Assembly: GCA_903921365.1 (NCBI GenBank)
Contig: CAIXPS010000090.1
Location: 1-50,957, forward strand
Direction: 5' to 3'
Origin: an uncultured bacterium
GTDB taxonomy: Bacteria > Chloroflexota > Anaerolineae > J036 > Brachytrichaceae
Length of the DNA: 50,957 nucleotides
The position numbers and the translations under genes are program-made. Positions 1 through 50,957 of this stretch are shown here, one piece after another (the first letter of the stretch is position 1; each line of letters starts with the position of its first letter). The notes below the pieces were generated by a model. That model was not told the origin of the DNA. It saw only the letters and a list, made by a program, of their open reading frames with translations, and ran no database searches.

Positions 1-2
1 CC

Positions 3-698
3 GTGTTCCTGATTCTGTTTGGCATATGGATCGTTTACGGCGCCACGCGCGGTCGCCAGACGGTTGAAGTCGAAACCACTTCTGTAAGCCTGGACGGCGC
101 CCGGAACGTCGCACTCACCCTGCATCATGGCGCGGGCCGGCTCACAATCAAGGCAGATCCGACAGCCATCGGGACGATCAGCGGCACGTTCGGCGGCGGA
201 TTGGCAGTTGCGAAGACGATTGCCGGAGTTGACGCGAAGGTCGAGTTGCATTCACGTATGGGTAGTCAGTCGTTCTGGTCATTCCCATGGTCTTTTAATG
301 GCCGGAATGGCCTGGACTGGGATGTTGCCTTAAGCCGTGACTGCACCTACGCCCTCAGGCTGGAGACCGGCGCCGATGACGCCACTGTGGATCTCCGCGA
401 CTTGAAAGTGACGGATTTGCATCTGAGCACGGGGGCCAGCTCGATGGCGGTCACGCTCCCAGAGGCTGCTGGGTACACCCGCGTTAAGCTCGAGGCTGGC
501 GCAGCAAGTGTCACTATCAAGGCGCCGGGCGGCGTGGCAGCACAGATCCGGTCGCAGTCGGGCGTCTCAAGCATCAACATTGACGAAACGCGCTTTCCGA
601 AAACAAGCGGTGTGTACAGGTCGCCGGACTACGACACTGCCGTGAATAAAGTGGACATCGACATCCAGATGGGCGCCGGGTCCGTTCGTGTGAATTGA
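3..698 (+). CDS. Toast-rack (LiaF/DUF-type) membrane-anchored protein, probably cut at its 5' end
   Basis: The frame is open from the first bases of the window. The GTG at position 3 may be internal, so the true start probably lies upstream. The readable 231 residues begin inside a hydrophobic segment (FLILFGIWIVYGA, residues 2-14) that acts as a membrane anchor. A beta-rich region follows, with recurring D-L-x-V-x-L-H-L-S-T-G-A-S and A-G-A-A-S-V-T patterns. This is the style of the right-handed 'toast rack' beta-solenoid found in LiaF-like envelope-stress sensors. It ends 17 bases before the next gene and shares a domain type with the gene at 1421, so the three genes form an envelope operon. 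The biochemical role is unknown; the family name is inferred from sequence pattern only. Confidence 0.6.
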   Translation: MFLILFGIWIVYGATRGRQTVEVETTSVSLDGARNVALTLHHGAGRLTIKADPTAIGTISGTFGGGLAVAKTIAGVDAKVELHSRMGSQSFWSFPWSFNGRNGLDWDVALSRDCTYALRLETGADDATVDLRDLKVTDLHLSTGASSMAVTLPEAAGYTRVKLEAGAASVTIKAPGGVAAQIRSQSGVSSINIDETRFPKTSGVYRSPDYDTAVNKVDIDIQMGAGSVRVN

Positions 699-715
699 TC
701 GAAGGAGGTCACAAA

Positions 716-1357
716 ATGATCCGTTACAACAATCGTCTGGTCTGGGGAGTGATTATGGTTGTGGCAGGGGTATTGTTCCTGCTGCAGAACGTTGGGCTGC
801 TGCCATTTGGCGGCGCCATCTGGGCTGTTCTGTTTGCGCTTGGCGGCGCGGTGTTCATGGGCGTCTTCCTGCAGAATCGCGCCAACTGGTGGGCCGTTAT
901 TCCAGGGCTGACGTTGCTGGGGATTGGCGGCGTAATCGCGCTGGCCATAGTCGCTCCAACCCAGGTCGGCCCGTGGATCGGCGCGGGCTTTCTGTTCATC
1001 ATCGCCCTGGCATTCTGGGTTGTGTACTATCTGAATCGCTCGAACTGGTGGGCCATCATCCCGGCGGGTGTGCTCACAACACTGGCGCTGGTCGCTGGAC
1101 TCTCCAGCTTGTTTGGCGGCGTTTTACTTGGCGGGCTCTTCTTCGCCGGTCTCGGGTTGACCTTCGCGCTCGTTGGCGTGGTTCCTACGTCGATGGGGCG
1201 GATGCAGTGGGCGTTCATCCCTGCCGGTATCCTGTTGCTCATGGGTCTGCTCGTCACCGCCTCAGCGATGTCGTTGGCGAACTACATCGCGCCGATCGCC
1301 CTGTTATGCATTGGCGGTTACCTTGTGTGGCGCGCCGTCGCCTATCGCAAGGCATAG
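716..1357 (+). CDS. Multi-pass membrane protein with LiaI/LiaF-like transmembrane region
   Basis: A 213-residue protein made almost entirely of hydrophobic helices. It starts with a DUF5668-like hairpin (residues about 6-45: VWGVIMVVAGVLFLLQNVGL, then a second helix) and repeats a N-x-x-N-W-W-A-x-I-P-A/G-G motif twice, near residues 57 and 109. The ATG at 716 is preceded by AAGGAGG at 702-708 with seven bases of spacing, which decides the start over upstream TTG codons. It lies 17 bases after the toast-rack gene and 63 bases before the next one. It is probably an integral membrane partner of the two toast-rack proteins. No enzymatic motif is visible, so function is unassigned. Confidence 0.75.
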   Translation: MIRYNNRLVWGVIMVVAGVLFLLQNVGLLPFGGAIWAVLFALGGAVFMGVFLQNRANWWAVIPGLTLLGIGGVIALAIVAPTQVGPWIGAGFLFIIALAFWVVYYLNRSNWWAIIPAGVLTTLALVAGLSSLFGGVLLGGLFFAGLGLTFALVGVVPTSMGRMQWAFIPAGILLLMGLLVTASAMSLANYIAPIALLCIGGYLVWRAVAYRKA

Positions 1358-1420
1358 TCATTGTCACGCGGCGCTCGTTTATTCGATCATTTAACAAGCG
1401 TCGCTTCATGGAGGAATAAG

Positions 1421-2539
1421 ATGAGTATTCAAAATCAACCCGCGCCGGCGATTGCGTCGCGACGGGCCTATCGATTCGGGTTCTTCTGGCCGGTTGTTTT
1501 AATCGCGCTCGGCGTCGTTTTGCTGTTGAACAACATCAACGTCCTGCCGGGGAACGCCTGGGAGTGGGTCTGGCGGCTGTGGCCTGTGGTCTTCATTGCG
1601 ATGGGACTCGACGGGTTGTTCCGCCGTGAGTTTGTCGGCGCGACACTGATGCTCGGTTTGGGCGCATTGTTCCTGGCGATCAATTTCGGCTACCTGACCC
1701 TCAACTTCTGGGAAGTGATCGTAAAGCTTTGGCCGCTGTTCCTGATTTCCGCGGGGCTGAGCCTGATCTTCGACCGGCGCTGGTTGCGCGGCCTAGGATC
1801 TTTGATCGGCGCGTTAGTCATCCTTGCGGTTCTTGTGGGCGCGGTCGCCATGGTGAATGGTGGTTCACAGTTAATATCATGGCAAGTGGGCCAGTTAGTC
1901 CCTAACCAGAAGGTAAGTCAGCCCATTGGCGGCGCAAGCACCGCTAATATCATGATTGAGCCGGTTGCAGGCGTACTCAACATCAAGTCATTGCCTGAGT
2001 CCAGTGCACTGATCGAGGGCGCCATCAACCTGCCAGTATCTGAGCACCTGGTTCAGACTGCGCAAGTGACTAATGGCACGATGAACTATGTCCTGCGAAG
2101 TGATGGGACCTACAATGGCTTCACACCAGGTGGGAGTGACTGGTACAGTTGGAATCTGGGGCTGGCTCCTGAGCTACCTATGGCGCTTCGGGTAAAGATG
2201 GCGGTCGGCGAAGCGCATCTCGATGTGTCCGGATTGCAGGTGTCAGATATGAACGTTGATATGGCTGTGGGTTCGACCGACATTACATTGCCGCGTGATG
2301 CTGCTATGAACGTGAAGATGAGTAACGCGATCGGCAGCTTGAATGTGATTGCTCCACCGGGAACTGCCCTGAAGATCATTTACAACGGGGCGCTGAGCAC
2401 AATCGAGGTCCCGCCTGGGTTCAAACACACGGGCAATGCGTATGTGTCGCCCAGCTACGACAATTCAACGCGCCGGATCGATCTGTACGTGAGCCAGGCA
2501 ATCGGCACACTGTCACTACACGAACAGACAGGTCGGTAG
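1421..2539 (+). CDS. LiaF-like protein: DUF5668 membrane region plus toast-rack domain
   Basis: A 372-residue protein starting at the ATG at 1421, which has GGAGG at 1410-1414 six bases upstream. Residues about 15-150 form four or five transmembrane helices of the LiaI/LiaF type (FFWPVVLIALGVVLLLNNIN, repeated as a similar LWPLFLISAGLSLIF helix). Residues about 180-370 form an extracellular-type beta-rich toast-rack domain with short repeats such as M-A-V-G-E-A-H-L-D-V-S-G-L and M-A-V-G-S-T-D-I-T-L-P. In Firmicutes LiaF inhibits the LiaRS two-component system, but no sensor kinase or regulator lies in view here, so a role in envelope stress is inference. The gene ends an apparent three-gene operon. 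Confidence 0.7.
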   Translation: MSIQNQPAPAIASRRAYRFGFFWPVVLIALGVVLLLNNINVLPGNAWEWVWRLWPVVFIAMGLDGLFRREFVGATLMLGLGALFLAINFGYLTLNFWEVIVKLWPLFLISAGLSLIFDRRWLRGLGSLIGALVILAVLVGAVAMVNGGSQLISWQVGQLVPNQKVSQPIGGASTANIMIEPVAGVLNIKSLPESSALIEGAINLPVSEHLVQTAQVTNGTMNYVLRSDGTYNGFTPGGSDWYSWNLGLAPELPMALRVKMAVGEAHLDVSGLQVSDMNVDMAVGSTDITLPRDAAMNVKMSNAIGSLNVIAPPGTALKIIYNGALSTIEVPPGFKHTGNAYVSPSYDNSTRRIDLYVSQAIGTLSLHEQTGR

Positions 2540-2592
2540 TTGCCCTAAAGCATTTTTCTGATTACCATACCAGTTCCAGCCGCACCGGGTTC

Positions 2593-2615
2593 CAGCCGCA
2601 GTTGCACTGCGGCTG
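2593..2615. terminator. Hairpin after the toast-rack operon
   Basis: CAGCCGCAGT (2593-2602) pairs perfectly with ACTGCGGCTG (2606-2615) around a three-base loop, 53 bases after the stop of the preceding gene. There is no T-run after it, so it may be a factor-dependent terminator or only an RNA-stabilising stem. It lies between the + strand operon and the convergent DUF4143 remnant. Confidence 0.45.
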
Positions 2616-2662
2616 CATGCCATACCATTACCCTATCAAGATGTGGCTTGTTGTACAAGCTG

Positions 2663-3013
2663 CTAATCCGGAATGCGATCCAGATTTCGCCAACTGATCA
2701 ATGCTCCGGCGTTGGTTTGTATCGATTGTTCGCCACCATAGACCACGTAGCCTGTTTCTTCCGGCAGCTCTGCCAGAGATCGCCAGTATTTGAGATTGTC
2801 AAAGTAGCTGGTAGATATCGATTTTCCCGTTTTAATCTCAACCGGTGTGACTCTTTCGCCATCTACCAGCAGGCAGTCTATTCCTTTGCTGTGGTTGTCC
2901 TGCCAGAAATACGGCTGGCGGTTCTCGCCCCAGTTGAAATTGCGCTTAGCGAACAAGCGACTCCCGTATCGTAAAAATAGAGCCTGGGCGATTTCACCAA
3001 CAGGTTGTTGAGA
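2663..3013 (-). pseudogene. C-terminal remnant of a DUF4143 AAA+ ATPase
   Basis: The readable minus-strand frame runs from just after a TAA at 3014-3016 to the stop at 2663. It matches the C-terminal DUF4143 part of the 'ATP-binding protein' family: G-E-I-A-Q-A-L-F, then QPYFWQDN, then GIDCLL and PVEIKTGK, the PD-(D/E)XK-like block. Intact members are roughly 400 residues with an N-terminal Walker A/B ATPase. Here about 117 residues remain and no ATPase part is found upstream. An alternative TTG at 2956 would give 97 residues. There is no ribosome site. It is best read as a decayed fragment. Confidence 0.7.
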
Positions 3014-3130
3014 TTACATTTCATCAATTGTACAAATCGGCAATACGATTGCATATTTGCGCAGAACGCGCGAGGTTTTAAGGGCGTCGCCGCGCGACCC
3101 TTTAATCGAAGGGCTTGTTCACCAACAGTC

Positions 3131-3170
3131 AGCCCGTATAATCCTTGATCATACGGGCTGCTTCATTTTT
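3131..3170. terminator. Hairpin downstream of the dehydrogenase operon
   Basis: AGCCCGTAT (3131-3139) and ATACGGGCT (3151-3159) form a perfect nine-base stem with an 11-base loop. It begins 18 bases after the minus-strand stop of the E2 gene. On the plus strand the stem is followed by GCTTCATTTTT, so the T-rich side favours plus-strand termination. For the minus-strand operon the stem has no T-run. It probably acts as a transcript end for the E1-E2 operon. Confidence 0.5.
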
Positions 3171-3177
3171 CGTTAGG

Positions 3178-4524
3178 TTAGTCCAGTAATCCCAGCGGTT
3201 CCTCAATCATCTCGGCCAGCGCCTGCAGGAATTGCGCTCCCCGCGCCCCATCGACGGCGCGATGGTCGCACGACAGCGTCAGCGTCATCATATGCTGGAC
3301 TGCCGGGCGGTCATCCACTGGCGTCACACGTTGCACGATTCGACCCACGGCCAGGATCGCGGCCTGTGGCGGGTTCACAATGGCGTTGAATGAGTCGACC
3401 CCGTACATCCCCAGGTTGCTGATCGTGAATGTTCCACCGGCAATATCAGCAGGTTTTAACTTGCCGGCTTGTGCGCGACCGACCACCTCCGCGCGCCGCG
3501 CGGCAATCTCCACAATGCTGAGCGACTGCGCCTGGTGGATGACTGGCACAACCAGCCCATCCTCAATTGCCACAGCCAGCCCGATATTCACGTCATGGTT
3601 CAGATGCACCGCGCCGTCCTGCCAGCGGGCGTTCACGCGCGGATGTTGTAACAACGCCGCCGCCGCCAGTCTCACAATCAGATCGGTGTACGTGATCTTC
3701 GCAGGACTGCGCTTTTGCGCCCGTTCGCGCCAGGTCATCAATCGCCCCGCGTTCACTTCGCGCGTCAGGTAAAAGTGCGGGACACTCGTCCAGCTCTGAG
3801 TGGTGCGTTCGGCCATGATGCGCCAGATCGTGCCGACCTTGACGGTTTCTGTGTCATCAGCAGATCCCGTTGGGGATGCTGCTTCCCCCCGCCCGGCGGG
3901 AGGGGCGGCCTGGCGAGGGGCGCGGGCGGCGACGGCAGACAGGATGTCCCCGTAGATCACCGCGCCTTCGATGCCGCTCCCTTTGATCGTTGCGACATCA
4001 ATGTCATGTTCGCCTGCCGCAACCCGCGCCTTTGGCGACGCAGGCGCAAGCCGCGCATTTGAGCGCTGCTTCAGGCTTTCCAGGTATGCCAGTACGTCTG
4101 CCTTCTCGATCTTCTCACCGGCTGGCTTGACCAGACTGAGATCAACGTTGTTTTCCTCCGCAATCCGCCGCGCCAACGGGCTGGCTGCGACGCCTGTGGC
4201 AGAAGGCTCTGACTTTCCCCGCTCCGTTGCCTCTATCTCCCCTCGCCCTGTAGGAAGGGCGGCTTGGCGGGGGCGGGCGGCTTCACCCGGCGCCAGGATC
4301 AGCGCAATTACCTGCCCAACTGGCACTTCCTGCCCAACCCCAAGGGTGACGTTGCTGAGAATACCGCTGGCGTCCGCCTCAATCTCGACGGTGGTCTTGT
4401 CGGTTTCGACCACCATCAGGATTTCGCCTTTCTTGACGGCTTCGCCTTCGGACTTCATCCACTGCAATAGCTTCCCGGTCTCTTGCGCAACACCGAGCGC
4501 CGGCATGATCACATTTGTAGCCAA
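3178..4524 (-). CDS. pdhC: Dihydrolipoamide acyltransferase E2 of a pyruvate/acetoin-type dehydrogenase
   Basis: E2 core enzyme, 448 residues, moving the acyl group from the E1-bound intermediate to CoA through a lipoyl arm. Residues 1-78 are the lipoyl domain, with the lipoylated lysine at K43 in VETDKTTVEIEA. Residues about 113-149 form a peripheral subunit-binding domain (ASPLARRIAEENNVDLS). Residues about 160-200 form a second such domain (ASPKARVAAGEHDIDVATIK). The catalytic domain follows from about 227 and ends with the active-site block S-C-D-H-R-A-V-D-G. Two linkers, at residues 84-96 and 202-214, share PRQAA and GRGE and derive from a DNA repeat. The start is TTG at 4524, with AGGAG at 4536-4532; it gives the family-typical MATNVIMPALG N-terminus. 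No E3 gene lies in the window. Confidence 0.93.
   Translation of the reverse strand: MATNVIMPALGVAQETGKLLQWMKSEGEAVKKGEILMVVETDKTTVEIEADASGILSNVTLGVGQEVPVGQVIALILAPGEAARPRQAALPTGRGEIEATERGKSEPSATGVAASPLARRIAEENNVDLSLVKPAGEKIEKADVLAYLESLKQRSNARLAPASPKARVAAGEHDIDVATIKGSGIEGAVIYGDILSAVAARAPRQAAPPAGRGEAASPTGSADDTETVKVGTIWRIMAERTTQSWTSVPHFYLTREVNAGRLMTWRERAQKRSPAKITYTDLIVRLAAAALLQHPRVNARWQDGAVHLNHDVNIGLAVAIEDGLVVPVIHQAQSLSIVEIAARRAEVVGRAQAGKLKPADIAGGTFTISNLGMYGVDSFNAIVNPPQAAILAVGRIVQRVTPVDDRPAVQHMMTLTLSCDHRAVDGARGAQFLQALAEMIEEPLGLLD
3883..3918 (-). repeat. In-frame interspersed repeat, copy 2, in E2 linker
   Basis: A GC-rich repeat that on the plus strand reads GCCCggcGGGaGGGGCGGC-cTGGCG. It encodes the second PRQAA...GRGE linker of E2 on the minus strand. 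It resembles the copy at 4237-4272 and, more loosely, the intergenic C-rich/G-rich element at 12225-12258. Confidence 0.6.
4237..4272 (-). repeat. In-frame interspersed repeat, copy 1, in E2 linker
   Basis: This is the counterpart of the copy at 3883-3918 and encodes PRQAALPTGRGE between the lipoyl domain and the first subunit-binding domain. Its plus-strand form is CCCCTCGCCC...GGGCGGC-tTGGCG. Both copies keep the reading frame and fall only in flexible linkers, where insertion is tolerated. Confidence 0.6.
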
Positions 4525-4552
4525 AGTTAGGCTCCTGTCTCTGAACTGAATG

Positions 4553-5572
4553 CTACGCGCGACCGCACAGCATCTTTGCCATCTGGAACACCGTCTCAGC
4601 AGTGGGCACGGTCAGGTCTTCAAGCGCCGGCGAGAACGGAATCGGCACGTCCATCGCTCCCATGCGCTTCACCGGCGCATCCAGGTAGTAGAACGCGCCA
4701 TCGGCGATGATGGAAGCCAGTTCGGCGGTGACGCCGTATCGTTCGTAGCCCTCGTCGATGACGATTGCGCGCGATGTCTTTTTGGCCGAGTCAATCATCG
4801 TCTGCTTGTCGAGCGGGAACGTGGTGCGCGGGTCGATCACTTCGGCGCTGATCCCAAGTTCCTTCAGCTTGTCGGCGGCGCCAAGCGCGACATAGACCAT
4901 GCTGCTGGTGGCGACCAGTGTGATGTCCGTGCCCGCGCGCTTGATGTCCGCAACGCCAAATGGGATCGTGTACTCCTCATCCGGCACCATGCCCTTCGTT
5001 GTGAAGTTCATCTTGTCTTCGAAGTACACCACCGGGTTGTTGTCGCGGATAGCTGTCTTCAGCAATCCTTTGGCGTCATACGGTGTGCATGGCATAACGA
5101 CCTTAAGACCCGGCACATGGCTGGGCCACACATGCAGGCTCTGGCTGTGTTGCGCCGCTGAGCGGCGTGTCGCGCCCATCGTCGTTCGGAACACGATGGG
5201 CACCGAGAACTTGCCGCCCGACATGTAACGCGCCTTGGCGGCCTGGTTGACCATCTGATCCATCGTCAACGTCAGGAAGTCGCCAAACATGATATCGATG
5301 ACGGGGCGCATGCCGGTCATGGCTGCGCCAACGCCGATGGCCGCGAAACCGGGCTCGGAGATGGGCGTGTCGATCACGCGGCTCGTGCCGAATTCATCGA
5401 CCAGCCCAAGTAATACCTTGAAGGGCGTGCCTGCTTCGGCGACGTCTTCACCCATGACAAAGACAGTTGGATCGCGGCGCATTTCCTCGGCCAGCGCTTC
5501 GCGCACGGCTTGCGCCATCGTCAGTTCGCGCATGGGCTTGCCCTGTGCAATGGCTTCTTTAAGCGTAGACAT
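4553..5572 (-). CDS. pdhB: 2-oxoacid (pyruvate/acetoin) dehydrogenase E1 beta subunit
   Basis: A 339-residue beta subunit of the thiamine-diphosphate-dependent E1 heterotetramer. The N-terminal pyrimidine-binding domain has the GEDV block with the catalytic glutamate E42. Next comes RVIDTPISEPGFAAIGVGAA, then the typical substrate loop MGATRRSAAQHSQSLH. The C-terminal transketolase-C domain has DPRTTFPLDKQTMIDSAKK and VIDEGYERYG. The ATG at 5570-5572 overlaps the last 14 bases of the E1 alpha gene, so the two subunits are translationally coupled. A second ATG at M14 (MRELTMAQAV) would fit shorter family members. E2 follows 28 bases downstream. Confidence 0.93.
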   Translation of the reverse strand: MSTLKEAIAQGKPMRELTMAQAVREALAEEMRRDPTVFVMGEDVAEAGTPFKVLLGLVDEFGTSRVIDTPISEPGFAAIGVGAAMTGMRPVIDIMFGDFLTLTMDQMVNQAAKARYMSGGKFSVPIVFRTTMGATRRSAAQHSQSLHVWPSHVPGLKVVMPCTPYDAKGLLKTAIRDNNPVVYFEDKMNFTTKGMVPDEEYTIPFGVADIKRAGTDITLVATSSMVYVALGAADKLKELGISAEVIDPRTTFPLDKQTMIDSAKKTSRAIVIDEGYERYGVTAELASIIADGAFYYLDAPVKRMGAMDVPIPFSPALEDLTVPTAETVFQMAKMLCGRA

Positions 5573-6581
5573 GGTCTGTTACCTCGCTTGCGTTGGGGTA
5601 GGGGGCTTTGACTGCAAAGTCGACCGCAGCCTTCATTTCGGCGCGCGCGTCGGTTTCGATCTGTTCGAAAATACCGGCATCGGCCAGGTGTTGATCGGTC
5701 AACCAGCTCGCCAGCATCTTGAGCGGGTCGCGTTGCGTTGACCACATCTGCTCTTCTTCCTTCGAGCGATAGTAGGCGCGGTTGATGTCGCCGACGTGAT
5801 GGCCGTGGTACCTATAGGTGTTGCAGATCAGGAACGCCGGCCCCTTGCCTGAGCGCGCGTGCTCGATCAATCGGCGCGCCGTCGTATGCACTTCGCGGAC
5901 GTCCTGCCCGTTGACTTCTTCGACTGGTATGCCAAACGCTGCCGGGCGGCCGCGTAGTTCGCCCGCCGTGGTTTGCGAATAGTGCGTGTACTCGTTGTAC
6001 AGGTTGTTCTCGCACACATACACGACCGGGAGTTTCCACAGTGACGCCATATTCATCACTTCGTAGACCAGTCCCTGACCGAGCGCCCCTTCGCCGAAGA
6101 ACGTGACAGCGACCTGGCCGCTGTTGCGCCATTTGGCTGAGAACGCCGCGCCGGTCGCGATTCCCGTGCCCGCGCCGACGATGGCGTTGGCGCCGAGGTT
6201 GCCGCCGTCCTGATCGGCAATGTGCATCGATCCACCCTTGCCTCTACAGTATCCGGCCTCGCGCCCGAGGAGCTCCGCGAACATCCTGTCGGGTTCCGCG
6301 CCTTTGGCCAGACAGTGGCCGTGACCGCGATGGGTGCTGGTGATGTAGTCCTGTTTAGTGAGCGCTTCGCAGACGCCGACTGCGACTGCCTCTTCGCCGA
6401 TATACAGGTGTGCCAGCCCCGGCATTTGTGCGCGGGTATACAGACCGTTTACTTCCTCTTCAAATGCCCGAATCCGGAACATTTGACGATACATATGCAG
6501 CCACTCTTCCGGGTCTACAGGGGAGTCGCCATTCGTCTGGTGTGATTCCGTCACCGGCAATGGGTTCACATCTGCCGCCAT
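5559..6581 (-). CDS. pdhA: 2-oxoacid (pyruvate/acetoin) dehydrogenase E1 alpha subunit
   Basis: A 340-residue alpha subunit that carries out the ThDP-dependent decarboxylation with E1 beta. It contains the STHRGHGHCLAKG block typical of acetoin/pyruvate E1 alpha and the phosphate-loop neighbour YCRGKGGSMHI. The ThDP/Mg motif is GEGALGQG...ENN at residues 163-193, with Glu in place of the usual Asp of GDG. Start choice: ATG at 6581 has GGAGGT at 6591-6586 with a short spacing. An upstream ATG at 6593 contains part of that ribosome site and has none of its own, so it was not chosen. The gene opens the operon E1alpha-E1beta-E2. Pyruvate versus acetoin as substrate cannot be told from sequence. 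Confidence 0.93.
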   Translation of the reverse strand: MAADVNPLPVTESHQTNGDSPVDPEEWLHMYRQMFRIRAFEEEVNGLYTRAQMPGLAHLYIGEEAVAVGVCEALTKQDYITSTHRGHGHCLAKGAEPDRMFAELLGREAGYCRGKGGSMHIADQDGGNLGANAIVGAGTGIATGAAFSAKWRNSGQVAVTFFGEGALGQGLVYEVMNMASLWKLPVVYVCENNLYNEYTHYSQTTAGELRGRPAAFGIPVEEVNGQDVREVHTTARRLIEHARSGKGPAFLICNTYRYHGHHVGDINRAYYRSKEEEQMWSTQRDPLKMLASWLTDQHLADAGIFEQIETDARAEMKAAVDFAVKAPYPNASEVTDHVYA

Positions 6582-6696
6582 GTTTACCTCCATAAAGCCA
6601 TTTATCGTGCCGACAACACGCTATGAAAATTTCGGTTGTCCCGCCTATTGTAGCGAGAACAGCGAGAATGAAAAATGGAGGTTCGTTCCCGTGTCG

Positions 6697-7020
6697 CTAT
6701 GGCGTTATCGTGATTGAGGCGTCTGCAGGCAATGCGAGGTGGCTGGCGACCTCAATGGCTTTAATGATTCCCGCCGGCACCGGGCAAGCGGTATGCGGCA
6801 GCATCTTTGCCGCAAGTTCGAGCGTCAGCGGTCCGCCGCCGCGATAGGTGATCTCACGGTAAGGGTCGACTTCGGTCAGGATCGCGCCAAGTTTCTGGCA
6901 TGACTTGCAGTCGCTCTGTATGGACAGGCGCACCCGATCGCCGTCATCCGACTCGATTAGTGTCGCTTCCACCGTTGTGTTGAACCCGCATCGTCCTGAA
7001 TGAATCTTCGCTTGTGCCAT
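6697..7020 (-). CDS. DUF6951 family protein
   Basis: A 107-residue soluble protein of a small family of unknown function. Family-like features are the N-terminal SGRCGFNTTVEA, the CxxC pair in SDCKSCQKLG (C38 and C41), and the C-terminal ACPVPAGIIKAIEVASHLALP block. The four conserved-looking cysteines (C11, C38, C41, C79) suggest a metal or Fe-S site, which is inference. AAAGGAG lies shortly upstream of the ATG. It stands alone between the dehydrogenase operon and the plus-strand secreted proteins, about 115 bases from E1 alpha. Confidence 0.75.
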   Translation of the reverse strand: MAQAKIHSGRCGFNTTVEATLIESDDGDRVRLSIQSDCKSCQKLGAILTEVDPYREITYRGGGPLTLELAAKMLPHTACPVPAGIIKAIEVASHLALPADASITITP

Positions 7021-7168
7021 TTGAATGATGATCTCCTTTTGCGATTAGATGCAGAAACGGCGTAAATGTTTCATCCACCTTCTGAATTCATAACTGCATT
7101 TTGCGCCGGAGGTATATCATCGCACGATATGACACAAACGATGCTCGTCGTTGTCGAGGCGGCTGAAA

Positions 7169-7309
7169 ATGTCTATCAATTGGGTTGAACTGGGTCTGGC
7201 GCTCCTGATCGCGAGCGCGTGCCTCGGAGGGCCGGTGCTGATTGTGATGGTCATCCTCGATCTGACCAGCCCGAAACGGCGGGAGCGCAAAACGAAACAC
7301 GATAAGTGA
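7169..7309 (+). CDS. Small single-helix membrane protein, 46 residues
   Basis: The frame from ATG 7169 to TGA 7307-7309 encodes 46 residues. They comprise a short polar start (MSINWVE), one hydrophobic helix of about 25 residues (LGLALLIASACLGG, then PVLIVMVILDL), and a strongly basic tail (KRRERKTKHDK). This is a classic N-out/C-in small membrane protein pattern. GAGG at 7156-7159 sits nine bases before the start. It is not recognised as a named family. The basic tail right after the helix and the ribosome site argue for a real gene, but it is short and unsupported by homology here. Confidence 0.45.
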   Translation: MSINWVELGLALLIASACLGGPVLIVMVILDLTSPKRRERKTKHDK

Positions 7310-7416
7310 ATCGACGTATACTATTTTTAGACGAGTTATCATCTCGTTTGGTATCTGTGGCGAGATACACCACGCTATCAGTCGTTTTCCCATTTGAGAC
7401 AAGGAGACATTACGTC

Positions 7417-9273
7417 ATGAACGCTAAGTCAATATTCAAACGACTCATTGGAATACTTTCAGGAATTGCTATCGGAGTGATCGGCGCAATGCTGGTCGGG
7501 GTGACGTTGGCGCAAACAGGCTCATCGGCGCTGGTCGCAGCACCTCAATCTGCTACGGCGCCAGGAACCATGTCGTACCAGGGGCGGATTCTTCAGGTCA
7601 ATGGACAACCTTACACCGGTCAGGGGTATTTCAAATTCGCAGTAGTGGATGGCTCGACCTATTACTGGACAAATGATGGTCTGCCGTCTGCCACTCCGCC
7701 ATTTACGCCAACCAACCCTGTCACGATCACTGTGAATAATGGTCTGGTGAGTGTATTGCTGGGCGACAACACGATACCCAACATGTCGCCGTTATCAGCC
7801 GGGGTATTCAGTGGTCAAGATCGTCGCCTGAGGATCTGGTTCAGTCAGAACGGGGCGACCTATGAACGATTGTCACCAGATGTTCAACTCGCGTCAGTCC
7901 CATATGCATTTAACTCGGAAGCACTGGCAGGGCAACCGGCGACGTTTTATCTCGATGCATCGAATATCAACACTGGGACATTGAGTCAGGCGCACATCGA
8001 TGCAACGATGGCGCGTGTGTCACAAATTACACCCACGGTCTGGATGAACGCAGGCGCAGGCAGCGGGCTGGACGCCGACCTTCTTGACGGGCAGCATGGC
8101 GCATTCTACCGAAATGCTGGAAATATCAATGCCGGGACGTTGAGCCAGACATACATCGACCCGGCAATTGTGCGCGCCAGCCAGATAACAGCATCCGTGG
8201 CTGCAGCTGGCTTTATAACCGGTGGACAGTCATTGAATGCCTCAAATATCACAACCGGGGCGTTAAACCAGGCATACATCGATCCGGCAATGGCGCGGTT
8301 GAACCAGGTTGTGCCAGCAGTTGCCGCAGCGGGGTTTATCACACAGAGTGCTGCGGACGCGCGTTACGCGCGCATTAACCCAACCACGCAGCAAATTGCG
8401 TTGCTGAAGTGGTATGGCGCGATCAGCACGACGCAGAGCAATATTGCCGTCGGAGCTGGTCCGACAGAGATTGCCTTCGATGGTTTTAATATGTGGGTGG
8501 GTAATTCCAACAGCAATACCGTCAGTGTGCTTCGAACGAACGATGGGTACCATGTCATGACACCTACAGTCGGCTACTACCCGCTTGGCATGGCTTACGA
8601 TGGAATCAATATGTGGGTGGCTAATGCCGGTGATTGCACTGTGAACGTCATTCGCGCCAGCGACGGCTACCATGTCATGACGCCAACCATCATCGCTCCA
8701 TGCTACCCCAGAAGCATCGCCTTCGACGGTGTCAACATGTGGGTGGTGAATCCCTGGGGCAACAATGTGAGCGTGCTGCGCGCCAGCGACGGTTACCATG
8801 TCATGACGCCGACCGTCGGCAACGACCCTTATGCCATCGCCTTCGACGGCGTCAACATGTGGGTGACTAACGACAACAGCGGCAACATCAGCGTGCTCCG
8901 CGCCAGCGACGGCTACCATGTCATGACGCCAACCGTTGGAAATGACCCCAGAGCCATGGCTTTTGACGGCGTCAATATGTGGGTGACGAATAGAAGCATT
9001 CCCGGCTACGTCAGCGTGCTCCGCGCCAACGATGGCGCCCAGATCATGACGATTCCAGTCGGCGCCGACCCCAGAGGTATTGCCTTTGACGGCGCCAACA
9101 TGTGGGTGTCAAATGAGGGCAGCGCTCCTAACTATAACGTGAGTGTGATTCGCGTCAGTGACGGTTACCATGTCATGACGCCAACCGTCGGCGTATATCC
9201 GGTCGGTGTTGCCTTCGACGGCGCCCACATGTGGGTTGTAAATAACGCCAGCGGGACCGTAAGTAAGCGATGA
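7417..9273 (+). CDS. Secreted beta-propeller protein with seven YVTN/NHL-like repeats
   Basis: A 618-residue exported protein. The start ATG at 7417 has AAGGAGA at 7401-7407 and is followed by a signal peptide (basic MNAKSIFKR, hydrophobic core, cleavage near TLAQTG). Residues about 50-170 are a beta domain seen in many exported proteins (MSYQGRILQVNGQPYTG). Residues about 180-330 hold three copies of N-I-N-T-G-T-L-S-Q-x-x-I-D-x-x-x-A-R and a tail-fibre-like SGLDADLLDGQHGAFY segment. Residues about 340-618 are seven blades of about 41 residues, each with IAFDGVNMWV and SVLRASDGYHVMTPTVG. No catalytic residues are visible; a surface binding or scaffold role is likely. It ends with TVSKR, without a wall-anchor motif. 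Confidence 0.8.
   Translation: MNAKSIFKRLIGILSGIAIGVIGAMLVGVTLAQTGSSALVAAPQSATAPGTMSYQGRILQVNGQPYTGQGYFKFAVVDGSTYYWTNDGLPSATPPFTPTNPVTITVNNGLVSVLLGDNTIPNMSPLSAGVFSGQDRRLRIWFSQNGATYERLSPDVQLASVPYAFNSEALAGQPATFYLDASNINTGTLSQAHIDATMARVSQITPTVWMNAGAGSGLDADLLDGQHGAFYRNAGNINAGTLSQTYIDPAIVRASQITASVAAAGFITGGQSLNASNITTGALNQAYIDPAMARLNQVVPAVAAAGFITQSAADARYARINPTTQQIALLKWYGAISTTQSNIAVGAGPTEIAFDGFNMWVGNSNSNTVSVLRTNDGYHVMTPTVGYYPLGMAYDGINMWVANAGDCTVNVIRASDGYHVMTPTIIAPCYPRSIAFDGVNMWVVNPWGNNVSVLRASDGYHVMTPTVGNDPYAIAFDGVNMWVTNDNSGNISVLRASDGYHVMTPTVGNDPRAMAFDGVNMWVTNRSIPGYVSVLRANDGAQIMTIPVGADPRGIAFDGANMWVSNEGSAPNYNVSVIRVSDGYHVMTPTVGVYPVGVAFDGAHMWVVNNASGTVSKR
8448..9268 (+). repeat. Tandem ~123-bp coding repeats of the propeller blades
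   Basis: Seven consecutive units of about 123 bases encode the propeller blades. The DNA is well conserved between units, for example TACCATGTCATGAC and TTCGACGGCGTCAACATGTG, including many third positions. This points to recent internal duplication or gene conversion. Confidence 0.75.
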
Positions 9274-9303
9274 CGGGTGAGATATGAAATGGAGTGTAAC
9301 CCA

Positions 9304-9609
9304 ATGCTTTTAATATCACCTTACAGATGCCGAATCGCATTGATCCTGGCAATCGCATGTGGCGTGATGGTCATGGGGACGGCGACTGCGGTCCATGCGC
9401 AGACCGGCGGCCCATATGCCATCTCGCCGGTCGTGATTGCGTCAGGCGGGCAATCCAGTTCATCCACTGGTTACTCTGTGCAATCCACTGTCGGGCAGCC
9501 GGCGGTGGGAAGCAACGCCAGCATCGATTACAGCGTCTGCGCGGGGTACTGGTGCAGCGCAGGATTGCCAGCATACCGGGCGTATTTGCCGTTGACAGTG
9601 CGCACATAG
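9304..9609 (+). CDS. Small secreted protein with C-terminal YLPL tail
   Basis: A 101-residue exported protein. ATG 9304 has GGAG at 9291-9294. In-frame codons further upstream (GTG 9277, ATG 9289) are possible but lack a better site. A signal peptide runs to about residue 33 (IALILAIACGVMVMGTATAVHAQ). The mature part has the pattern VVIASGGQSSSSTGYSVQST, V-G-Q-P-A-V-G and G-Y-W-C-S, which is common in Chloroflexota exported proteins, and ends AYLPLTVRT. The YLPLV-like end recurs on many exported proteins of that phylum and may be a sorting tail (inference). It is 30 bases downstream of the propeller gene and probably co-transcribed with it. Confidence 0.65.
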   Translation: MLLISPYRCRIALILAIACGVMVMGTATAVHAQTGGPYAISPVVIASGGQSSSSTGYSVQSTVGQPAVGSNASIDYSVCAGYWCSAGLPAYRAYLPLTVRT

Positions 9610-9872
9610 ATTGATGAAACGCAAGGTGTTAAAGGGTCGCGGCGAGAATCCGGATGGCGCCTCCGGTCGGGGTAGGGGTGATAGCATTGCCCATGAGCCG
9701 TGGTCAACCTGATATGTCATGGCAATGTGGCTCGGCACACCCTGGACGCCGCCAACCACAAAACGACGGTGCGGGCGAACCAGTAATCCGCATACCTCGA
9801 CTCGTCGTGGTCACCTTGCAACAATCCGCCCGCAATGTCATATGCGTGTTGATGGCGCCTCCAGTCATTGTA

Positions 9873-9935
9873 GGGGTGATAGCATTGCCCGACGAACCGT
9901 GGCCTGCCAGATATGTCATGGCAATGCTTCACCCC
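9873..9935. repeat. Hairpin repeat unit, second copy
   Basis: GGGGTGATAGCATTGCC (9873-9889) and GGCAATGCTTCACCCC (9920-9935) are complementary except for one extra base in the left arm, with a 30-base loop. This is the same architecture as the unit at 10008-10070. Confidence 0.7.
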
Positions 9936-10007
9936 GGACGACGCCAACCCGTCGTGATCACCTGGCAACGATCCGCCCGCAATGTCGTTTTTGTGCCGAT
10001 GACGGCC

Positions 10008-10070
10008 GGGGCGAAGCATTGCCAGTAACGTCACGGCACACATCGTTTTCGTGGGCAATGCTCTCGCCCC
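10008..10070. repeat. Hairpin repeat unit, third copy
   Basis: GGGGCGAAGCATTGCC (10008-10023) and GGCAATGCTCTCGCCCC (10054-10070) pair over 16 bases with one bulged base, with a 30-base loop. The compensating Y/R changes relative to the 9873 unit (GGGGTG/CACCCC versus GGGGCG/CGCCCC) suggest selection on, or copying of, the stem. Confidence 0.7.
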
Positions 10071-10188
10071 TACGATGATCGGAACGGATCGGACGCTCGA
10101 CCATTCGTGATCACCTGGCAACGATCCGCCCGCAATGTCGTATGTGTGCCGATGACGGCCGGGGCGTGCAGGGCTGCATTGCCATAGC

Positions 10189-11013
10189 CTATAGGCGGTA
10201 CACACGGCAGGCGGTCCCGCCCATGAGCTGGTTGATCTGTCGCGTGCTCAGCGAGGCGCCTGCCTGTCGCGCGAGATCGACGGTGTCGCGATACTCGCCG
10301 GCCTGTGTGCAGATCGGCCAGTCGCTGCCGAACATGAGACGATCTTCACCCAGCACATTGATGGCCGATTGTATATACTGGCCGAGCGTCTGCCACAATG
10401 TGTTGCGTGGAACATCGTCATTCGAAGTCAGATAGCCGGACACCTTGACCGCCACATTCTGCATGCCGGCTAGCGGTTGTAGCGCAGCGCCAAACTCTTC
10501 TTCACCGCCGATCTTCAGCCGATGCCCGCCAAAGTGATCGAGGATGAACACGGTCTGCGGGTGTGAGCGGACGATGTCAATCGCCAGCGGCATGTGGATC
10601 GAACCCATCAACAGATCGCACGACAACCCCAATCGCCCCAGATGCGCCAGGTTTACATCAATCGTTGCGCGCACTTTTGGCGCAAAGGGGAGATTGAGAC
10701 GAACGCCCTTGAAGCGTGAGTCGCGCGCGAACCCGCTCAACATGCTGCCTGCATTGCGATTCGCCAGATCGACGTGCCCGACAACGCCCGCTAGGAATGG
10801 ATGCTCGTTACAAAGTTCGAGCATCCAGGGGATTTCTTCCGGCGTCCCGGTTGCCTGCACCAGAATCGCGCGCTCCACACCGCGGGCGCGCATTTCCGGG
10901 CGCACATCCTCAGGCAGGCGATCCTGATACAGCACCGGGTTCGCTGGCGTCAACCACGGATAGTCAAACCGATTGATCTGCCAGCAATGCAGATGGCTGT
11001 CGACGATGTCCAG
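10189..11013 (-). CDS. Amidohydrolase 2 family (L-fuconolactonase-like) starting at CTG
   Basis: A TIM-barrel metal-dependent hydrolase of the COG3618 kind, which includes sugar lactonases. Read from CTG at 11013 it has 274 residues and begins (M/L)DIVDSHLHCW, so the metal-binding HxH is H7/H9. Later ligands are H160 in ILDHFGG and D221 in FGSDWP. No ATG, GTG or TTG exists between the upstream gene's TAA (11017-11019) and the HxH. The next usable start, TTG 10953, would delete this essential motif. GGAGAG at 11026-11021 lies seven bases before the CTG, within the end of the preceding gene. Context with two sugar-acid dehydratases fits a lactonase that opens an aldonolactone. Substrate is inferred. 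Confidence 0.8.
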   Translation of the reverse strand: MDIVDSHLHCWQINRFDYPWLTPANPVLYQDRLPEDVRPEMRARGVERAILVQATGTPEEIPWMLELCNEHPFLAGVVGHVDLANRNAGSMLSGFARDSRFKGVRLNLPFAPKVRATIDVNLAHLGRLGLSCDLLMGSIHMPLAIDIVRSHPQTVFILDHFGGHRLKIGGEEEFGAALQPLAGMQNVAVKVSGYLTSNDDVPRNTLWQTLGQYIQSAINVLGEDRLMFGSDWPICTQAGEYRDTVDLARQAGASLSTRQINQLMGGTACRVYRL

Positions 11014-11016
11014 AGG

Positions 11017-12162
11017 TTATCTCTCCACCGAAATCGCGTAGCCGCCCTCGATGTGCGGGAATCTGGCTTCCAGTCCCTCCGGGATATCGACGCCCAGACC
11101 AGGTTTGTCTGGAATCTCCAGCCAGCCGTCTGTGATCGTCGGTTTCGCCTGTAGGATCTGCCATTGCAACGGCCCCTGGATCATGCACAGTTCGAGCACT
11201 TTGGGATTTGGGAGCGCGGCAACGGCATGAGCATTGGCCATTGTCATCAGGCCGTTGTGCCAGTTGTGCGGGCAAAGCCCCACGCCGTAACGGTGCGCCA
11301 CTTCCGCGATCTGCATGACTGCCGATATCCCGCAAATCCCTGCATCGGGCTGGACGATGCTGTAGGCTTTCTTCTCCAGGTATGGGCGGAATTGCTCCAG
11401 GGTGGTGAACTGTTCGCCGCCGGTGATCGGCATGTCGACGGACGCATTGATGCGCGCATACCCGTCGATGTCAGTCTGTGGGATCGGTTCCTCGAACCAC
11501 TTGAAACCGAGTCGATCCAGCTCCTTTGCAACCACGAGCGCCTGGTCAATGGTCAGGCGCTGGTTGCCATCGAGCATCAACTCCATTCGCCCGTTAACCG
11601 TCTGCGCCAGTTCACGCACCAGGCCGAGGAAGCGATCGACCGTGACGCCATCCCAGGCCCAGTCCGTGCCAATGCGGAACTTCATCGCGGTGTATCCGGA
11701 CGCGATGTATTCGATGGCTTCGTCGATCAACTGCTCCGGGCGGTGGCGCCAGTCATATCGGCACCCGCTGGAGGCATACAGGCGCACTTTTTTCAAAGGA
11801 GTCGCGGTAAGAAGTTGACTGACCGGCTTACCCGCCGCCTTGCCCTTCAAGTCCCATAAAGCACTGTCGATGCCGCCGATCGCGCAGTCATGCGACCAAC
11901 TCCTGTTATGCGGCACAGGCACGGTGCGCTGGTCGAGCGGGTCGCGCCCGATCAGCAGAGGGCTATACCACTGCACCCACTCGCGCATCATCAACGGATT
12001 ACCATAGGCGCAGGCCTCGCCGATGCCCGTGAGCCCCTCATCGGTCTCGATCACGACAATGGCGCAATCGGCCTTGATAATCCGCGATCGCGCGGTAACC
12101 CACTGTCGTTCAAGCTCGTGCGGCCGCGATAAGCAAAGCGTTTGTATACCAGTGATTTTCAT
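11017..12162 (-). CDS. Mandelate racemase/muconate lactonizing family sugar-acid dehydratase
   Basis: Enolase-superfamily enzyme of 381 residues that abstracts the proton alpha to a carboxylate, most likely dehydrating a sugar acid. An N-terminal capping domain (1-120) is followed by a TIM barrel. The general-base lysine is K161 in AMKFRIG, where the usual KxK is K-x-R. Metal ligands are D198, E224 and E250, and the Asp-His dyad is D273 and H299 (CPHNWHNG). The complete catalytic set says it is active. The substrate is unknown; fuconate- or rhamnonate-type acids fit the adjacent lactonase-like gene. It is the fourth gene of the minus-strand operon. Confidence 0.85.
   Translation of the reverse strand: MKITGIQTLCLSRPHELERQWVTARSRIIKADCAIVVIETDEGLTGIGEACAYGNPLMMREWVQWYSPLLIGRDPLDQRTVPVPHNRSWSHDCAIGGIDSALWDLKGKAAGKPVSQLLTATPLKKVRLYASSGCRYDWRHRPEQLIDEAIEYIASGYTAMKFRIGTDWAWDGVTVDRFLGLVRELAQTVNGRMELMLDGNQRLTIDQALVVAKELDRLGFKWFEEPIPQTDIDGYARINASVDMPITGGEQFTTLEQFRPYLEKKAYSIVQPDAGICGISAVMQIAEVAHRYGVGLCPHNWHNGLMTMANAHAVAALPNPKVLELCMIQGPLQWQILQAKPTITDGWLEIPDKPGLGVDIPEGLEARFPHIEGGYAISVER
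11021..11026 (-). promoter_or_regulatory. Ribosome binding site supporting the CTG start
   Basis: GGAGAG on the minus strand overlaps the last codons of the mandelate-racemase-like gene. It is seven bases from CTG 11013-11011, which is standard spacing. Initiation four bases after the upstream stop would be coupled to termination of the preceding gene. Confidence 0.55.
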
Positions 12163-12190
12163 AGCTATTTTTACCTTCCAGTAAATATCT

Positions 12191-12258
12191 GATCTTCTCC
12201 GATCTTCTCCGATCCTTTTCTGATTCCCCCTCCCGGAGGGAGGGGGTTAGGGGGCGGG
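12191..12258. repeat. Short tandem repeat and C-rich/G-rich element between dehydratase genes
   Basis: GATCTTCTCC occurs twice in tandem plus a partial third copy at 12191-12214. It is followed at 12225-12258 by an imperfect inverted repeat CCCCCTCCC...GGGAGGGGG and a G-rich tail. The second part resembles the repeat found in frame inside the E2 gene. It breaks the otherwise tight operon by about 100 bases. Confidence 0.55.
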
Positions 12259-12262
12259 CCTC

Positions 12263-13432
12263 TTACGAATCCGCAATCCCGCCATCCGGATGTTCTGCGC
12301 CGTAATACCGCCGCGCCATGGTGTTCGCCTTATTCCCGCTGGAGAAATCTGGCGGCCGGCGCGCGCAGGCGGCTTCATCGATCTCGACGCCCAGTCCAGG
12401 CTTCGTGGGCGGCAGAATGTGACCGTTGACCACGGGCAAGGGGTCTTTGACCAGTTCCTGCGCTTCCGGCGCCGTGTCCGGGTCGATCATCTCCTGGATG
12501 ACGAAGTTCGGGCATACCAGGTCAACCTGGACGCAGGCGGCAGTCGATATCGGGCCGTAAGGATTGTGCGGCGCGATGCCGGCATAGTACACCTCTGCCA
12601 TTGTGGCGATCTTGCGCACCTCGCTGATTCCCCCGGCGTGGCAGCAGTCGGGTTGCAGGACGCTGGCGGCCTTGTTCTCGAGGATTTCGCGGAAGCCCCA
12701 CCGCGTGAAGAGTCGCTCGCCCGTGGCGATTGGCGTGACTAACGCGCGCGCAATCGGCGCCATGGCGTCGGGGTTCTCGGCCTGGCAAGGCTCTTCGAGG
12801 AACAACGGGTGATATGGCTCGAACACGCGGCCATACTGAATCGCCATTTGTGGCGTCAGGCGACCGTGCAGGTCCAGCAGGATGTCAATGTCCTCGCCAA
12901 CCGCTTCGCGCACCGCCCGCAACCCGGCTTCGGCCTGTCGCAAACCCCTTGGCCCGTCCACGATGCCTGTGATCGGCACTGGAACCGTCTTAATCGCCGT
13001 CCAGCCTTTCGCCACTTTTGACAGCGCGTCCTGCGCCATCAACTCTGGCGTGGCGCCGCCGAAATGAGTGTAGACGCGCACCTTATCCCGCGCCCGTCCG
13101 CCCAGCAGTTCGTAGATGGGTTTACCAAGTTCCTTCCCTTTGATGTCCCATAGCGCCTGATCGATTCCTGATATCGCGGACAACCCGATAATCCCCATGC
13201 GCCAGAAACCGCTGCGTGACAGGATTTGCCAGCAGTACTCGATACGCGTGGGATCTTCACCCATGATCATGGGTTCCATATCCTGGATGCAGCCGGCAAC
13301 AGCGCGGGGTTTGCCTTCGACCGAAGCTTCTCCCCAGCCGAACAGCCCGGGCTGATCCGTCTCTACCTTCACGAACACGAAGATCCGATGGCCGCCGTCG
13401 GCCAGGATCGGTTTGATAGCAGTTATTTTCAT
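12263..13432 (-). CDS. dgoD: D-galactonate dehydratase family enzyme
   Basis: A 389-residue enolase-superfamily dehydratase that converts an aldonate to a 2-keto-3-deoxy acid. Key residues D187 and H189 (LLDLHGR), E213 (LEEP), E239 (ATGER) and H289 (APHNPYGP) correspond one to one, with a shift of four, to D183/H185/E209/E235/H285 of E. coli DgoD as I recall them. The N-terminus MKITAIKPIL is standard. The C-terminal 30 residues (after KPGLGVEID) are an extra tail. Gluconate or other aldonates are possible substrates within the family. It lies between the 640-residue protein and the mandelate-racemase-like enzyme. Confidence 0.85.
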   Translation of the reverse strand: MKITAIKPILADGGHRIFVFVKVETDQPGLFGWGEASVEGKPRAVAGCIQDMEPMIMGEDPTRIEYCWQILSRSGFWRMGIIGLSAISGIDQALWDIKGKELGKPIYELLGGRARDKVRVYTHFGGATPELMAQDALSKVAKGWTAIKTVPVPITGIVDGPRGLRQAEAGLRAVREAVGEDIDILLDLHGRLTPQMAIQYGRVFEPYHPLFLEEPCQAENPDAMAPIARALVTPIATGERLFTRWGFREILENKAASVLQPDCCHAGGISEVRKIATMAEVYYAGIAPHNPYGPISTAACVQVDLVCPNFVIQEMIDPDTAPEAQELVKDPLPVVNGHILPPTKPGLGVEIDEAACARRPPDFSSGNKANTMARRYYGAEHPDGGIADS

Positions 13433-13483
13433 GTTCCTCTCCAGTTCAGAACGCGCCGATGCCTGCTAAGGCAGTGCGTGCTT

Positions 13484-15406
13484 CTACCAGGGCAAACGAT
13501 AGGATGGGACGTTTACAAACCGCTCCATCATGAAATCAAGCGTTATTTCTGTTCCGGGCGGCATATGCACCTGTAGGAGCCTATCGTTGACTTCCATGCG
13601 CTCAGAGGCTGTCTGTAGCGTTGGCGCGGCATACTGTGAGAGCTTGCCGGGATAGTCGCTGGTGCGCACCGGGTATGTCACGGATACAAACTGGTGTTCA
13701 CCAAACGCGCCAGCCTGAATCAGCACCTCGCGATCCTCGAACAGATTCAAGTTAACCAGGTGAACGACGGCGCCATCGTCTGATACCTTTTCCACGAGCG
13801 CGGCTACATCCGGAGGCAAGCCAGGGCGCAGGCGAACCGGGTCGAAATAACGCACCCGGCAAAACAGCAACCCGCCGTTGTAGATAATCTGCGGCGCGCC
13901 TGTGGTTAACTGCACGAGTGCCTCGGTGGTGACTGGGTTGAGTTGCTGCCAGTGATGGATGCCGACCTGGGTCAGGTCGTCATGGTCGGCGCGGATCATG
14001 TCCAGGCGGCGCGTGACCTGTCCGATGCTCTCCTGCAGGATGGTTTCGGGGTAGGCGGGGTTTTCACCGGCGATGAAACGCAGCCACGGTTGCTCATGGC
14101 CGAAGTCCTCTTTGCCGCGGAAGGGCACAACCGGTTCCCACTCGTAGCCGCTGTTCGCCCGCAGATATTCCAGGCGCTCCCAGTCCTCCGTCGTTCCCGA
14201 AGCGTTCCATAGCGCGGTTGGATACACCAGCGACATGGGTTGATAGTCGAACCAGCCGGAATCCGTATAGCGGTAGGGCACAACGAATGTTTTATGGTCG
14301 CTTATTCCCGCAGTCTGGCCGACCCAGTGCTGGCCGATGCTCATCACCAGTTCGCGGATATCCCGCATCGCGCCCAGTTTGACAATGTGATCCATCTGAA
14401 CGCGCGGCAGTTCCAGGTAGGCGGGGTCGCGCGTCATCAGGTAGGCGTTGGTTGCGCCAACGAGCGCCGCCATCTCGATGTTGTAGAACCCGTGCGGCCA
14501 CGACCAGCCATACAGTCCGCCGTACCACTTGCCATTGATGTACTCGCCGACCTCTCCCGACAGGCCGACGTTGTCTGGCATCAGCCCACCGTTCTGGCGG
14601 GCGCGCTCCATCCATGCGCCAACATACTCCTGCACCCAGCGGGTGTACTTCTCGTCGCCGGTCATGAGGAACGCATTTGTGATCAGGCTGGTCACACACA
14701 GGTTGCCAGCAACATCGCCGCGACTCATGCGATCCTGCATCGCTCGGCCCATCCGGCCGGCCAGTTCAGGATCGTTCAGGTCGTCGTATGTCTTGACGCC
14801 CGGCACGTCCTCATAGGGCAGGCCGTAGGGGCGCATGCCCTCGCCCCAGTTGTACGACGGTTCGCCCTCGAAATCGGCAAAGCCCCACCGCGGGCCGCCG
14901 CTCCCGTTGTGCGGCGCGCGGATGAGTTGATGCGCCGGATCGTAGTTGGGAGCCTCAGGGTCCTCGTTCAGGTAGAACCCGGCAAACCGTTTTGCGCGAT
15001 CCTGCAAAACCGGGTTAGTGGGATCGGCCAGACAGAGGAAGTAGAAGTAAATGTAGCTCTCGCCCTGATGGAACTGGTCGTACCCGATCTCGTATTCCTT
15101 GTGAATCTGGCCGGAGCGCGTCAACTGGCGAGTGACGGCGTCCCACTCGCGTTGACCCAGCGAGAGCATGTGATCGGCGCCGCCAAGCAGATAGTGCAGC
15201 GGCCAGTTGTAGAAGCTTTCGTAGAAGTCGTCCGCGCCGTCGCGCCCGAAAAGTTTGTCGCGCCAGATTAACTCGCCAGTGTCCGGGTGGGTATATTTCT
15301 GTAGAAATGGGTGCACCGACTGATCCATCACTTCGATCAGCCTGCGCTCAAGCGCCGCCCACGCCGGGGGCGTCAGGCACGGCATAGATGCATTGATGGT
15401 CAGCAT
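13484..15406 (-). CDS. Unrecognised 640-residue protein of a sugar-acid operon
   Basis: I do not recognise the family with certainty. The protein is soluble, without a signal peptide, and rich in aromatic residues. Its first 450 residues have the rhythm of an alpha/alpha-toroid carbohydrate enzyme: DDFYESFYNWPLHYLLGG, YEIGYDQFHQGESYIYFYF, RWGFADFEGEPSYNWGEGM and GLYGWSWPHGFYNIEMAALV are typical of substrate-facing helix ends. The last 150 residues are beta-rich (VVHLVNLNLFEDREVLIQAG, QVHMPPGTEITLDF), like an accessory sandwich domain. It starts three bases after the mannonate-dehydratase-like gene, with GGAGG in that gene's last codons, so the two are coupled. A glycosidase, lyase or epimerase role on an acidic sugar is inferred from context. 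Confidence 0.8.
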   Translation of the reverse strand: MLTINASMPCLTPPAWAALERRLIEVMDQSVHPFLQKYTHPDTGELIWRDKLFGRDGADDFYESFYNWPLHYLLGGADHMLSLGQREWDAVTRQLTRSGQIHKEYEIGYDQFHQGESYIYFYFLCLADPTNPVLQDRAKRFAGFYLNEDPEAPNYDPAHQLIRAPHNGSGGPRWGFADFEGEPSYNWGEGMRPYGLPYEDVPGVKTYDDLNDPELAGRMGRAMQDRMSRGDVAGNLCVTSLITNAFLMTGDEKYTRWVQEYVGAWMERARQNGGLMPDNVGLSGEVGEYINGKWYGGLYGWSWPHGFYNIEMAALVGATNAYLMTRDPAYLELPRVQMDHIVKLGAMRDIRELVMSIGQHWVGQTAGISDHKTFVVPYRYTDSGWFDYQPMSLVYPTALWNASGTTEDWERLEYLRANSGYEWEPVVPFRGKEDFGHEQPWLRFIAGENPAYPETILQESIGQVTRRLDMIRADHDDLTQVGIHHWQQLNPVTTEALVQLTTGAPQIIYNGGLLFCRVRYFDPVRLRPGLPPDVAALVEKVSDDGAVVHLVNLNLFEDREVLIQAGAFGEHQFVSVTYPVRTSDYPGKLSQYAAPTLQTASERMEVNDRLLQVHMPPGTEITLDFMMERFVNVPSYRLPW

Positions 15407-15409
15407 GGG

Positions 15410-16492
15410 TCAGCCTCCTCGCTCGATGATCTGCATGGCGGCGCGCATATAACCCAGGGCATAGGCCATTCCAGCATGCCACGGCGCTTCGCACGACATG
15501 CTCGGCGTGTGGTCCGGGATGAGCACGCCGGCATACTTGTTCAGGTGCAGGATGCGCAGCAGGCGGATCATGTCGACGTCGCCTTCATCGATGAATACTT
15601 CATCGTAGTGCGGCACTTTGCCTTTGACGTTGCGGAAGTGAATATACGCGATGTTGTCTTGTTTGCTGTGGCGGTCCACCAGATCGTAAATGTCGCCCTC
15701 GCTCATTTCGGCCACTGTGCCCAGGCACAATTCCATCGCATTGTAGCGGCTGGGTTTTACGTCCAACACCTGTTGATAGAGACCTGGTTGATACACCAGG
15801 CGCGCTGTTCCACGCAATGTGGGCATCGGCGGGTCGTCAGGATGAAGCGCCAGGCGCACGTTGGCCTCCTCAGCGACTGGCAGTAATTCTTCCAGGAACC
15901 AGGTGAAGCGCTCCCAGAGTTGCGCCTCTGTCACCGTGCCGATTGTGCCATGCGCGCCAGTGGGATCGAAGGCTTCGGGGTCGACGACCATATTCCAAAC
16001 CATGCCATTCGGGATGAGCGGCTCTTCTGGCGCATGAAAACCAACCGTGCCGGCATTGCCGCGCGCGGCGTTCCCGTTCGAACGTCCCCACACGCCCGCG
16101 ATGCTGAAGTTGTAACCCAGCACCGGGATGCCAGCCTTGCCCATGCTGCGGATGATCTGCTTGAGGTGCTCCATCTGTTCGCGCTTTTTTGGCCCGTCAA
16201 GCAGCACGTCATACCAATGGCCTGGTTCAAAGTTTTCGATGGCTTCTAGTTCCAGCCCTTCGGCATTGATCGCGGCGCGCAAGTCGCGCATCCATTCGTA
16301 TGTCCAGCTATCTGCGCTGGGCGCCGAGACCCCAAATCCCATATCTTTGTAACCGACGGTCGCGTTCTTTGATGCCGTTGTATTGAAGTGTCCCACCAGG
16401 TGCGCAACGATGTGCGACGCCCCGGCCTGTTTGGCGAAGCGGAAGTTGTCCGCATTGAGCATATTCCCATACAGTCCAAGTCCTAATTTCAT
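15410..16492 (-). CDS. uxuA: Mannonate dehydratase-like (UxuA family) enzyme
   Basis: A 360-residue TIM-barrel enzyme of the UxuA family, which dehydrates D-mannonate to 2-keto-3-deoxygluconate in hexuronate breakdown. Recognisable parts are MKLGLGLYGNMLNADNFRFA, the metal-site loop RLALHPDDPPMPTLRGTARL, MELCLGTVAEM, IAYIHFRNVKG and the C-terminal GVLIPDHTPSM. ATG 16492 is preceded by GGAGG at 16504-16500 with seven-base spacing, which fixes the start over a longer frame reaching to 16558. It is slightly shorter than the E. coli enzyme (about 394). It is the first gene of the operon that runs to 10189. The substrate could be another aldonate. Confidence 0.8.
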   Translation of the reverse strand: MKLGLGLYGNMLNADNFRFAKQAGASHIVAHLVGHFNTTASKNATVGYKDMGFGVSAPSADSWTYEWMRDLRAAINAEGLELEAIENFEPGHWYDVLLDGPKKREQMEHLKQIIRSMGKAGIPVLGYNFSIAGVWGRSNGNAARGNAGTVGFHAPEEPLIPNGMVWNMVVDPEAFDPTGAHGTIGTVTEAQLWERFTWFLEELLPVAEEANVRLALHPDDPPMPTLRGTARLVYQPGLYQQVLDVKPSRYNAMELCLGTVAEMSEGDIYDLVDRHSKQDNIAYIHFRNVKGKVPHYDEVFIDEGDVDMIRLLRILHLNKYAGVLIPDHTPSMSCEAPWHAGMAYALGYMRAAMQIIERGG

Positions 16493-16535
16493 CGAAAGTC
16501 CTCCACAGAAACGCACTCGATCTGTCAGATGCTGA

Positions 16536-16566
16536 TGCCATTTGCGCCATAGGCGCATCTATGGCA
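16536..16566. promoter_or_regulatory. Nested palindrome, likely operator of the sugar-acid operon
   Basis: TGCCAT (16536-16541) and ATGGCA (16561-16566) enclose TGCGCC (16543-16548) and GGCGCA (16552-16557). A further GCGCAAAT at 16600-16607 is the inverse of ATTTGCGC at 16540-16547. The site lies 44 bases upstream of the uxuA-like start. It also abuts a minus-strand TAGAAT (16571-16566), a possible -10 box, so repressor binding there could control the operon. No regulator gene is present nearby. Confidence 0.45.
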
Positions 16567-16613
16567 TTCTAAGGCGGTTTTGAAAATAGGCATGAAAATG
16601 CGCAAATCGGCAT

Positions 16614-16640
16614 TGTTTGCTAAGCTACAGGGACTATAGT
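16614..16640 (+). promoter_or_regulatory. Possible promoter of the acetyltransferase operon
   Basis: TATAGT (16635-16640) lies 26 bases before ATG 16666, with a weak TTGTTT (16614-16619) 15 bases upstream of it. The spacing is short, so this is a tentative sigma-70-type call in the divergent intergenic region. Confidence 0.3.
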
Positions 16641-16665
16641 AATTTGTTCGCGGAGGCGGACACCA

Positions 16666-17934
16666 ATGTTGGATATCAATGAGACACCTCATCAGCAGAC
16701 GTTGAGTGACGGGTTTGTGATGCGCACAGCCGCAAACGAGAACGACGTGGAGCGGGTTGCGCAGTTCAATGGCGTCATCCATGGTCACGGCGTCACCGGG
16801 ATGACGCGGAGCATTTTCCTGCATCACCCGGATACGCGCGGGCGCGACCTGATCTTTGTTGAAGACGCGCGCACGGGCGAGGTTGTGTCTTCGCTGTGCG
16901 TGATTCCGTGGAAGTTGAGTTACAGCGGCGTCACGATCAATTCGGGCGAAATGGGCATCGTTGGCACGCTCAAGGAGTATCGCAATCGCGGACTGATCCG
17001 CGAGCAGGTGAAGTTCTTCAAGCAGCGGTTGAAGGAACGCGGGTGTGTGATGTCGCATATCCAGGGCATCGGGTATTACTATCGACAGTTCGATTACGAA
17101 TATGCGATGCCTTTGGAAGGCGGCTACATCATCACCGGGCGCGAAATACCCAGCCAGCAAACGCCAGAATACTCGCTGCGACTCGCCCAGAGCGACGATC
17201 TGTCCATTCTCGTATCACTGGCAGACAAGGCTGGCGGCGACCTGAACATTCATTCCGTTCGCAACGAAGCCATTTGGCAGTATTTGATGACGCATTCCGC
17301 AGGCGCCGAGACTGAATCCGAGGTGTGGGTTGTGGAAGACGCCGCCCGAAACGCATGCGCCTATCTGCGGTTGCCAAAGTTCCATTTCGGTGAAGAGCTA
17401 ACGGTAAGCGAGGCCTCACAGATGACCTTTGGTCAGGCGGTTGCGGTGTTGCAGCATGCGACCACCCTGGCTGTCGCGCGTCATATCCCTGGTGTGCGGC
17501 TGTGCCTGCCGGCAAATCACATCTTGATGCGGGTGGCTAAATCGTTTGGCGCGCGTGATATGGGCGCCTACGCATGGCAGATTCATATCCCGGATATTGC
17601 GAACCTGTTGCGCGCAGTTGCCCCGGCATTGGAGCGAAGAATCGCCCTATCGCCGTTTGCTGGATTCACCTGTGATCTTCCTTTGTGCTTCTATCGTCAA
17701 ACGGTGGCGCTGCGTTTCGTCGATGGATGTTTGACCAAAGTGATCGATAGTGGAAACACCGATGGCGCCCCAAATAACTTCCCGCCGCGCTCGTTTACAC
17801 CGCTGGTTCTTGGGTATCGGTCGCTTGGCGAAACCCTGGCAGCTTATCCGGATGCCGGCGTATCGGCGGCAAACCGGCTACTCATCGAAACGCTGTTCCC
17901 GAAGGTGCAGGCATTCCTTTATACGATTTATTAA
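16666..17934 (+). CDS. GNAT family N-acetyltransferase, Eis-like three-domain type
   Basis: A 422-residue acetyl-CoA-dependent acetyltransferase. The first GNAT fold carries the acetyl-CoA loop GIVGTLKEYRNRGLIREQV (residues 97-115), and a second GNAT-like domain and a C-terminal SCP2-like segment follow, as in Eis/enhanced-intracellular-survival-type proteins. GGAGG at 16652-16656 supports the ATG at 16666. It starts a plus-strand run divergent from the sugar-acid operon and ends one base before the class II aldolase gene. The acceptor (sugar amine, lysine or an antibiotic) cannot be told. Eis itself has about 400 residues, so the length fits. Confidence 0.8.
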   Translation: MLDINETPHQQTLSDGFVMRTAANENDVERVAQFNGVIHGHGVTGMTRSIFLHHPDTRGRDLIFVEDARTGEVVSSLCVIPWKLSYSGVTINSGEMGIVGTLKEYRNRGLIREQVKFFKQRLKERGCVMSHIQGIGYYYRQFDYEYAMPLEGGYIITGREIPSQQTPEYSLRLAQSDDLSILVSLADKAGGDLNIHSVRNEAIWQYLMTHSAGAETESEVWVVEDAARNACAYLRLPKFHFGEELTVSEASQMTFGQAVAVLQHATTLAVARHIPGVRLCLPANHILMRVAKSFGARDMGAYAWQIHIPDIANLLRAVAPALERRIALSPFAGFTCDLPLCFYRQTVALRFVDGCLTKVIDSGNTDGAPNNFPPRSFTPLVLGYRSLGETLAAYPDAGVSAANRLLIETLFPKVQAFLYTIY

Positions 17935-17935
17935 C

Positions 17936-18577
17936 ATGGTTACAAAAGAAGGCATCGTCAAATATCAGTTGGACTATCTGCCGGGGCATCCAGTTAACTT
18001 CCCTGTGATCGCGTCTCTCAATGCCTGGCGCAAAATCCTGTTCATGGCCAATCTGGTTGGGCAGGATGTGGATCGCTATGGCGGCGCCGGTTACGGTAAC
18101 GTGAGCCAGCGGTTGGAACGGGCCGTCAAGGGCACGCAACCGCGCTTCGCTATCAGCGGGACGCAGACGGGCGGTCTGGTGGAACTCACTGCGGATCACT
18201 ATGCGATTGTTACAGAGACGTGGCCTGAAGAGAATCGCGTCGTCGCAACCGGACCGATCATGCCATCGTCAGAGTCCCTGACGCACGGCATGCTGTACGT
18301 GGTGGATCAGGCGGCGAACTTCATCCTGCACGCGCATTCCCCAGAGATATGGCAGAATGCGAGCGTGCTAGGAATCCCGACAACCAGCGCCAGTGTGGCC
18401 TATGGCACACCGGAGATGGCTGAGGAGGTGCGCCGTCTGTTCCGCGATAGTCCAGTGCGCGAGAGAAAGATTCTATGCATGGGCGGCCATACGGATGGCG
18501 TCATGTCATTCAGCCGCACAGCCGAGGAAGCGGGATGCGTCATGATGGCGTATCTGGCGCGCGCGCTGGCGCTGTAA
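17936..18577 (+). CDS. Class II aldolase/adducin family protein
   Basis: A 213-residue zinc-dependent aldolase-type protein. Zinc ligands H132 and H134 (LHAHSPEIW) and H185 (MGGHTDGV) are present, as is a catalytic-type glutamate E113 in SSESLTH. ATG 17936 follows the acetyltransferase stop (17932-17934) by one base, so translation is coupled. Upstream in-frame residues belong to the acetyltransferase's alternate frame and look non-native. Class II aldolases cleave sugar phosphates or dehydrate methylthioribulose phosphate. The N-terminal G-G-A-G-Y-G-N-V-S phosphate-binding loop matches. In this context it could cleave a keto-deoxy sugar acid or a sugar phosphate. Confidence 0.75.
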   Translation: MVTKEGIVKYQLDYLPGHPVNFPVIASLNAWRKILFMANLVGQDVDRYGGAGYGNVSQRLERAVKGTQPRFAISGTQTGGLVELTADHYAIVTETWPEENRVVATGPIMPSSESLTHGMLYVVDQAANFILHAHSPEIWQNASVLGIPTTSASVAYGTPEMAEEVRRLFRDSPVRERKILCMGGHTDGVMSFSRTAEEAGCVMMAYLARALAL

Positions 18578-18599
18578 TAAGTGTTCGTGAGTTCAGCAG

Positions 18600-18624
18600 T
18601 GCCGGTGCGCCAAGCGCATCGGCA
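18600..18624. terminator. Hairpin between aldolase and oxidoreductase genes
   Basis: TGCCGGTGCGC (18600-18610) and GCGCATCGGCA (18614-18624) form an 11-pair stem with one G-T wobble and a three-base loop. It lies 22 bases after the aldolase stop and 17 bases before the next ATG. There is no T-run, so it may attenuate or stabilise rather than terminate. Confidence 0.4.
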
Positions 18625-18641
18625 AAGTGACAAGGAGCGTT

Positions 18642-19640
18642 ATGGCAAAGCTAAAGGTGGCAGTGGTCGGAACAGGCAAGGTGGCGGAAAACAACTATCT
18701 GCCGTGCCTGGCGAACGAAGCTGATGTGTCTCTGGGTTACTTCAACCGCACACGCGCGAAAGCCGACGCCGTTGCGGCGCGTTTTGGCGGGCAGGTGTTT
18801 GGCTCTCTCCGTGAAGTGATCGATTGGCAACCGGATACCGTCATGGTGTTAACGCGTGAGAATGAGCGATTTGACGTCGCGATGGCCTTGCTTGACCTTG
18901 CGCCGCGCCGGGTCTTTTTCGAGAAGCCGCTCGTCGCGCACAACGGTCAGGAGAATGTCACAGAACAGGACTTCCTTGATGGCCGAGCTGTGCTCAGAGC
19001 TGCGCAGGTCAAGAATTGTGAAACGGCGATGGTCTTTAACTATCGCTTTTTCGAGCATTCGAAACTGGCCAAACGGATTGTGGCGGAACGTGATTTCGGC
19101 GCGGTCATGAATGTCACCGGTCTCGTGCATTACGCCTGCTGGAGCCACGCGATTGACTTGATCCACTATTTTGCCGGGCCAATTGCCGAGATCAGTGCTT
19201 TGCAGGGTCAGACTGAACACGGCATGTCCTTCCTGCGCGCGCGGGATGTGACCGCGGCATTCCGCACGATGGATGATGCCACAGGCACATTGATCGGCAC
19301 GACGACTCTGGCGTGGGATTACCCGTTGTTTGAGCTGTCGTTTAACTTCGAGCGCGGTCGCATCCGCATGCAGGACCTCGACGGTGACATGGAAGTGATG
19401 GATGCGCGCGCCATTGAGATCGAGCGCTACCACATCAGTGCGGCAAAGTCGCGCTGGGATCAGTACAACAGTTCATTCGTAAAATCTGTAAAAGCCTACC
19501 TTGAGTCGATACGGCAGAATGAACCTCCGCCAGTGCCGGGAATCGCCGGTCTGCAGGAACTGCAGTTCGAAGCGGGTCTGAAGCGCTCTATCGCGCTCAA
19601 TCGCCCGGTTGCACTAAGCAGCGAATTCCAGCTCGCTTAA
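18642..19640 (+). CDS. Gfo/Idh/MocA family NAD(P)-dependent oxidoreductase
   Basis: A 332-residue dehydrogenase for sugars, inositols or similar polyols. The N-terminal Rossmann fold has VVGTGKVAENNYLP (residues 7-20) and the EKP motif in FFEKPLV. The C-terminal alpha/beta domain supplies the substrate site, with H-A-I-D-L-I-H-Y-F (helix carrying the usual catalytic-histidine position). ATG 18642 has AGGAG at 18633-18637 only four bases upstream. A GTG at 18627 would add five residues. It follows the aldolase in the same direction, so together they could process a carbohydrate intermediate; the substrate is unknown. Confidence 0.82.
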   Translation: MAKLKVAVVGTGKVAENNYLPCLANEADVSLGYFNRTRAKADAVAARFGGQVFGSLREVIDWQPDTVMVLTRENERFDVAMALLDLAPRRVFFEKPLVAHNGQENVTEQDFLDGRAVLRAAQVKNCETAMVFNYRFFEHSKLAKRIVAERDFGAVMNVTGLVHYACWSHAIDLIHYFAGPIAEISALQGQTEHGMSFLRARDVTAAFRTMDDATGTLIGTTTLAWDYPLFELSFNFERGRIRMQDLDGDMEVMDARAIEIERYHISAAKSRWDQYNSSFVKSVKAYLESIRQNEPPPVPGIAGLQELQFEAGLKRSIALNRPVALSSEFQLA

Positions 19641-19651
19641 CGTCGGCTCTA

Positions 19652-19678
19652 CAGCGATGTGCATAAGTCATGATCCTG
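19652..19678 (+). repeat. Left 27-bp direct repeat flanking the MFS gene
   Basis: This copy shares 23 of 27 positions with 21001-21027 (CAGCGATGTGC, a variable core, CATGATCCTG). It lies 12 bases after the oxidoreductase stop. Confidence 0.6.
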
Positions 19679-19708
19679 CCCTGGGCAAAGGACTGACCAG
19701 GGCGCAGG
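19675..19708 (+). terminator. Imperfect hairpin after the oxidoreductase gene
   Basis: CCTG-CCCTGG (19675-19684) pairs with CCAGGG-CG-CAGG (19697-19708) with a two-base bulge and a 12-base loop. It sits between the oxidoreductase stop and the MFS gene. No T-run follows. Confidence 0.3.
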
Positions 19709-19735
19709 CGAATTGAGGGCCACGAAAGGAAAAAC

Positions 19736-21016
19736 GTGAAACCTGCAATTCTTGCGCCATTACGTCACCGGACTTTTCGCCTGCTTTTCGGGGGCCAGGT
19801 CGTCTCGGATATGGGAGATTGGCTGGACTTCCTGGCGTTAATTGCACTCATAGTCTATCGATGGGACCTGGGGCCGAGCGCTCTTGCCGCGCTTACAGTA
19901 GCAGTTGCATTGCCGTTTGCGGTTATCGCGCCGCTGTCAGGAGTCTGGGCCGACCGTCTGCCGCGTAAGACTCTGATGGTCGCCGCGGATCTCGGCCGGG
20001 CGCTGGTCGTGTTCGGCCTTGTCTTTGCGCCGAATCTCTATACCATCCTCGCGCTTGTCTTTGTCAGGGGCGTCTTCAGCACATTCTTCGGGCCTGCGCG
20101 ACAGGCGACGATTGCCTCGGTGGTGCCGCAAGACGATCTCCTTGCTGCAAACTCGCTGAGCCAGCTTTCCTTTCAGCTGAGCAAGATCCTTGGACCGGTG
20201 CTGGGCGGGCTCCTGGTTGCCGCGGTTGGTCCTCGTTCCGCGTTTATGGTCGACGCCGTGACCTTTCTCGTCTCGGCAGCCTTGATCGTCCAACTGCCCA
20301 ACATTGCGCCAGCGGCTCGGACGAAAGAGGAAACTGAGGAGCAGGCGCCGAGTTTCTGGCGCGAGTTTCGGGAGGGGCTATCCTATCTGATCCACCGGCG
20401 CTCGCTCTTTATGGCCGTCGCCAGCAATTCGGCAGCACTCTTTATCATCTTTACTTTCGATAGCCTCGGAGTGCTGGCGCTCAGGGAACTGGGCATTGGC
20501 GAGGCGCTCTTTGGGCTCACCATCGCCAGCATTGGGCTGGGGACTGCCGCCGGCGCGATCGCCATCGGGCAGTGGGGTAAGCGCATCCACCCGTTTGTGA
20601 CGATGGGTGCCGGGCAGATCGGGGGAGGGCTCGTCGTCGCGCTCCTCGGCGTCGCGGTGACGCTGCATGCGCGTGGCACGGGCGCCTGGGTGATTGTGTA
20701 TATGCTGATCGGCCTCTCGGCCGCCGCCGTCTTTGTGCCGTACGGCTACGTCGTCCAGGTGGAGACACCTCCGGAATTAATGGGGCGCGTCTTTGCTACG
20801 GCCGGTGGGATCCAGAATGCCTTTCTTTTGCTGGCGCCGCCATTGTGCGCGGTGCTGGCCGAGCTCTGGGGCGTTGGCTTCGTCTTTACCGCCGCGGGCA
20901 TAGCGCTTGCACTCCTCGGACTGGTGGTGTTCTTCCTTCGGCCGGCCGTCGCAACGCAGGCTGCAACAGAGGATGCCGCGTTGCAGACCAGTGCTGCCTG
21001 CAGCGATGTGCGTTGA
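19736..21016 (+). CDS. Major facilitator superfamily transporter (MFS_3/exporter-like)
   Basis: A 426-residue inner-membrane carrier with about 12 helices. FRLLFGGQVVSDMGDWLDFLA at the N-terminus and the loop DRLPRKTLMVAADLGRA (the MFS A-motif region after helix 2) are typical of the MFS_3/enterobactin-exporter-like branch. That branch generally exports drugs or siderophores rather than importing sugars. The start is GTG 19736 with GAAAGGA at 19724-19730. The gene is bracketed by 27-bp imperfect direct repeats, and its last codons lie inside the right copy. That suggests it arrived as a unit. Substrate unknown. Confidence 0.8.
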   Translation: MKPAILAPLRHRTFRLLFGGQVVSDMGDWLDFLALIALIVYRWDLGPSALAALTVAVALPFAVIAPLSGVWADRLPRKTLMVAADLGRALVVFGLVFAPNLYTILALVFVRGVFSTFFGPARQATIASVVPQDDLLAANSLSQLSFQLSKILGPVLGGLLVAAVGPRSAFMVDAVTFLVSAALIVQLPNIAPAARTKEETEEQAPSFWREFREGLSYLIHRRSLFMAVASNSAALFIIFTFDSLGVLALRELGIGEALFGLTIASIGLGTAAGAIAIGQWGKRIHPFVTMGAGQIGGGLVVALLGVAVTLHARGTGAWVIVYMLIGLSAAAVFVPYGYVVQVETPPELMGRVFATAGGIQNAFLLLAPPLCAVLAELWGVGFVFTAAGIALALLGLVVFFLRPAVATQAATEDAALQTSAACSDVR

Positions 21017-21027
21017 TCATGATCCTG
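21001..21027 (+). repeat. Right 27-bp direct repeat flanking the MFS gene
   Basis: Partner of 19652-19678. It includes the final five codons and the stop of the MFS gene, so the repeat is part coding and part non-coding here. Confidence 0.6.
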
Positions 21028-21154
21028 TGCAACGATTACCAGCGTTTATGCAAGCCGTTTTTCGGCATATACTTGCAAGGCTTTTATGGCGTCGCGCTGG
21101 CCCGGCCTGTCTGAGCCAAAAATCGAACGGCGCCTTGCTGCAAGTATTGTGATC

Positions 21155-22324
21155 ATGAATTCAATGCGAGAACTTTTTCTACTCGATCCAGACATCGTTT
21201 TCTTCAACCACGGTTCATTTGGCGCTACGCCTCGCCCCGTGTTCGAAAGTTACCAGCGCTGGCAACGCGAACTCGAGCGCAATCCAGTCAAGTTTATCGG
21301 GCGCACGCAGAACGGGCTGCTTAAACAGGCGCGTGCCACACTCGGCGAGTATCTCGGAACTGATGGCGAGAATCTCGTTTTTGTGACGAACGCGTCATTC
21401 GGGATCAACGTCGTCGTGCGCAGTATGAAGCTCGGTCCAGAGGACGAAGTATTGACGACCGACCATGAGTACGGCGCGGTGAACAACAACTGGAACTATC
21501 TGGCTGACAAACTGGGTTTCAAGTACATCATCTACCCGATGCCCTTGCCGATGACCACGCAGGAGGCGTTTGTCGAGGAATTCTGGCGGGGAGTGACGCC
21601 GCGCACCAAGGTCATCTCAATCAGCCACATTACTTCGCCCACTGCACTGATCTTCCCGGTGCAGGAAATATGCCGGCGCGCGCGCGCGGCGGGCATTATC
21701 ACGCTCATTGACGGCGCACATGCGCCTGGGCAGATACCTTTGAATCTCGATGAAATCGGCGCAGATTTCTACGTCGGCAACTTGCACAAGTGGTTGTGCG
21801 CGCCAAAAGGCGCTGGATTCCTGCATGCGCGCCTTGAATCGCAGCAACTGCTTGAGCCACTCGTCGTGCATGGTTGGCACAAAACGCCGGATCATCCGCA
21901 AAGTTTTGTCGATATTCAACAGGGGCAGGGCACGCGCGACAGCGCTGCATTCCTGGCTGTTCCGGATGCGATTGCGTTCCAGAAGGAACACAATTGGGAT
22001 CAGGTGCGCGCCGATTGTCACGCGCTAGCCGCACAGGCGCAACACCGCATCTGTGAGGAGTTCGATCTTGAGCCATTCAGCCCGGTTAACGCCAATCCCC
22101 AGTGGTGGTCGCAAATGTTGAGCATGCCGCTGCCAAATGTTGCCGATCCGCGTGATTTCTCGCGGGTGGTGCTCGAAGACTACAAAATTGAAATTCCTAT
22201 GGGCGCATGGCGCGGACCGATGCAGGCGCGCATCTCCATTCAGGCTTACAACACGCAGGAAGAGGTTGACCTTTTCGTCGATGTGGTCACAAAGTACGCG
22301 AAGACGCATATCCCGACCGCCTGA
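21155..22324 (+). CDS. Class V aminotransferase, isopenicillin-N-epimerase-like
   Basis: A 389-residue PLP enzyme of the CefD-like branch (fold type I). The family N-terminus MNSMRELFLLDPDIVFFNHG makes ATG 21155 the best start. A longer frame from ATG 21086 adds 23 unrelated residues but does have a weak AAGG. PLP contacts include D186 in LIDGAHA and the Schiff-base K212 in GNLHKWLCAPKG. Members act as amino-acid epimerases, cysteine desulfurase-like lyases or ergothioneine-type lyases, so function stays open. It ends seven bases before the stop of the convergent GH43-like gene, leaving no room for a terminator. Confidence 0.82.
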   Translation: MNSMRELFLLDPDIVFFNHGSFGATPRPVFESYQRWQRELERNPVKFIGRTQNGLLKQARATLGEYLGTDGENLVFVTNASFGINVVVRSMKLGPEDEVLTTDHEYGAVNNNWNYLADKLGFKYIIYPMPLPMTTQEAFVEEFWRGVTPRTKVISISHITSPTALIFPVQEICRRARAAGIITLIDGAHAPGQIPLNLDEIGADFYVGNLHKWLCAPKGAGFLHARLESQQLLEPLVVHGWHKTPDHPQSFVDIQQGQGTRDSAAFLAVPDAIAFQKEHNWDQVRADCHALAAQAQHRICEEFDLEPFSPVNANPQWWSQMLSMPLPNVADPRDFSRVVLEDYKIEIPMGAWRGPMQARISIQAYNTQEEVDLFVDVVTKYAKTHIPTA

Positions 22325-22331
22325 TGTGCGT

Positions 22332-24197
22332 TCAGGGAATCACTTCCAGCGTATCCAGTCGCGCGTTTTCGCTTTGAGCGATGACTTTGACTGCGTGGTA
22401 TCCTGCCGGGAGTGAACCAGACAGAACGACTGTTGATTTCGCGGGTTCGGGTGTGGAGAGGCTGACTGTGATGGCCGCCTGGTTATCGATGATCACCAGC
22501 ATCTCCCCGCACTCGGGCCCGCGCACCGCGTGCAGCCGGTAGCCTGTCCCGTGGAAATTCCACTTAGCCTCTGCGCCGGCCTTGCTGCTGCGATATCCAA
22601 GGCCATATCGGAACGCATCGTTCTCTTCCAGCCGCCACTCGGCGCCATCCATCGCAATGGCTGAACCTGCCAGCGCATCGATTGCCAGCCAGTCCTCTGT
22701 GCATGGGTGTGTTTCTCCGTCAACGATAAACTGCTCGATGCGCATCACGGTGCCCGCCTCAGCGAGTAGCTGAATACGACCCTCGGACGCCGGGTATGCC
22801 AGCATGCACACAGGTTGATCATTCAAACTGATCGCAACGCTGAACTCATCCTGCGTGATTGAGATCGTGTCCGGTTCGTTGGCCGGTTGCGGGAGTATTC
22901 CAGTCCAGGTGTCGCGCCGCCCATCTTCATCAAGCGACTCCAGGCGCCAGCGCTCGCCCGCACGTTGCCAGGTGATCTGTTGTGGAAACATCAAGGGATG
23001 TGGCGCAGCGTCAGCGACCGTCGTCCCGGGGCCGAGGGGGGATCGGCATCCCCAACTGAGCGACCATGCCCCACTGGACTGTGCTTGGGTCGTCAGGTTA
23101 AAGGTTCGATAGTGCCGCTGCAGGATGCCAAAAGCAGGCGCATTTGGCGCTGAAATCACGAACCCATCCTGATAGGGTTCGGCCCAGCGCCGCCGCGCGA
23201 GATGCACCGTGCCCGTGTCATCCTGTGTCTTGCTCGTAAAGTAAGCGCGCATCGTTCCATCATCGCTTACTTGTGCTGAAAAGGTCTGTCCCCAGATCCC
23301 CTGCGCTTCGGAAGGGCGATTTTCTGCATGCCATACCGATCCGTGTTGATATACCTCCCATGCCTCTGGACGGTGTGCCTCCTCAATCGGCGCCCGGAAA
23401 ACACATTGGAACGAACGATTGCGCGCCACCGATGTTGCCGGCGCATAGATAAACCCGTCATGCGCAAAGGCGGGGTAGTACTCCATCAAGGCCGGGAGGA
23501 ATACGTTCGACTGCGGGCACAATAGGAGACCGGGTTCAGAATACGGCCCGGCGGGATTGGATGCGGTCATACACGCCATTGCCCACGTCCCACCGGCGTT
23601 GCCCGGTGTGCTCATGGCGTGCAGGATGATCCAGTCATGGCTGCGTTTGATCAGTGTTGCCGCGTACGCGCGCACGTACTTGCCCAAAAGCGGGCGTTGA
23701 TCGGCGTCCAGGTGCAGCGGATGATCGGCGCGAACAAATGGCCCCTCCGGGCGATCAGCGCTTGCGTAGGCCAGCCCTCCGCGATTGTTGGCATGGTTAG
23801 CCCAGTCATAAACCATGTGGTATTGCCCATCGGCGTAGACGACTGAAACGTCGGGCATTGCGCCAGGATGCGCGCCATCGCCGTCAAAAGTCGACGGGTC
23901 GCCTTGAATCGCGAGCCCGATTTCCTCCCAGCCGCCGCCAGCGCGCTCGCGCATCACGAGACACGGGCCGCCAGGCCAGTACCCGCGCGGATATAAACCC
24001 ACATACGCATACCAGCGCCCGGACGGCGGATCGTGAAAGAGGAATCCATTGACCGGCCAACTGTAGGGCTCGCGGCCTGTGTAAATGGGATTGCCATCCT
24101 CGCGCACAAACGTGTCCCAGGATGGATCGCCGACAGCACAGTGGTGCAACCATTCATTGCGGTATTCAGAGCGGGAGAAGTCAATAGCTGGCGACAT
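22332..24197 (-). CDS. GH43-like beta-propeller glycosidase-type protein
   Basis: A 621-residue protein without a clear signal peptide. Residues about 20-370 have the rhythm of a five-bladed GH43/GH32/GH68-type propeller: DPSWDTFVREDGNPIYTG, WYAYVGLYPRGYWPGG, PDVSVVYADGQYHMVYDWA, YVRAYAATLIKRSHDWIIL and PAFAHDGFIYAPATS. The rest is a beta-sandwich of the lectin-like type seen C-terminal to GH32/GH43 enzymes (TISITQDEFSVAISLND), then a second sandwich. Acidic residues for catalysis are present, but I cannot align them with certainty. It is the last gene of the minus-strand run that starts at 30908 and lies nine bases after DUF2071. A glycoside hydrolase or phosphorylase is likely. Confidence 0.6.
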   Translation of the reverse strand: MSPAIDFSRSEYRNEWLHHCAVGDPSWDTFVREDGNPIYTGREPYSWPVNGFLFHDPPSGRWYAYVGLYPRGYWPGGPCLVMRERAGGGWEEIGLAIQGDPSTFDGDGAHPGAMPDVSVVYADGQYHMVYDWANHANNRGGLAYASADRPEGPFVRADHPLHLDADQRPLLGKYVRAYAATLIKRSHDWIILHAMSTPGNAGGTWAMACMTASNPAGPYSEPGLLLCPQSNVFLPALMEYYPAFAHDGFIYAPATSVARNRSFQCVFRAPIEEAHRPEAWEVYQHGSVWHAENRPSEAQGIWGQTFSAQVSDDGTMRAYFTSKTQDDTGTVHLARRRWAEPYQDGFVISAPNAPAFGILQRHYRTFNLTTQAQSSGAWSLSWGCRSPLGPGTTVADAAPHPLMFPQQITWQRAGERWRLESLDEDGRRDTWTGILPQPANEPDTISITQDEFSVAISLNDQPVCMLAYPASEGRIQLLAEAGTVMRIEQFIVDGETHPCTEDWLAIDALAGSAIAMDGAEWRLEENDAFRYGLGYRSSKAGAEAKWNFHGTGYRLHAVRGPECGEMLVIIDNQAAITVSLSTPEPAKSTVVLSGSLPAGYHAVKVIAQSENARLDTLEVIP

Positions 24198-24206
24198 GGT
24201 TTTGCG

Positions 24207-25028
24207 TTACGCGTCCTTTGTGGGCGGCAGATAAATCTCGAAGTCTACCTGCGGACACATGAATATCGAGTGCGGATGTTGCATATCGTGCCGGGCAAGC
24301 AAGCCGAGACGCTCGTACAGGCTGAAGTACAGCTCATTTGATTGTCCAAGCGTCAAATCCATTTTCTGATGCCAGATCGAGTAGCGCCCCGGCGCATGAT
24401 CCAGGCGGTAGAAGAAGCCATCGACCGGATGCGTCAGGATCAGGCGCATCTCGTCGAGTGACGTGAAACCTTCCTGTGCCGCCAGCGCTTCTCCGGAGTC
24501 CCAGATGTTGATGTTTGCGCTGCACCATGATGAATCGATTTGCATGCGGTAGGCCATGTAGCGATGCTTCGAGTCATTGTAAGTGCAGTCTACTCGGTAG
24601 CGCGCGTAGTGCCATGGGATGCGCCACACAGTCCTTGCGAATTGGACGACTGGCGAACCCAGCGTCGTGCCAAAAAACCAGACGCCGTGCTGTCCCGTTC
24701 TTTTGTCGATGATATAGGCGCGGTGGTTGGTCTGAGGAAAGTGAAAGCGCGCAAATGGGAACAGCCGGTGGAATCGGAAGTCGGTGTCCACAAACGGCAC
24801 AGCGCTGAGCATCGCCATGCGTTTGCCGCCGATCATGAACTCGGGGATCGCGAATCGGTCGGTTGGAATGTGTTTGGCGAGTGCTTTGGCTGGCACTGCG
24901 TAGTTGATGAGCGCAAAATGCTGGAGCGATGTTCGCGCGTCCAGCAAGCGCGCTTTGCGCGGCAGGAGCCGTTGCGCCAGCAGGTCGCGATACGCGTTGT
25001 GCGTCGGCTCAGCCATTGCGTCGTCCAT
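24207..25028 (-). CDS. DUF2071-like protein
   Basis: A 273-residue soluble protein similar in pattern to DUF2071 (YqjF-like) proteins. It has an N-terminal ALINYAVPAKALAKHIPTDRF block, MAMLSAVPFVDTDFRFHRLF, NHRAYIIDKRTGQHGVWFFG and a C-terminal HDMQHPHSIFMCPQVDFEIYLPP. The biochemical role of the family is not known. Its ATG shares one base with the stop of the preceding isomerase gene (TGATG at 25030-25026), which shows strong translational coupling. That makes a role in the same carbohydrate or cofactor pathway likely, though unproven. Confidence 0.65.
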   Translation of the reverse strand: MDDAMAEPTHNAYRDLLAQRLLPRKARLLDARTSLQHFALINYAVPAKALAKHIPTDRFAIPEFMIGGKRMAMLSAVPFVDTDFRFHRLFPFARFHFPQTNHRAYIIDKRTGQHGVWFFGTTLGSPVVQFARTVWRIPWHYARYRVDCTYNDSKHRYMAYRMQIDSSWCSANINIWDSGEALAAQEGFTSLDEMRLILTHPVDGFFYRLDHAPGRYSIWHQKMDLTLGQSNELYFSLYERLGLLARHDMQHPHSIFMCPQVDFEIYLPPTKDA

Positions 25029-25903
25029 CAGCCGCCTGCGGCCTTCATGCCAGCCTTCAGAAATGCGACGCTATCGCGCACAAATGCCTGACCGTCCTCG
25101 CACACATGATGCATCATCCCACGGCTGTAGGCAAAGTCGCCCGGGGTTGCGCCAATCGTCGAGTTATAGGATTCCAAAACCATGTGCCCATCAAATCCAA
25201 TTGCATGCAGCGCTGTAAATACCGCATTCCACGGAATCAGCCCATTGTCGCCAGGAGCGCCGCGATCGTTCTCACAGGCGTGCAGCCCCCACAGGCTGCC
25301 GCGCGCCAGGCGGATCTGTTCGCCGTAATCGCGCACTTCGGTGACAAGATGGTAGGTGTCCAGGAGCAGTGACAGGTTGGGGTGATTGACTTTCTCGATC
25401 ATCCGGACGGCCTGTGCCCCGGTGTTCAGCACATGCGTTCGGAAGTGGCTCATGGGTTCAATCACGATCTGGACGCCCTGGCGTTGTCCATAGTCCGCGA
25501 GTTTGAAGAGGCCCTCCGCAAGCCAACCCTGTTCGTCATCTGACAGTGGCCGATAGTGCAGCACGCCTGGGTGTCCATAGAGTGCGCCGGTGTAGGCAGT
25601 AGCTCCGATCGATGCGCCGGTGTCAACCTGCCGGCAGTGCCAGGTCAGCCCGCGCGCGCGGTTCGCGGCGTCTGGATTTGAGAGATCGCATTCGCGCGGC
25701 CAAAGCCCGCCAGGGCTGATCGTGAGTTCTAATCCCAGTGATTGCGCCCTTTGGCGCGTCAATGCCGGGTCAAAGGCGACATCGTCGCCTGTGGCGATTT
25801 CAAAACCGTCGAGATCCAGATCGCGCGCGATATCGAGCAAACCAATCTGGTCATCCGACCAGCGATCCGTAAAAATGTAGCAATGTGCGCTGTGCTTGAT
25901 CAT
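25028..25903 (-). CDS. Sugar phosphate isomerase/epimerase (xylose-isomerase-like TIM barrel)
   Basis: A 291-residue AP-endonuclease-2/xylose-isomerase-like barrel, the fold of D-tagatose/D-psicose 3-epimerases and hexulose isomerases. Metal-site residues are visible in VIEPMSHF (Glu), LLLDTYHL (Asp and His), GLHACEN (His) and VLESY (Glu), the usual E-D-H-E set. The start overlaps the stop of the sulfurase-like gene by four bases (ATGA), and its own stop overlaps the DUF2071 start. The catalytic set suggests a working epimerase or isomerase on a ketose or ketose phosphate. Exact substrate unknown. Confidence 0.82.
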   Translation of the reverse strand: MIKHSAHCYIFTDRWSDDQIGLLDIARDLDLDGFEIATGDDVAFDPALTRQRAQSLGLELTISPGGLWPRECDLSNPDAANRARGLTWHCRQVDTGASIGATAYTGALYGHPGVLHYRPLSDDEQGWLAEGLFKLADYGQRQGVQIVIEPMSHFRTHVLNTGAQAVRMIEKVNHPNLSLLLDTYHLVTEVRDYGEQIRLARGSLWGLHACENDRGAPGDNGLIPWNAVFTALHAIGFDGHMVLESYNSTIGATPGDFAYSRGMMHHVCEDGQAFVRDSVAFLKAGMKAAGG

Positions 25904-27384
25904 ACTTTCTTGTCGATAAACGTTTGCGCGAACTGAACGAAATGATACACGTCAGCGAATGAACTGACCAGACCCAGTGAGACGCGCACGGCGCCAGTGC
26001 TCTTCGCATCGATGCAACGGCGGAATTCATCAATCGTCAGTCGATCGGGTTTGATCAGGAAACAGGATGTCAGTTCCTCTGCGGATATCCCAAGCGCTAG
26101 TTCGCCGCCGCCTGGATTGCAGAAACAGCCTGTGCGCAACGAGATATTCACGCGATTTGCGGCATACTCGACCAGGCGGTGATCGATAAAGGCGCCATCC
26201 GGATCATAGAAGTTGAAAGTCACAGTGCCGCCGCGATTTAATGTCGTCACCGGCCCGTAGATATGAACCAGCGGCGCGCCTGTGCTGTGGCGCAGGGCGG
26301 TTAGTTCCTGCAACAACCAGCCAGTCAGACAGTTGGCGCGGGTGTGAATCTGATCGATGCCGATCTCCTCAATATGGCGCAGGCCGATGTCAACCGCTGG
26401 CAGCGCCAGGTAATTCAATGTGCCATCTTCGAAGGCTTCGGCGCCTTCGTGAAAGTAGAAACGGTTGCCCTGTACTGATGCGACAGTGATGGTGCCGCCG
26501 GCAAACCATGGCCGGTGCAGTTTTGCGAGCGCCCGCTTGCGCGCAATCAGGCAGCCCACGCCGGTCGGGTAACCAAACAGTTTGTAGAACGACAGGCAGA
26601 CAAAGTCCGGATGCCAGATCGATAAATCCAGCCGGTTGGTTGGGACGAACGCCGCTGCGTCGAGCAGCACGTCCCACCCCTTCGCCTGAGCCTGGGCGAT
26701 CCATTCGAGCGAGTGACGGACGCCAGAAAAGTTGGATTGCGCGGGATAGGCAAACAACGCATTATGACCCGGTTGCGCGAGGTCCAGGTAAGACGATAGC
26801 TTGTTCCCATCGATAATCATGTCCGGCGGGTTAACGGGCGCATAAGTAACCGAGGCGCCTTTTGAGCGCGCGAATTCGCGGATGCCATTAACCGAGTTGT
26901 GATTGTCGAAGGTGAGCAAGTACTGGTCGCCTGCGCCGAATGGGTATGACTCGCCAACGAGCTTGAGCGCGCCGCTCGCATTCTGGGTGAAGATCGCGAC
27001 GTATTCCTCAGGCGAGGCGTTGAAATAGCTGAGCATGTGCGCTCGCGCCTGCTCGACTAACCGCGTCATCGCCACGGAGGTCGGGTTTGTGGAGTGGGGG
27101 TTGCCGAAAACGTTGGACAGCAGCAACTCGCTATGTTTGCTAATCTGCGAATCTCCGTACAGACTCCCGCCGGTGTAATCGAGATAGGTGTGCTGGTCGC
27201 GGTCGAGTCGCGAGTAGTCGGTAGCGCGCAGGTCATCCAACTGTCCAGTGCTGCAATAGTCGGGATAGTCAAGGCGGAAGAGCGTTTCAGCCGCTGTCAG
27301 TCTGCCGGCCATATCTCGCTCGGTTTGAGTGGGTGATGATTGTGCTGACTCCAGGGACTCTAATGAAGGCATGTAGTTCTGCAT
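25900..27384 (-). CDS. Molybdenum cofactor sulfurase-like class V aminotransferase
   Basis: A 494-residue PLP protein resembling the N-terminal (NifS-like) half of eukaryotic Moco sulfurases ABA3/HMCS. The Schiff-base lysine is K268 in SFYKLFGYPTGVGCL. The C-terminal L-R-T-G-C-F-C-N-P-G-G motif has C420 and C422, matching the persulfide-bearing cysteines of Moco sulfurases (from memory). The C-terminal MOSC half is missing, as usual in bacteria. It could supply sulfur to the xanthine-dehydrogenase-type enzyme at 41109-44138, which belongs to a family needing a sulfurated cofactor. This functional link is inference. It opens a coupled block with the isomerase and DUF2071 genes. Confidence 0.75.
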   Translation of the reverse strand: MQNYMPSLESLESAQSSPTQTERDMAGRLTAAETLFRLDYPDYCSTGQLDDLRATDYSRLDRDQHTYLDYTGGSLYGDSQISKHSELLLSNVFGNPHSTNPTSVAMTRLVEQARAHMLSYFNASPEEYVAIFTQNASGALKLVGESYPFGAGDQYLLTFDNHNSVNGIREFARSKGASVTYAPVNPPDMIIDGNKLSSYLDLAQPGHNALFAYPAQSNFSGVRHSLEWIAQAQAKGWDVLLDAAAFVPTNRLDLSIWHPDFVCLSFYKLFGYPTGVGCLIARKRALAKLHRPWFAGGTITVASVQGNRFYFHEGAEAFEDGTLNYLALPAVDIGLRHIEEIGIDQIHTRANCLTGWLLQELTALRHSTGAPLVHIYGPVTTLNRGGTVTFNFYDPDGAFIDHRLVEYAANRVNISLRTGCFCNPGGGELALGISAEELTSCFLIKPDRLTIDEFRRCIDAKSTGAVRVSLGLVSSFADVYHFVQFAQTFIDKKV

Positions 27385-27415
27385 GGTTTATTTCCGTCGC
27401 CGATTGGGATATGCG

Positions 27416-28270
27416 CTAGCGGGCCGTCACGATCACCACACCTGCGACGCCGGCGCCGGCGTGCGCCGATAGACCGGGCGTGAGTTCAGCATAGGTGACT
27501 GATTCAGGGCATGGCAGGCTTGCGCACAGCATCTTGTGCAGCTCGCGCGCGTCATCGATGGCGTTTACATGGATCAGCGCCATTCGTTCGATCGGTTTGC
27601 CGCCTGCTGCTTGTGCTGCGCATTCGACCACCCGGCTCAGCGCTTTGCTGCGGGTGCGGACGCGTTCGAGCACTTCCAGTTTGCCATCCTTGATCGTCAG
27701 GATCGGCTTTACAGCCAGGATAGTCGCCATACCCGCAGCGAGGTAGCCCACTCGCCCGCTCATCGCCAGATACTTGAGTGTCGAGAGCGCGGCGAACAAG
27801 TGCGTCCGTTTGCCGACATCGAGCGCTGCTGCGATGGCTTCTCCTTTTGTGGCGCCTTGCAACACTGCCTCGCGCGCGGCGATTGTCATGAACCCCTGAC
27901 CCATGCTCAGGCTGTTGGAATCCACGATTGTGATATCGCGATCAGGGAATAAGTCGCGCGCGGCGCCAGCCGCTTGATAGGATGCGCTGATCTTGCTGCT
28001 GACGGTAATACAAATGACGGACTCGGCGCCGGAATCGAGCGCCTTCTGGAATGCATCGGCGTACTTGCCCGGAGTTGGCGCCGCTGTTGTCGGCAGTTTT
28101 CCCAGCCGGTCGACGCGCTCAAACAACGCTTTATCGTCAATAGTGACGCCGGCATCATAGCTTTCCTCGCCAAACTGGATGCTGATCGGCGCCTGAGCAA
28201 TATCCAGGCGTTCGGCAACGTCAGCCGGAATGCTTGAGTCGCTGTCTGTCATGATCGCGATGTTCGCCAT
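27416..28270 (-). CDS. DegV family protein (fatty-acid-binding, FakB-like)
   Basis: A 284-residue two-domain fold that binds a fatty acid and in Firmicutes hands it to the FakA kinase. Typical segments are IMTDSDSSIPADVAERL (N-terminal, with the conserved DSSxD-like stretch), KLPTTAAPTPGKYADAF with the serine/threonine that contacts the carboxylate, ITVSSKISASYQAA, and the C-terminal G-L-S-A-H-A-G-A-G basic/His loop. No fakA-like kinase is nearby. It sits in the same direction as its neighbours, with gaps of 31 and 25 bases. Confidence 0.85.
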   Translation of the reverse strand: MANIAIMTDSDSSIPADVAERLDIAQAPISIQFGEESYDAGVTIDDKALFERVDRLGKLPTTAAPTPGKYADAFQKALDSGAESVICITVSSKISASYQAAGAARDLFPDRDITIVDSNSLSMGQGFMTIAAREAVLQGATKGEAIAAALDVGKRTHLFAALSTLKYLAMSGRVGYLAAGMATILAVKPILTIKDGKLEVLERVRTRSKALSRVVECAAQAAGGKPIERMALIHVNAIDDARELHKMLCASLPCPESVTYAELTPGLSAHAGAGVAGVVIVTAR

Positions 28271-28295
28271 GTTGGCACTCCAGGTTGATGTGGTT

Positions 28296-29294
28296 TTAGC
28301 TGAGGATGCTGAGTTTGAACGTCCCGCTCAGCGATGCGCGCGGTTGCAGGACGCGCACCCCCGTGCCGGTCAGTTGTTGCGCATACAGGTTAAAACCATC
28401 GTTTGCATGCGTCACAGGCTCGACCGCGAAGAATGGCTTGCCGGGCGGCGTATAGACAATGACATGACCGAAAACGGGATCGCATGAGAACTCCAGTCGA
28501 ACCCCGGACGAGGGGTAGGCAATCGTTGCGCGGCTATCCCAACCGCCGAAGCAATGATCGATGTCGCGCGCGCCCACTGGCGCGAGTGCGCTGAAGTCCA
28601 TCTCAGCTGGCGCATCGAACATTCCTGATCTGTCGTCAGTCGGCAGGCGCGTGCGAACAGGTTCGACCGCCTTTGCCGTCATTCCGGCAAGCGGAGGATA
28701 GACTCCCGCGACGCGCAGTTGCAGTTGTGCTTCATCCGTGGGCGCTCCTCCGAATCCCCGGTTGAAATACGGGTGGAACCCGAAGCCAACGGGCATCGGG
28801 CTCTCGCCGGAATTCAGAACCGTTAGGGTGGTTCCAAAGCTATTCCCCTCCAGAGAATAACGGATCTCCGCGCGCAGCGGGAAGGGGAAGTTGAAATCAG
28901 GGAACTCGCGCGAGTCAAGCGCGCAGGTTAGCGAGTCCGCCGTGTGTTCCGTTACGCGCCACGGCCGGTCGCGGCCATCGCCGTGGATGGCATACCCTTG
29001 CGGCGTGTTGGCGCGCAATGCGTAATGTGTCCCGTCAAAGTCGAATCCTGCCCCTGTCAGCCGATTTGACCAGGGGATCAGATTGAAGGATGCCAGCATC
29101 CCTGATAGCGGCATCCTGGATGCCAGCATCCTTGATGTCAACGCCCCTGAACTGTGGGCGGCCAATACCTCTGGAGGCGTCGGGCGCATCAACGGAACCC
29201 ATGCGCCCTGCCATTTACCCTCAAGCGAAACGATGCTTGCGCCGGGATCGGGCAATACACTCAACCGAAGTGAAGCGTTCTCAATTGTCAGCAT
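28296..29294 (-). CDS. Aldose 1-epimerase family protein
   Basis: A 332-residue galactose-mutarotase-like beta-sandwich that interconverts alpha and beta anomers. N-R-L-T-G then QGYAIHGDGRDRPW gives the family histidine at H104, followed by VGFGFHPYFNR with the second histidine and FFAVEPVTHANDG with the catalytic glutamate. A repeat-derived insertion (residues about 50-68, with RMLAS...GMLAS) interrupts the usual region before N-L-I-P-W. The gene lies beside GH4 alpha-galactosidase-like and other sugar genes. The ATG is six bases after the BrnA-like stop. Confidence 0.85.
   Translation of the reverse strand: MLTIENASLRLSVLPDPGASIVSLEGKWQGAWVPLMRPTPPEVLAAHSSGALTSRMLASRMPLSGMLASFNLIPWSNRLTGAGFDFDGTHYALRANTPQGYAIHGDGRDRPWRVTEHTADSLTCALDSREFPDFNFPFPLRAEIRYSLEGNSFGTTLTVLNSGESPMPVGFGFHPYFNRGFGGAPTDEAQLQLRVAGVYPPLAGMTAKAVEPVRTRLPTDDRSGMFDAPAEMDFSALAPVGARDIDHCFGGWDSRATIAYPSSGVRLEFSCDPVFGHVIVYTPPGKPFFAVEPVTHANDGFNLYAQQLTGTGVRVLQPRASLSGTFKLSILS
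29088..29147 (-). repeat. Two 30-bp tandem units inside the epimerase gene
   Basis: GGATGCCAGCATCC, itself an inverted repeat, occurs at 29088-29101 and 29118-29131, exactly 30 bases apart. This adds ten codons per unit without a frameshift. The rest of each unit has diverged. It looks like an inserted palindromic repeat tolerated in a loop. Confidence 0.65.
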
Positions 29295-29300
29295 TTCATG

Positions 29301-29573
29301 TCACTGATTTGAAGATCGAAGATTTGCATCAACATAAGCCCGCAGGAGGTCGCCCATGCGCTTCTCCCAGCCCGGCCCCTGGGCGCGAAACCATTTGATG
29401 ACCTCGCGGTCGACCGGGAGCGCAATCGTCACCCTGGGCGTCGGGGGACGCACCGTGTCGTTCTTGAAGAAAGACGCCTGCAAGGCAGGCTTGTCCATCG
29501 GTTCCGTATCGTCGTCATCAAATGCGTACCCCGAATCAGAACTGTTCGAGTCAAAAGGCGGCATGTTCTTCAT
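29301..29573 (-). CDS. Orphan BrnA-type antitoxin
   Basis: A 90-residue protein. The N-terminal half is acidic and disordered (FDDDDTEPMD). The C-terminal half is a BrnA-like ribbon-helix-helix: V-T-I-A-L-P-V-D, V-I-K-W-F-R-A-Q-G-P-G-W, M-G-D-L-L-R-A-Y-V. BrnA normally neutralises and co-represses the BrnT ribonuclease encoded just upstream. No brnT-like gene is next to it: the neighbours are GH4 and aldose epimerase. It may be a stray antitoxin recruited as a regulator, or the toxin was lost. An alternative ATG at M4 (29564) is possible. Confidence 0.75.
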   Translation of the reverse strand: MKNMPPFDSNSSDSGYAFDDDDTEPMDKPALQASFFKNDTVRPPTPRVTIALPVDREVIKWFRAQGPGWEKRMGDLLRAYVDANLRSSNQ

Positions 29574-29579
29574 GGTTCT

Positions 29580-30908
29580 TTACACCGTGAAATGCTTGAA
29601 TGTTGGGAGGTAATCCTGGTTCTTGGCCAGCATTTCGTTGACCATTTGTTTGATCTCAGCCAGGGATAACATGGCTGAAGTAAGCGGATCATAGGCAACT
29701 GCCTGGAAGATCAGGCGCGGATTTCCTGTGATCGTCGCTTCCACGGCCATTTCTTCGATCTGCGAGCTGATGGAGGTCAATGCAGCGCACTGTGAGGGCA
29801 GGGCGCCCACATAAGCTGCCTCGAAACCTTTCTTGCTGACCCACACTGGAATCTCGACGCAGGCGTTCTGGGGCAGGTTGGGGATCAGGCCTGTGTTCGC
29901 CACGTTGCCATTGAACGTAAATGGCTCACCGCCCTGCAGCGCGTTGATGATGTAGGCGGCATATTCGTGCCCGCGCTCCAGCGAGATGGGGGTTTCTTTG
30001 GCGAACCACTGCTTGGCGTCATCGCGCCAGTTGTCGATGCGTTTTACGTATTCCTTGACGATGTACGCGTACTCGCCAGGGTTCCAGCCCGTGCCGTGTG
30101 TGCAGTACTTCTCAAGCAGGTCCGGGCGTTTGCGGAACCACGCGTTGTATTCCGAGTTGTGCCCGCTCGATTCGGTGACGTAGTAGTCGAGGTTGAGGAA
30201 CATCTCATTGCGCACCTGTTCCTCGTTATAGATAGCCGGGTTCTCGGTCATTGCTGTGCGGATGAGCGGGTAGGCGTCCTTGCCTTTCCATTCATACTTC
30301 AGGTACCACGACATATGGTTAATGCCCGCGCAGGTGTAGGTGATCTCGCTCATGGGCGCGCCGATCCACTTTGCCAGCATCTCCGCCGTGCCTTGTACGC
30401 TGTGGCACAGTCCGGTGAGTTGGATATTCGTTTCGCGCTGCATGGCGCGGCAAAGCATCACCATCGGGTTGGTGTAGTTGAGCATCACGGCATCCGGGCA
30501 ATACTTTTCCATGTCGTGGGCGATGCCGAGCATGACCGGAATCGTGCGCATCGCGCGGAAGATGCCGGACGGGCCGCGCGTGTCGCCGATGTTGATGTCG
30601 ACGCCATATTTCTTCGGTATCTCGATGTCGTGGCGCCATACGTCAACGCCGCCGGCGAGGATTGTGACAAGCACGACGTCTGCGCCGGTGAGCGCCTCGG
30701 CGCGATCCAGCGTCGCGACGACCTTCGCCGGGTAATGACCCATCTCGACGATGCGGCTGACGGCGCGATAAGCGAAGTCAAGTCGCTCCGGGTCGATGTC
30801 CATCAAACACAGCGTTGCATCAGTGAGAAGCGGGAAGGTGAGGATATCGCGAACGAGTCCGCGCGTGAAACCGAGGCTTCCCGCGCCAATAAATGTAATT
30901 TTTGTCAT
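29580..30908 (-). CDS. melA: GH4 family glycosidase, alpha-galactosidase (MelA)-like
   Basis: A 442-residue NAD- and metal-dependent glycosidase that works by oxidation at C3 and elimination. The Rossmann motif GAGSLGFT (8-15), LNYTNP (143-148), C168-H169 in LCHSVQ and N197-H198 in AGINHMSW are the cofactor and metal-binding residues of the family. The G-G-V-D-V and G-D-T-R-G-P-S-G segments are typical of the alpha-galactosidase and alpha-glucuronidase branches. It heads the minus-strand carbohydrate run. Alpha-galactoside versus alpha-glucuronide cannot be decided from sequence; the uronate-like genes at 10-16 kb make the second worth testing. Confidence 0.88.
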
Positions 30909-30938
30909 CTTAAAAGTCCTTTCGATAGTCGTTGATTT

Positions 30939-30966
30939 ATTGTAGGCTTTCCCCTGAATAACACAA
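30939..30966 (-). promoter_or_regulatory. Probable sigma-70-type promoter of the GH4 operon
   Basis: On the minus strand TTGTGT (30966-30961) is followed after 16 bases by TACAAT (30944-30939), 30 bases before the GH4 start. The same TACAAT -10 occurs in the stronger promoter at 38507. Confidence 0.5.
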
Positions 30967-30971
30967 AACCG

Positions 30972-31598
30972 TTAAACCTCGAAGATTCGATACGGTTGAA
31001 TGTTCATCACTCGAGTGCCGCCGACAGTGGTCTCAGCGGGCTGCATTGGCGCGTAATTGCGGTGCTGATGCCCGTGGATCAGGAAGCGAGGTTTGAACTT
31101 CTCGATCAACCAGTTAAATGCCTCAAACCCGGTGTGGGCGCGGTCGGGGCCGTCATGGATGCCAAACGCTGGAGAGTGGGTTACCATGACATCCACGCCG
31201 TATCCTTTTCTGTTGCGCTGAATAAGCATCTTGCGAGCGAGCCAGATGCTGCGGATCCATTGTTCACCCTGGGTGTACTGGATTGGCACTGACGGCTTAT
31301 ACCGGATGCACCCCTCCAGGCCTGCCAGGGTGATCGCGCGGAACTTCAGCCGGCGCATGTCAAGGTTAATCCATCCCTGGGGCTCGCTCTTGATCTCGCC
31401 CTGGTCGCCCACCTCGTACAGGTCATGATTGCCGCGCACGTAATAACAGGGCTTGTTCAGTGTTGACGCCACAAATTCGAGATAGTGGATCGGCAAGTCG
31501 CCGCAACTGATCACGGCATCGACGTCGCCACAACGGCGCGTCAGGCTTGGGCTGTAAATCCAATCCTCGACTTCATCACTGATCGCCAGCAATTTCAT
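30972..31598 (-). CDS. Calcineurin-like metallophosphoesterase
   Basis: A 208-residue phosphoesterase with the motifs CGDLPIHYLEF, RGNHDLYE, VTHSPAFGIHD and IHGHQHRN, so most of the two-metal site is intact. The first D-x-H motif reads S-D-E-V-E-D, lacking the usual histidine, a variant I have seen in related bacterial proteins. The start M (MKLLAISDEV) at 31598 has AAGG some eight bases upstream. An ATG at 31622 would add eight residues. It lies 46 bases downstream of prfB. Substrate unknown. Confidence 0.8.
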   Translation of the reverse strand: MKLLAISDEVEDWIYSPSLTRRCGDVDAVISCGDLPIHYLEFVASTLNKPCYYVRGNHDLYEVGDQGEIKSEPQGWINLDMRRLKFRAITLAGLEGCIRYKPSVPIQYTQGEQWIRSIWLARKMLIQRNRKGYGVDVMVTHSPAFGIHDGPDRAHTGFEAFNWLIEKFKPRFLIHGHQHRNYAPMQPAETTVGGTRVMNIQPYRIFEV

Positions 31599-31644
31599 CT
31601 GGTTTGCCTTGAGGCGCTGCATGGCGCCGTTTGATCCTTGACGT

Positions 31645-32752
31645 TTAGCGGTAGTTCTTCAGATAGGCTTCCATGAACATATCCAGTCCGCCATCGAGGA
31701 CGGCAGTGCTGTTGCCTGTTTCCAGGCCGGTGCGCGTATCTTTTACCATTTGATAGGGATGCAGCACGTAGTTGCGAATCTGGTTGCCAAACTCGGCCTC
31801 GATAAACTCGCCCTTGAGTTTGCGCAGCTCCGCATCGCGCTTTCGCTCTTCGATTTCCTGCAGCCGCACCTTCAGGATGTGCAACGCGCGTTCCCGGTTC
31901 TGGCGCATGCTGCGCTGATCCTGGCAAGTAACGATCAACCCGCTGGGGATATGGCGGATGCGCACAGCGGTCTCGTTTTTCTGCACGTTCTGTCCGCCTG
32001 CGCCCTGCGATTTGTACGTCTCAATCTCCATGTCGCGCGCGTTGATCTCGATGTTGATCTCGTCATCCTGCACGTCTGGATAGACCTCGACCCGCGCGAA
32101 CGACGTCTCACGGGTGCTGCCGGCGTTAAAGGGCGATAGTCTCACCAGGCGATGTACGCCCCGCTCTCCCCGCAGGTAACCGAATACTCGATCGCCCTGA
32201 ATCGACAGGGTGGCGTTCTTGATGCCGGCCTCTTCGCCCGGCGTGTAGTCTATCTCGGACACCTTGAAGTCATGCTGTTCGGCCCAGCGCAGGTACATCC
32301 TGTACATCATCTGCGCCCAATCCTGCGCGTCGGTGCCGCCCGCGCCCGGTTGGATGGTGATGATGGCGTCGCGCCGGTCGTGCGGGCCGGAGAACATCAG
32401 GTCGAGTTCGGTCTGGTCGAGGTTCTTATTAAGGCTGTCGACCTCGCCAACTAACTCGGCGACTGATTCATCATCGTCGCTCTCTTCGATCAACTCGATC
32501 AACACGCCGGCGTCCTGCCAGCGCTTATCGAGAGCATGAAAGTTGTCAATAGATTGTCGCGCGGCAGAGAGTTCTCGCATGGCGGCTTGCGCGCGCGTGG
32601 AGTCATTCCAGAATCCGTTCTCCTCGCTCAGGCGCTCAAGCTCTTTGATTCGCGTTTCTTTGCTGGCGACGTCAAAGACGCCTCCGCAGATTGTTCAGTC
32701 GCTCCGCGGCGACGCTCAACCTGTCTTTCTGTTCAGATAGTTGCTCGATCAT
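31645..32752 (-). CDS. prfB: Peptide chain release factor 2, expressed by programmed +1 frameshift
   Basis: RF2 recognises UGA and UAA stops and triggers peptide release. The zero frame from ATG 32752 gives 26 codons ending in CTT, then TGA at 32674-32672. Shifting forward by one gives GAC and the rest of the protein (DVASKETRIKELERLSEENG...), about 368 residues in all. The stop-recognition motif SPF (R-L-S-P-F-N-A-G-S) and the catalytic GGQ (SQGAGGQNVQ) are present. Shorter starts inside the second frame, such as ATG 32580, would miss the N-terminal domain. It is 11 bases after ftsY. Expression is autoregulated by RF2 level. Confidence 0.96.
32672..32685 (-). promoter_or_regulatory. prfB recoding site: internal Shine-Dalgarno plus CTT TGA C
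   Basis: GGAGG (32685-32681), a three-base spacer CGT, then CTT TGA C. This is the same layout as the classic RF2 site: the SD-like element pulls the ribosome forward at slippery CTT, and low RF2 lets it pass the TGA. Confidence 0.93.
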
Positions 32753-32763
32753 AGTGTGGGTCT

Positions 32764-33672
32764 CTACTCTTTTTCGTCGAATAAGTTCGCTACAAAGGCT
32801 TCAGGGTCGAATTCTTGCAGGTCGGTCATTTTCTCGCCGGTTCCGATATAGCGGATTGGGATGCCAAGTTCGTTCACGATGGCAAACGTGACGCCGCCCT
32901 TGGGTGTGCCATCCAGCTTTGTGAGAATCACCCCGGTGACGCCGACTGCTTCTGCAAATCCCTTGGCCTGATTGATGGCGTTCTGACCGTTGGCTGCGTC
33001 AATCACCAGCAGGGTCTGGTGCGGCGCATCGTGCACTGAGCGGCTTAATACATTGCGCAGTTTCTTTAATTCCTGCATCAGGTTGTGTTTGGTGTGCAAC
33101 CGTCCAGCCGTGTCCACGATCAGCAAATCCGCCTTGCGGTTAAATGATGCCTGTACGGCGTCATACACCACGGCGCCTGGATCGCTATTCGGCGCCCCGG
33201 CGATCACGGGGACGCCGCTGCGCTCACCCCAGATCTGCAGCTGGTCGATGGCCGCTGCGCGGAAGGTGTCGGCAGCTGCCAGAACGATCTTGCGGCCGTG
33301 CTTCAAATACAGGTGACAGAGCTTGGCGATGCTGGTCGTCTTGCCTGAGCCATTGACCCCGACGACCATGATGACCTCAAGCAGGAGTTTTGCGTCGTGA
33401 ACCGGAGTTGCTTTTGGCCCAAGCAATGCAACAAGCTCGCTTCTGAGCACCCCGCGAAGGGCAGAGGCTTTTACGATGCCTTCAGAGGCTGCCCGCTTGC
33501 GCAAGTTTGTCAGAAGCTTCTCCGTCGTTGGCGCGCCAATATCGGACTGAAGGAGCAGCGATTCGAGGTCATCCCATGTTTCATCGCTGATATCGGCCTG
33601 CCCCAGCACCGTCTGGATGCGACCAAGGATGCTATTGCGGGTCCGGGCGAGAGTTTCACGAAGCGATGGCAT
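32764..33672 (-). CDS. ftsY: Signal recognition particle receptor FtsY
   Basis: A 302-residue SRP-type GTPase that docks ribosome-SRP complexes at the membrane. An N domain (1-90) is followed by the G domain: G1 loop GVNGSGKTT (105-113), [13 protein letters not shown], and [10 protein letters not shown]. The long acidic A domain of E. coli is absent, as in many other bacteria. ATG 33672 is in a good position. prfB follows 11 bases after the stop, an arrangement of housekeeping genes that may be co-transcribed. Confidence 0.95.
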
Positions 33673-33767
33673 GATCGATACCTGTTTATCCTTGTCCTTT
33701 CAAACTAGTGCTAGAGTTTATGTGAAGTCGACGTGTTTTAGAAAGGCTAACTATACCTGAGGCGCAT

Positions 33768-35816
33768 CTAATCTTCAATAGATAGTGTGCCGATCTGGAT
33801 GCCGTCTGAGTTGTCACTGGTGCGCAATCGTGGCGCGCCGGGCTTGGACGGGTCGTACAGACCCACCCGAATGACATAAGTGCCGGGTTTCATGTCATCC
33901 GAGATTGGAATCCCGTAGGTCTTAATCGGGGTGTGGATGTCTGCATCTGTCAGGGCTAAATCGAGTTGTGATGGCACCTGGTTATTTTGATCGAGCACAT
34001 GGATGAATATCTTTTCAGCGCCACTAAGTTTGGCGTTGTCGGTGTTCCACTGAAGATACACTTCCAGCACCTTGCCTTTGACCGTTGTGCGCATCTCGGT
34101 CATCGGGCGCGCCAGCGCAGCTTGCAGCTTAAGCCCATTGCTGTATGAAATGCCAATGGGCTTGAGGTCGGCAGGATTCGCCCTGCTGTACATGTAGATC
34201 CACCAACGACCGGTGAATATCTGGTTTACCCTCGTGTATTGTGTGGATAGCGCCGTATGCGCAATGTCCTTTCCCTTGCCCCCATTCCACCAGTGATCGG
34301 CGTCTTCACGCAGGATCACGCGCTCAACGCCGGCATCTGCGAGCGCTTTCGCGTCCGCAATGGCCCCTGGCAGGTCGATTGCGCGAGCGGGAATGTTGAA
34401 GGCGGCCGGGTAACCGCTGTAGTAAAAGGTCATTGCCGGTTCGGGCACATTCTGGGCAACGCGAAACTGTTCCGGCGTCACGTTAGCGGAGAAGGTCTTC
34501 ACGATCCACACAAAGGGTTTCCACGAACTGGGCGTGTTGCGATTCGCGAGGTAAGATCCGCGCAAGCCGATAGCCAGCCCTGCACAGATTCCGACAGCAA
34601 GCACAACCGGTGGAACCACCTGGAGCGCGAGCCGGATACGGTTGCGCCCGGTTTCCCATATCGGTGCAATCGCGGCTGCGACGAGCAGGTAAAAAGGCGC
34701 CGAAGTTGCGATCACCTGCCTTTCGGCAAATGTGGACCGACCGCGCGAATCAAGATAAGACAGGATGAATGGCACACACAGGAGCGACACCAGCAGAACG
34801 GCGCTCCACCTCTGGCGCGGCCCAGCTACGGATAGCCGAACCACGCCGACGACGAGCGCCAGCCCAGCCAGGAGTGCGAACATGTCCTGAACTGGTGAGG
34901 CGTTCTGTCCGACGGCGAACACCCCGGCCATCAACCGCACCATGAATTCCGCAGTGGGCGAGAAGTAACTCGCGCCCGGGTAGTTGTGCAGCATATCGCG
35001 CACGAGCAGATACCATGGCGCAAAGGCGATCAGGATCACCATCTGGGCAATCACCCAGCGCGTGAGCCGGCGCCAGTGATCCTTCAACGGCGTCCGCAGG
35101 GTGACTGCCAGCATGAAGACGTTTTGCGCAAGCAGGATCGTGCCCGTAAAGTAGTGCGTGTTGAGCGCCAGATAGCTGACCAGGACATAGGCGATGAGGA
35201 ACTTCACCGCTTGAGGGGATAGCGCAGCAGCCAGAGTAGCCCTCAAGCCGCGTTGATTGCTTCGCAATGGGGCGGGGGCGCACATGAGTAATTCAACAGC
35301 AAGCCAGGTGCTGAACAGCGTCAGCATCAGGCTCAGGCTGTACATCCGACCGTTGCGAGACTCTCCGATCAGAAAAGGACTGAACGCGACCAGGACGCTG
35401 GCGATCACTGGAATGACGCGCGAATTCTTTCGATAGCTCAGCCCCAGACGGCGCCCCAGCCGGTAAATGAGCGCCACGGATGCCACGCCGAAAAGGACGC
35501 TCTCGTACCGAAAGGCAAACTCGGACCCGCCGGCCAGGAGGAGCCAGAAGTGATTGATGAAGTAGCTTGCGACAGGGTGGGGTTCGGCGATGGTGAGGGT
35601 TGTGCGAACGATTCCTTCGAGTGAGTCGATGCTGAATGCGTAACTGAACGCTTCATCACCCTCAATATCATTGAAGTCGAGCTGGTAAGTGCGAACCGCA
35701 AATGCGCTGAGCAGAATACATACCAGTACTATCAATACACCGGCTGGCACACGGGTGTTGCCGAGTTTTGGCGGCCTTGTCAGCGCCGGAGTTGCCGTCG
35801 GGAGTGCCGTCGTCAT
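33768..35816 (-). CDS. GT39/PMT-like membrane glycosyltransferase
   Basis: A 682-residue integral membrane protein with about ten helices. Its first loop carries D-I-E-G-D-E-A-F (the acidic catalytic-type motif after helix 1), then T-I-A-E-P-H-P-V-A-S-Y-F. These are hallmarks of GT-C fold transferases, which use polyprenyl-phosphate sugars on the outer face of the membrane. The C-terminal 200 residues are an extracytoplasmic beta domain ending SDNSDGIQIGTLSIED. The acceptor is unknown (cell-surface glycan or protein O-glycosylation). It stands between ftsY and the ABC transporter genes, with gaps of about 95 and 45 bases. Confidence 0.8.
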   Translation of the reverse strand: MTTALPTATPALTRPPKLGNTRVPAGVLIVLVCILLSAFAVRTYQLDFNDIEGDEAFSYAFSIDSLEGIVRTTLTIAEPHPVASYFINHFWLLLAGGSEFAFRYESVLFGVASVALIYRLGRRLGLSYRKNSRVIPVIASVLVAFSPFLIGESRNGRMYSLSLMLTLFSTWLAVELLMCAPAPLRSNQRGLRATLAAALSPQAVKFLIAYVLVSYLALNTHYFTGTILLAQNVFMLAVTLRTPLKDHWRRLTRWVIAQMVILIAFAPWYLLVRDMLHNYPGASYFSPTAEFMVRLMAGVFAVGQNASPVQDMFALLAGLALVVGVVRLSVAGPRQRWSAVLLVSLLCVPFILSYLDSRGRSTFAERQVIATSAPFYLLVAAAIAPIWETGRNRIRLALQVVPPVVLAVGICAGLAIGLRGSYLANRNTPSSWKPFVWIVKTFSANVTPEQFRVAQNVPEPAMTFYYSGYPAAFNIPARAIDLPGAIADAKALADAGVERVILREDADHWWNGGKGKDIAHTALSTQYTRVNQIFTGRWWIYMYSRANPADLKPIGISYSNGLKLQAALARPMTEMRTTVKGKVLEVYLQWNTDNAKLSGAEKIFIHVLDQNNQVPSQLDLALTDADIHTPIKTYGIPISDDMKPGTYVIRVGLYDPSKPGAPRLRTSDNSDGIQIGTLSIED

Positions 35817-35861
35817 ATCAGGATTACAGTCCTCAAGGATTCAAAGCAATTCTACTGAGTG

Positions 35862-36626
35862 TTATGACCGTCCGTTCAAGTAGCGTTGCAGGAACTGCTG
35901 TGTGCGCGCATCCTGCGGGACGCTGAATATCTGTGAGGGCGCGCCTTCTTCCACGATGTTACCATCCTCCATGTACACGACCCGATCGGCGGTGTCACGG
36001 GCAAAGCTTATCTCGTGCGTGACAACGATCATCGTCATGCCTTCATTGGCAACCGCCTCCATGACGTTGATCACTTCACCGATGAGTTCGGGATCGAGCG
36101 CAGAGGTCGGTTCGTCAAACAGCATCACCTTTGGATCCATCGCCAGCGCGCGCGCAATGGCGACGCGTTGCTTCTGGCCGCCTGATAGACGGGCGGGGTA
36201 CTCGTCGCGCTTATCGATCAGTCCCACTTTCCCCAGGAATGATTCCCCGATCTCCACCGCCTGAGCGCGCGGTATCTTCTTGACAATCAGCAATGCCTCG
36301 ATGACATTGTCGATGACTGATTTATGAGGGAAGAGGTTGAAGTCCTGGAACACCATCCCGGTCAACAGGCGCACCTTGTGGATGCGCTCTTTGCGCTGAC
36401 GACCGGTTAGCGCCGGGGTCACTTCCACGCCATCCACTTCTATCGACCCTGAAGTGGGTTCTTCGAGGAAGTTGATCGAACGCAACAATGTGCTTTTACC
36501 ACTCCCGCTCTTGCCAATCACGCAGACGACTTCCCGCTGGCTGACCTCCAGTGATATGCCTTTCAGGACATTCAACTTGCCGAAAACCTTATGCAGGTTC
36601 GTGATGCGGACCATTGGATTTCCCAT
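35862..36626 (-). CDS. Polar amino-acid ABC transporter ATP-binding protein
   Basis: A 254-residue ATPase energising amino-acid uptake. Walker A GKSGSGKST (38-46), signature LSGGQ (147-151), and Walker B VMLFDEPTSALDP with D171-E172. The Q-loop FQDFNLF and switch histidine VTHEISFARD are intact. GlnQ/HisP-like by its overall pattern. A second ATG (M5, 36614) is possible. It starts three bases after the permease stop. The order in transcription is binding protein, permease, ATPase. Confidence 0.9.
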   Translation of the reverse strand: MGNPMVRITNLHKVFGKLNVLKGISLEVSQREVVCVIGKSGSGKSTLLRSINFLEEPTSGSIEVDGVEVTPALTGRQRKERIHKVRLLTGMVFQDFNLFPHKSVIDNVIEALLIVKKIPRAQAVEIGESFLGKVGLIDKRDEYPARLSGGQKQRVAIARALAMDPKVMLFDEPTSALDPELIGEVINVMEAVANEGMTMIVVTHEISFARDTADRVVYMEDGNIVEEGAPSQIFSVPQDARTQQFLQRYLNGRS

Positions 36627-36629
36627 CGA

Positions 36630-37487
36630 TCACCTGTCTCCCCGGGCGAGCCGCTTTTCGATGCGGGATTGTATCGCCTGCAAGGCGATCGTCAACACCC
36701 AGTAGATGCCTGCGGCGATCAATAGCGTTTCCATTGAGCGGAAGTTTTGCACGCCGACCTTTTGCGCGCGCCACAGCAACTCCTGCACGCCGATTACTGA
36801 TACCAGCGCGGAGTCTTTAGTCATCGCGATGAAATCGTTGCCGACAGGCGGAATGATGATGCGGATCGCCTGAGGCAGCACGATGCGCCACATCGTCTGT
36901 CCCGGCGTCATTCCCAGCGCAGTCGCTGCCTCCGCCTGGCCTTTGCTGACGGATTGGATGCCCGCGCGGAACACCTCGGTCATGTAGGCGCCATAGTTGA
37001 GGGAGAGCGCCAGTATGCCGGTTGGCAACGCCGGCAGGAGCAATAGATTACTGAGCAGCGAGAACTGTTGCTCAAAGTTCGGAATTAACTTAGCCAGTTG
37101 CTGGTTGATCTGTGGCAAACCAAAGTACAGGATGAAAATCTGCACGATCAGCGGGGTTCCACGGATGAGCGACACGTAGAACGTCGATATTCCATAGGCC
37201 AGCGGATTGCGCGACAGACGCCCGAGCGCGCTCAGGAAAGCCAGGATGATCGCGCCGATGATCGAGATAACCGAGATGAACACGGTCGTGATGAGACCGA
37301 CCCGCCACACGTCACTGGTGCCTTCGCCATAAACGATGAAGCGCCACCACTCGCCGATGAACCCCACGTTGAGCCGGATCAAAGAGAAACCGAGTCCGCC
37401 GCAACCCAGGATGACCAACCAGACGAGGATGACTTTGAAAACGAAGGATCGCGCCAGACGGCGCACTGCTAATGACGGGTCAGTCAT
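36630..37487 (-). CDS. Polar amino-acid ABC transporter permease
   Basis: A 285-residue membrane subunit of the HisM/GlnP kind. It has an N-terminal helix, then about five helices, and the EAA loop E-A-A-T-A-L-G-M-T-P-G-Q-T-M-W-R-I-V-L-P, which contacts the ATPase. Only one permease is present, so it probably works as a homodimer. It lies 14 bases after the binding-protein stop and three before the ATPase. Confidence 0.9.
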   Translation of the reverse strand: MTDPSLAVRRLARSFVFKVILVWLVILGCGGLGFSLIRLNVGFIGEWWRFIVYGEGTSDVWRVGLITTVFISVISIIGAIILAFLSALGRLSRNPLAYGISTFYVSLIRGTPLIVQIFILYFGLPQINQQLAKLIPNFEQQFSLLSNLLLLPALPTGILALSLNYGAYMTEVFRAGIQSVSKGQAEAATALGMTPGQTMWRIVLPQAIRIIIPPVGNDFIAMTKDSALVSVIGVQELLWRAQKVGVQNFRSMETLLIAAGIYWVLTIALQAIQSRIEKRLARGDR

Positions 37488-37501
37488 CTTGATCTATTGT
37501 C

Positions 37502-38425
37502 CTATTTGGGCAGAACGCTCAGATCGTAGCCGAAGTATTTCATGGCGAGTTTTGAGAGCGTGCCATCGGTGTGCATATCGTTGATGGCTGTGCTGATGGC
37601 TTGCGCTAATTTGCTGTTGGGCGCGCTCGACTTGTCGATTGACGCGGCAAGCGCCTCGGAATAGACGGGTTTACCAAGGAATGCGATGGGCGCTCCCTTC
37701 TGGATGCCGTCGTTGATCACGTTTGCGGCTGTCAATACCGCGTCGTATTCCTTGCGCCCGGATTGGATGGTTTGAATGCACAACTGGTCGGTTTCGACCG
37801 GCGCAACAGTAATACCCTTCGGCGCCGGCGTGGTGATTGAATCTGAAGTCAGCTTGCCATTGAGGTAGTCCTCATAAGTGGTTGACTTGGCGACGCAAAC
37901 AGTCTTGCCTTTCAGGTCGTCCACTGTCTTGATTGTGTTTGTCAGATCAGCCCGAATGGCGAATTGCGCCAGCGAGTAGTAGTAAGCTGGCGTGAAATCG
38001 AGCACCTTGGCGCGTTCGGGGGTGATCGTCATGCTGCCGATGCTGACGTCCCATCGGCCGGCCCAGTTGCCGGCTGTGATGGCGTCCCACTGCGGCGTCG
38101 CAAATTCTACTTTTACGCCCAGCCGCTTGCCCACTTCGTTTGCGGTGTCAATGTCAAATCCCGTCCATTCCTTCGTTTTCTCGTCGAAATAGCTCTGCGG
38201 GGCGTAGTTCGCATCCGTGCTGACGCGGATTACCCCGCGCTCCTTGATCGTGTCGAGCAAGTCCTTGGGCCCATCTGTCGGCTTTGGAGCGCTTGTTGCG
38301 GCGGGTTGTGGGACGGCGGTCGGCGCGATAGTCGGCGCAGGCGACCCTCCACAGGCTGCAACTATGGCCGTCAGAATAAGGCCGCTGGCAATGACGCTGA
38401 ACTTACGGGCTGGGTGATAAAGCAT
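37502..38425 (-). CDS. Amino-acid ABC transporter substrate-binding lipoprotein
   Basis: A 307-residue SBP_bac_3-type periplasmic/surface binding protein. ATG 38425 has AGGAGG at 38440-38435 with nine-base spacing, so longer frames are not needed. A lipoprotein signal (LTAIVAACGG) puts the lipidated cysteine at C25. A Pro/Ala/Thr-rich linker follows, then the fold begins at IKERGVIRVSTDANYAP. W-T-G-F-D-I-D-T-A-N-E-V is the ligand-binding block, and a central Y-D-A-V-L-T pattern fits the family. The amino acid bound is unknown. It is the first gene of the operon. Confidence 0.9.
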   Translation of the reverse strand: MLYHPARKFSVIASGLILTAIVAACGGSPAPTIAPTAVPQPAATSAPKPTDGPKDLLDTIKERGVIRVSTDANYAPQSYFDEKTKEWTGFDIDTANEVGKRLGVKVEFATPQWDAITAGNWAGRWDVSIGSMTITPERAKVLDFTPAYYYSLAQFAIRADLTNTIKTVDDLKGKTVCVAKSTTYEDYLNGKLTSDSITTPAPKGITVAPVETDQLCIQTIQSGRKEYDAVLTAANVINDGIQKGAPIAFLGKPVYSEALAASIDKSSAPNSKLAQAISTAINDMHTDGTLSKLAMKYFGYDLSVLPK

Positions 38426-38469
38426 ATTACTATTCCTCCTGATTGGGTGTGCTTGAGAATGGCGTTCAG

Positions 38470-38493
38470 CCACTGCTGTGTTCAACGCAGTGG
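38470..38493 (-). promoter_or_regulatory. Leader hairpin of the ABC operon
   Basis: CCACTGC and GCAGTGG form a perfect seven-base stem with a 10-base loop in the untranslated leader between promoter and start codon. It may regulate or protect the mRNA. No known riboswitch fold was recognised. Confidence 0.35.
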
Positions 38494-38506
38494 GTTAATG
38501 CGGAGG

Positions 38507-38534
38507 ATTGTAGGGCGTAACACGAAGATGTCAA
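38507..38534 (-). promoter_or_regulatory. Strong sigma-70-type promoter of the ABC operon
   Basis: On the minus strand a perfect -35 TTGACA (38534-38529), a 16-base spacer and -10 TACAAT (38512-38507). It sits about 80 bases before the binding-protein start and immediately after the HAD gene stop at 38539. Confidence 0.75.
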
Positions 38535-38538
38535 CCTT

Positions 38539-39186
38539 TTAGTAAAACCGTTCCACGGGCCACTTTTTTCGGCGCGCCAATGCGGCCAGTTTTGAATCAG
38601 GATTGACTGCGACAGGATGTCCGACGATGTCCATCAACCAATGGTCTGAATAGCTATCACTATAAAAGGTGCAATCGGCCAGACTTTCTTTGCGCTCCTG
38701 TGCAATGCGCTCTCCCCAGTATTTCTTGCCCTCAGCGTAACAATGCATGCCGACGACATCGCCAGTGAACGCGTCATTGACTATTTCCACCTGGGTGCAG
38801 CAATAGGGCACGCTCAAATGCCGCGCGACTGGCTCAACCGCAAACTGTGTGGATGCAGAGAGCAGTATCACAACATCGCCACGCCGCTCATGCTCGCGCA
38901 GACGGGTAATTGCTTTCGGGGCAATGTAATGCACCAGCGAGTCTTCGAACCACTTGTCGCACATGACCTTTGTTGCGACGGCGTCGCCACCTTTGACGCT
39001 CTTGCTCAGGCGCGCCAACGCCTTGGGAAAGTTAAGGAGATTGAGCGAATACTGCATGCTGATAATCATCACATTGACGACTTCGTTGGCGCTGATTAAC
39101 CGCTGTTGCATCAAGTAACTGACGTATAGAAGGCTGCTGCTTTTGGTCAGCAGCGTTTTGTCCATGTCGAAAAATACAATTCCCAT
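38539..39186 (-). CDS. HAD-IB family phosphatase
   Basis: A 215-residue haloacid-dehalogenase-type hydrolase of the SerB/HAD-IB kind. Motif I is FFDMDKTLL (nucleophile and acid/base aspartates), motif II S-A-S in ILLSASTQFAVEP, a lysine region GKKYWGERI, and motif IV YSDSYSDHWLMD. ATG 39186 follows the PIG-L stop by four bases, so coupling is likely. A TTG 27 bases upstream is less likely. It may dephosphorylate a lipid or sugar phosphate made with the neighbouring deacetylase; the substrate is not known. Confidence 0.8.
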   Translation of the reverse strand: MGIVFFDMDKTLLTKSSSLLYVSYLMQQRLISANEVVNVMIISMQYSLNLLNFPKALARLSKSVKGGDAVATKVMCDKWFEDSLVHYIAPKAITRLREHERRGDVVILLSASTQFAVEPVARHLSVPYCCTQVEIVNDAFTGDVVGMHCYAEGKKYWGERIAQERKESLADCTFYSDSYSDHWLMDIVGHPVAVNPDSKLAALARRKKWPVERFY

Positions 39187-39190
39187 CTTC

Positions 39191-40066
39191 TTATCCGAAC
39201 AAATCGGTCTCAATCGGCTGCCCTTTCTTTACAGCCGGGTATACGCGTGAAAAAGTCTCTGCATTTTGCGAGCGCCGGAAGGCCAGTTTGGTGATGATGT
39301 TGCCCTGCTGGGTCGGCGGGCGCTGGCTATTGTGACACGCCGAGGCTTTTTCCTTGTAGGAGACATACTCCTTTGTGTAGATTCTCGTTGTAATTGGAAC
39401 AAACCATGAGGTCATTTCGACAAGGTCAATGTCTTTGTTGCGCCCGAATTCCCGCGGGTTCTGGCCAAAGAGCGGCAATAGACGAACGGCTATCGTCAGG
39501 AACCGGCGCGAAAATGCCGTGACATACAGGCGCGGGATGACTTTGTCCGCCGACGCCGGCGGTTCGCCGATTACTGCGGTGATTCCCTGTTCATTCTTGC
39601 CGAACTTCAGGCCATACATCATCTCGTAGGCCCGGATCGTCGCGAGGTGCAGCTTGATATGGTCTGGATGCCCGTATCCGCCAAACTGGTCATGGGTGAT
39701 GATTGTATCGGGCTGGAGTTTCTCGATATGCGCGATGATGCGTCTGGCAACATCGTCCGTTGCGGCGGCGAAGAGCGATGATGGATGCCGGTTGTCGTCC
39801 GATCCAAGCATCCCGGAGTCGCGGTAATTCAGATATTGCACCCCCGCAAGCCCAAGCTCATGCGAGGCGCACTCGAGTTCGTGCGCGCGCAGTTCCGCCA
39901 CATCCGTGTAACCCTGCATGTATTCCGGGTCAACGGTTCCCGATTCGCCGTGTGTGCCGCATAAATACCATGTGGAGACGCCTTCGTGAGAGTATCTAGC
40001 CAGTGTGCTGCCAATTCCAAACGATTCATCGTCGGGATGCGCAAAGATCGCTACGAGCTTTTTCAT
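39191..40066 (-). CDS. PIG-L family N-acetylglucosamine-type deacetylase
   Basis: A 291-residue zinc deacetylase of the LmbE/MshB/BshB/PIG-L fold. The N-terminal AHPDDESFG (H10, D12, D13) and the later GGYGHPDHIKLH hold the zinc ligands and base. Members deacetylate GlcNAc-inositol, GlcNAc-malate or similar in thiol cofactor or lipid pathways; the exact substrate is not clear. Its ATG overlaps the threonine-aldolase stop by four bases (ATGA), and the HAD phosphatase follows, so the three genes are coupled. Confidence 0.87.
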   Translation of the reverse strand: MKKLVAIFAHPDDESFGIGSTLARYSHEGVSTWYLCGTHGESGTVDPEYMQGYTDVAELRAHELECASHELGLAGVQYLNYRDSGMLGSDDNRHPSSLFAAATDDVARRIIAHIEKLQPDTIITHDQFGGYGHPDHIKLHLATIRAYEMMYGLKFGKNEQGITAVIGEPPASADKVIPRLYVTAFSRRFLTIAVRLLPLFGQNPREFGRNKDIDLVEMTSWFVPITTRIYTKEYVSYKEKASACHNSQRPPTQQGNIITKLAFRRSQNAETFSRVYPAVKKGQPIETDLFG

Positions 40067-41112
40067 AATTTGGTAACTTCGGAAAGGATTTGCAGGGTTG
40101 TTTCTATTTCAGCGCTGCTCACCCAGCAGTGGATAACAGCGCGGATGGTGCGCGGCGCCACATCAAACATCTTCACGCCATGGGCTTCAGCCAGCCGGCA
40201 CAGTTCCACCGCGCCGAACGGCAAGTCATCGCTCAGATCAAAATAAACCATATTGGTCTGCACAGCGGCCATGTCAACGCACAGGCCGGGAATGCGCCCG
40301 ATGCCTTCCGCCAGTCTGCGAGCATTGGCGTGATCTTCTTTGAGCCGATCGACCCTGTGATCCAGCGCGTAGACGCCCGCTGCAGCCAGGATGCCCGCCT
40401 GGCGCATGCCGCCGCCCAGCATCTTGCGTCGTCGCCGCGCTGTCTTGATGAACGCCTGCGACCCGCACAACACCGAACCGACCGGCGCGCCCAGACCTTT
40501 GCTCAGGCAGAAAGTGACGCTGTCGGCAGCGCGCGCCAGAGCGGCGACATCGATGCCCAGCGCGACGGCTGCGTTAAAGAGGCGCGCGCCATCAATGTGC
40601 AGCACCAGTCCATGACCGTGCGCCAGATCAGCGACCTGTTGCGTGTATTCCGCGGTTAGCACAGTCCCGCCGCTGCGGTTGTGCGTGTTCTCGATGGCGA
40701 TCAAACGGGTGATGGGATGGTGTTCGTCGTCAGATCTGATCGCGGCGGCGACATCTTCAAGCCGCAAGGTCCCGTCGCGTTGTGTCGGCACGATATGCGG
40801 GTGAATCCCGCCGACAGCCGCTGAACCGCCCGCCTCATTGATAAAGATGTGAGATGAGTCGCCAATGATGATCTCGTCGCCGCGCCCGCAATGGGTGAGT
40901 AATGCGATGAGGTTCCCCATGGTCCCACTGGAGACGAATAGCCCGGCTTCCTTGCCCATGCGCGCCGCGGCCATTTCCTGAAGCCGGTTTATCGTCGGGT
41001 CTTCACCAAGCACATCATCGCCTACTTCGGCCTGCGCCATGGCGGCCCGCATTTCATTCGTCGGAACGGTGACCGTGTCGGAGCGCAGGTCGATGAAGTT
41101 GTTAATACTCAT
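40063..41112 (-). CDS. ltaE: Low-specificity L-threonine aldolase
   Basis: A 349-residue PLP enzyme that splits threonine or allo-threonine into glycine and acetaldehyde. Typical parts are the N-terminal [31 protein letters not shown] with the histidine that stacks on PLP (H88), [12 protein letters not shown], and the Schiff-base K205 in [14 protein letters not shown] 41112 overlaps the stop of the molybdenum hydroxylase gene (ATGA), which decides this start over an upstream in-frame codon at 41130. Confidence 0.92.
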
Positions 41113-44100
41113 GCTTTCAGTCCTTGCCACACGCGTTCTGGCGTCAATGGTATTTGATAGAAACGTTTGCCCGTCGCGTGAAATACTGCATTTGCGATCG
41201 CGGGAGCAACGCCGTCCATCGGAATCTCGGCGACCGCTTTGGCGCCAAATGGCCCGGATGGCTCGTATGTCTGCACCAGGATGGCCTCAAGCTGCGGCGC
41301 TTCATCGGCGCTGTAGATGCGATACGGGCCGAATCGCCGCGTTAAAAGCGCGCCTTTCGAGTCATAGACCATCTCTTCGCATATGCCATATCCGGCGGCT
41401 TGCAGGTTGCCGCCTTCAATCTGTCCGCTTGCGGTCGCGGGGTTAATCGCGACGCCGCAATCGACCGCCATGACAAGGCGTTTTACAGTGACTTCGCCGG
41501 TCTCGATGTCGACCTCAACTTCGGCGAATTGCGCGCCAAAGGGCGGTGGTGATTCATAGCTCATATGCGACGCTGTCGCCATGATCTGGTGCTGGTTTTC
41601 CTGGTGCGTCGCAAACAGCGCGATCTGTTGCATGGTGATGGTTCGGCCATCCGGCGCCCATGCTTTGCGGTCGTGCAGTGTGATGTTCGCCGGTTCAACC
41701 GGGGCGATTTGTGCGCTGGATACTGCGGCGCCGCCGACAGCCTGACCGTAACCCTTGCCAAACATATGGGCGGCGACATCCTTGATCTGTTGCGCAACCT
41801 GTTCGGCGGTTTTCTTCGCTGCGCCGCCGGTGATAAAGGTTGTCGATGAGGCATAGGCGCCAACGTCGAACGGCGTGAAGTCCGTGTCGGACGAGTACAC
41901 GATCATGTCCTCCAGCGGCACGCCAAGCGTTTCTGCGGCGATCTGTCCGATAACAGTGTCGCTGCCGGTGCCAATGTCGGTGCCGCCGACCAGCACGTTG
42001 AACGAACCATCGTCATTCATCTTGATGCTGGCGGCGCCCATATCGAGACCGGCAATCGCTGTGCCGTGCATGCAGGTGGCGACGCCGATGCCGCGCCGGA
42101 TATTCGGGCGGGACGGGTCAATGCGCTTCGCATCGCGGTTGTCCCAATCGACTGCCGCCATGCCCTGCTGGTGACACTCCTCAAGCGCACAGGTCTTGAT
42201 CACCTGGTCAAAGCCTTCTTTGGCCTCGCCAAGCGCTTTTGCCAGCGGCAGCGGGTCGCCTACTTTCACCCAGTTTGGCCGCCGGAACTCAATCGGGTCC
42301 ATGTTGAATAACAGCGCTGCTTCGTCCATCAGGCATTCGAGCCCGAACTCGGCCTGCGGCGCCCCATAACCCCGGAATGCGCCGGGCGTCGGGATATTCG
42401 TGTAGACGATGTCACAGTCAAATTCCCTGTGCGGGCAGCTGTACGTGCTGAGACCACGCAAACCGCTCACCGTCTGCACCGTAATGCCGTGTGTGCCGTA
42501 AGCGCCGGTGTTTCCAAGCACATACTGCCGTAGCGCGTGCAATGTGCCGTCCTTCTTGAACCCGGCCTTGAACACGACCCGTTGCGGATGGCGTGAGCGC
42601 GCGGATGTGAACTCCTGTTCGCGGGTGTATTCAAAGCGCACCGGTCGACCCGTTGCGAGCGTGAGGTGCGCACACAGGTCTTCGATCAGCATTTCCTGCT
42701 TGCCGCCAAAACCGCCGCCGACGCGCGGCTTCACCACGCGGATCTTTTTGACTGGCAGGCCAATCAAGGGCGCAAGCATGCGGCGGACGTGAAATGGCAC
42801 CTGGGTGCTGGTACGGACGACGAGCCGGTCGTCTTCATCAAACCAGGTCATACAGATATGCGGCTCAATGCTGGCTTGCTGCACCTGCTGCACGCGATAT
42901 TCGCGCTCGATGATGACATCACTTTCGGCGAAGCCCTGGTCGATATTTCCGACCAAGGCATGTGCTTCGGCGACCAGGTTACGCTGCGCGTCCTTGATGC
43001 CGATGGCGTCCTTCTCGTCGTGAATGATCGGCGCGCCGACTTTGAAGGCTTCGTCCGGGTCGAACACAGCCGGTAGAACCTCGTAATCCACTTCGATCAG
43101 TTCGAGCGCCCGGGTCGCGATTTCCATGCTCTCCGCGGCAACGACAGCCACGCGGTCGCCGATATGACGCACCTTGTTATCGAGGCTGACTTGGTCGTAC
43201 GGCGGCGGGTTGGGGTAGGACTGTCCGCCAGAGGCATACACCACGCGCTTCACGTCCTTATACGTGAGCACCGCGTGGACGCCGGGCAATTGCTTCGCCG
43301 CATCGGTTCGAATGTCCAGGATGCGCGCATGGGCGTGCGGGCTGGTGAGCATCGCGGCATAGAGCATTCCGGGCATGGGATAGTCGTCCACAAACGCCTG
43401 TTTGCCCTGCGCCAGCTTGACGGCATCCACCTTCTTCTCGGCTTTTCCGACGACGTTTGTCTGCGGCTCCGGGGCGACCATAAATGGCGCGAGTGTATTG
43501 GTGAGGGTATCGGTTTGGGTGCTGGTCTGGCGCTGCGTGTTTTTGTCGCCGCGCGGTGCGTTTCCCCAGGGCGTGTCGCCGGTCGATGGCGGCATGAATG
43601 ATCCGCTGGGGATGACCCGGTTGAACGCCGGTGGGAAGGTGTCCTTTGTGTCACCGCGCAGCATCGCGGCCGCATTTAGCACCGCCTGCACCGGCTTCAC
43701 ATAGCCCGTGCACCGGCACAACACGCCGCTCAATGCCTCGCGCGCGTCGGCCTCGCTGGGGGAGGGATTGCGATCTAATAGCGCCTTGGCCGCCAATATC
43801 TGCGCCGGCGTGCAGTATCCACACTGGATCGCGCCGTTCTCGATGAACGCCTGCTGCAGCACGCTCAACTGGGTGCGATTCCCAAGCGATTCAACAGTGG
43901 TGATTTCAGCGCCGTCGGCCTGACTCGCCAGCATGACGCACGTGTTGACCATGCGCGCTGCGGCTGCCGAGGCGGTCTGAGCTGGTTTGAACAAAACGCT
44001 ACACGCGCCGCACTCGCCAGTTTCGCAACCGTGTTTAACGCTGTAATAGCCTTCGCGCCGTAAAACCGTCAACAACGTTTCGTTGATAGCGATGTTCAGG

Positions 44101-44138
44101 CTCTTATTGATCCCATTGATTTTAAGCTGGATATTCAC
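41109..44138 (-). CDS. Fused [2Fe-2S] and molybdopterin-binding xanthine-dehydrogenase family hydroxylase
   Basis: A 1009-residue molybdenum hydroxylase. Residues 1-155 form the small iron-sulfur subunit, with a plant-type cluster (CETGECGAC) and a second cluster (C-G-Y-C...C-R-C). A Pro/Thr-rich linker of about 60 residues follows. From about 220 comes the molybdopterin subunit: [20 protein letters not shown] (pterin binding), [16 protein letters not shown], and a C-terminal GAKAVAEIP holding the catalytic glutamate. The FAD domain of full xanthine dehydrogenases is absent and no FAD-subunit gene is next to it, so electrons would go to another acceptor. Likely substrates are purines, nicotinate or aldehydes. 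It is the first gene of the minus-strand run to 38539. Confidence 0.88.
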
Positions 44139-44411
44139 CCTGTTACCTCTGAGCTTTCATGGCAGAACCCATGTGAGCAAGCCTGCCTGATTATACCGAC
44201 GAGCGTCAACTGGCATGGCGATCATTTCCGCTGCCTGCAACTTGGAGTACCGAGTACCGGCAATGGCATTTACCGTCATGATTGCGAACTGCGCAACTGT
44301 TATGCAAGGCATCCACATCAAGAAGTGGATAAGGATGCAAAATGTGTATGTGTTTCCCTGCGCTGTTATGATTAATCACGTCTGCATTCATTGGATGACT
44401 GACCACGGTAG
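44139..44411. other. Intergenic stretch without a supported gene
   Basis: This is the upstream region of the molybdenum hydroxylase. Visible are a short inverted repeat CATGG...CCATG near 44159 and a small tandem GAGTACC. No convincing gene, RNA or -35/-10 pair was found. Short open frames lack ribosome sites. Confidence 0.4.
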
Positions 44412-44943
44412 ATGGTTGTTTTCGTTGAGTGTGGCATAGACGCGCAGACAAAAGTTGATAGACGCGCTTTGGTAGAGACCAATTGATTATGAGTTCAAGT
44501 TCAGCCAACTGACTAATACATCTTTGCGTAAGCGCGTATTCAGAGCGTTGTCCCAGCAGGATTTCGAGTCATGGGCTGTCATCGCCGACAAGACAGTTCT
44601 GTCAGATACATTTCGTGTCATGAGTGGACTCGATGTTTACCTCTATTTTGTATCCGAGCTGATTCAACTCATACCTCCTTCACAACGTGAACAAGACACT
44701 CTGATACTAGACGAATTCGGCTCTTCCGCGAAGACGCGCACTGAGCTACGGCGTGTATTGAAAGATAGAGACGTACGGCCCGGATTTCATCGCACTCGGA
44801 CGGCGCGATCACATACTGAACCGTTGCTTCAGGTTGCTGACCTTGTTGCTGGGGCTATTGCGCGACGCGACACTGGGCAAGGCTCTGATCCGTATGATTT
44901 ATTAGCGTCGAAAATGAAGCGCGTTCTGGAATTTAGAGAGTAA
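44412..44943 (+). pseudogene. DUF3800 remnant, frameshifted and internally deleted
   Basis: A C-terminal fragment (from about 44476, reading EFKFSQL..., to the stop at 44943) matches the end of DUF3800 proteins. These are RNase-H-like, often mobile-element-associated. Typical is the C-terminal S-H-T-E-P-L-L-Q-V-A-D-L-V-A-G-A-I-A-R helix. The N-terminal acidic motif (family F-x-D-E-S-G) is probably the MVVFVECGIDA segment at 44412 in another frame. About 40-60 residues between the two parts are missing, and the frames do not join. A TTG at 44524 can start 139 residues but lacks a ribosome site. Decayed gene. Confidence 0.6.
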
Positions 44944-44949
44944 ACAGAA

Positions 44950-45021
44950 CCCGCTCTACTAGTCATTACTGCACTTAGCAGGTGACAGGCGACCACTGGC
45001 GGTCACTTTTCGTAGAGCGGG
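44950..45021. repeat. 10-bp inverted repeat downstream of the DUF3800 remnant
   Basis: CCCGCTCTAC (44950-44959) and GTAGAGCGGG (45012-45021) are perfect inverted copies 52 bases apart. They are followed by AAGTCGA-A-TCGACTT and a TTTT at 45024-45040, a terminator-like palindrome. Together they may mark a termination region or an insertion edge. Confidence 0.4.
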
Positions 45022-45096
45022 AGAAGTCGAATCGACTTTTCTATACTATGATTATACCTTGAGTTTAGAGTGCACCCCATCGCCCTACGTTGAGGG

Positions 45097-45268
45097 CAGG
45101 GCAATTGCATGTCGCCATAATCGGTCTCATTAGCTACACCTTGACTGGTTATGTACCTTATATGTCGCCAATTGCGGTTACATAATCGAGTAACGATGCC
45201 AAAAATGGCTATCGCGTACATCGATGTGCGCAAAATGGCGTCAACAAAGTCGACGTGCAATTGCCCTG
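45097..45268. mobile_element. 172-bp MITE-like element with 18-bp terminal inverted repeats
   Basis: The left end CAGGGCAATTGCATGTCG (45097-45114) and the right end CGACGTGCAATTGCCCTG (45251-45268) are inverted copies with 17 of 18 positions matching. Immediately outside both ends is ACGTTGAGGG (45087-45096 and 45269-45278), a perfect 10-bp direct repeat. That is the layout of a transposed element with a target-site duplication. The 136-base interior encodes nothing convincing, so the element is non-autonomous. The 10-bp duplication length is compatible with IS4-group transposases, but no parent element lies in the window. Confidence 0.82.
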
Positions 45269-45333
45269 ACGTTGAGGGGCAGCGTCACTGGGCGGGCGGC
45301 TATTACGGGTACAATGGTTATGGAAGAGTGAAA

Positions 45334-45510
45334 ATGCCGGAGCTAACACACGAGCAAATGATAGAAGAGATCGTCTCCCAGAACACTACAGCGCCTTTCG
45401 CCAGGCAAGCTGTGTCGGTGGAAGATCAGAATCGTGCTGCTGTGTTGAGGGCGATTGATGTCACATTGCAGGAAGACGCCGCGCTATGGAAGGAACTGGC
45501 AAAACACTGA
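45334..45510 (+). CDS. Small hypothetical protein upstream of hsdR
   Basis: The frame from ATG 45334 gives 58 residues (MPELTHEQMIEEIVSQNTTA... to LWKELAKH), a helical and acidic protein of no recognised family. GGAAGAG at 45322-45328 may serve as ribosome site. The longer frame starting at 45151 runs through the MITE-like element and is not believed. It ends 49 bases before hsdR, and could be an antitoxin-like or regulatory small protein, or simply spurious. Confidence 0.4.
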   Translation: MPELTHEQMIEEIVSQNTTAPFARQAVSVEDQNRAAVLRAIDVTLQEDAALWKELAKH

Positions 45511-45559
45511 TCATTCCGACTGTTATTGGGCATGGACACGGTTGATACAGCGATTCACT

Positions 45560-48100
45560 ATGCCACAAAACGAAGCTGCCGCTCGCATCAAAATCAACAA
45601 GCTGCTCGAAGCTGCCGGCTGGCGTTTCTTCGCGGACAGCCATGGCCCTGCTAACATCCGGCTGGAATCGGGCGTGACGATCACGTCGAAGGGACTTGAT
45701 GCGCTGGGCGCGGATTTCGATAAAACCTCGAAAGGGTTCATCGACTTTTTGCTGCTCAACGAGAAGGGGTTTCCCCTGGTCATCCTCGAAGCAAAATCCG
45801 AGGACAAGGACCCGCTTGTGGGCAAGGAGCAGGCTCGCAAGTACGCGCGCTCGCAGAACTGTCGCTTTGTCATCCTGTCGAATGGCAACCTGCATTACTT
45901 CTGGGACCTGGAACGCGGCAACCCGTATGTGATTACGGCCTTCCCAAAACCCGATTCGGTGGCCGGCTACCTGAAAGTCGTCCCCAACCCTGCGCACCTG
46001 ATTTCGGAAGCGGTGGGCGAGGATTACATCGCCCTCACGCAGCGACCGGGTTATGCTGCTGAGGCCGCCTGGAAGAAACCCGCCGAGCGCCCTGGCTTCA
46101 TTGAGCGCAACAGCCTGCGCTTTCTGCGCGCCTACCAGATCAGGGCGATTACCGCGTTGCAAACCGCCGTCAAAAAAGGGCACGACCGTTTTTTGTTTGA
46201 GATGGCGACCGGAACAGGCAAGACGCTTACCGCAGCGGCAGTGATCAAGCTTTTCCTGCGCACCAGCAACGCCAGCCGCGTGCTATTCCTGGTGGATCGT
46301 CTGGAACTCGAAGAGCAGGCGAGGAAAGCCTTCGTCAAGGTGCTGGCCAACGATTACAAGACCGTCGTTTACAAAGAGAGCCGCGATGAGTGGCGCAAGG
46401 CCGAGATCGTCGTCAGCACCGTCCAGTCGCTATTGTTCAACAACAAGTACCGGCAACTGTTCTCGCCCACGGACTTCGACCTGGTTATCTCTGACGAAGC
46501 GCATCGCTCCATCGGCGGCAACGCCCGCGCGGTGTTCGATTACTTCATCGGCTATAAACTGGGACTCACAGCGACGCCGAAAGACTACCTGAAGAAGCTC
46601 GACCGCTCTGCGCCCGCATCCGCCAATGACCCGCGCGAATACGAGCGGCGTATATTGCTCGATACCTATCGCACCTTTGGCTGCGACGACGGCCAACCCA
46701 CCTTCCGTTACTCGTTGCTCGATGGCGTGAAGGATGGTTTTCTGATCAACCCGACCGTGGTGGACGCCCGGAGTGATATCACGACGCAGCTCCTCTCTGA
46801 GAAAGGATTCGTGGTCGAGTACAAGGACGACGAAGGCGATGATCAGACGGAAACCTTCCGGCTGCGCGAGTTCGAGAAGCGTTTCTTCGCCGAGGCCACC
46901 AACCAGCTTTTCTGCAAGACCTTTCTGGAGCACGCGTTGCGCGACCCGATCAGCGGCGAGATTGGCAAGTCAATTGTCTTTGCCGTCAGCCAGCACCACG
47001 CCGCCAAACTCACCCAGATTCTGAACCAGATGGCCGACCGGATGTTCCCTGGCAAGTATCAGTCGGACTTCGCCGCGCAGGTGACCTCGCAAGTGGCCGA
47101 TGCGCAACAGTTCACGATCAACTTCACTAACAACACGCTGCTTGGCTCGGCCAACTTCATGCCTGCCTACCGCACTAGCAAGGCGCGTGTGTGCGTCACC
47201 GTCGGAATGATGACAACAGGTTACGACTGCCCCGACATCCTCAATCTTGGCCTGTTCCGACCGATCTTCTCGCCCACCGATTTCATCCAGATCAAGGGAC
47301 GCGGCACGCGCCGGCACAACTTCCTCGAACAGCTTTTCGACGACGGTTTAAAAGACAGCATCAAGGATGCCCGGAAGCGCACTTACAAGCTCTTCGACTT
47401 CTTCGCCAACTGCGAATACTTCGAGGAGAAATACGATTACGATCAGGTCATCAAGCTGCCCAAACCCGGCATGCCTCCCGGCGCAGAGACGGGCAGCGGC
47501 CCAACCGGCAACGGGGGAGACTACGAGCACCTCGGTGCGGACATCCTCATCGACCTCAAGGAACAACCCGTCGGGTACCAGGGCATGAAGATCGACCGCA
47601 TGTTTTACGAGAAGTTCGAGGACGCCGTGCGTGAGAACCCGGCCATCGCCGCAGGGGTGAAAGAAGGGCAATGGGAACGCGTGACGGATTACGTCAACCG
47701 CGAGGTATTGAACAAGCCGAACGAGTTTTACACGCTCGAAAAGCTGCGCAAAGCCGCCGGTGTGGATCGCCGCCTGTCCCTGCGCGAAATCCTGGAGAAA
47801 ATCTTCGGCTTCATCCCCGGCTTCAAATCGAAGGATGAACTGCTGGAAGAGGAGTTCGCCAAGTTCGTCGCCGACTACAAGCCGCAGGACGCCGCCACGA
47901 TCCCCGCGCTCAGGAACTACTTCAAGGCCTACGCAACGAGCGACCAGATTCGCCACATCATCGAGAGTGGGCAGTTGACCGACCTGGCTACCAACCCGGC
48001 CTTCTCAACGCGCGATTACCGCGCAGTGCCGTCCAAATACCGCGCGATCATCCCCGAATACATCAAGGACTATGTGCCCTTGAATCAGTTCACCGCATAA
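45560..48100 (+). CDS. hsdR: Type I restriction enzyme endonuclease/translocase subunit HsdR
   Basis: An 846-residue motor and nuclease subunit that translocates and cuts DNA lacking the host methylation. The N-terminal nuclease region has D62 in GFIDFLLL and E77-A-K79 in LVILEAKSE, the PD-ExK core. The SF2 translocase follows: Walker A ATGTGK (216-221), DEAH box S-D-E-A-H (D312-H315), GLTATP and the later Q-I-K-G-R-G-T-R-R arginine motif. The C-terminal about 200 residues are the helical assembly domain. ATG 45560 lacks a strong ribosome site; upstream in-frame residues look non-coding. An EcoEI-like layout is suggested. Its partner hsdM-hsdS lies 865 bases downstream. Confidence 0.93.
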   Translation: MPQNEAAARIKINKLLEAAGWRFFADSHGPANIRLESGVTITSKGLDALGADFDKTSKGFIDFLLLNEKGFPLVILEAKSEDKDPLVGKEQARKYARSQNCRFVILSNGNLHYFWDLERGNPYVITAFPKPDSVAGYLKVVPNPAHLISEAVGEDYIALTQRPGYAAEAAWKKPAERPGFIERNSLRFLRAYQIRAITALQTAVKKGHDRFLFEMATGTGKTLTAAAVIKLFLRTSNASRVLFLVDRLELEEQARKAFVKVLANDYKTVVYKESRDEWRKAEIVVSTVQSLLFNNKYRQLFSPTDFDLVISDEAHRSIGGNARAVFDYFIGYKLGLTATPKDYLKKLDRSAPASANDPREYERRILLDTYRTFGCDDGQPTFRYSLLDGVKDGFLINPTVVDARSDITTQLLSEKGFVVEYKDDEGDDQTETFRLREFEKRFFAEATNQLFCKTFLEHALRDPISGEIGKSIVFAVSQHHAAKLTQILNQMADRMFPGKYQSDFAAQVTSQVADAQQFTINFTNNTLLGSANFMPAYRTSKARVCVTVGMMTTGYDCPDILNLGLFRPIFSPTDFIQIKGRGTRRHNFLEQLFDDGLKDSIKDARKRTYKLFDFFANCEYFEEKYDYDQVIKLPKPGMPPGAETGSGPTGNGGDYEHLGADILIDLKEQPVGYQGMKIDRMFYEKFEDAVRENPAIAAGVKEGQWERVTDYVNREVLNKPNEFYTLEKLRKAAGVDRRLSLREILEKIFGFIPGFKSKDELLEEEFAKFVADYKPQDAATIPALRNYFKAYATSDQIRHIIESGQLTDLATNPAFSTRDYRAVPSKYRAIIPEYIKDYVPLNQFTA

Positions 48101-48105
48101 GCATG

Positions 48106-48196
48106 CGGAGAAGATTGAACCACGGAAAACACGGAATCAGAACAGACAAATCTATCTTTCTCATCTGCTTCCGTGTATTCAGTGTTTTCCGTGGTT
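48106..48196. repeat. ACCACGGAA repeat unit 1, before the GxxExxY gene
   Basis: AACCACGGAAAACAC (48118-48132) and GTGTTTTCCGTGGTT (48182-48196) are perfect inverted repeats. The 31 bases at 48106-48136 recur exactly at 48639-48669 on the far side of the GxxExxY gene. Confidence 0.75.
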
Positions 48197-48260
48197 ACAT
48201 TCTGTCCGAATCCGGTTTTCAAGCCACAGAAGACTTTGAAACAGACATGGAGTTACAAAA

Positions 48261-48638
48261 ATGGCCGACTTGCTTTACTCCGATAAAAGCTATCAAATCC
48301 GTGGGGCATTCTTTGAGGTGTATCGCGAAATGGGCTGCGGGTTCCTGGAAGCGGTCTATCAGGAATGTCTCGCGTTGGAGTTTACCCGCCGGAACATTCT
48401 CTTTAAGGCTCAATACGGGTTGACACTGCAATACAAGGGTGACACTCTGGTGCAGGTGTATCGGCCAGACTTCATCTGTTATGACCTCGTCATCGTCGAG
48501 ATCAAGGCTGTCAAGGAACTGGCGAGCGAGCATCAAGCGCAGGTTCACAACTATTTGAGAGTCACCGGCTTGAAGCTGGGTCTACTGGTGAATTTCGGCC
48601 ACCACCCACAGGTCGAAATTGAACGCATTGTGAGATAA
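48261..48638 (+). CDS. GxxExxY family protein (PD-(D/E)XK-like)
   Basis: A 125-residue protein. The name motif is seen as CGFLEAVYQ (G-x-x-E-x-x-Y), followed by a PD-(D/E)XK-type core V-Y-R-P-D-F-I-C...I-V-E-I-K-A-V-K-E-L. The family's H-x-x-Q-x-x-N-Y-L-R-V-T-G and G-L-L-V-N-F-G end is complete. The fold suggests a nuclease, but activity is undescribed as far as I know. It sits between hsdR and the hsdM-hsdS fusion and between copies of an inverted-repeat family, with identical 31-bp repeats at its two sides. It therefore looks like a mobile cassette. ATG 48261 is the natural start. Confidence 0.85.
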   Translation: MADLLYSDKSYQIRGAFFEVYREMGCGFLEAVYQECLALEFTRRNILFKAQYGLTLQYKGDTLVQVYRPDFICYDLVIVEIKAVKELASEHQAQVHNYLRVTGLKLGLLVNFGHHPQVEIERIVR

Positions 48639-48949
48639 CGGAGAAGATTGAACCACGGAAAACACGGAAAGGACGGAACCAGAACAGATAGGACTGGTGG
48701 TCGTGTCTACATCCGTCTATTCAGTGTATTCCGTGGTGAAGATCAGAATCCGGAGAGTCAACCACGGAATACACGGAAAGGACAGAACCAGAACAGATAG
48801 GACTGGTGATCGTGTCTTGTTCCGTGTATTCAGTCTTTTCCGTGGTTATATTCTGTCCGAGTCCGGTATTTCAACTCCGTTCCGTCCTTTTCCGTGTATT
48901 CTGTGTATTCCGTGGTTACATTCTGTCTGTATCTTCTTTGCCGTGGTTA
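48639..48949. repeat. ACCACGGAA repeat cluster between the GxxExxY and hsdM genes
   Basis: This gene-free stretch is made of repeat copies. Unit 2 spans 48651-48737, unit 3 spans 48760-48847 (about 109 bases apart, with nearly the same interior). There is a right-arm-only copy at 48879-48917 and a trace TTGCCGTGGTT near 48938-48948. Each full unit has the form ACCACGGAAxACACGGAA, about 50 bases, then TCCGTGTATT...TCCGTGGT. It starts with the exact 31-bp repeat (48639-48669) shared with 48106-48136. No open frame with a ribosome site lies here. Confidence 0.8.
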
Positions 48950-48965
48950 AACTCTGAGTATTTCT

Positions 48966-50957
48966 ATGCTTGATTCCGATACCAAACGCCGCATTGACAC
49001 CGCCCGCGACATCCTCGTAGGCAAAGTGCCTGACCCCAAGTCGCAGGTCGAGCAGATCACGATTGCGCTGATCTACAAGTTCATGGACGACATGGACGCC
49101 GAGTCCGAGGAACTGGGCGGCAAGCGCAAGTTTTTCACCGGCGACTTCACCCGCTATGGCTGGGCCAAGCTGATGCGCGCCGGGCTGGGCGGCTTCGAGA
49201 CGCTGAACCTGTACGCCGAAGGCATCAGCCGCATGCCCGAAAACCCCGGCATCCCGGCGCTCTTCCGCGACATCTTCAAGAACGCCTATCTGCCCTACCG
49301 CGACCCCGAGACGTTGAAGAGCTTCCTGAAGATCATCGACGACTTCAGCTACGACCATTCCGAGCGCCTCGGCGACGCTTTCGAGTATCTGCTCTCCGTC
49401 CTCGGTTCGCAGGGCGATGCCGGGCAGTTTCGCACGCCGCGCAACTTCATCGACTTTATCGTCGAGATAATCGACCCAAAGAAAGACGAAACCATGCTCG
49501 ACGTGGCGTGCGGCACAGCGGGATTTATCATCTCCACGTACAAGCATATCCTGCGCGCCAACACCGACGTGAACGGTCAACTCACCCTCACGCCCGAGGA
49601 AAAGGGTCGGCTGGCCCACAACTTGCGCGGCTATGACATCTCGCCCGACATGGTGCGCCTGTCGCTGGTGAACCTGTATCTGCACGGCTTCGCTGATCCG
49701 CACATCTACGAATACGACACCCTCACCTCTGAAGAGCGCTGGAACGAATTTGCCGATATTCAGATGGCGAATCCGCCGTTTATGTCCCCGAAAGGCGGCA
49801 TCAAGCCGCACAAGCGTTTCAGCATCCAGGCCAAACGCAGCGAAGTGCTGTTCGTCGACTACATCGCCAGCCACCTCACCCCGACCGGTCGCGCCGCGAT
49901 CATCGTCCCAGAGGGCATCATCTTCCAGAGCCAGGGGGCATACAAAACCCTGCGCAAGATGCTCGTGGAAGAGTACCTCGTCGCCGTCATCTCGCTCCCG
50001 GCGGGCGTGTTCAACCCCTACTCCGGCGTCAAGACCTCGATCCTCATCCTCGACAAAACGCTGGCCCGACAGAGCGCCACCATCGGCTTCTTCAAGATCG
50101 ACAACGACGGGTTCGGCCTGGGCGCGCAACGCCGCCCGATTGAGCAGAATGATCTACCGAAGGTCAAGGCTGAAATCATGGCCTACCTGCAAGTCGTGCG
50201 GGAGAAACTGCCGCTCAATGACCTCAAACCCACGCACGGGCTGATTGTGGCGAAAGAGAAGATTGCAGCAAATGGTGACTACAACTTGAGCGGGGAGCGG
50301 TATCGGGAGAACGGAATCAGATCATCTAGTTGGCCTTACGTTGCTGTTGCGGAAGTCTTCCAGAGATCGGATGAAACGATACAACCCGATTCTATCGAGG
50401 GTACTGTTACGTATATTGGGCTAGAAAACATTACCCAGAACAGTGGGCAAATAACTGGAGTCGTCATCACCGACAAGCCAGCGGATATCAAGAGCCTGAA
50501 GAACACATTTAAGCCAAACGAGATTCTCTATGGCAAACTGCGTCCAAACCTTAACAAGGTCTGGCTATCAGATCGTAATGGTATTTGCTCAACTGACATC
50601 CTTGTCATTAAGCCATTGAATGAGTTTGTTGTTCCTGCGCTATACGCCTATGTTTTCCGAAGTGGACGTTTTAACGATGCAGTGATGACTCAACTTAAAG
50701 GCGCTCAACTACCAAGGATTGGCTGGATATCATTTGCGGAAATACATATTCCCCTCCCGCCGGTTGATGTTCAAAAGGAGATCGTGGCGGAGATCGAGGA
50801 CTACCAGAAGGTTATCGATGGCGCCCGCGCTGTCCTCGACAATTACCGCCCGCATATCCCTATCGATCCCGATTGGCCGGAAATAACCATCGGTGATTGT
50901 TGTGAGGTAAAGGGCGGAAAGCGCCTCCCATTAGGTGAACAGTTCAGCAATATAGCA
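48966..50957 (+). CDS. hsdM: Type I restriction-modification methyltransferase HsdM fused to specificity subunit HsdS (runs off the right edge)
   Basis: The frame runs from ATG 48966 to the window end without a stop, 664 codons. The N-terminal helical domain of HsdM (1-150) comes first. The N6-adenine methyltransferase follows, with the AdoMet motif D-V-A-C-G-T-A-G-F from D179 and the catalytic N-P-P-F at N269. From about residue 450, HsdS-type sequence begins: a target-recognition domain (SSWPYVAVAEVFQRSDE, Y-G-K-L-R-P-N-L-N-K-V-W), and the conserved helix near 595-640 (I-P-L-P-P-V-D-V-Q-K-E-I-V-A-E-I-E). The second recognition domain begins with E-I-T-I-G-D-C-C-E-V-K-G-G-K-R at the edge. 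No HsdR-type domain is fused. ATG has no strong ribosome site. Confidence 0.92.
   Translation, partial: MLDSDTKRRIDTARDILVGKVPDPKSQVEQITIALIYKFMDDMDAESEELGGKRKFFTGDFTRYGWAKLMRAGLGGFETLNLYAEGISRMPENPGIPALFRDIFKNAYLPYRDPETLKSFLKIIDDFSYDHSERLGDAFEYLLSVLGSQGDAGQFRTPRNFIDFIVEIIDPKKDETMLDVACGTAGFIISTYKHILRANTDVNGQLTLTPEEKGRLAHNLRGYDISPDMVRLSLVNLYLHGFADPHIYEYDTLTSEERWNEFADIQMANPPFMSPKGGIKPHKRFSIQAKRSEVLFVDYIASHLTPTGRAAIIVPEGIIFQSQGAYKTLRKMLVEEYLVAVISLPAGVFNPYSGVKTSILILDKTLARQSATIGFFKIDNDGFGLGAQRRPIEQNDLPKVKAEIMAYLQVVREKLPLNDLKPTHGLIVAKEKIAANGDYNLSGERYRENGIRSSSWPYVAVAEVFQRSDETIQPDSIEGTVTYIGLENITQNSGQITGVVITDKPADIKSLKNTFKPNEILYGKLRPNLNKVWLSDRNGICSTDILVIKPLNEFVVPALYAYVFRSGRFNDAVMTQLKGAQLPRIGWISFAEIHIPLPPVDVQKEIVAEIEDYQKVIDGARAVLDNYRPHIPIDPDWPEITIGDCCEVKGGKRLPLGEQFSNIA

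Follow-up and report, generated by a model that had tools for sequence, protein, structure and literature searches.

The non-phosphorylative pathway of L-fucose breakdown employs a dehydrogenase, a lactonase of the COG3618 type, a dehydratase, and an aldolase or a dehydrogenase. The oxidative hexuronate pathway of Agrobacterium includes Udh, Gli, Gci, and KdgD (PMC6353982). The 50,957-nt contig of an uncultured member of the Chloroflexota analyzed here (hereafter, the window) carries an operon that shares features with both these systems and additionally codes for a 640-residue protein, referred to below as P640, for which single-sequence and profile searches of Pfam, NCBIfam, and PDB sequences returned no match. 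The whole locus can be read as one operon for a non-phosphorylative sugar-acid route, at the head of which acts P640, a cytoplasmic enzyme of an unnamed family that is most likely a glycoside hydrolase; the probability of this reading is estimated at ∼50%.

Organization of the locus

The five genes at positions 10189 to 16492 (Table 1) are all located on the reverse strand, in the following order: divergent UxuA-type dehydratase, P640, DgoD-type galactonate dehydratase, mandelate racemase (MR)-type dehydratase, and COG3618 lactonase-type amidohydrolase. The ATG codon of P640 at 15406 is separated by 3 nt from the stop codon of the UxuA-like gene; the subsequent intervals are 51 nt, 100 nt, and, if the last gene starts at the in-frame CTG codon, 3 nt. 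Gene positions and profile matches in Pfam and NCBIfam bear out the preliminary description of a same-direction sugar-acid operon around an unassigned 640-residue protein, and its proposed coupling to the UxuA-like gene agrees with the measured 3-nt spacing. The five genes are likely to be co-transcribed; a scan for promoters and terminators returned sites that were no more common than in shuffled sequences.

Table 1. Features of the operon and of its divergently transcribed side
Feature	Positions	Strand	Basis of assignment
COG3618-type amidohydrolase (lactonase-like), probable CTG start at 11013	10189..11013	-	PF04909
MR/MLE-type dehydratase or cycloisomerase (enolase superfamily)	11017..12162	-	PF13378/PF02746
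DgoD-like galactonate dehydratase (enolase superfamily)	12263..13432	-	NF010624
P640, (alpha/alpha)-barrel protein with C-terminal beta domain	13484..15406	-	AlphaFold2 model; no family match
UxuA-like protein (divergent mannonate dehydratase family), first of operon	15410..16492	-	Pfam UxuA
Class II aldolase-like protein	17750..18577	+	PF00596, 33.3 bits, above cut-off
Gfo/Idh/MocA oxidoreductase	18627..19640	+	PF01408, 45.8 bits

The UxuA-like gene starts, as proposed earlier, with the ATG at 16492, just downstream of a GGAGGA sequence. Its product scores above the gathering score of the Pfam entry PF03786 (166.7 versus 23.7 bits) but misses the NCBIfam cut-offs for uxuA (97.2 versus 199.55 bits for TIGR00695 and 132.1 versus 191 bits for NF003027), which is why it is labeled here UxuA-like, rather than UxuA. 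Among the UxuA-like, DgoD-like, and lactonase-like proteins, only the DgoD-like one clears the cut-off for a named enzyme, galactonate dehydratase (388.8 versus 311 bits). The MR-like protein exceeds the gathering scores of both its Pfam domains, PF13378 (187.9 bits) and PF02746 (59.2 bits). Its closest PDB sequence, 4ggb, which we take to be the Agrobacterium Gci, a galactarolactone cycloisomerase, is nearly tied with 5olc and 3bjs (150 versus 147 bits).

Alignments to 3ban, 3rr1, and 4ggb, respectively, confirmed that the three dehydratases have intact active sites. The UxuA-like protein retains the HPDDPP, C(x)GT, H(x)RNV, and PDH motifs with the metal-binding and catalytic His, Cys, His, and Asp-His residues; the DgoD-like protein (E = 4e-87 against 3rr1) retains DxH, Glu, Glu, and His; and the MR-like protein retains Asp, Glu, Glu, Asp, and His, including the metal ligands Asp, Glu, and Glu. 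The lactonase-like protein matches PF04909 with 131.9 bits and the structure 4dlf with an E value of 1e-30 but scores far below the cut-off of the L-fucono-1,5-lactonase model NF052480 (166.3 versus 400 bits). Its translation probably starts at the in-frame CTG, given that the called start, TTG at 10953, would remove the metal-binding HxH motif (DSHLHCW).

The opposite side of the operon, absent from the preliminary description, codes on the forward strand (16666 to 19640) for a GNAT protein, a class II aldolase, and a Gfo/Idh/MocA dehydrogenase. The aldolase-like translation contains HAH and GGH motifs, and its true start probably lies near or after the GNAT stop codon at 17934. No relatives of this protein were found near P640 in other genomes, so it is only possibly connected to the operon, where it might catalyze the last step of the pathway. 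The Gfo/Idh/MocA protein, a possible sugar dehydrogenase, has 64 to 66% relatives in L117 and L118.

No gene for a sugar importer was detected in the vicinity of the operon: the ABC transporter set of the window (35862 to 38485) has an amino acid-type (SBP_bac_3) binding protein, and three CUT1-type sugar-binding proteins are encoded on other contigs of the same genome. The earlier remark that there is no clear sugar importer nearby thus holds within the window but not in other genomes, where genes of the P640 family and those of CUT1 importers are tightly associated.

Predicted fold and conserved residues of P640

The AlphaFold2 model of P640 (pLDDT 94.5) consists of an (alpha/alpha) barrel followed by a C-terminal beta domain. 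Its nearest structural matches, GH76 (Z = 16.4), GH88 (Z = 15.7), the AGE enzymes (Z = 15.6), and GH47 (Z = 14.9), are tied, and the tie between fold classes stays when the barrel is folded alone. Because the glycosidase and epimerase folds tie, the fold cannot settle the chemistry of P640. At the sequence level, P640 showed no match to PF07470 (GH88) at E = 0.1 and none to PF07944 (GH127), PF07221 (AGE), or PF03663 (GH76), and hhalign comparisons, which used shallow alignments built from the phylum, gave a probability of ∼1% for GH88 and nothing for GH127 and AGE.

The invariant polar and aromatic residues of P640 are Asp59, Glu63, Glu104, Asp110, His113, Glu116, Asp231, Asp278, Trp294, Tyr299, Trp301, Trp385, Lys432, and Glu495. 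In the model, they appear to cluster before or at the starts of helices, as would be expected for a catalytic cleft. The catalytic Asp-Asp pair that serves as the criterion for GH76 might have a counterpart in the Asp59-Asp60 pair of P640. In contrast to the conserved Zn-site cysteines of GH127, no Cys residue of P640 is conserved above 86%. The N terminus, judged by inspection, does not resemble a signal peptide, and P640 is likely to be a cytoplasmic protein.

An AGE-type epimerase or isomerase of sugars or sugar acids, which would convert the imported monosaccharide to the isomer suited to the dehydrogenase or the dehydratase, appears a rather unlikely identity for P640. D-mannose isomerase and cellobiose 2-epimerase rank first in the Foldseek search, the AGE fold participates in the tie, and the presence of three different dehydratases in the operon suggests several epimeric aldonates. 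However, AGE enzymes have two catalytic histidines and lack the C-terminal beta domain, whereas among the barrel histidines of P640 only His113 is retained at 95% across the wider family (His305 at 74% and His437 at 63% in the divergent members).

The model also matches the ThurKC structures 8sap (Z = 14.5) and 8sao (Z = 14.0), so that P640 could in principle belong to another (alpha/alpha) group with no activity on carbohydrates, such as the cyclase domains of lanthipeptide synthetases. This is highly improbable, as these Z scores are slightly below those of the sugar enzymes, and the gene context, on which the cyclase-like assignment was rejected, includes no cyclase-type neighbors and is consistently sugar-catabolic in several phyla.

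Distribution and gene neighborhoods of the P640 family

Members of the P640 family were found in 40 of 400 Chloroflexota genomes and in at least 587 loci of species-representative genomes, as well as on haloarchaeal plasmids, whose proteins are distant relatives (36 to 38% identity). Carriers of homologs include Devosia epidermidihirudinis, Nonomuraea, Paenibacillus, and Haloterrigena turkmenica (WP_012945796). A literature search found nothing on the family itself. The clustered pectate lyases of Haloterrigena turkmenica have been described (Anderson et al. 2011, PMC3102087), and no mention of P640 was found in that context.

Genes encoded within 4 kb of P640 were compared with those located 6 to 10 kb away. 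Recurrent neighbors include CUT1 sugar ABC importers (sugar-binding proteins, 33 near versus 2 far; permeases, 31 versus 5 and 32 versus 8), RraA-like aldolases (19 versus 2), aldo-keto reductases (17 versus 6), COG3618 lactonases, and dehydratases; PhyH proteins were counted 14 versus 2 times. Generic enolase superfamily genes showed a weak enrichment (12 versus 5), and the co-occurrence of dehydratases with P640 is strong only with close relatives of those in the operon. For each of the three dehydratases, another genome encodes a close relative (58 to 77%) at most 5 kb away from P640 and in the same orientation. Thus, a 72% relative of the UxuA-like protein adjoins P640 in L059, a 77% relative of the DgoD-like protein is encoded 51 nt from it in L090, and all 11 relatives of the MR-like protein with at least 50% identity (58 to 72%) are encoded in the same orientation as P640 and no farther than 5 kb from it. 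The survey of co-occurrence called for in the preliminary description therefore gave a positive answer, and neither of the two outcomes it had named as adverse, a clear match of P640 to a non-carbohydrate family or a lack of co-occurrence elsewhere, was seen in the searches and genome surveys.

The preliminary description also took the three dehydratases as a sign of several aldonates or a branched acidic glycan. This view fared less well: the relatives usually have a single dehydratase beside P640, an arrangement compatible with a broad or alternative utilization of aldonates that does not prove the substrate. The three dehydratases are seldom found together in other genomes, P640 has no sugar-related neighbors in many of them, and in several drafts the UxuA-like genes and P640 are on separate contigs. 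The five genes might therefore represent a loose set of sugar-acid enzymes that form no single pathway, with P640 performing an unrelated carbohydrate task. Such an assembly is quite improbable in view of the short gap between the UxuA-like gene and P640, the adjacency of each dehydratase type to P640 elsewhere, and the presence of P640 in 11 of the 15 genomes with the UxuA-like gene, versus its overall frequency in Chloroflexota (raw counts that ignore kinship).

On the haloarchaeal plasmids, 7 of 12 P640-containing stretches encode pectate lyases, and such stretches also include GH28, GH4, MR/MLE, KdgD-like aldolases, mannonate dehydratase, and UxaC. In Actinomycetota, GH95 and GH141 are encoded nearby; a weakly GH88-like gene is present at two Devosia loci; Latescibacterota and Gemmatimonadota show few clear sugar-related neighbors. 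Given that the source genome encodes neither PL1 nor PL22 lyases, the link to pectin may be confined to the distant relatives, and pectin is not claimed as a substrate in the source organism.

The adjoining pectate lyases and the Devosia genes would also suit an intracellular lyase that acts on polysaccharides or oligosaccharides and releases unsaturated uronates, all the more so as (alpha/alpha) barrels occur in several lyase families. Nevertheless, this assignment is unlikely: the best fold matches of P640 include no lyase, ∼100 residues of its model match GH51 arabinofuranosidases, and its C-terminal beta domain is small, unlike the large beta domains of the barrel lyases.

Proposed pathway and significance

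Taken by itself, the operon is of an ordinary sugar-acid catabolic type, and its five genes most likely serve to break down an acidic plant-type sugar. The substrate would be a sugar acid, or a sugar oxidized to a sugar acid, catabolized by a non-phosphorylative route. P640 would act on short oligosaccharides of the pectic or another uronic-acid/deoxysugar type after their import, freeing a uronic acid or deoxysugar as the monosaccharide, presumably by hydrolysis, rather than epimerization or lysis. The aldose or uronate could then be converted by a Gfo/Idh-type or aldo-keto reductase-type dehydrogenase to a lactone, which the COG3618 lactonase could open to an aldonate, and the UxuA-, DgoD-, or MR-type dehydratase could produce a 2-keto-3-deoxy acid, to be split in an aldol cleavage by an RraA-like or class II aldolase.

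Counted in favor of the glycoside hydrolase reading were the sugar-active best fold matches, the cluster of invariant residues, the N terminus, the gene neighborhoods, and the haloarchaeal and actinobacterial contexts. Counted against it were the lack of sequence or profile kinship between P640 and the named glycosidase families, the tie of glycosidase and epimerase folds, the absence of PL1 and PL22, and the sparsity of sugar-related neighbors in Latescibacterota and Gemmatimonadota.

There is about an even chance that P640 founds a new (alpha/alpha)-barrel glycosidase (or lyase/epimerase) family whose members, present in Chloroflexota, Latescibacterota, Gemmatimonadota, Actinomycetota, Pseudomonadota, and haloarchaea, initiate, inside the cell, the non-phosphorylative utilization of pectic oligosaccharides or other acidic ones. 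In broader terms, P640 belongs to a large and unnamed family, represented in numerous bacteria and in halophilic archaea, whose members are probably sugar-cutting enzymes. Pfam, NCBIfam, and PDB offer no curated name for this family, which numbers at least 587 loci in species-representative genomes and has copies on archaeal megaplasmids, and its fold and gene neighbors indicate a role in the breakdown of carbohydrates. With its reaction assigned, a large number of "hypothetical proteins" would receive a name simultaneously, the missing step between the import of acidic or deoxy sugars and their oxidation would be filled, and the carbohydrate-active enzymes would probably gain another family.

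Comparison with known systems

Among the enzyme families, the unsaturated uronyl hydrolases of GH88/GH105 share with P640 the (alpha/alpha) barrel and the association with pectin/uronate gene clusters, and their cytoplasmic action on imported uronic-acid oligosaccharides resembles the role proposed here. However, P640 shows no sequence or profile match to them, has an extra beta domain, and is about 250 residues longer. The GH76 alpha-1,6-mannanases and GH47 alpha-mannosidases, also among the top folds, differ in their gene context and, with ∼10% identity, have no Pfam match in common with P640. The AGE superfamily (N-acylglucosamine 2-epimerase, including cellobiose 2-epimerase, mannose isomerase, and YihS) has the same type of barrel and occupies the top Foldseek rows, but P640 does not match PF07221 and has a single near-invariant barrel histidine.

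Of the pathways, that of Agrobacterium differs from the operon in including Udh and KdgD, which were not found in the latter, and the lead of 4ggb over other MR enzymes is narrow. The similarity lies in the enolase superfamily enzyme with 4ggb as its nearest PDB sequence, which adjoins a COG3618-type amidohydrolase in the operon, and in KdgD or related genes located near P640 in Asticcacaulis and haloarchaea. With respect to the L-fucose pathway, the lactonase of the operon falls under the L-fuconolactonase cut-off, but COG3618 lactonases, aldo-keto reductases, dehydratases, and RraA-like aldolases recur around P640, accompanied in Actinomycetota by GH95 and GH141.

Operon organization and enzyme assignments

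The preliminary description had named five genes of a sugar-acid operon, encoding UxuA-like, DgoD-like, and mandelate racemase-like (MR-like) dehydratase-type proteins, a lactonase-like amidohydrolase, and a 640-residue protein (P640), all of which were found on the minus strand. Spacings of 3 nt separate the UxuA-like gene from P640 and, given a CTG start, the MR-like gene from the amidohydrolase gene. No ATG, GTG, or TTG was found upstream of the HxH metal motif of the amidohydrolase; translation apparently begins at CTG 11013 (or ATC 11007), within the region 11001-11019, which would reflect either an unusual initiation codon or an error in the sequence. A scan of the minus strand found no terminator-like sites, so a single transcript is possible.

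Coordinates of the operon genes and other features
Feature	Location	Strand	Remark
UxuA-like	15410-16492	-	
P640	13484-15406	-	
DgoD-like	12263-13432	-	
MR-like	11017-12162	-	
Amidohydrolase (COG3618)	10189-11013	-	CTG start, if so read
Intergenic repeats	9653-10166		between beta-propeller gene and operon end
CCCCTCCCTCCGGGAGGGGG	12226-12245		between DgoD-like and MR-like genes
Imperfect copy of CCCCTCCCTCCGGGAGGGGG	3886-3905		within lipoyl acyltransferase gene
Aminotransferase-like	21086-22324		~6 kb from P640
Aldose-epimerase-like	28296-29294		~13 kb away
GH4 family	29580-30908		~13 kb away
P640 paralogue	L034:10676-12364		contig C119, same genome
P640 relic, first locus	L172:5956-6357		genome G283
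P640 relic, second locus	L173:6594-6995		

The intergenic region carries direct repeats of 40 to 67 nt, in three copies ~150 nt apart that are 73 to 94% alike, as well as inverted copies. The GC-rich, palindrome-like CCCCTCCCTCCGGGAGGGGG has one imperfect second copy in the window (chance expectation, 0).

The UxuA-like protein matches Pfam UxuA (166.7 bits) and, aligned to PDB entry 3ban, retains the HPDDPP, Cys, His, and Asp-His motifs, yet falls under both NCBIfam mannonate dehydratase cutoffs. The DgoD-like protein exceeds the galactonate dehydratase cutoff (E value of 4e-87 to 3rr1). The MR-like protein, which retains the metal ligands and the Asp-His pair, exceeds no named-enzyme cutoff, and 4ggb, 5olc, and 3bjs score almost equally as its nearest PDB sequences. 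Similarity of the amidohydrolase is to 4dlf and to the L-fuconolactonase model, far under the cutoff of the latter. Accordingly, these proteins can be assigned with certainty to superfamilies but not to substrates.

P640 family and its predicted fold

Neither P640 alone nor a 19-member profile matched anything in Pfam, NCBIfam, or PDB sequences. Nevertheless, 40 of 400 Chloroflexota genomes carry P640, and species-representative genomes contain at least 587 confirmed stretches, of which the 80 kept include Chloroflexota, Latescibacterota, Gemmatimonadota, Acidobacteriota, Planctomycetota, Actinomycetota, Devosia, and Paenibacillus. Homologues also occur in 17 plasmid records (12 of them haloarchaeal), where, if annotated, they are "hypothetical protein." In the tree, the haloarchaeal homologues belong to one well-supported clade, and the P640 of the window falls among Chloroflexota copies, near those of loci L068, L056, and L059, with support of 85 to 92 that is not decisive. 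The genome of the window encodes two more copies (57% and 45%); upstream of the paralogue on C119 are a 562-residue protein with weak similarity to GH127 and an aldo-keto reductase.

The AF2 model, built with 44 family members, is confident (pLDDT, 94.5; pTM, 0.94) and consists of an (alpha/alpha) barrel of ~500 residues followed by a beta domain at the C terminus (518-628). VIA-align gave tied scores for GH76 (Z, 16.4; rmsd, 4.9; 293 aligned), GH88 unsaturated glucuronyl hydrolase (15.7; 4.8; 309), cellobiose 2-epimerase (15.6; 4.7; 315), and human GH47 mannosidase (14.9; 4.2; 363), and folding the barrel only left the tie unbroken. Such matches support the predicted fold class but not a chemistry. 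Invariant residues gather where the helices at 58, 111, 233, 306, 438, and 495 begin, both in their first turns and in the preceding loops; this would be the usual active-site place in (alpha/alpha) barrels.

Gene neighborhoods and substrate candidates

Genes up to 4 kb from P640 were set against those at 6 to 10 kb in the same loci; because the loci are related, the counts are not independent. Sugar-binding proteins (33 versus 2), permeases (31 versus 5 and 32 versus 8), RraA-like aldolases (19 versus 2), aldo-keto reductases (17 versus 6), and PhyH (14 versus 2) are concentrated nearby, nearly all on the same strand. In Caldilineaceae, the gene order is fixed: two permeases, a DUF3502-type binding protein, P640, MR-like, Gfo/Idh, and PhyH. 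Each of the 11 MR-like relatives with at least 50% identity (tblastn) is found no more than 5 kb from P640 and on the same strand; a 72% UxuA-like relative in a Thermoflexales genome is ~12 nt from P640, and a 77% DgoD-like relative in an Anaerolineae genome is 51 nt from it. Close UxuA-like relatives occur in 15 of the 400 genomes, 11 with P640, and close MR-like relatives in 3, all P640 carriers, one having a relic only. In two Caldilineaceae genomes (L055 and L057), the gene immediately upstream of P640 is a 49% relative of the aminotransferase-like gene of the window, which looks like class V.

In G283 and G325, from the same family as the genome of the window, P640 survives as a relic of the C-terminal ~135 residues (53% identity). 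As G283 retains a 69% MR-like relative on the same strand, 7.3 kb from the relic, the two genes are separable, and P640 may be dispensable for the pathway in some genomes.

Of 12 haloarchaeal plasmid records, 7 have an annotated pectate lyase no more than 10 kb from the P640 homologue, and several carry GH28, GH4, MR/MLE, dihydrodipicolinate synthase-type aldolases, mannonate dehydratase, or glucuronate isomerase; pectate lyase clusters are known in Haloterrigena turkmenica (PMC3102087). In Asticcacaulis, kdgD, a sugar transporter, a TonB receptor, and dgoD are close to the homologue. Actinomycetota have GH95 and GH141, families known for alpha-L-fucosidases, nearby. PL1 and PL22 lyases are absent from the genome of the window, so pectin need not be the substrate there; uronic acids and deoxysugars are both candidates. 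GH4 genes are found near P640 homologues in haloarchaea, and the window has its own at some distance.

Fold and neighbors, taken together, suggest that P640 is a carbohydrate-active enzyme (probability of about 0.8, by judgment); of the choices considered, a glycosidase is the likeliest, at roughly even odds. The operon is of an ordinary, nonphosphorylative sugar-acid kind with an unusual set of three dehydratases, and its interest lies in P640, a member of a large unnamed family.
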